In this document: piece after piece, positions 1 through 64,000 of the stretch
Numbering within the stretch: position 1 is the stretch's first letter
How the letters are laid out: each line of letters starts with the position of its first letter
Assembly (NCBI GenBank): GCA_020284085.1
Contig: JACEVL010000083.1
Coordinates: 1,300,501-1,364,500 of the forward strand
Reading direction: 5' to 3'
DNA from: Aporrectodea caliginosa
Lineage: Eukaryota > Annelida > Clitellata > Crassiclitellata > Lumbricidae
Length of the DNA: 64,000 nucleotides
Notes under the pieces: generated by a model
What the model saw: only the letters and a program-made list of their open reading frames with translations
Database searches by the model: none
What the model was told of the DNA's origin: nothing
Program-made: the position numbers and the translations under genes

Positions 1-45
1 TAGACTTTATTGTAGCCTATACATCCGGATGTTCGCCCATATATA

Positions 46-130
46 CATATATATATATATATATACATACATATATATGTATACATATATATATAAATAT
101 ATATATACATACATATATATATTATATATA

Positions 131-166
<36 letters not shown>

Positions 167-168
167 GG
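46..168. repeat. TA-rich microsatellite
   Basis: Interrupted TA/TATG dinucleotide repeat. Open frames across it are low-complexity Tyr/Ile strings and not genes. Confidence 0.9.
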
Positions 169-1059
169 CGGTACATTCCTTAATATGTAAAGGCCTATTA
201 TATAGGCTTCAGCTGCCGTGACAGATAAATTTCCTATATGAAGGTCTTTAGTCAAATAAAGTAATGACCCAAGTGGGGATAATACGTTACACTACTGGGA
301 ACTCAAATTGCTCGTTACTCCTTTGCCATCTCTCTATACATTATATGTTGCTCTGTTAGAAGTTGTTCCAGAAAGTTCAGGTGAAAATGTCCTTTGATAT
401 ATATAAGGCGTTCACATGTATATATGTATTTATATATATACATACGACCAAACACAAAAAAGTGTCTTTATGACATTGTATACTCTGTTCTTTTCCTTCG
501 GGTTTTCCTTCTTATAGATCGAGGCAGACGTTTTAAATAGGCCTATGCTTCGTCTCTGAATAGTTATCTTGCAGAGACAGTCGCTTTATAAATGCTTCGA
601 ACGAATGAATGAGTACAAGTTACTGTACAACTGTATATTATGTGTGTATATTTAATGTAAACATTTATTTCGAAGTGCGTCCTGCGTGGCCCAAGTCTCG
701 GCTCTTACGGCTTAGCTATAAAATCCTCTGCTTGAAGTCCGAGAACCCAAAGTGAAGAAGGCGCGAATAAAATCTCCTATATATGATCCTATCACAGCTT
801 CATTTTGTGTTCATAAATTATTAAAGTATGTTTTTCTATATAATTAATTTTTTCCCCATTTTTTTGATAATTTGATTGGATAGAGGGCCTACTTTAGTTT
901 TGTTGCATTGTTTGCGCCAGGCCTCTAAAAAGTTAATCCGGCACTGGGCGCGATGCAAGTCAGCGTCGACCTTCCCAGGGTGATCGAAGGCGTCCACCGA
1001 CCGTCGAGCACTGTGCTTGGTTTGTGTTCATCGGTTGTAAGGTCTATAATTATGTGAAT

Positions 1060-1142
1060 AAGCCTGTGAATAAGCTGGTTCCCGCGACTTCGCTTTTGTG
1101 GGCGCTGTAGAAATATCGAGTTTACGATTACGATTACGATGT
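1060..1142 (+). repeat. LINE/SINE 3' tail with TTACGA repeats
   Basis: Contains the motif GTGAATAAGCTGGTT, a GCGCT box, and a tail of GATTACGATTACGAT. The same end recurs near 31,020, 53,810 and 61,098 on this strand, and in reverse near 23,760, 24,870, 26,370, 48,090, 54,930 and 63,600. At 61 kb it follows reverse-transcriptase coding sequence, so the family is the 3' end of a non-LTR element or a SINE that borrows it. The rest of 170-2,250 shows no supportable gene. Confidence 0.65.
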
Positions 1143-1369
1143 AAGACTACAGTTGGTCTCACTAAGCGACGCACGGCAGAACTGTGAGAAATCCTGTGTT
1201 TCGCTGGCGCCCCAGGCGAGTGTATATAGTAGACTGTTCAGACACGTTAGTCGCTGGGCTGACCAAATGTACATAATAATATAGGCTTTCTAACCGATAT
1301 GACAGCGTCGTTAAATAAACGTCATAAATCTAACCGATGAACTCGAACTCCGCCACTGCACATCCGTGC

Positions 1370-1590
1370 CTTAGTGTCCGGCAGTGCCAGTCCCAAGCCT
1401 GGATGAAGGAGGAGGGCGAAGCTAATGATCTTTGTTATCCGACGTGTCGTTAAACTGAAACTACTACTACTAGGCCTATTAACAATGAACTCCGCAACTA
1501 CCCTATGTGTGGTAGTGCCAGTCCCAAGCCTTGGGAAAGCAGGAGGTCGACGCTAATCATCAATGTTATGACAGTGTCGCTAAACAAAAC
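1370..1590 (+). repeat. Two copies of a dispersed repeat
   Basis: Two related segments share a 'gtgccagtcccaagcct' stretch followed by 'gctaatgatctttgttat' or a close variant and a 'tgtcgttaaac' end. A third, shorter copy lies at 5,475-5,545. It is probably a SINE-like family; no coding potential is seen. Confidence 0.55.
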
Positions 1591-1639
1591 CTAGCTAACT
1601 AACCGATGAACATCAATGAAGCTCAGAAGTCACTAGATT

Positions 1640-1795
1640 ATAATATATTAGAATAGACTAGAATAGATTAGAATAGATTAGAATGGATTAGAATAGATTA
1701 GAATGGATTAGAATAGATTAGAATAGACTAAAATAGAGCAGAATAGACTAGAATAGAGTAGAATAGATTAGGATAGATTAAATTAGAGTGGATCA
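1640..1795. repeat. AGATTAGAAT minisatellite
   Basis: Degenerate tandem array of a roughly 10-base unit, AGATTAGAAT, with variants such as AGACTAGAAT. Confidence 0.85.
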
Positions 1796-2249
1796 GATTA
1801 TTGTTGGCCTAAGTAATCGTGTTGCTGAAGTTCTTCAACGATTACATCTAAACTTTAGTGTTTCCGCGTAATGTAGGCGGTCCGGAAAGGGGAATTACGC
1901 ACTGACTAGGGCGCGATTTCCCAGAAAATTGTCGGCATAGGCCTAATTAATTTGCAGCACTGTCCTAAACGAAAATAGTTCAGTGTAGGCCTACAGTGCA
2001 AGTCATTACACGCGAATTGTTGTCAGTAGTGAAATTGATTGCTGAGTTCTATTCATTATTTCTAATCACATTCTAATCACAGTGCGCACTCTGGAGAATG
2101 TATATATAGCCTTTAGTTAAGTTGCACTTTATATGTATAACCTACTAACATTGATAGAAATAAAACTGAACTATTTATTGATATCGGCCTAATAACTGAA
2201 GTTCCCATATTCGTGACTGAATGTAAAATCCGTCATCCATTACTTGCTT

Positions 2250-2480
2250 ACTGAAATAGGCTCCTCCTAGCGGGATTAGTCCCTTCTGGGTGCCTGTTGC
2301 TCCCTATACTAATTCTGATAACCACTAGTGCATACTACCCTCATGTTCAATGTCATGCTGATTATAATTTTTTAACAATTACCCACTTTTATTTATTTTT
2401 CTCTATTTTTCGTACTATGTGCTGTTACACTGCTATGATGCTGATGTTGGGAACGATAAATTGAATTGAATTGAATAAAT
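2250..2480 (+). mobile_element. 3' end of a non-LTR retrotransposon
   Basis: Untranslated 3' end containing GCGGGATTAGTCCCTTCTGG and ending in a TTGAA-repeat tail (ATTGAATTGAATTGAATAAA). A related end occurs at 40,140-40,330. No reverse-transcriptase frame is retained here. From 2,480 to 3,370 no gene is supported. Confidence 0.5.
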
Positions 2481-3374
2481 CTTAATGTATAAGACGCGGA
2501 TGAATGGTAGTGAATACAATGCAAGTCACTAAGTAGGCCTACAAAGCAACAGGATAATCTAGATACGACACAAAATGCGTTGTGGGATTCGTAATTCTTT
2601 TAGCTTGGCGAGTATTCTGCTCATACTATAGAGTCTTTCCTCGTTTAGCAGAAACGCATCCGAGTAGTTCTGTGGAATTAAGTATCATTAATACTGAGAA
2701 TACTGGAGGACATAGAAGACAGAGGATGGGACTTAAGAAGGGCAATAGAACTCGCAAGAGACCGACCGAAATGGAGAAGTTTTGTTAGAGCCTCATCGTC
2801 AGCGAATACTTGATGGAGGAGAAAGAAAGAATACTGAGAATATAGCGACTTTTTTTAGAGGCTGAATCATAGTCACCGATGGCATGGCCTTCTCTGGGGC
2901 ATTATCGTTTCCACAACGTATGCCAGTCGCCTCTATTCTAGGCTCGTCTCCAGGATGCTTGTATTATAAAATTCAGCTAATCAAAGATCGAATTACGGTA
3001 CCCAGCCTATGCCCAAAACTTCATCGTATGCATAATTTTAATACCCATTTGGGAAGCTAAAAGTGAACGATAATTTTCTTATGAATTCATGAACCATCTC
3101 GCAATCTTTCATCATTCTTTGAAATTAGGGAGTCCAGAGGTACGAACTCTGGACCAGTCGTTATCAGATTAAGGTGATGTAGGTTATGTAACGACACTTT
3201 AAACTATCATTTGGCATAATATTTGTTTCTAAGAAATTAATAAGTGATGCTTCCAATACACGGTAATTGGGTGTGTTCTGAAGGAAGAAGAGTTCGAGCA
3301 CCGCAGAAACATTGGTAGTCGGTTCCATTTTTTGAGACTACATCACTGCGGTGCAAACATGAATACATTACAAT

Positions 3375-4228
3375 GCACAATACAATACAATACAATACAA
3401 CTGTAATTTGATAATGCCCTCCTTACAAAGTTCAGAAGTGCACATTGAAGCTGGGCAACTATTAAGAGCCATAAATAGACTGAAAGAGGTAGGTTTTAAG
3501 TTTGGAGCGAAAGACAGTCTCGCTAAGAGAGTTGCGAACATGAGGAGGTAGAGAGTTCCAGATGGAGGGACCGGCAACTGTGAATGAGCGACGGCCAAAA
3601 ACAAGACGCGTACCAGGAACAACATACTTTCCAGCAGATGCTGATCGAAGAGAGGAGCGACCTTTAACAGAGTTGCAAGGTGTGACCATGGAAGACAAGT
3701 AGGAAGAGAGATGATCTGTGCATGCTCTGTTCATGAGGAGTGCCAGCTTGAGCGGATACGCTCACAGACAGGAAGCCAGTGTAGAGAACGAAGAGCAGCT
3801 GTGATATGGTCTCGGTAAGAGAGTCCAAGACACAGTCTTGCAGCCTGATGCAATATTCTGGTTAGAGGAAGCAGTGTGCATTCAGGGAGACCATAGAGTA
3901 CCGAGTTGCAGTAGTCAAGTCGCGTCAGAATAAGGCAGTGTATTAGTGTTTTCAGTGATGCTGAGTCAAGAGTAGAGCGAAGCTGTCGGATTCTCCTGAG
4001 ATGAAACAAGCACGCCCGAGAGATGGCAGCTATTTGAGGTTTGAGAGAAAGTGCGGAGTCAAGGATGACCCCAAGATCCCGAACAGTAGGTGCTGGAGAG
4101 AGTAGAGAGGAGGAAGTAGAGAGTGAGAGTTCAGTACACTGCAGCAGCTTAGAAGAACGGTCAAACCAGATGAGCTCAGATTTGCTGGGATTGAGTTTGA
4201 GGCGCATAGTTATACTGTAGCTCTGCAT
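3375..4228 (-). mobile_element. CR1-like LINE fragment, reverse transcriptase C-terminal part
   Basis: Two overlapping minus-strand frames give the C-terminal portion of a non-LTR reverse transcriptase: LNPSKSELIWF, then VRDLGVILDSALSLK, RLDYCNSVLYGLP, and in the next frame SFTVAGPSIWNSLPPHVR followed by LKTYLF. These motif families are typical of CR1/Jockey-type LINEs. The two frames overlap, which indicates a frameshift, and the catalytic core upstream is missing. The 3' end on this strand is a TATTG-repeat tail at 3,375-3,402, so it is a 5'-truncated dead copy. Confidence 0.85.
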
Positions 4229-4254
4229 CTTAAAGGCCTAAGTTGAATCAAACA

Positions 4255-4412
4255 ATCAGTCAGTCAGTCAGTCAGTCAGTCAGTCAGTCAGTCAGTCAGT
4301 CAGTCAGTCAGTCAGTCAGTCAGTCAGCCAGTCAGTCAGTCAGTCAGTCAGTCAGTCAGTCAGCCAGCCAGCCAACCAACCAACCAACCAATCAATCAAT
4401 CAATCAATCTGC
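4255..4412. repeat. CAGT tetranucleotide array
   Basis: Long (CAGT)n changing into (CAGC/CAAC/CAAT)n. It abuts the 5' side of the minus-strand LINE fragment. The Gln/Ser frame across it is low complexity. 4,412-5,050 holds no recognisable gene. Confidence 0.95.
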
Positions 4413-5054
4413 TTATCGATCAGTGAAAGCGATCTTAGGTTAGTTATACGAGGTAGTAATTTCTGCGTGTTCTGGATTTCAATTAGGCTTTTGAATACGA
4501 CAACAAGGCAGTTAGTGTAGTCCTGCTGATGACCCCCAGAGTTCAAAACAGACGGGTCTACTACGAGACGATCCCTTGATATTTTCGCATTTCAGTGGCT
4601 CGATACAGACCGTAGACATCACAAATAGAAATAGTAGACTAAAATGTGTATTTGCAGAGGAAGCAGCAACCACTGCGCCCTTACCAATGGCAAATATTTG
4701 ATTAACCACGATGTAAGGCGCTTAGAAGAATTTACGCGATAGATGAATGACAAAGTAGGCCTACTACCTCCCAAAACGCTGAAACTCGGGTCAAAGTGCT
4801 CGGTACTCGGTAGTACCAAAGTGCTGGTGCTCGGTAGACCTACGGTACATAGGAAAACGTCGAAGAAGCACGGCATTATATAGCACATGCTGCCTGCGCA
4901 ATACAGGTAGCAGTCATTCAGAACAGAGGCAAACTAGCCTTCAGTTTTCGAGTTAGACCTGTATATCAATAACGAGTGAATGCACGGGTGAAAACCGAAT
5001 CTCTCTCTAGTCTTGGCCTATCAGCACATTACGCATTTGGAGGTTCTCAAACGA

Positions 5055-5107
5055 CGCTATATATACATATATATATATATATATACAAATATTATATATA
5101 TATTAGG
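5055..5107. repeat. TA microsatellite
   Basis: Interrupted TATATA run in spacer sequence; no gene nearby is supported. Confidence 0.85.
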
Positions 5108-5689
5108 CCTATACATACACATTTATGCACTGTGTATGTAATAAGCGTAGGCCTATATACAATAGCGGTGGGCAGTGTAGCCTACAGGGTAAACCTACCA
5201 TTGCACTCAGAAGAGCATAACCTCGATTGTTATGCTGTCTTTGCTGTGTAAATTATTATGAACTACATAATTATATAACTGAAGTAATTGGAAGTGCATA
5301 GGGTAAGTTAATCAGTTGAAGGTCTACTGTATTTTCTTTACTAAATTTAATTAGAAGAGAGCTGGCGAGTGCTACTGGAGTTAGGATTATGGTAAGGTTG
5401 CTACGGTTTAGGTTCAGGATAGGATTATATAGAGTCTTGGTTACTTTGGGGTATCGGTAACTCCACCACTGATTGTACTCTGTCAGTGCCAGGAGGGCGA
5501 CGCTAATGATCTTTGTTATCACACGTTGTCGTTAAACTGAAACTACTTGAGATATCGGGGCGGGCAGATCAGATTGTCTTCTATGCGGTAAAGAGACAGA
5601 CAGACTACCTCATATAGAAAACAGAACGAAATTCAAAGCCCTTCGAGTTGTCAGCGCTTGCTAAAGCCAATATAAGAGCCTGTAGAAAT

Positions 5690-6010
5690 AGCCGTGACCC
5701 AATTATCGCGTGTCCGAAAATATAAAACTAGAAGCATTTGTCAGCCTTATCGCTTTTTGGCGTGTGATACGTGTTCCGACCTACATTTTGCTTCGTAAAC
5801 GTGGGCTTCTTTTCATTTTTCAACTGGTTTTAAAAGGTAAAACACTATAGCTCCTCGATAGGCGGTGAACTGACATGTCCTTGTCAACGCAATCATGCTT
5901 TCTTTGCACAGCGTCAACCTATATGAACAGGCCTGCATGGTATAGGGTTTGTCGTCAAAGTATTGACCCGTGGCATGGCCAAGTAGTAGTGCGTTTCCAT
6001 TGATTTTAGA
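5690..6010 (+). repeat. Dispersed repeat, first of three copies
   Basis: Shares blocks such as GACCCAATT and GCGTTCCGACCTA (here GTGTTCCGACCTA) with 24,345-24,600 in the same orientation and with 34,050-34,350 in reverse. No open frame is conserved. It lies in the upstream flank of gene A, and the reverse copy lies upstream of gene C. Confidence 0.55.
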
Positions 6011-6066
6011 CGGCATTGTGTGCCTTAACCACTCGTACAGTTACGCTCACTTCACTCAGGGCCGTC

Positions 6067-6107
6067 GTAGCAGCTATTGATAGCGTGACGCTATCAATAG
6101 CTGCTAC
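6067..6107. repeat. 41-base perfect palindrome
   Basis: Two 20-base arms (GTAGCAGCTATTGATAGCGT and its exact reverse complement) are separated by one G. It lies about 0.8 kb upstream of the gene A start codon. The corresponding flank of gene C lacks it, so it arose or inserted after the duplication. Confidence 0.9.
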
Positions 6108-6839
6108 AGGCTCCATAGCTGCGTCACCATGACTACTGTCTGTAAACAAACACTACGAGCAGTATTGCAGCCTGGTAATCGCTAGGCGAACATTCGCTCA
6201 AGGCCACTCGTATCGGACGCATTGGAGTAGCATTGACGAGGGTTAACTCCGGGTCATGTGTCTCTAGGCGTAGCTGGTGAATTTTTTTACAGCAACTAAG
6301 CCGGATTTATGATTTTTCTGTGGTAACTATCCCAGGTAAAATACACAGCCAAAATTAATTATTTTATTACTGTAACAAGAGAATAGCCGACGCTTAGTTT
6401 TCATCTGGTGCCTAGTTACGGACGAGCAAGACGTATATGCTACCAGTATGAAACGCCGGTGAACAATGAGTAGGAAAATCTGCCATTTGAAGTAACGTAA
6501 CTCACATAACATTAGAGCAATGTAAGTATTTCTGGTAATGTGTTGCATTAGTTATTGCTTGCATTCGTTGTAATTCCAAATCCTTTATTTGGTATAACGC
6601 CATTATTTGATTTACACGGTATCATTAGGCCTATAATTATGAAGTTACGCCGTTTTCCATGAAAGCGTTCCATGGCTTGTCAGTTCCACAAACCTAGATC
6701 CTGTCGTTAGCTGGCCGGGAATTGCTTCACCTAGGACGATTCAGTGCCTGTAATAATCTGCTCTTATCTGTTTGCTTTTGTTTTATCTAGAATTAGGCGT
6801 AGCATAGTTGCCTTTGCTCTTGTCATTAGGCCAATGCAT

Positions 6840-6919
6840 TGTAGCAGTTCGTTTTTCTTTTAAGTTATAGACATCGAAACTAAATTGCTGAACAGCTGAC
6901 AGCTGATATATCAACCAAG
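6840..6919 (+). promoter_or_regulatory. Conserved 5' flank / 5'UTR of gene A
   Basis: This stretch aligns with 34,726-34,800 ahead of gene C: both contain GTAGCAGTT, a T-rich run, CAGACATCGA (ATAGACATCGA here), AATTGCT and AACAGCT before a good start context (AAGATGG here, GAGATGG in C). The conservation suggests a retained core promoter or 5'UTR. No TATA box can be assigned with confidence. A further block, 6,120-6,185, also matches 34,650-34,715. Confidence 0.45.
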
Positions 6920-6940
6920 ATGGCAGCTGCCGGAAACAGA
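6920..6940 (+). CDS. Gene A exon 1 (start codon)
   Basis: Seven codons, MAAAGNR, then a GTAAGA donor in phase 0. Copy C has the same exon as MAASGNR with the same donor. The shared peptide, start context and splice site are why this start was chosen. Confidence 0.65.
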
Positions 6941-9900
6941 GTAAGACATTTAATTTTGACATCGATTTGGCTAACTTGTGTACTGATTAAATGACTTTGG
7001 AATAAAACGACACATTCTGTTGATAGTCTAAACATTTGTCAAATTTAAAAAGTAAAAATTTACTTTTCAAATAAGAATATAATTATTCAACAGAATTCTA
7101 AAACACACACGCACACACATACACACTCACATGCACTCACATGCACGCACACACACGCACGCACGCACACGCCCTCAAGCACACGCACGCAAGCACACAC
7201 ACACAAGACCGTATTGTTTAAAACGTTGGCAAGTGAAATCTGTTAAATCGAAAAGCATCTGACCCTAAAATAGACAAAACGTCTCTATTACAGCATTACA
7301 ACCGAACGGATAAATTAGAACAACCTCTCGCATAATAAATCGCTTCAGTTAGACGACGAATCCAGCATGTGTTGTAGCCCTAACCAGTAATTTATCCCTA
7401 GATGCATGCAAGTGTTAGGCCTAGCCTATTGGCAAGAAGGGAATTCACAAAACGGTGATCAACTCAAATCTCTGGTTCTGAATGGTACATTTTAGATGGA
7501 TGAATTAATCAAGGACATCGAAGCCATGGGAGACGGAGATACCTGGACGTGGGATCAACGCAACAAATTCGAAGACAAATACAAGAAAACTTTCATGAAA
7601 ACATTAGGTGACCTGAAGTAAGTGAACTCTTTTCTTTGGACCATACGTTCTTAAGTGAAGACATCGTTTTAGGAGACAGTAGAATGATGTGTTTGCCTTC
7701 GAAGTGGCCCTATTGAAATTTTCAATTGCGATTACTATTAGAATAATGTACTTATTGCATGACTGTTTCTCACATCACAGCACTGACATTGCTAAGAAAG
7801 TGCTCTGCTGCAGATCCATTTATATCACTGCTGAGAGAAAACCATCTCTTACACATCTCGTAAAACCTGCACCTCTCAGATGAAATAGGCTACTAACCAA
7901 AACTTAAAATCATCAAAAGCCTCAGTACCGTAATGTTCATCTGATCCACAGGCATATCGTCATCTTACTGAAATAAATTGCCTACTTTAATTAGTTATTA
8001 GATGCAAAACTGAATGTCTTACGTGCACGAAGTCTCAAAATATCAGTGACACAATAATACCCGAATAGTTTTATCGCTTGCCTTGAAACTCGAAGTGATC
8101 GGGTTCGAATCTCACCTAAGACGGTTACCAACTGACTCTGTAGAGAACTCGATCAAGTCCTTTAAGCACTATTATTGCTCAGCCTCATCAACTGATGTTG
8201 TTGTTAGACGGAAGCGCCTAATGCAAATGAAATATTAATCAATCATTTATACCATAGACCGATCTGCAGAAGACTTGGGCCCTGGTAATTCTTTCCATTA
8301 TTTTTCTGTTGTAGCGACGCAGAAAAGGCAAAACTAGATGACGTTATTTTTGCTATGATTCGCAAAGGTGACAGTAATGTCATTGAAGCAATAGCAAACC
8401 CAATTTTCGACAAGAGAAAACTCATTGATTGGAAGGTCAGCCACCGCTTGTTTCAGATGTTACAAAATTATCAGCCATATAAACTTGTCTAGGGTCAGAA
8501 AAGAGTAGATCTAGGCTACGCTTATTAGTTCTACGCTTATTAGTTCTACGCTTATTAGGCTACGCTTATTAGTTCTACGCTTATTAGTTCTACGCTTATT
8601 AGTTCCACGCTGAGAAGTTCTACTCTTAAACGCACAATATAACGTCCTCTTCATTAAAGTACTATTAACCACATCAGCGACCAATTTTCTCAAGAATCTG
8701 CCTCTCAATCTCATGGACCTCGCCTTTGAAGTGGACCGTTCTTTAGGATGCGTGTAAGTAATGCTAGAGGCCTTTTGCAGTACATTGACTTCCCGCATTT
8801 AGTTATCTTCGATTGTAATTATAATCGCAAATTTATATAGCGCCAATTAAAGACAAACGTCTAAGAGACACTCCGACATGAAAACTCGAGACCATAATCG
8901 AAGCAGATGTTTTAAGGATTAAAGGGTTATCTGTGTAGGCTTACAACAGAACTTTACCTCAGTCCTCCAGACCTGTTCAAGGCGAACAGTCGTCATCAGT
9001 CGAACATGTTGAATGCCAAAGACCAAGGACATTCCCCACTTTTATTATTATTATTATATTGGTTTATTATTGGTACTCAAGACAGCTGACACACCGCAAC
9101 TGATTGCAACGAGTTCAACAGAATAATAAAGATTAAGTCTTTTGAGCACTATTGTTGCTCAGCGCCATCGATTGATGTTGTCGTTAGACGACAAAATATA
9201 AAACTAAGGTTCAAGAGAAAGATGGAACCATTATTAAATGTTACACTTTGTCAAAGACTCTCAAATTATTCGCTACAATTTCCGTTATTGGACACGAGGG
9301 ATATATAATTACTGTTCTTCTTAAAGGGTAGTACATCAGACAAGTGCAATTGCAACTATACTCTATACTATCACAAATATAAAGTAATTAGTTGAATAGC
9401 CTTATAACGCCACTCCAACACAGAAACTCCTCAGAGGCGCTATACCTATCTGACATGACACAATGATCAGAATCATAAAACCATAATCATGGCTTTCACT
9501 TGTGCTTAAGGAATAGAAGCAGACAGGAAGTTTGAGTGACTCCAAAGCAGGACTCGGTTGGGACCAGAACGCACCGGAACGGCGTTTCGGTTCCTTTTTG
9601 GCAGGAACATTTCGTTACATTGTTTTCATCCAGTATTTAACTAGATTAACATGGCGCCTGAAGCTGGCGTTTCGGTTCGTTTTTGCTAAGGACGGATCAC
9701 TGCTCCAAAGACAATGGCATGTCAATGTATTACAAAATCTGAAAATATTTTCATGTTTCAGATGTTATAATGAATGTCAGAGTGGGCTTGACGCTGTGCG
9801 CAGGGAACCAGCATCGTGTCTGACTTTGGTTGAACATTTTGGGCTTCGATGGCAGGTGCCATAGGTGTTGACATTATAATGGTTCATTGACCCTACAGAA

Positions 9901-12900
9901 ATGCTTAAATCAGTTTGGATAATTAGTTTTACTCCACATAAATTTTAACTTTAGCTACTCATTTTGCCATTTTATGCTTGCAAGCATTAAGAATATAACG
10001 CATTTCTAAGGGAAACTGCAAACACGAAAGTATGAATAATCTGAAGTTCTGTGTTGTAGAATAGACCGGAACTAATCATCAAAATGGTGGATACGCTGCT
10101 AAAAAGCACTAAAGACAAAGAAGAGTCAGCCAACAAACATCATTTCACAGCATTTTCTACTAAATTTATGGAAATGTTGAAGTAAGTATAAGCTACCTCA
10201 TAGTTTTTTCCCCTGTTTATAATCGATCTGGTTTTTACAAAGCATCGAAGTTTAAATACAGAACGTAGCAGTCGATGGCAATTTTATCTTTGAAGGAATT
10301 ACCAGTTCTTCGTTTATATGGTTGTAGTTTGAAGAACATTTATTTAACCATTGCAAAAATAGTTCAGTTTAAGACATGAACTACTTCTTTTGACAGCTAC
10401 ACGAAAATTCCCATATTAAGTGTATCGATACACACACATATACTCACAAACTGCCAAATTAGACTCAGGTGACATAAATTAATTGTTAAACCAAGTCGAT
10501 TTAAATGCAAGTGTAGCCGTGCAAAAAGTTAAAATCATTTGTATGTGTTTAGAAGCAATCAGATTCTCGGAAAACACGCCAAGAAGCTGTATGAAGTGGT
10601 ACGGACGGCATTCAAAACCGTCAAGTACACGGATGCACCGATACATAACACAGCTTTGCCTTTCATCACGCAGTTCCCTTGGGTGGTATGTCTCATGTTT
10701 CGAAGTCGCTTTCCAGCAATACAGTCATATACAATGCATCGGTCGATAGCACTTTAAATTAACCAGCAATAGGGTCTACATTTGATCAGAACTTGAACAG
10801 CGTCGTTAAAGGGTCCTACATGCAGTGGCGTCTGACCCCCCCCCCCAGAATGTGAGAACAAACCCCCACAGTGACTCTGGTCGATTACATTAATTTCGTA
10901 TTGCTCTACCTTGACGTATTTTGCTAATTTCACACGAATACATGTAGGCCTACCTTCTGAGATTGCATGTTGTATAGTTTACCTCGATATTTCATTGGAT
11001 ATTTGTAAAATTTTGTGAAACATTCAAGGTAAACTCAAATTAACAGGCTAATATACTAATTAAACAACGAAAAGAATTGCAGATTCTCGAATAATAAGAT
11101 AATCGTTTCTTTAAAAGGATAATCCGGATCTTGTCGTGGAGACTGTCAAGCTGGTAAAGGAAGCAGTTAAATTCAATCCTGACGTTTCAGAAAGTGCTTG
11201 GATCGGAACGAATATCGGAATCGTCTATCCCATGATGTTTCGAAGTCAGTCTGGGTAAGAAATTAGAAGCGCTAGATTCAGAAGAGAAGTTAGGCCCAAT
11301 AATTCAAATCATAGGCCATTTAATGTAGACTGTACATTTGCTTAAATTCCGCCTAAGGACAAATGAAGATTAGCACTGAATTGTTTCGGGATGACATCAC
11401 ATTTCTGTTAACGTATCCTTTCTATTAAAGAGCCTGGTATCGAGTTTCAAACGCGTTCACACACATGCACCTTCAGTGCTAGCCTACTTAATGAGTTAGT
11501 AGCCCATAATATGATCCGTGTGCTAGTACAACATGATCAGTGTGGTGTCTACTTTTCGATGCAGGAAGAACGTACACTTGCGAGCTCTGGATGACGCTGC
11601 CGAAGCATTCAACTTCTGTGCACAGCAAGATTTCCAGTGGTCGGAAGATCCGAGCAAAAAGACAATTTCCTACTGTTTACTTAAATCTACTATGGAAGAC
11701 TTTTTAGGCGCGGTAAGCAAGACGAACTGTTCACTTGAGTTATAACTGAAATTCCGATTATTGCATTAATGCATTCATGAGCTCATTTGTTCAAACGTTC
11801 GTTAAATCGTTGCTTCGTTCATTCATTGCTTCATCCATCATCCATGAGGTCAGTCAATCTGTCGATATCACTATATCACTATATATAAATATATATGTAT
11901 CAGGGTAGAATTCATGATTTTCACTCCAAGGAGCTAGGGTTGGCGGGTTGCAGCCTCATGAAAGCAATCAACAGGAAGTTTAATGAGGCATAATTAATAT
12001 GCTTCAGCTGGGACGTAAACCACAAGTCCCTTAATGCAATAGCGTTTTGTGGGGTCTACATCCCAAGCTTTTGGAATTCTTCCACAGCTACACCGGCGTC
12101 TCTCTTTAACGTACAACCGCAGGTCGTGAACTTGAGCGATAACTTAGCTGTCTTTACTTTGAGTAATAATTATGTGACTGTTATTTTCTACGCAATTTCT
12201 CGTCGGCACACAAGCTACGTTAACGAGACCAACTTATTCACCGGGGCTTAATCAAATGTGGTGCACGTGCACATGAGTCAAGATGCTTGGTCTATTTCGG
12301 TCCCAGGTCAAACTATAGGCCTATGTATACATCTATACGTGTTTGTGTCTGTGTGTGTCAGTATATATATTTACATATACTGTATATATATCCTCCGTCA
12401 GGCCAAGGCCAACGATGTAGTCCTCAACTTGTCGTCTCCAGAATTTACTGATCTATTTTGATACATATAGTTTGTTGTGTTTCTTGGTCGATTCTAGGGT
12501 GATAATCCTCTTCCGGCAGACTTGTGAAGCCGGTGATGGCTAGTATTCGTGATTACCTAAATGTGGAGATCAGGTTCCTTCCAGCACCTGCCTCCAACGT
12601 TGGCCATCTGTTTTAGGAATTCCCGAACAGCCTGATCACGTTGGAGATCAGACTGTGGTACTCCTGGCCCAGTTTCTTCAAGGAAAGCAAGGGCTGCTCG
12701 CCAGTATGGCAGAGTTTCAACCGGGCATTACGTTACTTGACGAAATCTTAACTAATGCAGGTAGGAGTTCATATAGTTATACAAATGTCAAGATGAGAAA
12801 CATTTTCGTTAGGCCTATTATATATGGTGTGTTGCGCACGTGAGTTAAATATAATATATATACGCGCCTTTTTAGTTACGTGTGTATATATAAATACATA

Positions 12901-15900
12901 CTCATTGCCCTATTCATACAATGTGAATACATGCATTGCCTTTGTTGCACATCACTGGCCTATTTGATAGATAGGACATTGTTTATTGTCACTCAAGTTG
13001 ATTAGAGATGTAGTAAGACTCCAACCTGTGAAGTTTCATCCTCTCTTACCGTGATTTCTGGAGATGACCAAGATGAGTCTTCCTCCAATTGGACGCCAAC
13101 TGTTCGCTACAAGTTGCCGAACATACGGATCTCGTTGGAGGCAGACTGTACTGCTGGAGCAGTTTCTCCAAGGAAAGCAAGCAACACTCGCGGTTATGTT
13201 CCAAAGTTCAAAATGTCTTATTTAATTTGCTTAACGAAATATAAATTAATCTATATTTCATATAGTAGAATTCATAAAATATAAAAATAGTCGCACCGGC
13301 GAACATTCTTATTATTAATTATTCCATGTAGTGTGTTGTGCACGTGCGTTAAATAATTACGTCTCTATAGCCTCGACATTCTCATTGCCTTTGTGACACG
13401 TCACTGTTGCCTAAATGCACTCTTTTAATATTGTTTTTTTTTGCAGCCAAGCTGGTCGAGATGTACAAGAGTCAACCTGAAAAGTTTCATCCTCTCTTAC
13501 CACGGTTTCTGGCGATGACCAATGAGGAGTCTTGGTACAAAATGCTTATTGTGCAGCTGTTCACTGAAGTTGCCAAAAAAGCCCCAGAGGCAAGTTGTTC
13601 ATCAGATTTTCGTACATCAAAGCATTTCATGGTTTACTTTCTAAAAAAGAATACTATTATATTGAAAACATGATTCAATCATGCTGGGACAACGCTGAGA
13701 TTGTAGCTTAGATATGTTCTGTAGGATCTCCTGTCATTGATTGGTCATTCCTTGCACCTCATCCAATGCTGATGTAGCTGGCGTCTCGCAGGTATTCATA
13801 GTAACTAATTACCTGATCCGTGCGTGTAGCCTATAAATCTTAATCGTAGCCTACTGCATCTGCTTCATAATTTAGAACTTTCAAATTATTAATAATGATA
13901 GTTAGTTGCTAAGTTTTCGATAATCCTGCACCCTTAAAATTGGATGGCATTGTTGTTACTTGGTTCCCCTGCATTTGGTCCTTCTCGTCAACAAAATGTA
14001 ATTAGTAATGGAAAACTAACCCTTTTCAAAAATGTCATCGTATTGGCAACATTTGTGTTATATCACTGAGAACTATATTCATTGAAGGGAGGTGTAAGAA
14101 TAGCCAATAAAGGGTTAATTTTACCTTTCTAAAGCGAGTGATTAACTTGTCTCACCCTGGCTCTCAAAAAAGATTCTCATTACAATGAGTACAAGAAACT
14201 TCATCATTGGACAAATTAATCCTATAATAAAGTTGTGTAAATATTTTCTAACCACCAGAAACTGCCGAAAGAGACGATTCCAACGATGGTTGGACTGCTG
14301 AAAGACAACACGGCTGTTTACATGGCTGTCATGTTTTTGGACGCCGTCGCAGTTAAACAGCCGAAGTCAATCATTCCTTACGACAAACAGATCATTGAAG
14401 GAATGGGTTTCACGGAAAATGCCGAAGCGATGTTCGCAGGAGTCCTGACTAAACTATGCATTGACCAGGTCAGGAATTTATATTTAAAAAATAAGCACAT
14501 ATATTACATTATATGTGTAATAAGTTGACATAGATAAGCACTAATTTTGAGCAATAAATTTTCATTATTTTTTGATTATTTTAATGTATACGGGCACCAT
14601 TATTAATAGTTTTTCTAATTATTTAAATATTTTGTCACCGTTAGATTTTAAAATATTCATGCTCTCCCTATTTGTTCCATGAAGGAGCATTTTGCTTCGC
14701 CATGGAAATTTGGTTTTAGGGGGTCAGAGCTTTGTGACGTCATTTTTCAGGGGGTGTTACTTTTTGTGACGAAGTGTGACGAGGGGAGGGGTTAAAAATC
14801 GGCCAAAATTGCGTGACGTCATTTATGGACGGCCCCTATTCCGCTAGAGACAGCTTCAGAACATTTCAGCTAACCTCAACGCGTCCAATTCGGTTCTATC
14901 AGGAAACTATCTTTCTATGCCTTTAAGATATACTGACAACCTCAAATAAAGTCACAGACATAAAGGCCTACAATATGACACTAATTTGTTCTTCATCACA
15001 GGCACATCAGCGCAAATATCTGAAGGCCATTGCAGAGAGAGTGGAGAAAAATAACAACGGAGCACAGCAGATGGGCTTAATATACAATATGCGAACAATC
15101 GGTGTCAATTGTCCGGCCATTCTCGGAGAACACAGGAAACTCCTCGAAACGCTTCGCAATCGACCTGACCTCAAAGAAACGTGCCAGGCGACCATAGATG
15201 TCATCGAAGGCAGAAGGTGAGTTCTACTTCCGGTACCGTTAATAGGTTTTTGAAGGATGCTATGCATATTTGTTTGGATCGTTAGCTAGCCAAAACTGTC
15301 GGCTTGTTCCATGTCTTTAATACGTGCGTTGTACAGAGCATCAACCAGACATTACGTTACCAGAATAGTACTCTGTGACGAATCATTGCTGGATAAATGT
15401 AAACAATATGGCCAAAAGTTGATATAGACAAACATCCATTCCATGCACAAAAGTTCCATACACTTCCACAAAAAATTCCAATATGTTAGAAACTGATTCA
15501 GAGTCTGTGTTGACCTAGACATATAATAGTCATCCGATTGCAGATCAAATACGAAGAAATTGTTCACAAAGAAGTGAAATGTAAACAAAGACTTCATAAT
15601 TACCGGTAATATCAACCTATCCATTACAGAACTTACTCAAGCCCAAGGTAAAAAGCTTTTTCAATGGGTTGCCTTCAGATTATGTATGTTTTGAGGGGTT
15701 ATAAAAAAAGCATGGAATACATACTTACTACTTAGGCCCTACATATACAATTATTAAGCAGTTTGTGTATAGTGTGAACGCCATAAGAATTAATCATTAA
15801 TCATACATTCACGACTTCAAATTATTGTTTTCGTTGCAGTCTGCAGAACGTCGCTGGGGAAATCTCGGAACAGCGCAAAGATATAAATCAACTGGACACG

Positions 15901-18900
15901 CGAGTTACAACGACCGAAGACAACGTTGGCAATCTATCGAAGGACGTCAGTAAAAATAAAAAGGATATCAAACTGGTAAAAGGGGATGTCGCAAAACAAG
16001 GCCAAAAGCTGGACGAACTTAAAACAACTGTTGACGAAACTGTGGAAAAAGTAGAAGTTATAGACCACAAGGTGAGTTTGTTTCAAATCTTAATTATGAC
16101 AATCTTACTTAGGCTATATTCTAATACTTAGGCCTAACGCATATTTTAACGTATAATAGCCTACATTTGCTATCACCATTTAAGCACCTAAAGTGTCTTC
16201 TCTGATAGCAAGATTTAGCTTTGCTCCGGCTAATCAAGCTAAAACAGGTAAAGTAAATTCCACTCGAGTATTGCTCCAATGCATAATTGATTGTAATTAA
16301 ACCAACGTTCACAAATAACTTCCGTATATTTAAATCGATTCTCAATTTCTTGATTTTCTTTTAAATGCACAGACTCTGAGCCATGCGCCTGCGTGGTCGG
16401 TGGACGTGGCGAAGATGTTGAATCCGTCGGCAGATCACGACTGGCGTCTGTTGGCGAGTAGACTCGGATACTCGACTGACGACATTCGAAACTGGGCGAC
16501 TCAACCGAATCCGTGTCTGAGTATGTTCGACGAATGGTTTGCGACGCACAAAACCAGAGAGGCGACTTACGGAATCCTTAAGACTCTCGTCGAAATGGAT
16601 CGCACGGACGCTTCCGTCATCGTCGACAAAGCACTCAAGTCAGTCGGTTAGTGACAACTATTCGCTTAAAGCTATAATGACCAACATCTGCTTACTTACG
16701 TTTTTGTGTCCTTTTGTATTTACTTTTCCTTCAGCTAAGTTTACTCTGTCTACAATAATATGCTTTTTCCGGTTTGCTTTGTGAAACATATTACCATGTT
16801 ATCCAATTAACGCTTAAGCAGCATGTTCATTAAAAGTGAAAAGTGGTAAATACTAGTAATAACTAATTAGCTTCATTTGACTCTGAATATTCGCCAACTT
16901 TAGATGTTAAATGCTTTATTGAACACAGAACACGTCATAGAAGACGACGAGGAGGAACCAGCTCAACCTCCTCCCGTCTTCCTCAGTTACCAATGGGCGC
17001 ATCAACCGGAAGTGAAGCTGTTGAAGCGACACCTGGGGATGGCTGGCTATTCGTCTTGGATGGACATTGGTCAGATGGGAGGCGGAGACAAACTCTTCGC
17101 TAAGATTGACAGCGGAATCCGCGCCGCTAAAGTGATCGTCTGCTGCGTCACTGAACGATACGCAGAGTCACCAAACTGTAACAGAGAGGTAAACGTTGCA
17201 ATCTATTCTCTATAATACTATATCTATTCGAACATATTATTTAGGTTTCGTAGTCGCCAAACAATAGAGAGGTAAAAACGTAACAGTCTAATCTTTTGCA
17301 ATACCTTTTAGCACATTGAATTATTAGGTTTCTGAGGCTAAATATTGATCGCTCTGGTTATTAATTGTTTATTTTCCAACTACGTTCATATTGAATCATT
17401 TATGAACATTTGCCTTTGTCGCTTTTGTACGTCTTCACCAGCGAGAAATTCAGAATGTGAAAGAAGATTTATGGATCTAAAACCGTCATCTGTTGCCTGC
17501 AACAAAAACTGAGCAACTGAATATAAGTTTTTCTTTTAATACAGTGCTAGAATGTGCCTAAGTTTTCTCATTGTCAACATTAATAACGTACTACTTTCAC
17601 TCCAGGTAAATCTGGCGACGACACTGGGTAAACCGATAATTCCTCTGCTGATGGAAAAGATGTCTTGGCCTCCACCTGGCTCCATGGGCCCCATCTTCGG
17701 AGAATACATATTCGTCCGATTCTTTCAAAGGCCAGAGGAGAAAACGGGAGATGATCGTTACTGGCCTTCAGATAAATTTACAGAACTACTTATGCAACTG
17801 AGATACAGCTTCGCTCCAGACAATTCTCTAATAGTCAAAGGTAATTTCACTCCTGAATTAAATTTGCACTTATTACTCTTTTTTCTAAATAAATAGATCA
17901 GATTTTTATATTTTGCATTTGTAAATGCATTGATTTGTTTAAACGAAATATTTTACGATCTTTTACTTTTATTCAGAATCTCCATACAAAAACTGGTGGC
18001 AACCGCCAGAAGAAGTGATTGTGATAAAGCCAAAAGCAAAGACGCCTGCTGCCCTAACGTCCGTTGAGAGACCCGACGCAAAGGTTATTTATTATTGCTT
18101 GGCCTAGTGAAAGACCCGCCGCCAATATTATAATTTCGTTTATTCTGCAAACTGTTAGGACATAAAAGTTTTAGTGCGTCAAAAATATACCAAGCTATAT
18201 CAGAATAATTCTTTATTGTTAATAACTTTCTTTCAATTTTGTTGAGAATATTTTGATCTTCAAGTAACACTTGCTGTCATATGGAACTGTTGCGCTGCGT
18301 CAGTGTGTCAACGTTACAAAGATTGACTGGAGTATTTTTTCATCAAGTAGCGTAACTATGGATACACGTCGGCATGATGTAAGGTTGGCCTCAATCCTGA
18401 AAATAGGGACTCTCTCAGAACCGTATTGCCCTGGAGGGAGACATTTGAGTAATATACAGTTGGACCTAAGATGAAGTTAAGCCATCTTGTATACATCAAT
18501 ACAAAGTTGAATATTAATGTTCTGATGTTGAATAATGAAGCAAGTGATGAGCCTGTCTCTAATTGAAACATACAAATATAAATGTCGCACAAAGAATATG
18601 CATGATAAACACAAACAATGATGAGTTACAAAATCGAAACAAAATAAAGGTGCAATGTAAGCAGCTTAATATGATATGACCATATGTAGTCGTCGGGTTA
18701 GAGTCGAATTTACTGAGACGGTATCTGTACACCCACAAGTGGTCCAATAAATGTGACTGATTATCATGGGCCTTAAAGGTTTTCATGTTTATGTTTTTGT
18801 AGCAATCGCCGGCGAGTCCCGAGATCTTCATATCGTACCAGTGGGATAAACAACCGCAGATCAAGGCCCTCTACCGACGTCTTTCGCAACTGGGATACAC

Positions 18901-20423
18901 CTGTTGGCTGGATATCATGCAGATGGGAGGAGGAGACTCGCTCTATGACAAGATAGACAGAGGCATACGAGGATGTAAAATCATCATTTCCTGCGTCACA
19001 TCCAAATACGCGCTGTCTGCCAACTGCAGGTCTGCATACATGCTACTAACACCACCTTGAAATTCACATCCTGTCAAAAAGAAAGGGTTACTAACTTACA
19101 ATATAATATCAAACTTTGCCCTCCCTGGGCTGAAGAAGGTAAAATTGCGATTTTAGAAATATTATATGAATACGAATCGTATGGGCTACATTATTTTGTG
19201 CGTTTCATGGTGCATTGTTTTTGTACAACAATAAATACTTTAGGAAATGTAATCATTAGATCAGCCATGCAAATGTACTTAAAAGTAAATGCAGAATTCT
19301 GAAGTTTCTCATAATAATATTGAAGCCGCTTGAGCCCATTGATCTAAGATTCTAAGTGGTTCGCTTGTTGTTTTGTGTAGGCGGGAAGTGAGCCTGGCTG
19401 ATGCCATAAAGAAGCCAATTATTCCGCTGCTGTTGGAGAAGTCGCCGTGGCCACCAGAGGGTCCAATGGGAATGGTCTTCACTCAGCTGCTTTACATCGA
19501 CTTCTGTAACCCAAATGAAGCCATTCAGAAAGAGTGGAAGTGTCCGCAGTTTGACGAGTTGATCAAAAGAATTGAAAAAGGTTTACCGGTAAGTTTTGCT
19601 TCAAAATGGTTTTGGACTGTATGATAACACATTAGCATAATGACAATTTTTTTAAGGATACTGTTTATCTATTAAAAGAACTGTAATATGCGTGTATTGT
19701 TATTGAAAATGTGGAGGGTGTAAATGGATAGTTTGCACCAATTTTTATAGCTGAAATGTTATTTTCTGTTCTCATAATTTTATGGTTATATTATGATCGA
19801 ATGTTTTCACATATTGGGTCCTATTTACTTATTTTAAGCTAAGCGTTTCATTTGAACCAACGTCTTTAAGAAAATGGACAGCAAGAAAGCATCATCATTA
19901 TATAAAACAAAGCTCGAAATATTTATTGGAAATGATGCCAATTATTGGGGAAAAGCCTTTCTGTTTTGTCATCGTAATCGTGAAAACAGATAAAATTCTG
20001 TTTTAGCCAAATTCTGGAACCACACCAGCGACCAGTTCAACTGCAAGACGACAATCAGATGCGAAGCCTGAAACACCAGCGAAGAATCCGGCTAAACCTG
20101 CAGCACCGGTGAAGACAGATTCCACGCAAGGAACGCCAGCTAAAAGCCAGACTAGCTCAGGAACAGCTGGGCCACCGGGAAAGAATCCGCAAAAGCCAGG
20201 AACGCTTGGAACGCCAGCCAAGACTTCTGAAAAGCCAAGAACGTCTGCACAGACTGAAGCCAAACCAGGAACGGAGAAAAAGCCAGGTATGGAAAATGGT
20301 GGATTCATCTCAGAAACAAGTAATGATGTAAATGCAAATTTATCTTCAGACCAAGAACTCCGTAGAGAGAGAAGTAATACATCTAGAAAGTCCGAGGAAT
20401 CTGCTTGTTGCAGTATCTGTTAA
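6920..20423 (+). CDS. Gene A: ARM-like / coiled coil / Death domain / TIR / TIR protein with CAAX box
   Basis: Multi-exon gene placed by splice consensus and comparison with copy C. Exons: 6920-6940, 7496-7617, 8315-8435, 10060-10181, 10556-10685, 11118-11254, 11565-11712, a damaged exon 8 ending at 12703, 13447-13589, 14259-14468, 15002-15216, 15840-16071, 16373-16646, 16929-17188, 17606-17840, 17977-18083, 18803-19029, 19381-19588, 20007-20423. Phases agree throughout except at exon 8. With a short exon 8 (12574-12703) the product would be 1,152 residues: helical solenoid to about 500, coiled coil 500-577, Death domain 580-668, TIR1 about 685-820, TIR2 about 875-1010, then a low-complexity tail. 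Death plus TIR is the MyD88 combination, while an ARM-type solenoid plus TIR recalls SARM1; this layout is neither. Likely an intracellular innate-immune adaptor or TIR-type NADase (inference). If the exon 8 lesion is real, A may be a pseudogene or may use an altered exon. Confidence 0.8.
7095..7205. repeat. CA/CACG microsatellite
   Basis: ACACAC/GCACGC run in intron 1 of gene A. Confidence 0.85.
7496..8435 (+). CDS. Gene A exons 2-3, extra N-terminal helical unit
   Basis: Exon 2 (7496-7617, 122 nt, donor GTAAGT) and exon 3 (8315-8435, donor GTCAGC) encode a charged, predicted helical segment that begins [14 protein letters not shown] and ends KRKLIDWK. The pair is 243 nt with phase 0 on both sides, so it can be included or skipped without changing frame. 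Exon 4 also has exactly 122 nt and the same end phase, which suggests exons 2-3 and 4-5 come from an exon-pair duplication. Copy C has no equivalent between its exon 1 and 35,177. Confidence 0.6.
8060..8225 (+). repeat. tRNA-derived SINE-like repeat
   Basis: Contains a B-box-like GGGTTCGAATCTC and a 3' module (GCACTATTATTGCTCAGCCT ... TGTTGTTAGACG) that recurs at 9,120-9,195. It lies in intron 2 of gene A just upstream of exon 3. Confidence 0.5.
8512..8640. repeat. 12-base minisatellite TTAGTTCTACGC
   Basis: About eight head-to-tail copies of TTAGTTCTACGCTTA-type units with small variants. On the minus strand they read as Lys/Arg/Thr-Asn repeats, but there is no supporting gene. It lies in intron 3 of gene A. 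Confidence 0.85.
9120..9195 (+). repeat. SINE-like 3' module
   Basis: Second copy of the 'gcactattgttgctcagcgc ... gttgtcgttagacg' module seen at 8,158-8,214. The rest of intron 3 (8,436-10,059) has no supportable exon. Confidence 0.5.
10060..11712 (+). CDS. Gene A exons 4-7, ARM-like solenoid N-terminal part
   Basis: Exons 10060-10181, 10556-10685, 11118-11254 and 11565-11712. Alternating amphipathic helices are visible (for example [15 protein letters not shown], then [20 protein letters not shown], then [18 protein letters not shown]). Copy C has every exon with the same phase; 122, 137 and 148 nt are identical, and exon 5 is 133 rather than 130 nt. Exon 5 of A appears to use an AGAAG acceptor three bases beyond the AG used in C. 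The region diverges between copies much more than the Death/TIR exons do. No catalytic motif is seen, so a protein-interaction or autoinhibitory role is an inference. Confidence 0.7.
12498..12703 (+). pseudogene. Gene A exon 8, degenerate
   Basis: Homologous to intact exon 8 of copy C (40716-40908), but the 5' part carries a net 5-base excess before CTTGTGAAG and more length changes in the middle, so the phase-0 reading hits a stop. The 3' part is intact in the proper frame ([18 protein letters not shown], phase-1 donor GTATGG). An alternative acceptor CAG at 12571-12573 would give a 130-nt open exon of the right phase, but its polypyrimidine tract is poor. Either A is a pseudogene here or a shortened exon is used. 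Confidence 0.6.
13005..13206 (+). pseudogene. Permuted relic of exons 9 and 8
   Basis: The first part (to about 13,070) matches the start of exon 9 (GAAGTTTCATCCTCTCTTAC). The remainder matches the 3' half of exon 8 (GGAGCAGTTTCTCCAAGGAA). The exon 9 piece precedes the exon 8 piece, opposite to gene order, and the frame is broken. This fits a scar of unequal recombination between internal duplicates of this region. Confidence 0.65.
13447..15216 (+). CDS. Gene A exons 9-11, ARM-like solenoid resembling melted/VEPH1
   Basis: Exons 13447-13589, 14259-14468 and 15002-15216. Together with exon 8 they read LQGKQGLLA, then [20 protein letters not shown], then [20 protein letters not shown], then [16 protein letters not shown]. 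The series 'LQG...LL...(V/L)..MY...QP......LP.F/L' recalls the helical-repeat N-terminus of melted/VEPH1 proteins; this comes from recollection of the family and is not a computed match. There is no PH domain here. Exon 9 ends at a GC donor (AG|GCAAGT), conserved in copy C. Confidence 0.75.
14640..14840. repeat. Transposon-like fragment in intron 10
   Basis: Contains repeated GTGACGTCA blocks, GGGGG runs and TTATGGACGGCCCC, a composition typical of DNA-transposon ends. It is absent from the matching intron of copy C. The family is not identified. Confidence 0.35.
15840..16071 (+). CDS. Gene A exon 12, coiled-coil linker
   Basis: Highly charged, with hydrophobic residues at heptad-like spacing ([20 protein letters not shown] ... 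[20 protein letters not shown]). This strongly suggests a parallel coiled coil of about 75 residues between the solenoid and the Death domain. Such a segment would favour oligomerisation and bring TIR domains together (inference). Phase 2 in, phase 0 out; donor GTGAGT. The counterpart in C ends with a GC donor. Confidence 0.8.
16373..16646 (+). CDS. Gene A exon 13, Death domain
   Basis: A single 91-codon exon encodes the whole domain. Hallmarks are [20 protein letters not shown] (helices 2-3, with the conserved DW and LA..LGY), then [20 protein letters not shown] (helices 4-5), then the terminal [13 protein letters not shown] helix. The pattern fits MyD88/UNC5-type Death domains that form homotypic assemblies. 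The exon differs from copy C at only three bases of 274 by manual comparison. Donor GTTAGT, phase 1. Confidence 0.88.
16929..17840 (+). CDS. Gene A exons 14-15, first TIR domain
   Basis: Exons 16929-17188 and 17606-17840. After an acidic [12 protein letters not shown] linker come box 1 (PPVFLSYQW), the BB-loop region ([15 protein letters not shown]), a [13 protein letters not shown] strand, SPNCNRE, then [20 protein letters not shown]. The Glu of CNRE falls where SARM1-type NADase TIRs carry the catalytic Glu, so enzymatic activity is possible. The intron splits the domain directly after that Glu, a position shared by TIR2 within one codon and phase. Confidence 0.9.
17977..18083 (+). CDS. Gene A exon 16, inter-TIR linker
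   Basis: Encodes [20 protein letters not shown] and a Pro/Ala/Lys-rich stretch joining the two TIR domains. Phase 1 in, phase 0 out, donor GTTATT. Because it ends in phase 0, it can splice to either TIR2 exon 17 (18,803) or the duplicate at 26,058. Confidence 0.8.
18803..19588 (+). CDS. Gene A exons 17-18, second TIR domain
   Basis: Exons 18803-19029 and 19381-19588. Box 1 [16 protein letters not shown]-loop [15 protein letters not shown], then [20 protein letters not shown] across the splice junction, then [20 protein letters not shown] and a terminal helix [12 protein letters not shown]. The putative catalytic Glu (RRE) is kept. Two tandem TIR domains probably arose by internal duplication: both are split at nearly the same place and share the QMGGGD motif. 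Confidence 0.9.
20007..20423 (+). CDS. Gene A exon 19, low-complexity tail with C-terminal CAAX box
   Basis: About 138 residues rich in Pro, Thr, Gly, Ser, Ala and Lys, with repeated (P)GT(L/P)GTPAK-like units, ending in [11 protein letters not shown] and TAA. The last four residues, CSIC, fit a CAAX prenylation box, and the adjacent Cys could be palmitoylated. This predicts membrane attachment of a TIR protein. Acceptor TTTTAG, phase 0. Confidence 0.85.
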   Translation, partial: PNSGTTPATSSTARRQSDAKPETPAKNPAKPAAPVKTDSTQGTPAKSQTSSGTAGPPGKNPQKPGTLGTPAKTSEKPRTSAQTEAKPGTEKKPGMENGGFISETSNDVNANLSSDQELRRERSNTSRKSEESACCSIC

Positions 20424-22650
20424 TTTGTTTTGTTAATAATTATATTCGAAGTAGGTAAATGTTGCAGAACAGATGTGCACTAAATTCTTACTATATTAAT
20501 CAAACCTAATAATTCTGAAAGCTCCGAATAGGTAAAAAACGAGAATTCCCATAAATTATTATATACCTACTTTGTAGTATTTTCAAATTATTTTTTATCT
20601 GCAATGTTTAAAAATAAATATGCGTTAATTCCTAATTTTAGATAAATGAAATTGGATTGCTTTCAAATAAAATATATTTTACGGCACGGGTTTATTGTAA
20701 GCCAAAACAAAACTTAGGAAATGAGAGACTTGGTCTACTTGAATAGTGGTGATTCTATGTAAAAAAAATTATAAAAGAAATTGTTTATAATTGTATTGTT
20801 AAATAAAATCCTTTCAGTTGTGTTACAATGATATTGTGAAAGCTTTGATAATGTCGTGAAACCCTGCAAGCTTAGGATTGTCTTGTTAGACTGGTCATTA
20901 AACTGATCGCATATTTACACTGTGATATTGACTTGGGGTGGACTAGGTTCATTAAGCTTTGTACAATTTCATTAGGCCTTTTTTGTTGTTGTATAGAATA
21001 GATTTTGATGTAACGAACTGCTTGTAATATGCATGTGGTTTTTATAGGACGCAGAGTTGTTACCCACAAGTAGATGGCGTCATTTTGTGGTAGCCTATCG
21101 ATGCAGAGCATCATGACCAATAAGATCTCCTTTGGTTTGATATCTATTTTGACGCCAAAGTCTGTCTGCATATGTCTGTTTATTTATATAATCTGTAAGC
21201 TTATACTGCCTGTCACTTTCGGGCTTTATTTGTTTGAGTTTGAACTTTTTTGTACAAATGTAGATCTATCATTTCGATCATTTCTGCTGAATAACATTTT
21301 CTTTTTGAATTATTCTTGATTCTTGATTTTTAATACAATACAAATTACAAACTTTTAATAGATATCTTTGGTACCGAAACATGGCATATGATCGACTGCC
21401 TGTTTCTCCTAAGCAGAATGTAAAGCTTGTTTTGAGCAAAGTTCTACTGACTACGCATATATCTGAAGTGCATATTATTTTGGCAAATAAAGGTAAACGT
21501 GCGGCTGAATGTCGTAGCTCTTCATTTCATTAGCGTAGGAAGCGAACAGTGAGTTTCATCTGATAAATGTTTGCTGAGAATAGAAACGCACCGCCATTGA
21601 CGATGGAACGAATTTCCATTCAGTTTACGGAACATATTTACAAGGCAGAAATTAGTATGCCTAGGCTATATAATTATACCGTAATTTTATAATCGTAGAC
21701 ATATTTTATCGCACCACTGAAAGAGAAATTCATCAGACTCTCTCAGCATTTTATAGGCCCTATAATAGGGTCCATAGCTCTGAGTAGGCTTCTTGAAGAG
21801 GTGCTATATAAGTCTCCGGAATGAATCTTCGGAATGAATATAATAGCACTAGGGCTTGCTGGTGTGTCGATGACCGAATGCCCTTATATCCGAGATCTTA
21901 ATCCGGGTTCGTTTAGAGAGAATGAGAATAGATCAAGGTTTACCGATTGTAATATATTGATGTCTCTTTTATCAAGTGTCATTCAGCTGAAAATTACACT
22001 TCTGAAACTAATACTGATACAAAATTTAAAGCGTTATGTTCAGAAGCAATGGTAGGCCTATATGCCAAGTAAATGCTATCTCCTATCTCCAAAGCATTCT
22101 ATGTATAAAATGCGTTTGAATATCATGTTTAAAAAAGGAATATCAGTACCATGATTTAAACATAATTGTAAAACAGATATGCGTACTAAATGTCACGATG
22201 TCTTGATTTTTATATGAATGCTTGCTTTTCTGTGCTTCTTGAATTGGATTTTACAAATTTCTACACTTTTTAAAGCACCATTCATTCTCGAAAGCTTGAG
22301 CTTTTTAATCGATTTTATGCAGGACTTTGACGACTTTCAAGTTTCAAGCAGCTCTTAAAGTTAATGTGTAGCTTAGCCTATCGTAGTTAGCAATAATTTT
22401 ATTCGTGTTATCTCATTATTTATTTTGGATCGCAGATATTTTGGTATAAAAAAACTACTAATGCTAAACAAATTTAGGAATTTTCATTCTTGTTCGATTA
22501 CTCGAAATTAAATGTTATGTATCTTCTACCATTTCATTGTTTGTGATATCTACAATTGCCACTCAAGAATATTCTGTGATACGATATTTTCTGTTCACTG
22601 AAAGACTGATGAATAAATTAACAATAGGACCTATTTCGAATATTAATTTT
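20424..22650 (+). other. 3'UTR and duplicated 3' flank of gene A
   Basis: AT-rich, with AATAAA hexamers at 20,613, 20,666 and 20,802 as candidate polyadenylation signals. No gene is seen. The whole stretch is homologous to 28,558-30,700 after copy B (for example GATTTTGATGTAACGAACTG at 21,002 and 29,164), so the duplicated unit includes roughly 2.2 kb of downstream DNA. Confidence 0.7.
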
Positions 22651-23513
22651 TTTTACATTTAGCTTCTCAACCTCTCTTGGCCTCTTTTCGCAAACCATTA
22701 AGCGGTGCTATATCACATCAAGTCCGCGATAGCTGCCAGGTCTGAATCCGGGAGGTCAAGCCGAGGAGACAGCATAGTGCTACAGTGACAATCGGTGATG
22801 ATAGTGGTCGTGTGTGTGGTGGCGCAGTAGAGCCAAACATCTGGACTCGGGAGTCTGTTTCGATGATCTTCTGCTGAATAACGTTTTGCTTTTGGAATTA
22901 TTCTTGATTCTTGAATTTTTCAATACAATGTTCATGTGTGTCCTGTGTGTAGCCCACATCCATGGAAAACTGGAACAATTTGGCTGATTGCATACATAAA
23001 CTTAAAACTCATTTGCTTCAACTTGTTAACACACCGTAGCCGAGCTGCAACGGATTATGTTTTGGGCTGCACTTTTTTGCTTGAAGTGATCGTTGATTGA
23101 TACTTTTATTCAGTGTAGGCTGGAAAATGGTTAGAATAATTGAGCTGACGTTTATTGGACACAGGCTAATTAAAAGCAATATTGCAGTCATCGAAAAGTA
23201 AAATTTCAGTAGGCATTGCAAGGGTAGACAAAACGAACAACTCCCGCTAACAATGTGACCAAATTTCTTAAGGCAGATTTAATGTTAGCATTTCAACGAT
23301 TAGGCTATAGACTTCATCAGGTTTTTTTGAACTTTTTGGGTAAGCCTAGAGTGTTGCGACATATTTTAACGAAAAAAGCCAATGCGTCAATCAAGCAGCG
23401 CTTTGAATGTCATTACTCTGCACAAAAGGTCATCCATAGGCGCAACGAAAGAGAAATAAAAGAAAACCTAATTAAAGCATACGCATATAATTATTCGCGC
23501 AATTGTAATTAAG

Positions 23514-23735
23514 GATTTATATGGCATCTCCTCGACGGAGACTGAGAGAGGCGAGACGCTCCCGACTGGAATGCTGAAGACCACGATTGAACAGAAAGAG
23601 CTTGAAGCCCAACTTGTGATAAAGAATGGCAAAGTAGCCTATGTCGTAGTTGGAGCAACCACGAAGCTTCTATGCTACGCCGTAGATGCTCTGGACGTCG
23701 GGAGAACCAGATCACTATGCGCATTACAGCGAATA
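23514..23735 (+). other. Unassigned exon-like open segment
   Basis: An AAG acceptor-like site is followed by about 70 open codons with ordinary amino-acid composition (KDLYGISSTETERGE ... KELEAQLVIKNGKVAYVVVG). It then runs into a dispersed repeat. It is not recognised. It could be a relic exon of another gene, or chance; codon choice looks more coding-like than its surroundings. Confidence 0.25.
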
Positions 23736-23757
23736 CTATGGTCGAATGTTAATTCAA

Positions 23758-23845
23758 CCATTCATTCTGAGAATTTATATAGCGCACATTCAAGAAGCCT
23801 AATCAGAGGCGCTCCCAGCCCAGCCACGACTAAAGGGAATAGACT
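23758..23845 (-). repeat. Dispersed repeat (AGAATTTATATAGCGC family)
   Basis: Carries GAGAATTTATATAGCGC and AGAGGCGCTCCC, the reverse of the TTACGA-tail element end. Related copies lie at 26,370-26,470, 48,090-48,190 and 54,925-54,985. Confidence 0.55.
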
Positions 23846-24071
23846 TTAGTGACTTATAAAACCAAGTTGGGTTGATCAGGAGTAATGAACATGGAGGAAA
23901 CCAAGAAATTAGTGTTCCCCAAATCTAGATATGTAAACCTAGCTAGTCGATTACGGATATGAAGATATTAAACGGAATGCGATAGACACAATTAGTTAAT
24001 GTGGGAAAGAGTTACCGTATCCCTAGATACGGTATTCATTCATGTGTAGCAACCTATGAATGAATGCATGA

Positions 24072-24261
24072 GGGTCATGGTGGCTTGAATTGTAAGCAAA
24101 CGGCGTGTCGTGCGAACCTCGCGGAAGTCACGAGTGATAGTAGCACGATCAAACCCACTCTTCCCGCACTTTTCGAGAATGTCACTTCCTGGTCCAAGGT
24201 CACTTTCAAATCACACACTGTAGTTGAAAAAGAAATTCCAGAGACAGATGTTGTAAATTAA
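24072..24261 (+). other. Unassigned exon-like open segment with stop
   Basis: Open codons read NCKQTACRANLAEVTSDSS ... VTSWSKVTFKSHTVVEKEIP and end in TAA at 24,259-24,261. The composition looks protein-like, but no family is recognised and no start or acceptor is compelling. It might be the last exon of the same relic as 23,514-23,735. Confidence 0.2.
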
Positions 24262-24339
24262 GCAGATCGATCTAACAGTTTTGCCCACGACTATCAAGTC
24301 AGAAGAACTGAAATCTTGCTCGTTTCAGTTCAAGTAGTT

Positions 24340-25162
24340 AGGCAAATATAAGACGCTTGTAGATATAAATTGGACTTTGGTAATGACCCAATTTTCGGGT
24401 ATCCGCAGTAATGAACATCTGCCTACTGGCGTATGATATGCGTTCCGACCTAGACCCACAGTTTGATTAGTAAAGGTGAGCTGAGTGTCTATAACCGACC
24501 TAAAAATAGCCCTGCGATAGGTGATGCAATGATTTGTCCTTTTTAAGCATAATAATCTTGTTCGCATGACTGTCGTCCATATGAACAAGCATGTACGCTT
24601 GCGGTCTCTTTCATTTTGGAACGCATAATATGTCGCCAGCATTCAATAATTTCCAACCACAGTATATACAGTCAGTCTTGATTCCCAAGACTTACCATAT
24701 TCAGCAAGGTCATCTGATTACCTTTCCCTGGTCAAACCTCGGACAAGAACTTAACGAACGAGCTTTATCGGTTGCTAGACCTACAATCTTGTCATGGATC
24801 TGTTAATTCCATTCAGTTACCTGTGTCACTTTATATTCTGCTTCAGACTTAACCTTTTTCAAATTCATTCATTCATATAAGAGATTTAGGTAGCGCCCCA
24901 TCAAGCTTATCTACTCGGAAGCACTCCCGACCCAACCCCGGCTAAAGAGAGCAGTCTTGCCTTTAGAGTAAAAAGTAGGCAGTAACGGGCTCTAGGCACT
25001 AGGCGTAGTGCCGCAGGGAACCCATTTCAGATTGCTGGGCCAGCAACGGAGATGGTACAGCACTGTATAATAGAATCCGTGAACGAGGAACGAGGAGCTC
25101 AGCTTGTCTAGACGAGCGGAGAGAACCACGACGCTGGACGCTCAAGGTAGAGCAGCAAAACT

Positions 25163-25240
<78 letters not shown>

Positions 25241-25272
25241 TGCTTATCCACCATAGTCCGCCTCTCTGTCAT
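24340..25272. repeat. Left arm of a large inverted repeat
   Basis: Matches the reverse complement of 31,800-34,350 in order: 24,345-24,640 with 33,950-34,340, and 24,655-25,272 with 31,800-32,350. Example: TTAACGAACGAGCTTTATCG here against CGATAAAGCTCGTTCGTCAA there. The arm ends exactly where copy B begins. It lacks the 1.6 kb LINE and TTAA-element segment that sits inside the right arm, and has a TA expansion instead. Confidence 0.8.
25165..25237. repeat. Pure TA microsatellite
   Basis: About 36 uninterrupted TA units inside the left inverted-repeat arm. The right arm has no TA run at the matching position, so this is a local expansion. Confidence 0.95.
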
Positions 25273-26057
25273 TAGACCCGGCATTAGGACATCAATCGAC
25301 TGGCATAGTATACAAGCTCATTTTTTCTGCAAGTTGTTAGCACATAAAATGTTCAGTATATTTTATGTCAAAAATATGCTAAGTTATATAAGAATGTGCT
25401 CTTTACTGACTTTCCTTTAATTTCAGTAATAACTTTTAATGTCCATGTTTAAATGTTCAAGTGTCATTGATGTTACATGGAACTGTAATGCAGGTCAGTG
25501 TATTCAGCTTACATGCAGTGAATGAAGTCAAAGATATCAAATAGCGTAACTATGGTCCTACAGGACCCACATTTGTATGGTGGCCAAAATCTAAGAAACA
25601 GACCCTCCCAGAGACTTATGCAGTACGAACTATTATTCATTTGAATAGTCTGTGATCGGGCTTGAATTTCAAAATTAAGCTATTCTTTACATGTCTGAAT
25701 TTCAAAATAAATGTGTCATGTTAATGCTCTGATAGAGAATAATGACATCATCATCATCATATATTCGTTTATTGTGTTAACAACAAACATAACGCTGTAG
25801 GTATACATAGAAAAAATACATCTAGATATTATAGTATGAAGAAATAATAGCTTAGTAAGAAGACGTATTTGCCATTATTTGCCACCTCTTTTCATGAAGC
25901 ATATAAACATTAAATGCAGAGTAATATTATATTAAGACCAGGTGACGACTTTACAAAGATTAGATTTGTAAGTCCCACATCAGATGATCAGATCTGTCGA
26001 ACAAATGTCGCAGTTTTCTCTTGATCCTACAGGTTTGCAATCTTTATGATTTTGTAG

Positions 26058-27747
26058 CAATCTGCGTCCAGTCCTGAAATCTTCATATCGTACCAGTGGG
26101 ATAAACAGCCGCAGATCAAGGCCCTCTACCGACGTCTTTCGCAACTCGGATACACCTGTTGGCTGGATATCATGCAGATGGGAGGAGGAGACTCACTATA
26201 TGACAAGATAGACAGAGGCATACGAGGATGTAAAGTCATCATTTCCTGCGTCACATCCAAATACGCGCTATCCGCCAACTGCAGGTCTGCACGTATGCTA
26301 GTAATACCACGTCCTGACAAAATAGAAAGGGTTGCTAACAATATATATATATACATATACCGTATATATAATCGTAATCATAATCGTAATCGAGAATTTA
26401 TATAGCGCCACTCAAAAACAGAGGAGCCTCCGACCCGGGCCGGTGTCCTCACTGATAAACAGAGAGGATTTCAGGCGCTGACGGAACTGGGTTAAAGAAA
26501 TAGAGAAAGGACAGTCCTGAGGGACTGAGGTAACTGGTCCCAGCTATAGTATTGGGACCAACAATAGCGAAACTTCTAGATTGGATGTAGAAGTGCGCAC
26601 CCGCAGGACAACCAAGTTACCACGGCCGAGGATCGAATGCAGGAACGTCTGGGCAGTGACGATGCTGCTCTTATGCCCTAAGATAGTGAGGAGCAGAGCC
26701 ATCAAGACAGTTTCGCATGAGGGGTGAAACCTTGAATTGGATACGCTTGCGGATGGGGAGCCAGTGACGGGAGTCACGGATAAAAGAGGAGATATGGTCA
26801 AACTTTGCAATGCCCCCTATGAGGCGGGCAGCAGCGTTTAGGATGACCTGAAGCTTAGATGTATTCGTAGAGTAGAGACCAATGTGACACCGCGTCTCAA
26901 TGCATATTTTTTGTTAGGCCTAAGCGTTCTAGAAGTTGCTTGCTACCGACTACGCTATATAAATCGTCGTAATTACAATTACAATTACAATTATATAATT
27001 TATATATACCTGCGTTTATCCACCACGAATGTAGAACGCACAAAATCAAAGAATTAAATGCAGACGACAGATGCAAACTGGCATATATGAGATGATCACT
27101 TCTGTGATCTAAATATGGAAATTGAGTTGTTGAATATAAATATTACTTGTTTTAAAACTGTCGCAATTTCTGCACTGATGAAAGGAAAACTTTTTTTGAG
27201 GCATGTGATGGGAGTTTGAATCGGTGTAGCCTAATTATCGTTCCGTTGTTAGCATATTTTTGTGACACTGCGGCCCAATGTTACCCACAATTGTCGATTA
27301 ACTCACTTGGCATGCGCTAAAAATTACAGCGTAGACGCTAGTGCCATCTTATACACTATTGTGTACGTTTGATGCTGCATTGTTTTTGTTACAATTACTT
27401 TCGGAAATTGAATTGATTAGATCAACCATATAAATGTACTTTACGTGTAAAGTAAATGCATATTTCTGAAGTTTTCGAACACCACACTAAAACCGCTTGA
27501 GTCCATTGATCTAAGTGGTTCGCCGGTTGTCTTCTCTAGGAAGGAGGTGAGCCTGGCTGATGCCATCAAGAAGCCAATTATTCCACTGCTGTTGGAGAAG
27601 TCGTCGTGGCCACCAGAGGGTCCAATGGGAATGGTCTTCACTCAGCTGCTTTACATCGACTTCTGTAAACCAAATGAAAACATTCAGAAAGAGTGGAAGT
27701 GTCCGCAGTTCGTCGAGTTGATCAAACGAATTGATAAAGGTTTAGCG
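26058..27747 (+). CDS. Copy B exons 17-18, TIR domain
   Basis: A complete TIR domain: [29 protein letters not shown], then SANCRKEV across the junction, then [20 protein letters not shown], then [12 protein letters not shown]. The putative catalytic Glu is kept (RKE instead of RRE). Both exons have the same lengths (227 and 208 nt) and phases as in gene A. Confidence 0.8.
26368..26995. repeat. Composite dispersed repeat in copy B intron 17
   Basis: Flanked by TAATCGTAATCATAATCG on the left and an AATTAC-repeat on the right, as if two tailed elements met in opposite orientation. Copy C has only the left portion: 26,645-27,105 is absent there (junction near 48,365). Shared flanks on both sides allow the indel to be placed precisely. 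Confidence 0.55.
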
Positions 27748-28158
27748 GTAGGTGATGCCTCGAAAATATCTTTCGACTAAATGATACCACAACACTGTGA
27801 TGACGAATTTTTAAGGATGTTCTTATTCTGTATAAAAGGAATGTAATTTGCAAGTATTTTCATTGAATATATAAAAGGTTGAAATGGTTTGTTCACTAAT
27901 TTTTATTGTAGAAATGCTATTTTCTTTTCTGTTCTTATAATTTTATGGATACTTAATCACTTATGCCCATGGTGGCCTATTTACTTATTTGAAGCTAGCT
28001 GATTCACTTGAGCCAATGACTTTGAGGAATTAGGCAGAAAGCATCATATATGAGGCGGAGCTCTAAATATTGACTGAAAATGATTTCAATTATTGAGTAG
28101 AACAAAGCCTTTTTGGTTTGTTGTCGTAATCGTGCAAACATGTGAAAATCTGTTGTAG

Positions 28159-28557
28159 CCAAATTCTCAAACCACACCAACGACCAGTTCAACAAGACGA
28201 CAGTCAGATGTGAAGACTGAAGCACCAGCGAGGAATCCGGCTAAACCTGCAGCACCGCTAAGGAATGGTTCCCAGCAAGGAACACCAGCTAGAAACCCCA
28301 CTAGCTCAGGAACATCTGGGCCACCTGGAAAGAATCCTAAAAGGCCAGGAACGCTTGGAACACCAGCCAAGACTTCTGAAAAGCCAAGAACGTCAGCACC
28401 GACTGGAGCCAAACCAGGAACATCTGCAATGCCGGTGTCTATAAAAGGAACACCTGCACAGACAGAGAAAAAGCCAGGTAAGGAAAATGGCGAATTCACC
28501 TCACAAACAAGTAATGACGTAAATGCAAATTTATCCTCAGACAAAGAACTCTTATAG
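28159..28557 (+). CDS. Copy B exon 19, tail without CAAX box
   Basis: Same Pro/Thr/Gly/Lys-rich tail as gene A, with some repeat-unit changes, ending SSDKELL and TAG. Compared with A, one base is missing just after CTC, which creates the stop. In the other frame the remnant still reads SEESACWSIC, so the CAAX cysteine codon TGC has also become TGG. The product would be soluble. Confidence 0.75.
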   Translation, partial: PNSQTTPTTSSTRRQSDVKTEAPARNPAKPAAPLRNGSQQGTPARNPTSSGTSGPPGKNPKRPGTLGTPAKTSEKPRTSAPTGAKPGTSAMPVSIKGTPAQTEKKPGKENGEFTSQTSNDVNANLSSDKELL

Positions 28558-30700
28558 AAAGAAATAATACGTCTAGACAGTCCGAGGAATCCGCCTGTTG
28601 GTCCATTTGTTAATTTGTTTTTGCTTATTATATTCGAGGTAAGTAAATGTAGCGGAACAGATGTGCACCTAATTCTTACTATATTAATCAGCAAAGCCTA
28701 ATAAGTTTGAGTTCAAGAAGCTCTTCATGAATTAGGTTAAGAAAGGGCTTAAATTATGAATTATGTTCGTAGTATTTCAAAAGTATTTCTTAAAACTGCA
28801 ATGTTTCAAAATAAATTTATGTTTATTCATGATTTCAGATAAATGAAATTGGATTGCTATCAAATTAAATATATTTTACGGCACACATTCATAGTAAGGA
28901 AGTAACACTTAAGAAATGAGAGACTTGATCGCAGAATAGCATATAAATATTATATAACAAATGTTTATCTTTAATTATTTTTTTAATGAGTTGCTTTATG
29001 ATAGAAAAGCTAGGATAAAATGAAAATGTTGAAACCTGCAGGATTAGGATAATCCTAGCCATTGGACTGGTAATTTATTTACATTGTTATATTGACTTGT
29101 TATGGTTTCGGTTGATTAAGCTTTGTATAAAGTGGTTCGGTATTTTGTTGTTGTATAGAATAGATTTTGATGTAACGAACTGCTTGTTGTTTGCGTGTGC
29201 TTTTTTAGGACTCAGAGTTGTTACCCACAAGTAGATGGAGTCATTTGGTGGTATCGATACAGAGCATCATGACCAATTAGATATCCTTTGGTTTGATATT
29301 TATTTTGACACCACAGTCTGTCTGCATATGTCTGTTTATTTATATAATCTGTGAGCTTATTGCCTGTCACTTTCGGGCTTTGTTTGTCTTGGTTAAAACT
29401 TGTTTTCACAAATGAAGATTTATTAGTTTGATAATTTCTACCGAGTAGTGTTTTTGCGTTTTAAATTATTCGTGATTCTTGATTTTTCAATAAAATTACT
29501 AACTTTGTGCTGCAATAGATATCTTTGGTACCGAGACATGGTATATCATCACCTGCCTGTTTCTCACTAGCGAATTTAAATCCCGGTTTTAGCAAAGTTC
29601 TTCTAAATGCATGTATATGAAGTTCATATTAGTCAAATAACGTTGAATGTTGAAGCTCTTGATTTCATTTAGCGCATGGGAAGCGAAGAGTGAGTTTCAT
29701 CGGAGAAATGTTTACTGAGAATGCGTTTACAATGAAACGAATTTCTAGTGGAATTCCATTCTGTTTAGGCTACTGAACATAATTTGTGAGGCTTCAAATA
29801 GTTTTTTATATATTCTTATTTTATAATCGTAAAATATTTTATAACGCCACTCAAAAGAAATTCATTTGACTCCCTGAGCTTTTTAAAGTTCATAAGTAGG
29901 GTCCATAGTAATAAAATATAGTTTGCAGGTGGTGAGATGGCTGAATGCTAACGTCTACGGTCTATCTCTCGCCTTCACATCCGAGATTCAATTCGTGTTC
30001 GTTTTGAGAAAATGACAGCAAACAATTGCTTACCGATTTTAAAATTGATTATATATCTTTTATCAGAAGGGTTCTTCAACTCAGGATCACACCTCTAAAC
30101 TAATATTGATGCAACATTTAATACGTTTTGTTCCGAAGAAATGGTATACGCCAAGTAATGCTTTCTTCTGTCTCCAAAGCATTCCATGCATAAAAAGTGT
30201 TTCAATACCATGTTTAAGAACTGTAGTAATTTTAATACCATTTTAAAACCGATATGCTTATTAAACGTCACGATATCTTGAGTTTTATATGAATGCTTGC
30301 TTCTCATTGTTTCTCCAACCGGATTTTACAATTGTCCTACGCTTTTTGAAGCACCATTCATTTTACAGAAAGCTGAGCTTTATAACCGGTTTTATGCAGG
30401 ACTTTGATGACTTTCAAGCCTCTGTGAAATTTTATATGCAGCTTCTTAGTAGTTACTAATATTTTATTTATATGATATTGTTATTTTTTTGATCGCTGTG
30501 TTATGGTATAAAATAACTGCTTATGCTAAACAAATTTAGGCACTTCTATTCTTGTACGAGTGCAACAAATTAAATGGTAAATATCTTCTACCATTTTATT
30601 GCTTGCGACTTCTAACACTGCCCCAAATGAATGACCTATGAAAACGATGTTAACTGTTCCGTGAACGAATTATAAATTAACAAGAAAACCTATTACGAAT
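28558..30700 (+). other. 3' flank of copy B, homologous to the gene A 3' flank
   Basis: Aligns in order with 20,424-22,650, with many substitutions and indels. No gene is seen. A weak tRNA-like segment near 29,935-30,000 is too degenerate to call. AATAAA occurs near 28,811. Confidence 0.6.
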
Positions 30701-30714
30701 ATCATTGGTATAGG

Positions 30715-31058
30715 ACTAATGACTCAGCATACGTGGGATCCCGTTTGGCTGCCAGCACTGAATGAGCTAGACGGCGCTAGACTGGATGTAAATACTCTAA
30801 ACTTAAGTCTCACCTCTTCAAAAATGAATAATCTGGGCCATCTCATCTTCCACCTTACACTTCTCGACACGGACGACACCCGCCTGAACAGCTGCTCTGC
30901 CCCTCTGACCTCCTGACAACCGGACTTGGACCTCCATCGGACTACCCCTGGACAACCCTTCTGATTCGCCACAGCTTTCGTGAATAGGCTGGTGTCCTGC
31001 TCTTGGCCTCGAGTGGCGCTTTAGAGGTTCGGAGATTACGATTACGATCACGAATATT
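30715..31058 (+). mobile_element. LINE 3'-end fragment
   Basis: Reads TWDPVWLPALNELDGARLD and ends with the GAGTGGCGCTTTAGAGGTTC box and a GATTACGATTACGAT tail, the same end family as at 53.8 and 61.1 kb. It is probably a truncated non-LTR element. 31,060-31,800 has no supportable gene. Confidence 0.45.
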
Positions 31059-32337
31059 AATGGTAGCAGCCGAACATTTTATAATGCTTACCCATGGTGC
31101 CTTTATCGCCGGTTTTATGCGCCGCTAGAGGCAGATAATTCCATGCACTCCATGGATGAGAGCATAGCCAATAGGAAAAGCCGGAACCAGGTCAGCCTGT
31201 TCATATTAGTTTAGCATCCTGCAAGTGTCACTAAGAAGCTACCTCATAAAAATCTACATGCAATCGAATCTATCACATTTAATACAGTTCTGATCAATTT
31301 TATTTATTTTAGCTCGACTCTAATAGGCTACATTCTATGTTTATGACTTCTGTTGCGCCATTATCGCCATTATATACACGATAATCCTCGTAATACAGTT
31401 TAAGTAGGCGTTCGTAACAGAACAAACTGGGGTTTTGGCCTTCAAATTAGTCATGTAGACCAACAGTTAGGATGTGGTTGGACGAGGAATATGTGTTTTC
31501 ATGTGCACTTTCCGCCCTTGTGAAGTTTCCTATGGCGCTTATAACTTTGCAGTGAGATATATTTACATATTATATTTATCTAGCCATGTGCACATATCCA
31601 TAGATATAAACATACATACGCTTCAGAGTAACTGCCATATTTCGTTTGTTGAAGTTCCCTTTTATTCCATATTATTTGCTGACTTCAAGTTGACCATCAG
31701 AGATAAGGCGAAGGTTTTTTTGGCAAAAGCATCAACCGATGGCGCACCGAAGCCAAGCCGTAATCATAACACTATAATTCAGAACATCTGTCCTCTATGA
31801 CAGAGAGACAGACTATGGTGGTTAAGAAATCGCAGGAGCTTTTGCTGCTCCACCTTGAGTGTCCAGCGCCATGGTTTTATCCGCTCGTCTAGACAGGCTG
31901 AGCTCCTCGTCCCTCGTTCACGGATTCCATTATACAGCGCTGTGCCATATCCGTTGCTGGCTCAGCAATCTGGAATGGGTTCCCTGCGGCACTACGCCTA
32001 GTGCCTAGAGCCACGTTTTACTCTAACCGCAAGACTGCTCTCTTTAGCCGTGGTTGGATCGGGAGAGCTTCTGAGTAGATAATCTTGATGGGGAGTTATA
32101 GATCTCCTAAATGAGTGAATAAATTTGAAAAAGATTAAGTCTGAAGCAGAGAACGATATGCCATGGGTAACTGAATGAAATAAACATATTCATGGTAAGA
32201 GTTCCAACTATCTTGTAGGTCCTGCGACCGATAAAGCTCGTTCGTCAAGTTCTTGTCTGAGGTATGACTAGGGTAAGGTAGGCCTAATCAGATGACTTAG
32301 TTGAATAATGGTAAGTCTTGAGAATCAAGATTGACTA

Positions 32338-32830
32338 TTAATACTGTAGTTGGTATGATAATGGTTCTCGCTCAAGTGGGCAGAGGCCACGGAGATCATG
32401 AAGCTCATTGCCCTGGACAGCTCCCAACAAAGCGTCGTCTGCCGCTTTTTCTAACGTTTCAGCCGTCAGAGCATGAGAATGTAAGTAGCAAGCTCGTCTG
32501 AGTCTGTTCATGAAACACTTGAGGCGGGTTTTGTCCGTTCCACTCGCTAGGCCCCGCCATACTGGAGAGGCATAGCCTACTTCCATATGGTAGTAGCTCT
32601 TGCGACTGTTTGAAACTCTTTCATAGGGGCTCCTAGTGCTTTAATGGTTCTAACGACATACAGTGAGGCAGAACCAGAGCAGAGGATCTTATAAATGCGG
32701 TCTGTAATTGTTAATTTTTCGCCTATAAGAACTTACAGGGCCTTGATGGATGTTGTATGAGAGACACCGAAAATAGATGGTTGAGTCGATAGGGAGCACT
32801 TATTGCGTCTCACAATAGCCATTTCACGCG
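32338..32830 (-). mobile_element. LINE reverse-transcriptase C-terminal remnant
   Basis: The minus strand reads ASPVWRGLASGTDKTRLKCF, then NRLRRACYL and GAVQGNELHDLRGLCPL, a pattern found at the C-terminal end of many non-LTR reverse transcriptases. The upstream part on this strand is interrupted by the TTAA element at 32,836 and seems to resume near 33,850. No catalytic core is left. Confidence 0.6.
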
Positions 32831-32835
32831 TTTAA

Positions 32836-33845
32836 CCCTCAGGCTACCAGAATTTTTTTGTTACACTGAGTACCAGTGGGGTCAAAAATGACCCCAACAT
32901 AATTTTTACAATAAGTTCTTTGTTTTTTGCATTTTTATTTATTGTCATGAAAACAAACAATTAGTAAAGTATTTGGAACATGCTTAGGCTGTTGAAATAA
33001 AAGAATTTTTAATTTAATAGTTGCATATTAGTGTTCAAAGTGTTCGAGTGTTCAATGTTCAAAACTAGCATTGACAAAATCCGGTCATTACAGTTACTGC
33101 TTACAGTTTATGCAGGTATACTCGGCAAAAACGACATAATTGCGCTTACGTGTGACTCAGATTATATTTGACTTCTTATCATTTTCTTCTTATTTTGTCC
33201 ACTTGTCAAATATTGTTCTAATAAGTGCAAGTTGTTTAGGATATTGACTTTCTATTCGGCGCACCACATCGTCAAATCTAAGGGCATGTGATATTTTCTG
33301 GAACCGATTTATAGTCATGCTGACGTAAAACAATGTCTAAACTCTACAATTGCTGTACTGCTTCATTTCTTGACGTGTCAGATACATCACTCCATGTTTC
33401 ACCATAGATGGCACTGACTTCCTTATTTATCCACTTCAGTTTCTTTTAGAATTGGATTTCTCATAACTAGTTGGAACCTGTTCGCAGACTGTCAACATTT
33501 TTGGCAATAAATTTACTAAGTAAACGATATATAATAGTTTATCTTTGTTACAAATTCATTTTAAATCAATGATAGCTCAATAAAAATGTATTTTGTAATT
33601 TTTGCATATGTCAGAATTATTAAGTTTACACTGGGGTCAAAAATGACCCCACTGGTACTCAGTGTATAAATAGTATACCTGCGCCATCTGGTGATAGAAA
33701 ATGTAAAATAAAACTTGGAATTTTGCACAGAACAGGGATACCTATAAAGTCATAAAATTTCATTGAGATATCTCTTATGGGGGGTGAGTAGCACTAATGC
33801 AAACTACCTCTGGGGTCATTTTTGACCCCACTGGTAGTCGCAGGG
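32836..33845. mobile_element. piggyBac-like non-autonomous element with TTAA target duplication
   Basis: A TTAA on each side (32832-32835 and 33846-33849) encloses ends that are inverted repeats: CCCTCAGGCTACCAG at left and CTGGTAGTCGCAGGG at right. TTAA duplication and CCCT...AGGG ends are characteristic of the piggyBac superfamily. Subterminal palindromes GGGGTCAAAAATGACCCC lie at 32878, 33633 and (variant) 33812. No transposase frame is present, so it is a MITE-like derivative of 1,010 bases. Confidence 0.8.
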
Positions 33846-34725
33846 TTAAGCATAGTTCATTCGTAAGTTCTTTTCTTTGGACCAGTTAGTGATGTGTTGG
33901 AGGTCATCTGTTGCAGTTGATAAGTTGTCAACATTCAACGTTTTGAAAATATTGACTGCTGGCAACATATGCGTCCTAATATGATAGAGACCGCAGGCCT
34001 GCACGCTTTAACCAGTTGCCTGTTTGACAATTTGGATCACTGAATAAACGAATATTTAGTTGAATTGTTTTATATAGTTCGCGCCATGCATGCAAACAAA
34101 ATTATTATGCTGACAAAAAGGACAATTCATTGCATCACCTATCGCAAGGGATAACTTTTTAAGCGGCTTGAAACACACACACAGCTCACCTTTACTAAAC
34201 ATAGTGTAGGTCGGAACGCATAGTCTATCATACGCCCGTAGACAAACAACCAATTATCAATTCTAAAGTTCATTACTGCGATAATTGGGTCGCGACTGAA
34301 GGCCAATTTATATCTACAAGTGTCTTGTGTTGGCTGAAAGAAACGAAGAAAACTCAAAAGTGCATTAAATTTCGTTTTGCTTTCAGCAGAATGTAGGCCA
34401 TCTTCCTCTTAACCGGTTGATGCTGATGTTGATATCTAATGAACATTGTCTTGTGCATTAAATGTTGGTGCAACAGAAGCTCCTACCTAATAATGGCCTG
34501 ATTTCGTCTATCGTCGAAGAATTGACAAATATTACTCTCCCATTGACCTTATCCGACTTGGCGACTCTCGCCATTCATTATCGCCACGTTCATTTTCTCT
34601 CAGGCCTGCCAAATACACCACGGTAATAATAGCGCATGTGTCATTATCTGCGTCGCCATGACTACTATCGGCAAACAAACAAAACGAAGAGTATCATGGC
34701 GGCTTGGTAATCGTTATACATTGTA

Positions 34726-34800
34726 GCAGTTTGTTTTCTTTTCAGTTTCAGACATCGAGAATAAATTGCTCAACAGCTAAAACCAAAATAATCAAACGAG
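34726..34800 (+). promoter_or_regulatory. Conserved 5' flank / 5'UTR of gene C
   Basis: Aligns with 6,840-6,919 before gene A, including GTAGCAGTTTG and AATTGCT(C/G)AACAGCT. Retention of this block implies that gene C has, or had, its own promoter. Confidence 0.45.
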
Positions 34801-37800
34801 ATGGCAGCTTCCGGCAATAGAGTAAGAAATCTAATCTCGATATCGATTTAGCTAACTTACTTACTAACTGAAGGGCAATGCTATTATAACTTTGGAATTA
34901 AGTTCGCATTTTCGCATTAACAAAAATGATTCGGAATATGAAATAATTACACATCTTGTTTCTGATATTTTTACACAGTATCGTTGAATAGGAGCCTTGG
35001 TTAATAGGTTTACGGACGTTGATGCTGTACAAGTTCATTGACACTACAGAACTTCTTGAATTATATTATCAGCTTTCTCCTTCTAAACAGTGTCTGTTTG
35101 CAGCCAGTGGAATAGCAAGCAACTGTAATGCAAACACAAAGGCATATATAAATAAATATGACATTCTATGTCGTAGAATCGGTCGGACTTAATTGTCAAA
35201 ATGGTGGATAGACTTAAAGAAACCGCTGCAGAAATGGACGAAGACGAACCTAGTTGTTGCTACGACCCATTTGCACATAAATTTCTGGAAACGCTGAAGT
35301 AAGTAGACTTTCTGATTTTCTTCGAATAGAGTTCATTCCATTCATGAATGAAATTAATTGTAGCATCCAAACCAGAATAAACAACGGAGGCGGAAGTCGA
35401 TGGCAATTTTGTCTTTGGAGGTCATACACGGTCCTCTTCTGTGTAGCTTTATATTTTGAAAAATAGTTACTTTAATCTTTCGGAAAGTGGTCGATATTCA
35501 TTATCGAATAAGCGTGAACTAAGTATATAAGAAAGCAAATAAGCATGACTAAGTGAGTAAGTAAGTATATTGTTTATTAACCAACTTTGCTTACAGGCAG
35601 CTAATAAATACAGTTGAAAGGTAGCCTATTATAACTTCGAAACAACATCTTTTGAGAATTAGGTCTACAAAAAGTGCAATTAAATGTCTTGATAACAAAA
35701 ACGTGCATAGGTCTACAAATATTCAATTTTGATCTTAATAATGACAAATTCTGTAGTTTTTAAACCAAGTTAATTATATATAGTTCTACATGCAAACTTT
35801 ACATGTTTCCGATTTTAGAGAATATGAGATGCTTGGAAAAGACGGCAAGAAGCTCTTTGAAATAATAGAAACGTCATTCAAAAACGTCAAACGTATCGAT
35901 GCAGCTATACATCGAGTAGCTTCGGACTTGATTTTCAAGTTTCCTTGGCGGGTAGGCTTCATGATTCTAACAGTCATTCCAGTAATATAACTACCGTCAT
36001 ACACAATGCATTGGTCAAGGGTCGATAACACTTTAAATTAACCAGCAACACATAATTATGATCAGAACTCGAAATGCGCTAGAAAAGGTTAATCAGTCAG
36101 TACTTTATTACGCCCGAAGGCAGAAACAAATCAGACGTCACAACAAACATGCACAAATCTGTACAAACATAAAGTAAAACACACAGACTGCGAAAATGTT
36201 CGTAAAGGTCATTTATGCAACTAAATTGTTTGGGTCTAATCTAGGCCTTTTGATTGCTTGGATGGTGTGGTTTATAGGCTGATATTTTCCAGAAAATTTA
36301 CATACTTGTTCTCTAGTCAAACTCTCTTATTTACGCGTAAGAGTGTATTGTTTTAATTCTACTATAAGGCAGCAATTTAAACACACTTGTTAATGCACGG
36401 GAATAATGTTGTTTGACAGTCAAAAGGTAAATTGAAAGGCTTGTTTTGAGAATTATTTGAAGCTACCAACTGATAGAATTTTAGCAACGACTGCTAAACG
36501 CAGCAGCTCAACCGAACATTTGAGTGTGGCCATGAATGACTTCTGTTTTGAAGTTATCATAATGCCCCAGATATAAATTTTATGTCGATTTATGTTGCTC
36601 GATAGTGTAGTGGTTACCGTCCTGGACTGTCAGTCGAGAGGTCTGGAGTTCAAATCCTCGCCAGGGCAGAAATAATGAATACACTAACCGCACATTGTCG
36701 GTCGGAAGAGGACTGGCCACACTCAAATGCCGAGGCTAAGAAGTTTCATACACATGGCTGCCTCACGGCTAGCTGAAGGACTGCACTTCTCTCCTTCTTC
36801 AGATTCAGCCGCAGGCGAAAAACCATGAGATAGAGATTGTCGCTCGAAATCCATTATTATTATTATTAGGCTATTATTATTATTACTAGATGTTTGCCCG
36901 TCCTAAGACGGTGAGTTTAGGTGCTCGGGCGGGCCACTTGAAATCAGCGCTCCCCTCTTTTTTCCACATCCCTTTCCTTTGCTCTGCTTTTCCCCTCCCA
37001 CTTCCCACCCCCTTTCCCCTGCCTTCTCCAATTCCCGTCCCATAACCTTCCATTCCTGTTTTCCCTCCCATCCTAACCCTATCTCTACCCCTCTTCCATA
37101 CTGCCCTTCCTTTTCCCTCTTAATCACCTTCTTTTCTTCTCTACTCACACTCCCCTGCCCTGCCCTTCCCACCCTCTCCCCAATCCCCTCCACCTCTCAC
37201 TCCCCTTCCGTCCCTCCCTCCTTCTCTCCTTATTTCCCTCCAACTCCCTATCCCGCTCTCCATCTCTCCCTCCCTCCCTCCAACCCTCCGTCCATGAACG
37301 CCTGTATAATGCATGTAGCTATGCTCCGTCCGTCCGTTGTTGAGAAATATATTGTGTTGCTTTGACGTTTTTCTTTGTGACGTCACAGCGTAACTCCACG
37401 CACGCATCGACCGGGCAGGCACGCAGTCACCCACGCAGGGACAGAGATTTCTGTGCTCAAGATTTAGCACTACATAAGACAATTCTCAGTTGCTTTGTTT
37501 GTGAGACTATCGGAAAGTGCAATAGGCCTAAACGCTCCAATCTTTGTGAAGCTTTCAAAATAAGCGCTAATTTTTAATTTAGCCTACCAATAAAACGACG
37601 ATGAGGTTTGCAAAAATTTCTGACAAAAGGGTTTTTGTTTCGTTGAAAGGATCATCCGGATTTGGTCTTGGAGACTGTGAAGCTGATAAAGGTTGCAGTT
37701 AAATCCAATCCTGACGTTTCAGAAGAACATCGGTTCGCAGAGATGTCAAGTTCCGCGTATGAACTCATGTTTCAAGATCAGCGTGCGTAAGTAATTATGA

Positions 37801-37908
37801 ATGTAAGACTCAGAAAAACCGTATAATAAATTATATTATAAGACAATGTTGGCATGGCAATTCATTTGTTTCACCACTTCCACAATCTTTACTGCCTATA
37901 GGGCCTAC

Positions 37909-37955
<47 letters not shown>

Positions 37956-38991
37956 ATATATTGTTGCAGAGTCAGGCTGTGCAAGAAATTAGAATTGTTA
38001 GTTTCAGAAGAACTGGGTAATAACTTTAAATATAATCAGTTTCTGCAGACAACGCAAATGAGAATATGGGCTAATTCTTTGAGATGACATTACATTTCTG
38101 TTAATGTATCTTTTCTATTAAGTGCTTGTCAGAAACATCTTCTGGCTGAGTGTCTGCATCATGCCTTAAATATGAGTTTTTTTACCTATCAAAGAAGCTA
38201 TCCTGTCGAATATAAAGTCAGGATATCGAGTGTCTACAATGTGCCCCTGTGTCGGTGTCTGGGCTTTGTCGCATATTGTATACCCAGAATAACCTGCTTT
38301 CAAGTGATTGAACTTTTCAGCTGGCAAAGAGTTATTCGGAAAGAATGCGTTGAGATTATTTTGAATGGACCTGAGAAGCGAACTCGAACTTCACCCTAAA
38401 TTAGGTTAGGCCTCTGCTGGGCGTTTTGCCTGGCAAAATTTATTAAAAAACTAGTCCTATAAATCAGGGCAAATTTGTTTTTGAATTGACAAACTCTCTT
38501 TGATACTTTATCGTTCATCTTCTCTACTAACCAGTAATGAGAATTTTTACCGTATTATGGTGTTTAACACTTAACTAAATTAGATTATGGCAACACGCCT
38601 TTGACCAAATGTTCATAATCTCCGCTTAAAAATTCTGATTCAGAACGTTATTTAAGGATGGTATAATACCTGTGGGCAGGAACCCGGTGTATAGAGTTTC
38701 AAATGTGTCTACTTTTCGATGCAGAATGAGCTTACGCTTGCGAGCTCTGGACGACGCTGCCGAAACATTCAACTTCTGTGCACAGCAAGACTTCCAGTGT
38801 TCGGAAGATCCGAAGAAGAAGACATTTTCCTTTAGTTTACTTAAATCTATTTTCCACTACTTTTTGCGCTCGGTAAGAAGACGAGTGCAATCATTACCTC
38901 ATTTGTTCAACAGTTCGTTTATTCCTTAATTCGCTCTTCTATTCGTTGTTTCATTCATGTGGTCGTTCAATCTGTCGGTATAAGTGTGTCA

Positions 38992-39055
<64 letters not shown>

Positions 39056-42000
39056 TGTATAGCGGTGGAGTTTATGATAATTATTCTCTCCGAGGAGCTA
39101 CGAATCGCGGATAGAGCCTCATGTACGCTATCATCAAGAAGTAAAAGTAGGTCTATGCTTCGGCTGGCAAGTAGTCCAAAAGCCTCACCATGTACTAGCG
39201 TTTTGTGGGCATACAGTCGAAGAATTCTTCCGCAGCGACTCACAGGTCTCTCTTTCACGTACATGTACAACCGCAGGTCGTTAACTTGAGCGACTAATTA
39301 GCTGTCCTTTCTGTGAGTAACAGCAACAGTAATGAACTGACTTGCTGCCCACCCTAGCTGAAGTAGTTTATCGCTCTCTTAGAAATGGGGAGCTTCCATC
39401 TTCAATACCAACAATATTAGAAGTTACGATGACCTCTCACATACTTTGTGCACCCCACCTACGGCACTTTAAAAAATGCTGCATGCCTACCTCATTAGCT
39501 GGAAATTAGCTATAACCTACCCTGCCGGATATTCTTTTTCACTGTTAGTTAAGGTTTTCGTTTTTTTATATTTTTATTGTTTTTTGAATCGAGTTAATCA
39601 TTTACTGTGTACTATGTACCCTACTATTCTGTTTGCTGCTGTACGAAACTTGATGTTGCACTGTTTGTCAAGGATTTAGGTAATTCAGATTTCTGAAATG
39701 TTGTTCTAGGTGTCCCTAGTTAGCGGGATCTTGATCCCTTTTGGGACTTCTCTTGCGGCCAATCCTGATATTTTATGTTGAAATGTTATGTGATTTGATT
39801 TGGCTTCAATAAAAGAGTTTTTATTTGATTTGATTGATTGATTGTTGCTCTAACGAATACCCGTAAATTTTATATTTAATACTGCAGGGTCCTGCGTCAT
39901 GGGATAGCTTGCCCAAACTCATCCGTGTTGTAAATGAGCTTTGCATTTGTAGGCATCCTGTGCGTGCACACTCACTTATGTAACCATGTTATAATGCTTG
40001 ATATGTCACTTACCACTTTTTCATTATTAAATACTGATTGTACACGCAATATTTTGTCTGTACATGGTTAGGTTTTCACCCGTATTAATTCTTTAATTTA
40101 TGTAATTAACACTGTGAAAGTTCTTAGCTTTGAGTTACATATCTGGTTAAAATGTTAATAGTCCCTTATTGACGGGACTCTGTCCCTTTTGTGTTCCTAA
40201 TGCTTCCAATGTGCAGTGTTACAAGGATGTCCTTTATGAATACTACCTGCAAATATTTCTGTTCATTGCTTTACGATATATTATATATATTTTGGGAACA
40301 ATAAATTGAATTAAATCGAACAATTGATTTGAAAAGAAATATTTTATGTAACTAAATTTCTCAATGGCACATACATGTAAGCTGCGTCAGAGATCACCGG
40401 TAACATATCACCTCCACGTCTACTCGTTACCTGAAGGCGTTTCTCTCTCCCTGGGGCTTCTGCACCGAGAGCGCCTCTGAATAGTTTATAATGCTAGAGG
40501 CGCTTTATAAATGTCCAGATAAGATACGATGCGATACGTGTTTGTCTATGTTTTTGTCATTTGTAGCAGTAGGGAGGAACTGCTATGAGTCACGGTTTGA
40601 AATAGAACAATATATTTATTATCTCTTTACAAAAAAATATACCTGTACAGAGCGGCAGAACATCAAATGCTGGTTACGTTATAGGATACTGTTTCTTGTA
40701 TTCATTTGAATCTAGGGTTTCGCGACTCCGGAACTTGTGAAGCCGATGATGGCTAGTATTTGTGAGTTATGGAAAGGTGAAGATGAGGTCCTCCAGGAAT
40801 ACGCCAACTACGTCGTTTCAGCAATGGCCGAACATGCTGATCTCGTTGGAGATCAGACTGAGATACTCCTGGAACAGTATCTCCAAGGAAAGGAAGGCAT
40901 TCTCGCCTGTATGTTCAAGAGTTTATAAATCTCGTAATTCTTTTTGCTGAACGAAACATTAAGTAATCAAATATTTAGTTAATACATAAAAAATAGTCAA
41001 ACTGGAGATTCAGTGGTGTTGTTATTCCGTACTGGCGTTTTTTACGCGTGCGTTACATACACGTATTATGCACGTACTTTTTGTAACGTCTGTATAACCT
41101 CGACATTACGCAATGTCTTTGCTACACATCACTGTTGCCTAAATGCGCTCTTTTAATATTGGTCTTATCTCCCAGGCATGCTGCCCAAGATGTACAAGAG
41201 TCAACCTGAAAAGTTTCATCCTCTCCTACCAAGATTTCTGGAGATGACGAATATTGAGCTTTCGGTCAAATTGACTCGGGTAGGACTGTTGACAAAAGTT
41301 GCAGAAAGAGAGCCAGAGGCAAGTTGATTTTCAGATTTTCACACATCAAAACACTTCATGGTTTACCGTACTTTAGAAAAAGAACACCATACATTCAAAA
41401 CATAATTCAATCATGTCGGAAACAAGGCTGAGGTTGCAATATCTTCTTGATTTGTCTATGGTATTCACCATTGTTGGGATTTGTTAGGGGAGTGCGATTG
41501 TATGTTGGCTAGAACTATAATCGTTGAAAGAGTTTGTGTAAAATATAGCGCTTATTTTACCTTTCTCTAGCGAGTGATCAATTTATCTCACTCTGGCTTT
41601 ATTTCTCAAAAGATTGCCATTATATAGTCAATGCAACAGATTTTGTCATTGGTGACGTTTGTCCTGTAATAAACATGTATAAATATGTTCTGACCACCAG
41701 AGACTACCGAAAGAGTCAATTCCAGTGATGGCTGGAATGCTGAAAGACCAGGAGATGTCTTGGACGGCTGCAGCGTTTCTGGACGCTGTTGCAATTAAAC
41801 AGCAGAGGTCAGTCCTTCCCTTCGACAAAGAGATAATTGAAGGATTACGTTTCACGGAAAATGATAACGAATCGGTGTTCGCAGGCATTCTGGCCAAACT
41901 ATGCATTGACCAGGTCAGAAATTTGTATTAAAAACACATGCATTACACGGTTTTTGTTATATACATTACATGGTATATATACATACACACACACATATAT

Positions 42001-45000
42001 ATATTTTATAATATGAAATAGGGATAGAGAGTAAAGTAAACGAAGGGAGAGGGAAGGATAGAGATAAAGAGAGAGAGAGACAGACAGACAGAGACAGAGA
42101 GACAGAGAGACAGACAGATAGAGAGTGAGATAGAGAGAGACAGAGAGCGAGACAGAGAGAGAGACAGAGCGAGAGACAGAGAGACAGTGACAGAAAGAGA
42201 GACAGAGAAATAGACAGTGAGAGACACAGAGAGCGAGAGAGAGTGAGAAAGACAGCGAGAGAGAGAATATTTGTCCAATTGCTGTCAGTATTATTTTGTT
42301 GTTTTATGTAAATTCTCCTACTGGAACACTGGGCGGCCAATTTGAGATCCGGTATGTAGTGAGACTTAAACCAAGATCAAATATTGTTTAGAATTCACTC
42401 ATCAAACGCCTTTTAGTGAAAATAATAACTGTGTATAAAGCACGTTTGAGCTAGTATCGTAAATTACCCGCCTGAAACTGATGACCCAAGAGGAATTCTG
42501 CACTTGTTCTCAGTATTGCCCTGTGTTACTACATGTACGTGTCTAATGTCTATTTGACTGTCCGATAAGAGTTGATAGAATGCTTACAAGAAGGAAGAAA
42601 TTTATACTAAAATACTAACTATATCGTTAGAAACGGCTTGAGAAAGATTTCAGCTAACCTCAACGCGTCCAGTTTTGGTTCCGTCAGAAAACTATCTTTC
42701 TATGCTTTAAATACAGGACTGTCCAACGTACGACTCGCGGGCCATAATTCGACCCGCCAAGTGGGTTCATCCGACCCGCACAGCCCTTCAAAAATATTAT
42801 TTATTTTTTTTATATATCTAAAATTGTGTATTGCATATACTAAGTTGCCAATTGGCCCGGTCTTGAAAATTTCATACAATTCTTTTCTTCACAAGGCTGG
42901 TACTCAATCTTTCTTTCAGTTTTTTTAAATATGTGAACCGTTGATTTTGTCATAATTGAGCATTCTGGGGTCGAACCAGGACGCTTTTGGCGCCGTACGT
43001 TTTGGCGCTAATAACGTAGTAAATAATGTTAATTTTTTAATGCAAAGAAATACCAGCAGCATTGCCAATTTTTGGTCTTGAGTTGGATTGATGAAAATAG
43101 AATTTGGCAAATTAATACCATCTTTTAAATGCTGTATTATTCTTTCGTAAGAAGGCAGTCTACCAATGTCCATGATTACTATTATCAATCCAGCTTCCAG
43201 TGATGTAAAAGAGATATTATTTTCATCAATCCATCTCTCATTGAAACAATTATTTTCATCAATCCAGCTCCCATTGAGACAATTATTTTCATCAATCCAG
43301 CCCCATTGAAACAATTATTTTCATCAATCCAGCCCCATTGAGACAATTATTTTCATCAATCCAGCCCCATTGAAACAATTATTTTCATCAATCCAGCTCC
43401 CATTGAAACAAATATTGTCATCAATCCAGCTCCCTTTGAAACAATTATTGTCATCAATCCAGCTCCCATTGAAAAAATTATTTTTGTCAATTCAGCTCCG
43501 ATTGAAACACTTATTTTCATCAATCCAGCTCCCATTGAAACAATTATTTTCATCAATTCAGCCCCCATTGAAACACTTATTTTCCTCAATCCAGCTCCCA
43601 TTGAAACAATTATTTTCATCCATCCAGCTTCCATTTGCGAAAACAATTCTTTCATCAATGCAACTTCTAGTTCATCAAAATTTCTTTCATCAATTCATCA
43701 CGTTTAAAAATTATTCATGAAAATTTTGTCCTCGTCTCCGAAGTCTCAGAAAAATTGCCCTTCACCCAAAGAGTTTGGGGACCTCTGCTTTAACATTATA
43801 CTGATGGCGTCAAATAAAACAACAGATATACATAGGCCTACACGATGCTACAAATAACTAAATTGAGATTTATTGCAGGCACATCAGCGCAAATATATGA
43901 AGGTCATTGCAGAGACAGTCGAGAAAACTTCGAACGGAATACAACAGAGATGCTTACTAAACACTATGCGAACAATCGGTGTCAGTTGTCCGGCCATTCT
44001 CGGAGAACATAGAAAACTCTTCGAAACGCTTCGCAATCGAGCTGACCTCAAAGAAATGTGCCAGATGGCCTTAGATGTCATCGATGGTAGAAGGTGAGTT
44101 CTATTTCAGGCACCATCAACAGTTTGTTGGAGGACGCTATGCAAATTGTGTAGATCGCTAAATGTCTTTAAAGCGTATTTAATCCAAAGGCATCAACCAG
44201 ATATTACGCAAAATATTACTTTCTTACTCATCATTGGTGGACTGATGAATGACTAATGTCCACAATATGGCCAAAGGTCGATATAGTTTCATATAAAAAA
44301 TTCTAAGGACTTTGAAATTAAGGCCTTGTGTCCGCATTAGCCTAAGCATAGTTAACCGGTTGCAGATCAAATACGAAGAAATTGTTTTTAAATTATAGAG
44401 GTCAAAGGTAAACAAAGACCTAATAATAACCGATAGTAGCAACCTATCCATTACAGAACTCACTGAAGCATACCATTCAAATTTTTACAGCGAGGGCCTT
44501 CAAACGATGCATGATCAGAGGGTTTGACACGAAGCCGTGTTTTGTTTAGTGCGCATGCTATAAAATTAATCACTAGTCCTACATTCACAACCTCAAATTA
44601 TTGCTTTCGTTAAAGTCTGCAGAACGTCGCTGGGGAAATCACGGAACAGCGCAAAGATATAAATCAACTGGACACGCGAGTTACGGTGACCGAAGAAAAC
44701 GTTGGAAATCTATCGAAGGACGTCAGTAAAAATAAAAAGGATATAAAACAAGTTAAAGGGAATGTCGCTAAACAAGGCCAAAAGATAGGCAAGCTTCAAA
44801 CAGTTGTCGACGAAACTGTGGAAAAAGTGGAAGTGATAGACCACAAGGCGAGTTTATTATAATATTAATTATACATATATAAGCCCCTTCGACTTTTACT
44901 TGCCACATATTTTAACCCTAGGCCTACTATATACCTTCGCTATCACCAGTAATGCACAAGTGTCTTTCCTCATAGTAGAATGTTGCGTTGGACCCGTCAA

Positions 45001-47999
45001 AATCAAGCTAAAACGGTCAAAGTAAATTTCCCCAGCGTAATGCTCCAAATCCACAAATGATTCTACTTGAACTGGTTTTATAAATACAGGCAAATCTCAA
45101 TTTCTTGATTTTCTCTTAAATGCACAGACTCTGAGCCATGCGCCTGCGTGGTCGGTGGACGTGGCGAAGATGTTGAATCCGTCGGCAGATCACGACTGGC
45201 GTCTGTTGGCGAGTAGACTCGGATACTCGACTGACGACATTCGAAACTGGGCGACTCAACCGAATCCGTGTCTGAGTATGTTCGACGAATGGTTTGCAAC
45301 GCACAAAACCAGAGAGGCGACTTACGGAATCCTTAAGACTCTCGTCGAAATGGATCGCACGGACGCTTCCGTCATCGTCCACAAGGCACTCAAGTCAGTC
45401 GGTTAGTGACAACTTTTCATTGTAAAGATCAACCTAGGAGTACACAAAATATATATAGTTGATATATATTCCTTCGAGCAGCTCTTTTACGGTTTGCAAT
45501 GTGACCCATTTTAAGACGCAATATAGTTAATACTTAGCTCCTCTAGTAATAACTAATAAGCGCTAAGTATACTACTTTGTGACTGATTTTAGATGGAACA
45601 AAGTTATCGCACTGTCATTCACAAATTATAAAAAAAGTAGGCACTAGTTGTAACTAAATAGCTTTATTTTACAGCGATTTCCTACATCCTAGATTTTAAA
45701 TGCTTTAATTGAACACAGAGCACACCATAGAAGACGACGAGGAGGAACCAGCTCAACCTCCTCCCGTGTTCCTCAGTTACCAGTGGGCGCATCAACCGGA
45801 AGTGAAGCTGTTGAAGCGACATCTGGGGATTGCTGGCTATTCGTCTTGGATGGACATTGGTCAGATGGGAGGCGGAGACAAACTCTTTGCTAAGATTGAC
45901 AGCGGAATCCGCGCCGCTAAAGTGATCGTCTGCTGCGTCACTGAACGATACGCAGAGTCACCCAACTGTAACAGAGAGGTAAAAACGTAACAATCTAATC
46001 GATATAGAAGCCTTTACAATACCTTTTAGCACATTGAATTATTAGGTTTCTGAGGCTAAATATTGTTCGTTCTAATAAGGAAATTTTTATTTTTCAACTG
46101 CGTTCATGTTGATTGTTGAAACATTTTTCAACATTGAAGTTTGTGGAGTTTTTGTGTCTTCACCAGCATGAAATTCAGAATGCGAAAGAAATTTTATCGA
46201 TTGAAAACCGTAATCTATTGCCTAAAGCAGAAGTTGTGCAACTGAGTACACGTTTTTCTTTTAATACGGTGCTAGAATGGGCCTAATTTTAACGAACTGT
46301 CAACTTAAAAACATACTATCTTCACTACAGGTTAATCTGGCGGTGACACTGGGTAAACCGATAATTCCTCTGTTGATGGAAAAGATGTCTTGGCCTCCAC
46401 CTGGCTCCATGGGCCCCATCTTCGGAGAATACATATTCGTTCGATTCTTCCAAAGGCCAGAAGAGAAAAAGAGAGATGACCGTTACTGGGCGTCAGATAA
46501 ATTTACAGAACTACTAATGCAACTGAGATACAACATCGCTCCTGACAATACTCTAATAGTAAAAGGTAATTTCACTCTTGAATGAAATTTAATCTTAACA
46601 GGCTTACTCTGCTGTCTAAATATCTGGATCAGATTTCTATTTATTTGCTGTGGTAAATGCATTGATTTGTTTCAACGGCAGATTTTACGAGTCTTCACTT
46701 TTGACAGTAAAAGGTAATTTCACTCCTGAATATAAATGAAATTTAACATTCACTTCCTCCGCAGATTGTTTTAAATGCGCTGATTTGTATCAGCTGTAGA
46801 GTTTTACGACTTTGTTTGCTTTCCACAGATTCTCCATACAAAAACTGGTGGCAGCCGCCAGAAGAAGTGATTGTGATAAAGCCAAAACCCAAGAATCCAG
46901 CAGGTCTACCATCCGTTGAGAGACCCGCCGCTAAGGTCATCAATCGACTGGCATAGTATACAAGCTCATTTTTTCTGCAAGTTGTTAGCACATAAAATGT
47001 TCAGTATATTTTATGTCAAAAATATGCTAAGTTATATAAGAATGTGCTCTTTACTGACTTTCCTTTAATTTCAGTGATAACTTTTAATGTCCATGTTTAA
47101 ATGTTCAAGTGTCATTGATGTTACATGAAACGGTAATGCAGGGGAGTGTATTCAGTTTACATGCAGTGAAGTAATTGACATCAAATTGCGTAACTGTGGT
47201 CCTGCAGGACCCACGTTTCTATGGTGATGGACTGGCCACAATCTAAGAAACAGACCCTTCCAGAGACTTATGCAGTACGAACTATTATTCATTTGAATAG
47301 TCTGTGATCGGGCTTGAATTTCAAAATTAAGCCATTCTTTACATGTCTGAATTTCAAAATAAAATGTGTTATGTTAATGTTCTGATAGAGAATAATGACA
47401 TCGTCATCATATATTCGTTTATTGTGTTAACAACAGATATAACGCTGTAGGTATACATAGAAAATAATACATCTAGATATTTTAGTATGAAGTAATAGTA
47501 GCTTAGTAAGAAGACGTATTTGCCATTATTTGCCACCTCTCTTCATGAAGCATATAAGGTTTAAATGCCATGTAAAGCAAATTTATGATAGACACAAACA
47601 TTGATCTAAGTTTAAAATCGAAACTATATAAAACACAACGTTAACAGAGTAATATTATATTAAGACCAGGTGACGAGTTTACAAAGATTAGATTTGTAAG
47701 TCCCACATCTGTCGAATAAATGTCGCAGTTTTCTCTTGATTCTACAGGTTTGCAATCTTTGTGTTTTTGTAGGTATCTGCGTCCAGTCCTGATATCTTCA
47801 TATCATACCAGTGGGATAAACAACCGCAGATTAAGGCCCTCTACCGACGTCTTTCGCAACTCGGATACACCTGTTGGCTGGATATCATGCAGATGGGAGG
47901 AGGAGACTCACTCTATGACAAGATAGACAGAGGCATACGAGGATGTAAAGTCATCATTTCCTGCGTCACATCCAAATACGCGCTGTCTGCCAATTGCAG
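34801..47999 (+). CDS. Gene C: paralogue truncated within the second TIR domain
   Basis: Exons: 34801-34821, 35177-35298, 35819-35951, 37650-37786, 38725-38872, 40716-40908, 41176-41318, 41701-41913, 43879-44093, 44616-44847, 45128-45401, 45719-45978, 46331-46565, 46829-46935, 47773-47999. All are open and phase-compatible, giving 886 residues before the end of exon 17: a shorter N-terminus (no exon 2-3 unit), ARM-like solenoid, coiled coil, Death domain, complete TIR1 and half of TIR2. Exons 18-19 are not found anywhere downstream in the window; intron 17 runs into a gypsy element. Reading on into intron 17 would stop at 48,169-48,171 and give 943 residues. It may be a truncated but expressed paralogue, or a recent pseudogene. 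Confidence 0.78.
35177..38872 (+). CDS. Gene C exons 4-7 equivalents, ARM-like solenoid N-terminal part
   Basis: Exons 35177-35298, 35819-35951, 37650-37786 and 38725-38872. They read [20 protein letters not shown], then [20 protein letters not shown], then [19 protein letters not shown], then [18 protein letters not shown]. Exon 1 joins directly to 35177 in phase 0. The sequence differs considerably from gene A in this part. Confidence 0.72.
36596..36888 (+). mobile_element. tRNA-Asp-like SINE
   Basis: The head 36596-36668 looks like a tRNA: A-box TAGTGTAGTGG, anticodon-loop CTGTCAG (GTC, Asp-like), B-box AGTTCAAATCC, with partly paired arms (acceptor 5 of 7, anticodon stem 4 of 5). It is followed by an unrelated body and an (ATT)n tail at about 36,852-36,888. 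Mismatches and the tail argue for a SINE, not a working tRNA gene. It sits in intron 5 of gene C. Confidence 0.55.
36935..37295. repeat. Long polypyrimidine tract
   Basis: About 350 bases of almost pure C/T on the + strand (CCTCCC, CTTCC, TCCCC units). Simple-sequence frames on either strand are not genes. Such tracts can form triplex DNA; no function is shown here. Confidence 0.9.
37911..37965. repeat. TA microsatellite in gene C intron
   Basis: TATATA run ending in TATGTATGTATATATA. Confidence 0.9.
38993..39051. repeat. TA microsatellite in gene C intron
   Basis: Almost pure TA run. The same intron of gene A has only a short one near 11,870-11,900, followed by homologous sequence in both. 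Confidence 0.9.
39476..39845 (+). mobile_element. LINE 3'-end fragment
   Basis: Untranslated 3' end with AGCGGGATCTTGATCCCTTTT and a TTTGATTTGATT-type tail. No coding core. Confidence 0.45.
39889..40330 (+). mobile_element. LINE 3'-end fragment
   Basis: Starts with [19 protein letters not shown], the usual C-terminal motif of CR1-like reverse transcriptases, and ends AACAATAAATTGAATTAAAT after GACGGGACTCTGTCCCTTTT. It is a truncated insertion in gene C intron 7, which is about 1.8 kb. Confidence 0.6.
40716..40908 (+). CDS. Gene C exon 8, intact
   Basis: Acceptor TCTAG, phase 0. Reads [20 protein letters not shown], then [19 protein letters not shown], then [15 protein letters not shown], and ends phase 1 at GTATGT. 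It serves as reference for the broken exon 8 of gene A. The end of this exon together with the start of exon 9 carries the melted/VEPH1-like stretch. Confidence 0.78.
41176..44093 (+). CDS. Gene C exons 9-11, ARM-like solenoid
   Basis: Exons 41176-41318 ([20 protein letters not shown]), 41701-41913 ([32 protein letters not shown]) and 43879-44093 ([33 protein letters not shown]). Exon 9 ends at a GC donor, AGAG|GCAAGT, like gene A. Confidence 0.78.
41965..42270. repeat. TA and GAGA/GACA simple repeats
   Basis: A short TATATA/ACACAC run (41,965-42,005), then about 210 bases of GAGA/GACAGA purine-rich repeat (42,060-42,270) in gene C intron 10. The Ser/Leu frames on the opposite strand are low complexity. 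Confidence 0.9.
42714..43787. mobile_element. hAT-like non-autonomous element with internal minisatellite
   Basis: Begins CAGGACTGTCCAACGTACGA and ends GTTTGGGGACCTCTG, with the GCGGGCC and TTTGGGGACC motifs seen at hAT-type ends. It is flanked by CTTTAAAT and CTTTAACA (6 of 8 matching). The paralogous intron of gene A has the empty site near 14,922 (TATGCCTTTAAGATATACTG), which directly shows insertion. No transposase is seen. Confidence 0.65.
43225..43680. repeat. 33-36-base minisatellite
   Basis: About a dozen copies of a unit containing CAATTATTTTCATCAATCCA followed by GCTCCCATTGAAA, inside the hAT-like element. Frames across it give repeated peptides on both strands but no gene. Confidence 0.9.
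44616..44847 (+). CDS. Gene C exon 12, coiled-coil linker
   Basis: Same 232-nt exon as in [21 protein letters not shown], then [20 protein letters not shown]. Acceptor TTAAAG (A has TTGCAG), and the donor is AAG|GCGAGT, where A has AAG|GTGAGT. The GC donor is weaker than that of intron 9 and might lower splicing efficiency. Confidence 0.78.
45128..45401 (+). CDS. Gene C exon 13, Death domain
   Basis: Encodes the same Death domain as gene A with one amino-acid change near the end (VHKAL for VDKAL). Only three of 274 bases differ, whereas flanking introns diverge within about 12 bases on the 3' side and about 35 bases on the 5' side. Confidence 0.88.
45719..46935 (+). CDS. Gene C exons 14-16, first TIR domain and linker
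   Basis: Exons 45719-45978, 46331-46565 and 46829-46935. [49 protein letters not shown] and the [20 protein letters not shown] linker are all present and open. A tandem partial copy of the exon 15 donor region (AAAAGGTAATTTCACTC) recurs at 46,710. Confidence 0.88.
47773..47999 (+). CDS. Gene C exon 17, first half of TIR2
   Basis: Reads [38 protein letters not shown], with a normal donor (CAG|GTCTGC). The second half of the domain, including the putative catalytic Glu, would be on exon 18, which is missing downstream. Flanking introns are nearly identical to copy B. Confidence 0.8.
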
Positions 48000-48585
48000 G
48001 TCTGCACGGGTGCTAGTTATACCACGTCCTGACAAAATAGAAAGGGTTGCTAACAATATACATGTATATACATATACCGTATACAGAATCGTAATCATAA
48101 TCGTAATCGAGAATTTATATAGCGCCACTCTAATCAGAGGCGCTCCCGACCCAGGCCGGTGTCTTCACTGATAAAGAGAGAGACTTTCAGACGCTGACGG
48201 AATTGGTCAAAAGAAATAGAGAAAAGGACAGTCCTGAGGGACTGAGGTAACTGGTCCCAGCTATAGTATTGGGACCAACAATAGCGAAACTCCTAGATTG
48301 GGCATAGAAGTGCGCACCCGCGGGACAACCAAGTTACCACGGCCGAGGATCGAATGCAGGAACGTGTGATCTAAATATGAAAATTGAGTTGTTGAATATA
48401 AATATTACTTGCTTTAAAACTGTCGCAATTCCAGCACTGATGAAAGGACAACTTCTTTTGAGGAATGTGATCAGAGCTTGAATCGGTGTTGCCTAATTAT
48501 CGTTCAGTTGTTAGCGTATTTTTGTGACACTGGTTCCCAATGCAACCCATAATTGTCAATTAACTCACTTGGCATGCGCTAAATA

Positions 48586-51500
48586 TTACAGCGTAGACGC
48601 TAGTGCCATCTTATACACTGTTGTGTACGTTTCCGGTTTAAGTAATTCTGGGATTTTATAAGCACGCAGACGTTTGGGTCTGAAATCAGGTAGGAGCCGT
48701 ATCTCATGTTCAATGAGTGGACAGAAACCGGGGTTATCCGAAAATACCGTAGGGTACCTATCTAGCACAGCGAACAGCTGTTGCCTCTCCTCATCCGATA
48801 GATGCGCTACTTTGAGAGGGTCGACCCGTTCGCTAGGTGGCACCTCGGCTTCGATAGTCTTTTCGACTACCTCCACCGTCCCAAACTCTTCGTCTCTATC
48901 AAACACTACGGTGCAGTTGTTCACTATTGCCCGTTCGATTCGTTCGTTAAATTTCTTGATTTTGTTAGCATGTATGTGTCGTCTTTTCCCGTCTAATTCT
49001 ACAATGTAAGAGTATGGCGACTTGACCTCTGCTATTGTAGCAGGTCCTTGCCAACGACTGTACAACTTAGCCCCTCCCCAATCTGGAGCGAGCACGATTA
49101 CTTTATCTCCCAACTGATATTTTCTATCAGTGCTCCGGAGATTGTAGTGGGCCGCGTACCGCTTCTGTTCGATGTTGGCATAGTACTCTGCATACATCTT
49201 AGCAAATTCTAGGTTTTCCTTCAAAGTCTGTAGGTATTCTTCCGGCTTCTTGCCGATACTAAACGGTAGTTCACGCTCCCCCGCCCACGATTCCTTCAGT
49301 ATATTCAAAGGTCCCTTAGGTAGACTGCCATATACCAGAGTGAAGGGGCTGATGTGGGTGGTCGCGGATGGCTTCTCTCGTAAGCTCCAGAGAACAAAAG
49401 GTAATAAACGGTGCCATCCGCGTGGTTCTGATTGGGCTAATTTGTAAATCATCGCCTTCAGGCTCTGATTACAACGTTCTACAAGGCCGGCCGCCTCTGG
49501 GTGTCCTGGGGTGTTAAACCGAGGAGTACAGCCCAAGCGTTTGAGAAATTCCTTTGTCAGTTTGCTGGTGAAATTACTGCCACAGTCGGAGGTGATTACT
49601 TTCGGTACCGAAAAGGTCATAAAAGTCTGCAGTAGGGCGTCACAGATTCCCTTCGCGCTTAGCGATCGCAGGGGGTAAGCCATAGGCCACCGCGAGAATT
49701 TGTCCACCAGTACTAAGGCGTAATTATATTCCGGCTTTGGCACTAATGGGTCGTTAGGGGCGATAATCGGGCCAATACAATCCATGGAAAGATGGGTGAA
49801 GGCTAATTCGTCATCCCTCGGGATGGGAGTAATCGGCACCCTATGCGCCACCTTGACTGGTGCCCTAAGTTGGCAGATAGAGCATGAGGCACAATACGTA
49901 CGAATCCTGTCGTCCATTTTAGGAAACCAGAAACCAAGTTTAATGCGGCAACGAGTCGTCTTAAAAGCCATATGTCCCGCAAAAGGTGCATCATGTGCCA
50001 TTTCCAATACGATATTAATGCGTGGTTCGGGAAGACACAGCTGCTTTACCTTGTGGCCCATGATGGTGTCACGGTGATATAAAAGCTTGTTTTCTATGAA
50101 AAAGCTACCTTTGTCCTGATGGGCTAATCTCCAGAAGGGTGCGAGCGCGGGACAGTTATGCTGCTCCTTTTCTAGCGTGTCACGATCTGCGACCCGCTCG
50201 TTCTGTAACCCTTCCGGCTCTTCCGGATTTAAAAAACTAGGCGCGTCTGCATTTAAACTCTCCCCTCCTAAATCACGTACTTCATCATCTTCTTCGCCTA
50301 CTGGGGCTATTTCCTGAACCGGGTGATCGCCATTGGACTTATCGCTAATCCCGTCTATCGCGGCCACCTGATGAGTGTCCACATTGACCTCGGGTCGGTT
50401 TGACGTATCGGGTTCAACCTTTCCAACAGATAGCACGTTGTACTTGGAGACTTCACCCAACAGATTGATTACGGTAGGGGTTAGAATAACCGCCTCATTA
50501 AGGTCTGGCACTGCAGCACACCATACTCGCACTGCGGGGGCGATGTTCACAATCCCCTCATGGTCGTTGAACCCGGGTTTCATGTGAAGTCTTACAACGT
50601 CGACCAATTCGGTCTTACCTTGTATACCCGACAGTCTTAATTGCCTGTTGACGGGTAGATCCAAGTGTTGCACTAATGAGCTGTTAATACAACAAATCTC
50701 GGCCCCTCCATCAATTAACGCCTTTTGATCGGGCAGACCGTCGATCTTGACATCTACGTATGACCGCACGTGGAACTCGTCTGCGTCAATGAATGGACCG
50801 TTTGTCTGTTCATCGGTGTCAACTATCTCCCCTTCCATTATCTCTGAGTCGGAGTGAGGCTCCTCCCCTACCCGTTCCGTAGCGCTCTCTTCTTCCTCCC
50901 CTGTGTTCGGACTGGGTTGGGAAATGGCGTAATTAAGGGGGGTGTTAATTGCGTAGGCGCTGACACGCGTCTGCTTCTTATCGGCGCCCTGGGCCTTTGC
51001 GTTCTTGCAAAAACGGGCCGTGTGCCCTTGCCCGAAGCAGACGAAACAAAGACCCTTTTGTATCGCGTCTTCCTTTGAGGGTTGTCCCTCCGTTCTTCCC
51101 TCGTACCTCCCCTCGCTCTTGGCTGATTTTGTGTAGCTATTGGTGTTTGGCTGGCCCCCTGCCCGATAGTCATTATATGCCATTACATTACCAGCTCGCA
51201 GAGGCTCACCGTTATTATTGTGAGACGCCATATAAGTGTCTATCGAGTTAGCTAACTCGCTATGGCTGAGCCAACTGTCCTTTTCTTGCGCTAGAATGAA
51301 ATCTAGGCATCCCTTCGGGATCATTTCCTTGAGCCTGTCGGCGCACAGTAAGCTCACAAGCTTGTCAAAGTCTTTCTTAACTTGCCGGCTGCGTAGGTAA
51401 TAAGTCATTGTGTTATGCAATCTAGAGGCAAGGATTGTGTACGTCTCGTCTGTTAGTTTGCGCATCGTGTAAAACCTTTCCTTCAGCTGGATAGAACTTA

Positions 51501-52416
51501 TTTTGAATTCCCTGAGCAGAAATCCTTTTAGACCTTCATAGTTGTCCAACTGCTCGCGTGTTAGGCGAGTCGTGAGCTGTTTAGCTCTTTCATTGAGGTT
51601 TGCTAACAAGAGTTTTGCCTGAACGTCCTCGTCCACTGCGTACATCGCAAACAAATTTTCCACATGATCAAAATAACCCGGTATTTCAGAAGCATCGTTG
51701 GGGAATTTCCACATAACGCTGTTCATTACTTCCCCGAAGCGCTTTGTCCGGCTAGCCAGAGAATTCCTAAACCTTCGATCTTCTTCTCTCGCCGCCCTCT
51801 CCCTCTCTTCTCTCGTTTTCCGTTCTGCCTGTTCCGCTTCCCTTACTTGCACTTCCCTTTCTCTTATCTTCCTCTCTTCCTCTCTCGCTACTCTTTCTCT
51901 CTCTTCTCTCACTTCTCTCATCTTCCTCTCCTCCTCTCTCGCCACTCTTTCTCTCTCTTCTCTCACTTCTCTCATCTTCCTCTCTTCTTCTTTCGCCACT
52001 CTCTCTCTTTCTTCTCTCACTTCTCTCATCTTCCTCTCTTCTTCTTTCGCCACTCTCTCTCTTTCTTCTCTCCTTCTCCGTTCTGCCTGTTCCTCTTCGT
52101 ACTTTCTTAACTCGAATTCAAACCTCTGCTTTTGCAGATCGAATTCCGTCATCACCGTCGTGTATCTAGGCGGTGTAGTACGTGTCTCTTCCGGTTCGTT
52201 TTCCTGACCGAAAGCTACCATACGTGCATATTCTTCCAATAATTGGGGCCGATCCATAGCTAATACACGCTCCTCCTCTACCCCTGCCTTATGCAAATGC
52301 ATTCTCAGGCGTTCTGTCGACATCTTTTTTATATCGGCCTGCTTCTCCAGCGTTAACTCGTCCATGGTGCAAGGAGAGAGATGGGGACTCGACAAAAAAA
52401 TGGGTGAAGTGGTCAT
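48586..52416 (-). CDS. gag-pro-integrase polyprotein of the gypsy element (1,276 residues)
   Basis: Residues 1-100 lead, then a Glu/Arg-rich coiled coil with four near-identical repeats (ERERVAKEEERKMREVR type, about 110-205), then the capsid-like region (KFPNDASEIPGYFDHVENLF at about 250). A CCHC zinc knuckle is at about 455 (CFVCFGQGHTARFC), a protease with ALIDGGAEI at about 567, and integrase with a zinc-binding H/H/C/C region at about 800. Its DDE residues are in MDCIGP (about 880), TSDCGSN (944) and LVERCNQ (979). A chromodomain is not evident. Residues about 1,220-1,262 (LSDEERQQLFAVLDRYPTVF) are the beginning of RT. The last 15 or so residues are translated host intron. The start ATG at 52,414 follows the leader. 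Confidence 0.85.
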   Translation of the reverse strand: MTTSPIFLSSPHLSPCTMDELTLEKQADIKKMSTERLRMHLHKAGVEEERVLAMDRPQLLEEYARMVAFGQENEPEETRTTPPRYTTVMTEFDLQKQRFEFELRKYEEEQAERRRREERERVAKEEERKMREVREERERVAKEEERKMREVREERERVAREEERKMREVREERERVAREEERKIREREVQVREAEQAERKTREERERAAREEDRRFRNSLASRTKRFGEVMNSVMWKFPNDASEIPGYFDHVENLFAMYAVDEDVQAKLLLANLNERAKQLTTRLTREQLDNYEGLKGFLLREFKISSIQLKERFYTMRKLTDETYTILASRLHNTMTYYLRSRQVKKDFDKLVSLLCADRLKEMIPKGCLDFILAQEKDSWLSHSELANSIDTYMASHNNNGEPLRAGNVMAYNDYRAGGQPNTNSYTKSAKSEGRYEGRTEGQPSKEDAIQKGLCFVCFGQGHTARFCKNAKAQGADKKQTRVSAYAINTPLNYAISQPSPNTGEEEESATERVGEEPHSDSEIMEGEIVDTDEQTNGPFIDADEFHVRSYVDVKIDGLPDQKALIDGGAEICCINSSLVQHLDLPVNRQLRLSGIQGKTELVDVVRLHMKPGFNDHEGIVNIAPAVRVWCAAVPDLNEAVILTPTVINLLGEVSKYNVLSVGKVEPDTSNRPEVNVDTHQVAAIDGISDKSNGDHPVQEIAPVGEEDDEVRDLGGESLNADAPSFLNPEEPEGLQNERVADRDTLEKEQHNCPALAPFWRLAHQDKGSFFIENKLLYHRDTIMGHKVKQLCLPEPRINIVLEMAHDAPFAGHMAFKTTRCRIKLGFWFPKMDDRIRTYCASCSICQLRAPVKVAHRVPITPIPRDDELAFTHLSMDCIGPIIAPNDPLVPKPEYNYALVLVDKFSRWPMAYPLRSLSAKGICDALLQTFMTFSVPKVITSDCGSNFTSKLTKEFLKRLGCTPRFNTPGHPEAAGLVERCNQSLKAMIYKLAQSEPRGWHRLLPFVLWSLREKPSATTHISPFTLVYGSLPKGPLNILKESWAGERELPFSIGKKPEEYLQTLKENLEFAKMYAEYYANIEQKRYAAHYNLRSTDRKYQLGDKVIVLAPDWGGAKLYSRWQGPATIAEVKSPYSYIVELDGKRRHIHANKIKKFNERIERAIVNNCTVVFDRDEEFGTVEVVEKTIEAEVPPSERVDPLKVAHLSDEERQQLFAVLDRYPTVFSDNPGFCPLIEHEIRLLPDFRPKRLRAYKIPELLKPETYTTVYKMALASTL

Positions 52417-52454
52417 CGACCCAGATAGTTATTAAGAAAATACACAGTCAAAAA

Positions 52455-52725
52455 GGTTTCACTCAAAATCAATCTCCTTGGTGTCCAACTCAGACAGATA
52501 TTTAGAATACAAAGTCAAAAGTTCAGTTAGAGTCAACAGAAAGAATCTCAAACAACCAAAGACAGTTATAAAAAACACAATCAAAAGTTTTCAATCAAAA
52601 TCAATCTCCTTGGTGTCCAACTGAGGCAGTTATTTAGAGTACAAAGTCAAAGGTTCAGTTAGAGTCAACAGAAAGAATCTCAAACAACCCAAGACAGTTA
52701 TTCAAAAATACAAAGCTCGTGTTAA
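52455..52725 (-). repeat. Two tandem repeats in the gypsy leader
   Basis: The block with AATCTCCTTGGTGTCCAACT occurs twice about 132 bases apart (52,471 and 52,603), each followed by AGTTAGAGTCAACAGAAAGA. It lies in the untranslated leader between primer-binding site and gag. Confidence 0.8.
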
Positions 52726-53155
52726 ATCGGAGACACACAGAATCAATCTCCCCCGCAGCCTATCCTGTCCCGTGATTGGCACCCCTGACCAGTCAATTGA
52801 ACCCGTCAACGAACGAAGGGTCTTACCTGTCCCTGCTTCGCTGCTGGTTCCTCGGTTCTCTGCTGCGCTGGTTCCGGTTGATCGGTTGCCTCCGTCTGTT
52901 TCTTCCGAATGATCGGCTGATCCGTCCGTCGTGGAACTCTTGTCCTCGGCTGGCGTGCTGATCCCCGCGTCGTTCGGTCTCCTTCAGATGATCGGTTGAT
53001 CGATCTGTCGTGGCTCTCTCGTCTTTTTCGTCCTGCTTGCTGGTCGGTCTCGTCTTCCGGTTCGTCTGGAGTGAGGCTGGTTGCTCCTAGACGGCGTCGG
53101 CCTCGCTCAAATCTGCAAAGAACTGGAGACGTAGCGTCTCAGGTTCCGATCACAA

Positions 53156-53173
53156 TCCCGTTTTCTGACACCA
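53156..53173 (-). other. Primer-binding site of the gypsy element
   Basis: On the minus strand TGGTGTCAGAAAACGGGA begins three bases inside the LTR edge. TGG complements a tRNA 3' CCA end, as expected for reverse-transcription priming. The tRNA species is not assigned. Confidence 0.65.
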
Positions 53174-53176
53174 GAA

Positions 53177-53789
53177 TGTCACGGCCTATCTTCTCTCACG
53201 TGGCAGGATAGCACCGTGAGCTTCAAACTACGAACCACGGAAGAGTATTTCTAGGTTTTATTTCTACAGCTAAGCGACGTTAAGAGACTAAGTTTAATAC
53301 AGTCTAACTTCGGTAGTATATAAGAGAAAAGAATAATGTTTCTGCAGCGTCTTCAGCTCAGAGTCTCTATCGGCAATCGGCCAGGTGATATTAGCCCGAC
53401 CCCGTCGTAACAAGATGTTCTGTAGAGAGAGCCCCATACCCTCCCGATCCAGCGTTTAAATACCGTTCATCGTCCCTTTGGGCCGGGCGTGACGAATTCG
53501 CGTTGGCGTCCCTTCAAAGGCTTATCGCTCCTTTGAAGGTGGTGGCGAAAGTGATTCCCTGTGGCGGCGATGGTCGTCAGTCCGTCGACATGTGTCCGCC
53601 AGATGGCGCCTGCCTCGTTAGCGGAGGTCGGCGGTCGCCCCTTAATCAGGGCGAAGGGGTGCACGACGAATTGGCCTCTTTCATCCGTACAGAGGTCGCT
53701 GCGTCGTTATCCCGAGCTTGACCGTTAGTTCGGGTCACAGAGTGCACTCGTTGAAGGTTTCGCGTAGGTTGATGGAGCTGACCGCGACA
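53177..53789 (-). repeat. 5' LTR of the gypsy element
   Basis: Bounded by TGTCACGGCC (low-coordinate end) and CCGCGACA (high-coordinate end), giving the usual TG...CA with an imperfect TGTCRCGGYC inverted end. It is 613 bases. Only one LTR is found in the window. Confidence 0.75.
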
Positions 53790-53804
53790 CCTTAACTGCA
53801 GCGC

Positions 53805-53880
53805 TCGTGAATAAGCTGCTTTTGGCTTTCGAGTGGCGCTTTAGAAGTTTGGAGTTTACGATTACGACTACAATTAGGCC
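53805..53880 (+). repeat. LINE/SINE 3' tail with TTACGA repeats
   Basis: GTGAATAAGCTGCTTTTGGC, then GAGTGGCGCTTTAGAAGTTT and GTTTACGATTACGACTACAA. It abuts the gypsy LTR. From 53,880 to 55,195 no gene is supported; a reverse-oriented copy of the family lies at 54,925-54,985. Confidence 0.6.
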
Positions 53881-55195
53881 TATTACAAGTATTTATATAC
53901 GAATATTGTCAATCACAGCATATTAAAATTTTATTTTAAAGCTGCCAGAATAATATAATAATTTGTATTGTTGTCATTATGATAACGGCACGACAAAAGA
54001 AAATAAATTTAATTGCATTAAATTAAATTACTTTACATTTTATTACATTGGATGAAACTCATAAATGACGCAAACATAATATCCGAAACATTAGGGTTGA
54101 GACAAACCGAAACATTAGGCTCTATAGCAATGCAACAGTAACTTTGGAATTTTACAGGAACAATGCAGTAACTACTGAAATTTTTTCTCCTGCTGTGCTT
54201 ACTATCTATGCTTTGCAAAACGAGGCCAATGATGAGTTTTTATTTTATCTGAACAAATACTTTTTATCACGAATATTAACTCCTCTAAAACCAGAACTGC
54301 AACTAGTGGTAATGCTAGATATTAAAATTAGGCATATTATGTAGGCTATAGTTCCAGTAGACATTCACTCACAGCAAAATGTCGAGTCGCTTAACCAGAA
54401 ACGTGGCTGCGTGCCCAAGTGATCAACTGCAGATTACAGTGTTTCACAAGATGTGCCAAAACCGTCGCTTTGCATGGGCGTACGCGAACGAGTAACATTT
54501 TTCACAGTGTTTATTTTGGGTAGGCCTAAGTCAGGTAACTATAGAAACCAGACAAGTGACTAGACTAGGCCTAAAGGCACATAGGAAGTTAGTGGTCTGA
54601 AATAGAACTTGATGTACTGACAATCTGAAGATGATTAATTTTATTGACTTTAGCTGGTCAATGAATACCCATCGTCTTCTCTCGGTGCTGGTCTCCAAAG
54701 AACAAACCGCATCGGGTCACTCGGGTGTATCAGATCTCTCGGACAAAGCATATCTTCAAGATAATAGATTATATACAGCTGTTGCATTAGCTGAAGGAGA
54801 AGGGGAAGGGTGAGTGATAGGGCTCATTTTAAGTGGCCCGCCAGAGCTCGATAAACGTTTTCGTCCTAGGACGGGCGAACAGCTAGTTATTAAGATTATT
54901 ATGATCATGATTCATTCTGAGAATTCAGTTGAAAATTTACATAGCGCCTCTTCAAGATATCTACTCAGAGGCGCTCTCTGTGCTAGCCTATTATGATGCT
55001 AAGTGTAATTACGAACAAATATATTACATCAGTTAGCAAAACAATTCACAGCAAGCTAGAAGAGTCACCAGTGGCGGGCTCACGCACACGCGTGGAACCG
55101 ACCAACGGATTCCCGTCGACAGTTGAAGATGGCATGAATGTTCAGAGTCTCTGAGCCAAGTTGCGTTAGATTCATTATTATGACTGATCATTATT

Positions 55196-55316
55196 ATCAT
55201 TATCATCAATGTTATCATCGTCATCATCATCATCATAATTAAAATCAGAGTTCTTAAAACAGAGTTCCTAAAATAAAGGTTCTAGGGCCCATCGAACCCT
55301 GGCATAATTATTATTA

Positions 55317-55353
<37 letters not shown>

Positions 55354-55400
55354 CATCATCATCATCATCCCAAAAATCATCATCATTATCATTATTGTTA
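55196..55400. repeat. ATT/ATC trinucleotide repeats
   Basis: Interrupted (ATC)n and (ATT)n arrays; the frames across them are low-complexity Met/Ile strings. Confidence 0.9.
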
Positions 55401-55412
55401 CGCATTTATTAA

Positions 55413-55935
55413 CCCTCAGGCTACCAAGGTTTTTTTGCGATATCGGCTGCCAAGGGGTTGAGACGACCCCCTGGATTTCATGTTTGGTTTCACATTGTAA
55501 TAAAGCATTGGATTCATCATTCATTTCTGCACAAAATGGTATATTTAGTTGTACATTATGTGAATGCACATCGAAATTACATAATTTTTAACAAAGGCAC
55601 CGATAATTACCGATATCTTATATTATTGAGTACATCCAGCACTTGTTAGATAAACAAATATAAGATTATGTGTGTTTTGAAACTAATCTATGTATCCAAG
55701 ACACATACATACATCCCTACACATGTTTATATTATACATACAAATATATATCCATACATATATACATGTACATGCATTCATGCATGTACACACATACACA
55801 TACAAATTCATACATGGATACATACATGCGTACACACATCCCTGCATAAATACGTACATACATACAATACATACATGCATATATACATGCATATATACAT
55901 ACATACATACATACATACATACATACATACATACA

Positions 55936-55987
<52 letters not shown>

Positions 55988-56624
55988 GTACAAACATACA
56001 TACATACATCTATCCATACATAGATCCATCCCTGCATACATACGTACATACTTACATGCATACATATACATACATACAAACATGCATGCATACATACATA
56101 CATACATATATACATGCATACATACATACATACATACATACATACATACATACATACATACATACATACATACATACATACATAGAAACATACATACTTA
56201 ACACAGGCGTCACAAGAACTTTCGTTCACGTAGAAATATCAGTTTTTCAGTCATATTACGCGTATTTTATTTATTTTGATCACTTCCGGTTTACAAAAGA
56301 CAAGCATCTAAATATGCAAATGAAGCCCTGCATTCCATCTAAAGAGTGTTATATTTGTTTATCTTCCAGGAAGAAAAATTAGTACGCTATAGACGAAAAA
56401 CTAATGGGCGGTCGTATCAACCCCCCCTCCCTGGTACCTCGGGTATATCGGGTGTAACTTTTGAATGGCGTGAGATATCACAATGATGTTTACCTCAAAA
56501 TGTGCGCAAGTGATCCTGCTACAGCTACCTAAATTAGCAAAATTATATTCCACATGGAACAAGTTTTCGAAGCAAAAAACCTAGGGGGTCGTGATAATCC
56601 CCCCGCCCCTTGGTAGCCCGAGGG
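55413..56624. mobile_element. Second piggyBac-like non-autonomous element
   Basis: TTAA at 55409-55412 and at 56625-56628. Ends CCCTCAGGCTACCAAGG and CCTTGGTAGCCCGAGGG are near-perfect inverted repeats that match the element at 32,836. Subterminal GGGG...CCCC stems follow (GGGGTTGAGACGACCCCC). No transposase; the interior is mostly a CATA repeat. Confidence 0.8.
55690..56205. repeat. CATA (ATAC) tetranucleotide array
   Basis: About 500 bases of (CATA)n with variants inside the TTAA element. It yields long repetitive open frames on both strands (Tyr/Ile/His/Thr or Met/Tyr/Val/Cys), which are not genes. Confidence 0.95.
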
Positions 56625-56856
56625 TTAAACATCATTATCTAATGACTAAATATAAATCGATGGGATGAGAATTAGTGAGTGAAGATGTCTCAATGTCCGT
56701 ACTCGGCAACCGTCTCAGAGGTAGCTCAAACCTGTGTTTAACAAATCTGTTGGAGTTCTTTATGGAGGTCTATGAGAAGATTGAAAACCTGTAGATGTAA
56801 TTTAAATGGATTTTGCTAACGCATTTTGACAAAACGTACCTCACGTAAGGCTTGCC

Positions 56857-57412
56857 AAACAGTTGCAAGCAGGTGGGATCAGAGGACAGGTACTAACGTG
56901 GATTCAAAGCTGGTTATCTAAACTACCCGAACGCACACTCCTGTCTCGGATAAATGACTACCTGACTTCAAATTCACTCCTTAACGCACACCAGTCTGAT
57001 TGTACCAAGCGGCACTCAACCGAAACCCTTCTCACCTCCCTCTACAGTAAACATGTTTCTGCCATCTCTCATCAGCAAGTGTCCTGTCTCTGCCTCCTTT
57101 ATATTGCTGCAGCCTTCGACACCATTGACCAGAACATATTACTCCAAAGACTGTCGACCTGGTTCGGTTTTACCGACTCTGCTCTCCTCTGGATCCAGTC
57201 CAATCCTCTTCCCGCTCCTTCTCCGTTAAAACACCATACACCTAATCCCAATCACGCCCTCTCACCTGTGGTATTCCGCAAGGTTCTGTCTTCGGGCCCC
57301 TCTTGTTCATCCTCTACACTACTCCACTCAGCACACTCATCAAAGCATCCGCAGTCGACCATCATCTATATGCTGACGACACCCAATTATTCAGCTCTTT
57401 CTCTCCATTCAA
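56857..57412 (+). mobile_element. CR1-like LINE, reverse transcriptase, 5' portion
   Basis: Reads LSRINDYLTSNSLLNAHQSD, then AAFDTIDQNILLQRLSTWFG, and in a shifted frame the [10 protein letters not shown] catalytic motif near 57,370-57,395. The first 80 bases (GGIRGQVLTWIQSWL) belong to a later RT region, so the 5' end is chimaeric. The element continues at 60,106 after an interruption by another LINE. Confidence 0.75.
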
Positions 57413-60105
57413 ATCAAATCAAATCAAAGCTGTTTATTAAAGAGCAACAACTGATGATAATACAGAGTTGTGAAATAAATCGATATACTATACTGTATTA
57501 CAGTAATGTTATGCAAGCAGGTATTATGTAATCATGTCAGAATGAATCACTCACAGTTGAGCTCATTAAAGGGAAACCCCACAGGGACAAGTCCCGCTGT
57601 CCGGGGTACCTCGTGATGATCTTAGGTGGAAGATTAACAGTTTCATTTATGTGATAGTCTTAACTATAGGAAAGAATGAAGAGACTTTAACTAATCAATC
57701 GTTAATTACAATCATCCTAATAATGCCATACAGTTGTTTAGAAAAACGGGTGTTAGTAATGGCATCGAAGTAGTAAACTGGACGAAAGAGCACAGTGGGT
57801 AGGTTGACAGGAATAATGGTAAAAATTATATACAACACTCATCATTATGGTTGATCAAGTAAAATGTCAGGGCTCGCTTAAAACGGCATATTGTGGGAAG
57901 GGATGTAAGCTCAGAAGGTAGGAAATTCCAAACCATTTGACCCTGGCATTTGATAGAGAATCGTTTAGGATTAATTCTTGCAAAGTCAGTGCGATAGTTC
58001 AGTGCAGCTCTAGTGAAATGGTGGTGGACAGAAGATCCCAGTTTGAAGTAGTCATTGAAAGATGGTGGTAATAGTTTGTGATGATACCGGTACATAAAGA
58101 GGCCAATTTGGAGCCTATTGATATCCAATATAGTCAGTGTAGTATTAACTTTAAAGGTGAGCTTAGTACTGAGTCCCCATTGTACATGAAAAACAGCACG
58201 AATACCGCTAGCTTTTGAAGTACTACAAGACAATGGGTTGTCCTAGTGTTATTTGCACCCCAAGAAATGTTACAATATGATAAATACGGGAATATGAACG
58301 TATATATAATACAGGTCGATTAGAATGTTAGAGGGTAGGTAATGTCGCATTCTTCGCAAGATTCCTATATTTTTAGCCATTTTATTAGCAATTTGCAGGA
58401 TATGATCTTTCCAATTTAGATGCATATCAATGACTGCGCCTAAGAATTTGGTTGAGGTTACTTGGTTAACGCATGATCCATCAATGATGATAGCGAGAGT
58501 GGGAGGCGGTGGGATTTTACGTTTAGAGTAAAAGAAAATATAGTTAGTTTAATTGAGGTAGAGTGACAACTTGTTTGTTCTAAACCAGATAGATATTAAT
58601 TCAAGTTCACAATTAGCTCTGAGGAATAGGTTGGTTACTGATATATTATTGAGGAAGGCATTGGTGTCGTCAGCAAATAATACAAGCTTGAACAGGGAGG
58701 ACAAGGATGACAAGTCATTGACATAGAGTAAGAATAGTTACTGTAGGGGACCAAGTATTGATTCCTGGGGAACACCACAACTTATATTGCTAGAGTAGGA
58801 GAGAGAATCTTTAAAAGATACAAACTGTGTTCTACCATTTAAGTTGTCAGAAAACCATTTATTGACTATCCATCTTATCCCATAGCTTTTAAGTTTGGTA
58901 ATTAGTATATTATGATCGACCGTGTCGAATGCTTTTGATAGGTCCAAAAAATTTCAATAAAGTAGACTGAGTAGTGATTGTTATTCATAACCGTGTCGAA
59001 TGCTTTTGATAGGTCCAAAAAATTTCAATAGAGTAGTGATTGTTATTCATAACCGTGTCGGATTCTTTTGATAGGTCCAAAAAATTCCAATAGAGTTGCG
59101 ATTGTTATTCATAACTTCAGATATGCTACATCGAATATCCATAAGATCCATGAAGGTAGAATGATTTTTCCTAAATCCATATTGGTTGTGGGCCAAAAGA
59201 TTAAGCTTATCCAGAAAAGTTAAGAGTCGATTATACATTAATTTTTCATAATTTTATAAAAAAAAGGAAGTCTAGAAATCGGCCTATATATATTAATGAG
59301 ATTCTTTTCCCCCGATTTAAATATAGGTGTTATTTTGGCTGTTTTTAATTCAGAAGGAACGAGGCCACAGTTAAAAGATGAGTTGAATAAGGTAGTCAAA
59401 GTCCCAGCAATAGAGTTTAGACAATTTTGCAATAGACGAGTTAATTCCAACTGGTCCTGTCGAGTTGGTTGTCTTCAGATCATGAGCCACCTGTATAAGT
59501 TCCTCATCGTTTACCGGGAGAATACCAAAGGAACAAGGTGGAGGATTGGGAATGAAATGTTTGAACTCCAAAGGGCTTTTATGGATATTTGAGGCTAGTG
59601 TGTAGAACCAATATTAGTGAAATATTTATTGAAGGCATCAGCAATAACATGGTTATTGTCAGTCTCCTTGCCATCAATTAAGAATAATTCAGGCCCAGTC
59701 GAGTGGGGTTGGGTTTCAGGATTTGTTTAATAATGGACCAGGTTTTATTAATGTTATGTTTACACTGAAGCAATCGGTCAGCATAATACTGTCTTTCGCT
59801 GTCCACTCTTAAGGATTTAAAAACATTTCGATACGAGTTAAATGTTTGCTTATTAGCAGCCGTAGGATTCATTAAGTACTTTTTGTGGAGCTTGGCTTGT
59901 ATTTTTTGCACGATTTTAAGAGGGCTTTAGTCATCCAAGGTTGCTTAGCTTTAATGTGATGATTGGTTGACCTATTTACTAGGGGAAATGATTTATCATA
60001 GATCCTTTTATATGTATCTTGGAATACAGTGTAAGCAGCAGTTGGATTACCATTAGCACAGAGAGTTTCAATGGGATCAGGGAGACGAATTTGGTTTTAG
60101 ATAAA
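57413..60105 (-). mobile_element. Jockey/CR1-like LINE inserted in another LINE
   Basis: In coding order on the minus strand: QAKLHKKYLMNPTAANKQTF (pre-RT), VPSELKTAKITPIFKSGEKN, LLAHNQYGFRKNHST, DLSKAFDTVDHNILITKL, CGVPQESILGPL, then the C-terminal NFLPSELTSLP. Several frameshifts and short tandem duplications (58,930-59,100, three copies of a segment with ACCGTGTCG) make it inactive. The 3' end on this strand is a (TTTGA)n tail at 57,413-57,430. Confidence 0.8.
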
Positions 60106-61175
60106 GAATCATGTGGTAGTAAGAGGGATCTTCATATATAAGGAGGTTGATCATCTTCTCCATGTAGTTAAACAAATCTCCGCCTGGACGGCCTCAAACC
60201 TGTTGTGCCTCAACCCCTCTAAAACCGAATTAATTCTTATAGGCATCCGAGAACAAATAAAAAAATTCCAGATCCCTCTATTTCCCTCAACATTGACTCT
60301 GTATCCACTCACACATTCATTGCAAATTCTCCTGTCCGCAACCTCGGTGTGACTTTTGACCAGAAACTTAGCTTTCCCGATCACACTACCCATCTTTCAC
60401 GCTCTTGCTTCATGCACATCCGTAACCTTCGTAGAATCCGACCTATACTCGACTTCAAAACCTCATCTACAGTCCATAGTTCACGCCAAATTAGATTACT
60501 GCAATGCTCTTTTCCTCAAAATAGATATCACCCAAATTAACCGCCTCCAAGCTATTCAGAATGCCTCGCCCGTGCTGTAACTAAAACCCCAAACACCACC
60601 ACATCACCCCTGTCCTGAAATCACTGCACTGGCTCAAAATTCCCGAACGAATAGAATATAAAGTCATATAACTCACCTACAACACAATTCAAACCTCCCA
60701 GCCCTCCTATCTCCGTCAGTTGTTCATTATCCAGCCACTTCGGTAAACCCGCTCCTCCTCCTCCATAACACTGCTCCGACCTTCCGTCACCACATCACTT
60801 ATATTATTTTGTAACTCGCTCTATAGCCATAGCTGTACCGCCTCTTTGGAACAAACTCCCACCAGTGCTACGACAAATATCCGATCCATCTCAGGAACGC
60901 ACCAACACCTCACCTCTTGCTATCTCTCCACAGGTCTCCTACTCAAAACTGAAAACACTACTTTTTCACAAATCTTATCCCGATTCCTCTTACCTCCTTT
61001 ACCATTTCAACTCTAAACATCATCCACCTGAACCGTCTGACTGTCTGTCTGCCTGACTCTCCGGATCTTTAACCCTGCCTATCGATTCTGTTTTGATAAA
61101 GCGCCTGTGAATAAGCTGGTTCTCGCGACTTCGCTTTTGTGGGCGCTCTAGAAATCTCGAGTTTACGATTACGAT
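60106..61175 (+). mobile_element. CR1-like LINE, reverse transcriptase C-terminal portion and 3' tail
   Basis: Continues the element from 57,412: VDHLLHVVKQISAWTASNLL, LCLNPSKTELILIG, RNLGVTFDQKLSF, HAKLDYCNALFL, then WNKLPPVLR-like and LKTLLFHKSYP. Frames shift several times. It ends with GTGAATAAGCTGGTT, GGGCGCTCTAGAAATCTCGA and a GATTACGATAAG tail. Confidence 0.8.
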
Positions 61176-61246
61176 AAGAGGAAACTACTAGGGAAATGGG
61201 CTATAATGCGTTCCAAGTTAATTTGTAGTGGATCTTCTGAACCACT

Positions 61247-61320
61247 TTAACCCTATGACGCACACCTTCCTGGCCAACACATTTAGCAGACCTGGGGTCT
61301 AATAGACCCCACCGATAACA
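61247..61320 (+). mobile_element. One end of a third TTAA element
   Basis: TTAACCCTATGACGCAC is followed by a subterminal palindrome GGGGTCTAATAGACCCC (61294-61310), the same layout as the elements at 32,836 and 55,413. The opposite end was not found, so it may be truncated or divergent. Confidence 0.4.
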
Positions 61321-61529
61321 CGGGTGGCATTTATACCATTTTAATAGAAAGTCGGAATGAATGCTCCAAGTTTAGGTTGAAAAGAGTGCGTGCACTTATG
61401 GAACATGTTTTGATCATGTTACAATGTTAGATTCAATGTACGAAACAAAAAATGTTAATTGTAACCTAAGTATTCGACACCACAGTGATCGTTCTAATGC
61501 TTGAAATGAAAGTTCTTGTGACGTCTGTG

Positions 61530-61887
61530 ACAAGTATGTATGCATGTATGAATGTATGTATGTATGTATGTATGTATGTATGTATGTACGTATGTATGCA
61601 GAGATGGATCTATGTATGTATGGATGGATGTATGCATGTATGTATGTATGTTTGTATGTATGCACTATATAAATGAATGCATGTGTATATGAATGTATGT
61701 ATATTATGAATGGTTGTATATTCGAATATATATATATATATATGTGTGTATGCATGAATGCGTCTATGTATGAATGTATGCATGTATGTATTGTATGTAC
61801 GTACGCATGCATGTATATATATATATTTGTGTGTACATGCATGAACGTATGTACATGTATATATGTAATTATGTATGGATGTATATT

Positions 61888-61928
<41 letters not shown>

Positions 61929-61930
61929 TA
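61530..61930. repeat. GTAT tetranucleotide and TA repeats
   Basis: (GTAT)n and related GTATGCAT variants, ending in a TA run at 61,888-61,926. The frames on both strands are low complexity. 61,930-62,740 holds no supportable gene. Confidence 0.9.
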
Positions 61931-62739
61931 TATTATAATCCAAAGTCTGATTATTCTGTCCTTCCGTATGTTTGTCTGTCCTGCTAAAGGCTCCGAAACG
62001 GAACGCTTTAGCGATTTGATAAAATTTACAAAACATTATTACGCCGCGTCTAGGTCAACGCGACTATTTTCAGCTCGCAATTTTAGTTAAACGCCGATAT
62101 ATGGCCATTTTAAATTTCCAACTTTTTCGACGAGACTATTTCAATACCGGCCACAGTATGGCCATTTGTCCACGTCACAAAGGCTTAAATTAATATGCAA
62201 TCTTACGTCATGTTAATATGCATCTAGGTCAACGCTCTGATTCGCAACCAATCACGATGACCGTTGATTTCAAATCAGAAGTGGTCACGCCCATGGCAGA
62301 ATTTCTAGGTGATCGGACTTAAAAATTCGCCAATGCAACACTTTAGGGATACGAAATTTTTAACGAACGTTTTCATTTGAATTTCTATAGATCTCAACCC
62401 AACTTTATTTCAACTCAAAATTTACTTTAAATTCCGATATTTGGACATTTTAAGTTTCGATGTGGTCATAGTCTGTTTCAATGCCATTGAAATGTAGCTA
62501 TGCAGGAGTATATATCGAGGGCTGACAAGCAAAGGTGCACATCTCGGGTTTTTAGTATTCAGAGCTGTTCGAATTTGGAAGTTTGGACTTCTTGCATAAT
62601 TCAACAATTGGTAGCAACAGAATTGTAAACCCATTTAAAATAACTGTGGACATTGCTCTTCAACCTCAAACCAAAATTGTAAGGCTGCCGTTATAAATTA
62701 ATTGGCAAAAAATGTTTTTATAACAGAGACTATATCGAA

Positions 62740-62832
62740 AAGTGGCAAGATGTGCACCTTTGCCTGTAAAGGCAAGGAGATGTGCACCTTTGCCTGTAGA
62801 GGCAAGGAGATGCGTACTTGTGCCTGTAAGGA
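62740..62832. repeat. Tandem repeat with TGTGCACCTTTGCCTGTA
   Basis: About three head-to-tail copies of a roughly 31-base unit (AGATGTGCACCTTTGCCTGT plus AAAGGCAAGG). Degenerate related units recur near 63,395-63,480. Confidence 0.75.
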
Positions 62833-62869
62833 TTATGTACCATCAGTGTGATTCTCCTTACAGATTTTA

Positions 62870-63385
62870 TTTTAGTTATAGTTATAGTTATAGTTAAGGA
62901 TTTTTTATTTTAGTTATAGTTATAGTTATAGTTAGTATTATTTTTAGTTATAGTTATAGTTATAGTTAATGGATTTTTATTTTAGTCAATTTTAGTTACT
63001 ACTTAGTTACAATAATTATGGCTATAAGAAAAATTGTGCGTATTAACACGCTGTTTCACAATTTGCTTCGAGCTTTGAAAGCCGTTGAAGTATGGGTGCA
63101 TTCAGCTTCATGAATACACGAGTTCCCAAAGTAACTGACAAATTGCATAATAAAAATATCGCATTGTTTCGTTCTCATTGATGTCGAATCGTCCATATTG
63201 CACTTCCTATTTTTATTTATTGTATTAACGAAAATAAAGATGAATTTTCGTTATTGTTATTTTCGTTATAGTTATAGTTATAGTTAATGATATTTTTTAG
63301 TTATAGTTATAGTTATCGTTAACGAAATCATTTTATTTTCGTTAACGAACATTTTCGTTATCGTTATCGTTAACGAGAATCACAC
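62870..63385. repeat. Dispersed blocks of AGTTAT hexanucleotide
   Basis: Several blocks of (AGTTAT)n at 62,873-62,975 and 63,255-63,320, with a related TTCGTTAACGAAAA/TCGTTATCGTTA array at 63,320-63,375 containing GTTAACGA self-complementary units. No gene. Confidence 0.85.
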
Positions 63386-63597
63386 TGTGTACCATTGTCT
63401 GCAAGCGCAAGGAGTTGCGAACTTTTGCGTGTCAAGGCAATGGATCGAGTTGTGCACTGTTGCCTGTCAAGATAATTCTGTAGGCCCTACTTTTGACAGA
63501 AAAAGCAAGGAATAGAGGACTTTTACCTTATAGTCAGTGTTGTATTAAATGGCAAACAGTACTGTCCATTATTATTATTCTAGTTATGGTGTGCATT

Positions 63598-63690
63598 TAT
63601 CGTAATCATAATCTCCAAACTTCTAAGGCGCCACTCGAAAGCCAAGCGTGGGGCACCAGCTTATTCACGAGCGCTGTGTTGAGTCAAAAG
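63598..63690 (-). repeat. LINE/SINE 3' tail, reverse orientation
   Basis: CGTAATCATAATCTCCAAAC, GGCGCCACTCGAAAGCCAAG and CAGCTTATTCACGAGCGCTG are the reverse complement of the end family at 53,805. The remainder to 64,000 shows no gene. Confidence 0.6.
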
Positions 63691-64000
63691 GGTTGTTTCC
63701 GTAAGAGTAGTCCAAAGATGGAACGGGTCGAGTTGCCATAATTATGATGACGGGACCGAACAGCTACTAAGGCAGGTGTCGTCTGGGTCTGGAATAGGAA
63801 GGTGGAGGATCAGATGAGACAGGGTAAGAGTTCTTGAAAAGGTGTGATATCAGTTTTGAATGAAACGTTATGCATTTTATGTTCTTACTATGACACCTTA
63901 ATTATTAAGCTTATAGAAAAAGGAAGTTTATTTTGATCGTTGCTGGCCATAACTTTTTATTCTCAGCTTAGTTTAGATATTCCTTTTGTTTTTATGACTT

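Follow-up and report, generated by a model that had tools for sequence, protein, structure and literature searches.

The 64,000-nucleotide stretch of Aporrectodea caliginosa DNA analyzed here (the window) was found to carry a gene on the forward strand at 6920-20423 (the focal gene), which in the spliced model has 19 exons and a single continuous frame of 1,153 residues, with a start ATG at 6920 and a stop TAA ending at 20423. The domain order of the encoded protein is solenoid, coiled coil, Death domain, TIR (TIR1), TIR (TIR2) and a low-complexity tail ending in CSIC. Further copies lie in tandem in the window. The features are as follows:

6920-6940, + strand: exon 1, start codon, MAAAGNR; matching exon in copy 2 at 34801-34821
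7496-7617 and 8315-8435, + strand: exons 2-3, start of the solenoid (helical); with counterparts in copy 4 but none in copy 2
10060-10181, 10553-10685 and 11118-11254, + strand: exons 4-6, solenoid; phase 2 intron after exon 6
11565-11712, + strand: exon 7, solenoid; phase 2 intron before, phase 0 intron after
12498-12760, + strand: exon 8, damaged; the model takes 12631-12760; open in copy 2
13447-13589, 14259-14468 and 15002-15216, + strand: exons 9-11, remaining melted-like solenoid; intron phases 0, 0, 2
15840-16071, + strand: exon 12, coiled coil (Pfam/profile and models of two relatives)
16373-16646, + strand: exon 13, Death domain (Pfam)
16929-17188 and 17606-17840, + strand: exons 14-15, TIR1 with Glu in NCNREV (Pfam)
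17977-18083, + strand: exon 16, linker between TIR1 and TIR2 (gene model)
18803-19029 and 19381-19588, + strand: exons 17-18, TIR2 with Glu in NCRREV (Pfam)
20007-20423, + strand: exon 19, low-complexity tail, CAAX-type end ACCSIC and stop (gene model)
26058-28610, + strand: copy 3, partial; consists of the TIR2 exons and a tail whose frame is broken
34801-47999, + strand: copy 2; 15 exons, beginning with the start codon and ending with the first TIR2 exon, and an 886-residue open frame

The donors of the focal introns were GT in 17 of 18 cases and GC in one (after exon 9), and the acceptors were AG in all 18. Pfam analysis of the spliced focal protein detected the Death domain at 37.0 bits (cut-off 22.6) and TIR_2 at 152.5 bits over two stretches (cut-off 28); residues 1-497 had no match at E ≤ 0.5, and their nature was assigned from profile and exon-structure comparison only. 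The coiled coil, Death domain, two TIR domains and low-complexity tail with CSIC (the tail being rich in Pro, Lys and Thr) that the original prediction had named were thus all present in one 19-exon frame. The Death exon was found to join TIR1 in phase at 16646/16929, identically in the focal gene and in copy 2, which argues for the exons of the focal gene forming one transcript. An ATG with a plausible start does stand just ahead of TIR1 (16904), and the prediction was made with no view of transcripts, so that at least two adjoining genes might have been misread as one; however, the phase-1 donor of the Death exon joins only at 16929 in both copies, for which reason a TIR1 start at ATG 16904 was rejected, frame and phase are unbroken in both copies, and in other phyla the whole order recurs in proteins that are annotated as one chain. 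A split of the locus is in consequence very improbable, and the single-gene reading of the original prediction was borne out.

The focal copy itself carries a damaged exon. Exon 8 contains several stops when read from its normal acceptor at 12498, whereas the corresponding exon of the neighboring copy (193 nt) is open, and the 1,153-residue focal frame depends on a cryptic-looking acceptor at 12631. Because of this damage, the focal copy may be unable to make protein. Copies 2 and 3 also lack parts (for copy 2, the second TIR2 exon and the tail were not found downstream within the window), which points to a gene cluster that is turning over. These defects would fit a focal copy that is a decaying pseudogene among working paralogues; against this, the other 18 focal exons have open frames and good splice sites and the frame-keeping acceptor bypasses the damage in exon 8, and we regard decay as a real possibility but the less probable state of this copy.

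A search with the window protein returned 210 matches at E ≤ 0.001, the best 120 of which were examined. Relatives included a Helobdella protein that is 41% identical over 93% of the query (E 1.6e-258), and among the matches listed (best 120 of 210) all 120 long relatives carried Death plus TIR_2, the same plan being found in molluscs, annelids, a nemertean, echinoderms, hemichordates and amphioxus. No vertebrate, arthropod or cnidarian member was seen among the named matches listed (best 120 of 210; best 120 of 218); since these lists are partial and only about 8,000 candidates were scored in the family search, no absence from those groups is claimed. Aplysia LOC101850562 and LOC101855561, as well as a Strongylocentrotus purpuratus protein named 'MyD88-like protein L1', resemble the window gene over most of their length in having a solenoid, coiled coil, Death domain, two TIRs and a CAAX-type tail, but differ from it in that the window copies are in tandem and one has a damaged exon 8. 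The focal protein displays both the full-length homology to this ARM-Death-TIR-TIR family (MyD88-like L) and its Death domain followed by two TIRs; it very probably belongs to a family of cytosolic TIR adaptors that is widespread among invertebrates. The domain combination is therefore not new, as had been proposed: same-plan relatives are in the databases, and the available text of a 2022 Aplysia survey enters some of them as MyD88-like with an Armadillo-type fold (PMC9334734). That text names the Armadillo-type fold, a Death-like domain and TIR, and makes no mention of melted, a second TIR or a CAAX box (PMC9334734). Our literature search found no paper uniting TIR domain, death domain and VEPH1, and none on the family by title when CAAX was combined with TIR domain and death domain; the study behind the name 'MyD88-like protein L1' was not found in it and may describe parts of the present findings. 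The window gene is one more member of this family, and the interest lies in the relation that the family has to melted.

The N-terminal solenoid was examined for its kinship with melted/VEPH1, as the original prediction had suggested. Alignment of the family with VEPH1 by hhalign gave a probability of 99.1 (E 1.3e-18, 317 columns), with the homologous region covering about residues 52-370 of VEPH1. The family solenoid profile scored 86-130 bits against all 120 VEPH1 sequences, whereas none of 540 decoys exceeded 11.4 bits, and profiles built from 32 lophotrochozoan or 20 deuterostome members alone scored 72.8-107 and 102-143 bits, respectively. The VEPH1 sequences are nearly all from mammals and amount to about one observation; a second is provided by the separate melted gene that the A. 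caliginosa genome carries besides the family copies, an independent sequence that scored 120.1 bits with the family solenoid profile. In the reverse direction, 25 of the 122 family sequences fell below E 1e-3 with the VEPH1 profile, the highest score being 67.9 bits; copy 2 reached 38.0 bits (E 5e-9), and no decoy out of 486 exceeded 9.4 bits. The focal copy alone did not score significantly with this profile (11.8 bits, E 0.43). Intron positions were also found to coincide. On the profile, the introns of melted and copy 2 fall at columns 241/243, 291/291, 354/355, 404/404, 475/475 and 546/547, with phases 2, 0, 1, 0, 0 and 2 in both genes, exon 7 being the first exon in the stretch whose flanking introns match melted. 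The first five of these shared introns were recovered when splice sites were picked by score alone, and with another profile the columns differed by up to 4.

Chance matches are frequent for Armadillo/HEAT repeats, and the best solved ARM/HEAT protein with the whole-protein family profile, AP-3 delta, reached 33.6 bits; the likeness to melted could on these grounds be a mere general likeness among such solenoids. This is highly improbable given the much greater scores of VEPH1, the coincident introns, and the finding that none of the 19 PDB sequences matched by the VEPH1 profile at E ≤ 10 is an ARM/HEAT chain. All matches of that profile were PH or small-heat-shock chains, and a melted structure was not found in the PDB by sequence. 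An armadillo-type solenoid was present at the N-terminus in structure models of two relatives, in agreement with the ARM/HEAT-like fold that had been anticipated; the matches listed by VIA-align did not include the SARM1 ARM domain or melted, which excludes nothing. Overall, the sequence profiles and shared introns indicate that the solenoid shares ancestry with melted/VEPH1.

The domains that follow the solenoid were compared with known proteins. In the models of two relatives the coiled coil is a single long helix, partly of low confidence. PDB matches to this part of the family profile include trimeric proteins. RhxxhE is a trimer motif of coiled coils; it was detected in 63 of 140 members, 61 of them at one position, compared with 104 of 2,800 shuffled and 2 of 140 reversed segments (the 140 comprise 138 of 145 family members plus both window copies, with 5 of the 145 dropped as unplaceable), and in neither window copy. 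These results hint at a trimeric coiled coil in the family. Among solved structures, the Death domain appears by sequence nearer to p75NTR (E 2.2e-5) than to MyD88 (E 0.35). For TIR1 the best solved match was SARM1 (E 6e-5), with the TIR1 Glu aligning with the Glu of the SARM1 HKE, and for TIR2 it was a bacterial TIR listed as 7uwg, followed by the NAD(+) hydrolase AbTIR. Glu was found at the catalytic position of both TIRs in 118 of 119 members. The TIR of SARM1 has a WxxxE motif with tryptophan, to which NCNREV and NCRREV have no counterpart. NCBIfam returned bacterial TIR defense families only below their cut-offs (such as Retron_TIR_antiphage, 44.8-52 bits against a cut-off of 600, in 4/4 relatives), matches that indicate TIR likeness only. 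In a tree, 27 TIR1 and 27 TIR2 sequences fell apart with a support of 1.0, indicating that the two domains separated before the protostome-deuterostome split. At the C-terminus, the predicted CAAX box was corroborated by conservation of the Cys at -4, which is present in 106 of 118 tails (0-8 at seven other positions tested) and in 20 of a further 25 members, the remaining 12 of the 118 having no CAAX-type end. This deep conservation predicts that the adaptors are lipid-anchored, with the CAAX cysteine putatively prenylated and holding the protein at a membrane.

The family shares parts with three known systems and differs from each. Melted/VEPH1 has a homologous armadillo-type region with the same intron positions and phases, as well as a C-terminal membrane-binding element of its own, which is a PH domain there and putatively the CAAX box here; VEPH1 is without Death or TIR domains, and neither copy matched a PH family in Pfam at E ≤ 0.5. 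SARM1, an NAD(+) hydrolase controlled by its ARM domain, likewise combines an armadillo solenoid with a TIR bearing Glu at the catalytic position, but it has SAM domains, whereas the family has two TIRs, a Death domain and a CAAX tail. No SAM family was matched in Pfam at E ≤ 0.5, and membership with SARM1, a tandem-SAM protein, was set aside. The hallmark of MyD88 is a single chain that carries both a Death domain and a TIR. The MyD88 plan of a Death domain and a single C-terminal TIR differs from the focal protein, in which two TIR_2-type TIRs follow a solenoid and coiled coil and a further CAAX tail is present, and assignment to MyD88 was rejected on this feature. The Death-plus-TIR chain of MyD88 is described in the available text of PMC7075850. 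The original prediction that the gene joins features of all three thus held in part: the solenoid and melted are related, but neither SAM nor PH was found and, among solved structures, the Death domain appears nearer to p75NTR than to MyD88.

From its sequence, the gene product is most likely a prenylated, oligomerizing TIR scaffold. Prenylation of the CAAX cysteine would hold the protein at the membrane, where the solenoid would bind a partner or ligand and control the remainder of the protein; the coiled coil and Death domain would multimerize it, and the resulting clustering would bring the paired TIRs together so that they (i) recruit other TIR proteins, or (ii) cut NAD(+) as an innate-immunity signal. 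NAD(+) cutting is a probable output of at least one TIR. As a whole this mechanism is tentative, and the explanation that combines it with the family identity is moderately favored.

A plain MyD88-type scaffold, in which the TIRs only bind TIR proteins, the Death domain recruits kinases and the Glu is structural with no enzyme activity, would account for the MyD88 hallmark and for the missing WxxxE tryptophan, and would suit the entry of members as MyD88-like in the available text of the Aplysia survey (PMC9334734) and the name of the sea urchin protein. Yet among solved structures p75NTR is a far better match than MyD88 for the Death domain and SARM1 is the best match of TIR1, and a scaffold has no need of the Glu conserved in both TIRs, so that we consider this alternative plausible but short of probable. 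Unlikely is a SARM1-like metabolic sensor, whose solenoid would bind NAD(+)/NMN and lock the TIRs until a fall in NAD(+) releases them to degrade NAD(+) and cause cell death. The armadillo-type solenoid plus NADase-like TIR is compatible with such a sensor, as are the top three Foldseek ranks, all SARM1 or its worm homologue TIR-1; but these top rows fit poorly overall (TM-scores 0.11-0.25, rmsd above 31) and so reflect shared domain types, the SAM domains are absent, and the solenoid is kin to melted, with SARM1 sequence matches lying in the TIR and none in the ARM domain.

According to the available part of a review, VEPH1 has no paralog in any species, and VEPH1/melted acts on growth (TOR, FoxO), Hippo and TGF-beta signaling (PMC6734325). 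Beyond the preferred reading of a prenylated TIR scaffold, we raise, as a conjecture that may well fail, that the family is the missing melted/VEPH1 paralog: a melted-type solenoid gene would have gained a Death domain, a TIR pair and a prenylation signal before the protostome-deuterostome split, and its descendants surviving in many invertebrates would be immune NADases or scaffolds, anchored at the membrane and controlled by the melted-type solenoid. If so, melted would belong to an ancient pair of genes, and the melted solenoid would merit study as a regulator of oligomerization and not only as a docking site. The paired TIRs, both with Glu at the catalytic position, are candidate NAD-cleaving enzymes of animals, as yet unexplored. 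A Death-TIR-TIR family with the solenoid and introns of melted gives melted a relative, and this kinship could tie a developmental scaffold to the machinery of innate immunity.

The gene under study (copy 1, 6920-20423, plus strand), which lies in a genome of 1.10 Gb in 4544 contigs, was found to read as a single frame of 1153 residues from 19 joined exons, with GT donors at 17 of its 18 introns, a GC donor at one, and AG acceptors at all 18. Its plus-strand exons were assigned as follows.

Exons 2-11, +, helical solenoid
Exon 12, +, coiled coil
Exon 13, 16373-16646, +, Death domain
Exons 14-15, +, TIR1
Exon 16, +, linker
Exons 17-18, +, TIR2
Exon 19, +, low-complexity tail with the end ACCSIC

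This frame, together with Pfam matches to Death (37.0 bits; cut-off 22.6) and twice to TIR_2 (152.5 bits; cut-off 28), upholds the original prediction of exons encoding a coiled coil, a Death domain, two TIRs and a tail with terminal CSIC; residues 1-497 gave no Pfam match at E <= 0.5. GC donors occur at 13589 and 41318 (after exon 9 of copies 1 and 2, respectively) and at 44847 (after the coiled-coil exon of copy 2).

A protein search with the focal protein returned 210 proteins at E <= 0.001 (7991 candidates scored), the top match among those listed being a Helobdella protein (41% identity, 93% of the query covered). Pfam Death and TIR_2 were present in every one of the best 120 of the 210, the named members of which come from molluscs, annelids, a nemertean, echinoderms, hemichordates, and amphioxus. 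The best-ranking matches suggest an annelid or other lophotrochozoan host. Querying with an amphioxus member instead gave 218 matches, with the same groups among the best 120, including an S. purpuratus protein named 'MyD88-like protein L1'. An Aplysia survey classes as MyD88-like those proteins that combine a Death-like region, a TIR and an Armadillo-type fold (PMC9334734), and two of these, with the Armadillo-type fold, were also among our best 120 of 210. An oyster survey mentions MyD88-like genes with the Death-TIR combination as well as an ARM-TIR class (PMC4346834). Thus, the domain combination is not new, contrary to what had been proposed, and the gene is very probably a further member of a known, uncharacterised family. 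MyD88 shares the Death and TIR pairing; however, the Death domain was nearer to p75NTR (top, E 2.2e-5) than to MyD88 (E 0.35) among solved structures, and 'MyD88-like' is therefore a label for the domain pair rather than a sign of clear descent.

The relationship of the solenoid to melted (VEPH1) was examined with sequence profiles. When one sea-urchin member was compared with VEPH1 by BLASTP, the match was marginal (33.9 bits, E 5e-5 as a single comparison, 17% identity). Profile matches were not marginal: aligning 34 family members with 14 VEPH1 sequences in hhalign gave a probability of 99.1 (E 1.3e-18) over 317 columns, placing family positions 215-538 on VEPH1 52-370. A family solenoid HMM matched 120 of 120 VEPH1 sequences from the protein collection at 86.1-130.2 bits, although these are nearly all mammalian and so close to one observation; the top decoy reached 11.4 bits (n = 540: 120 reversed VEPH1, 300 shuffled, and 120 reversed family sequences). 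As a natural background, a whole-protein profile of the same alignment (not the solenoid HMM) had AP-3 delta as its top ARM/HEAT chain, at 33.6 bits among 177,635 distinct PDB sequences. Solenoid HMMs of 32 lophotrochozoan or 20 deuterostome members alone scored VEPH1 at 72.8-107.0 and 102.4-142.8 bits, respectively. In reverse, a VEPH1 HMM reached E < 1e-3 with 25 of the 122 family sequences (top 67.9 bits; top decoy 9.4 bits, n = 486), and on the window it scored copy 2 at 38.0 bits (E 5e-9) and the focal copy at just 11.8 bits (E 0.43). Against PDB at E <= 10, this HMM found no ARM/HEAT chain, its 19 matches being PH domains and small heat-shock proteins.

The genome's own melted gene (contig C129, 3757020-3768366), located by six matches to VEPH1 residues 1-231 and 674-828, provided an independent sequence, to which the family solenoid HMM gave 120.1 bits. 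These matches cover the N-terminal and PH regions of VEPH1. When six of its exons were read, the introns fell on HMM columns 241, 291, 354, 404, 475, and 546 (phases 2, 0, 1, 0, 0, and 2), compared with columns 243, 291, 355, 404, 475, and 547 in identical phases for copy 2; those of the focal copy agree (243, 291, 404, 475, and 547), save around its damaged exon 8. When columns were taken from the lophotrochozoan HMM instead, the first three introns lay 1-4 columns apart between melted and family and the next two coincided. When every frame-keeping splice pair was scored with no reference to the family, the pairs chosen for the first five introns were unchanged. Since the third donor (phase 1) is weak with a phase-0 alternative, and the sixth was picked by eye from several GTs, four shared introns are counted as firm. 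Among 200,000 random five-intron sets, none matched all four (within 2 columns, same phase) and eight matched at least three. The profile scores and shared introns together bear out the predicted melted/VEPH1-like solenoid.

Both TIRs carry the NCxxE-box Glu in 118 of 119 proteins (the best 120 of 210 plus the window's, less two of 121 in which the pattern used gave one TIR start); the lone exception is a Capitella prediction whose C-terminus looks mispredicted. The WxxxE tryptophan is absent from the TIRs. Against PDB, (i) TIR1 was nearest to SARM1 (E 6.1e-5), its Glu aligning with that of the SARM1 HKE, and one SARM1 entry found carries E642A, the catalytic mutant, in its title; and (ii) TIR2 was nearest to the bacterial TIR 7uwg (E 5.8e-6), followed by AbTIR, named an NAD(+) hydrolase. 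In a tree of 27 TIR1 and 27 TIR2, the two formed separate sets (TIR1 clade support 1.0; printed TIR2 node 0.053 after rerooting). Because they separate on this tree, the TIR pair is older than the protostome-deuterostome split. Genome-wide, 57 TIR (PF01582) matches were seen, many clustered on contigs C337, C414, C140, C404, and C837.

The predicted CAAX box proved to be a conserved motif. Among the 118 proteins (from the same 121) in which both TIR starts and the whole tail are present, Cys stood at -4 in 106 and was missing there in 12; elsewhere it was found at -1 in 1, -3 in 6, and -5 in 8, and never at -2, -6, -7, or -8. Cys was also at -4 in 20 of 25 further members. The final residue is mostly L or I, and a CAAX box ending in L or I favours geranylgeranylation; the window's CSIC would favour farnesylation. 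Among the open-access papers searched, we found no report of this conserved end or of the kinship with melted; the work behind 'MyD88-like protein L1' may describe part of these findings.

Three further copies accompany the focal gene.

Copy 2, 34801-47999, +, without exons 2-3 and the 3′ end
Copy 3, 26058-28610, +, TIR2 and tail, with the tail frame broken
Copy 4, about 806-819 kb in the coordinates of the window's contig, about 490 kb upstream

Single-exon family matches were also seen on contigs C1185 and C200. For copy 2, the second TIR2 exon and tail were sought downstream to 64000 and not found; just downstream of its last exon is a 1280-codon ORF (48586-52428, minus strand) with an integrase core, an integrase zinc-binding domain, and a weak aspartyl-protease match, by which domains it is a predicted LTR-type retroelement. 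An intron of copy 2 holds a minisatellite (43216-43635) in which a 33-bp unit is repeated 12.8 times with 90% matches. The Death exon of copy 1 (16373-16646) and that of copy 2 (45128-45401) are identical at 271 of 274 positions, and the TIR exons of the two copies at 92-97%, compared with 58-87% for solenoid exons 4-11 and 60-83% for the first 100 nt of introns; this difference looks like gene conversion, or selection or strong constraint, on the 3′ half. Exon 8 of the focal copy contains several stops when read from the normal acceptor position, 12498, while its counterpart in copy 2 (40716-40908) is open. A cryptic-looking, frame-keeping acceptor at 12631 restores the frame past this damage. 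The focal copy may thus be decaying, or may instead yield a protein without part of one repeat.

What the gene is can be stated with high confidence, and domain order, melted kinship, the conserved tail, and the conserved Glu are directly supported. A prenyl anchor on the CAAX end would place the protein at a membrane, where the solenoid could serve as sensor or brake, the coiled coil and Death domain would drive assembly, and the paired TIRs would provide the output through NAD(+) cleavage or TIR recruitment; we propose this mechanism as a whole tentatively, at somewhat below an even chance. The kinship of this family with melted contrasts with a review's statement that VEPH1 has no paralog (PMC6734325).
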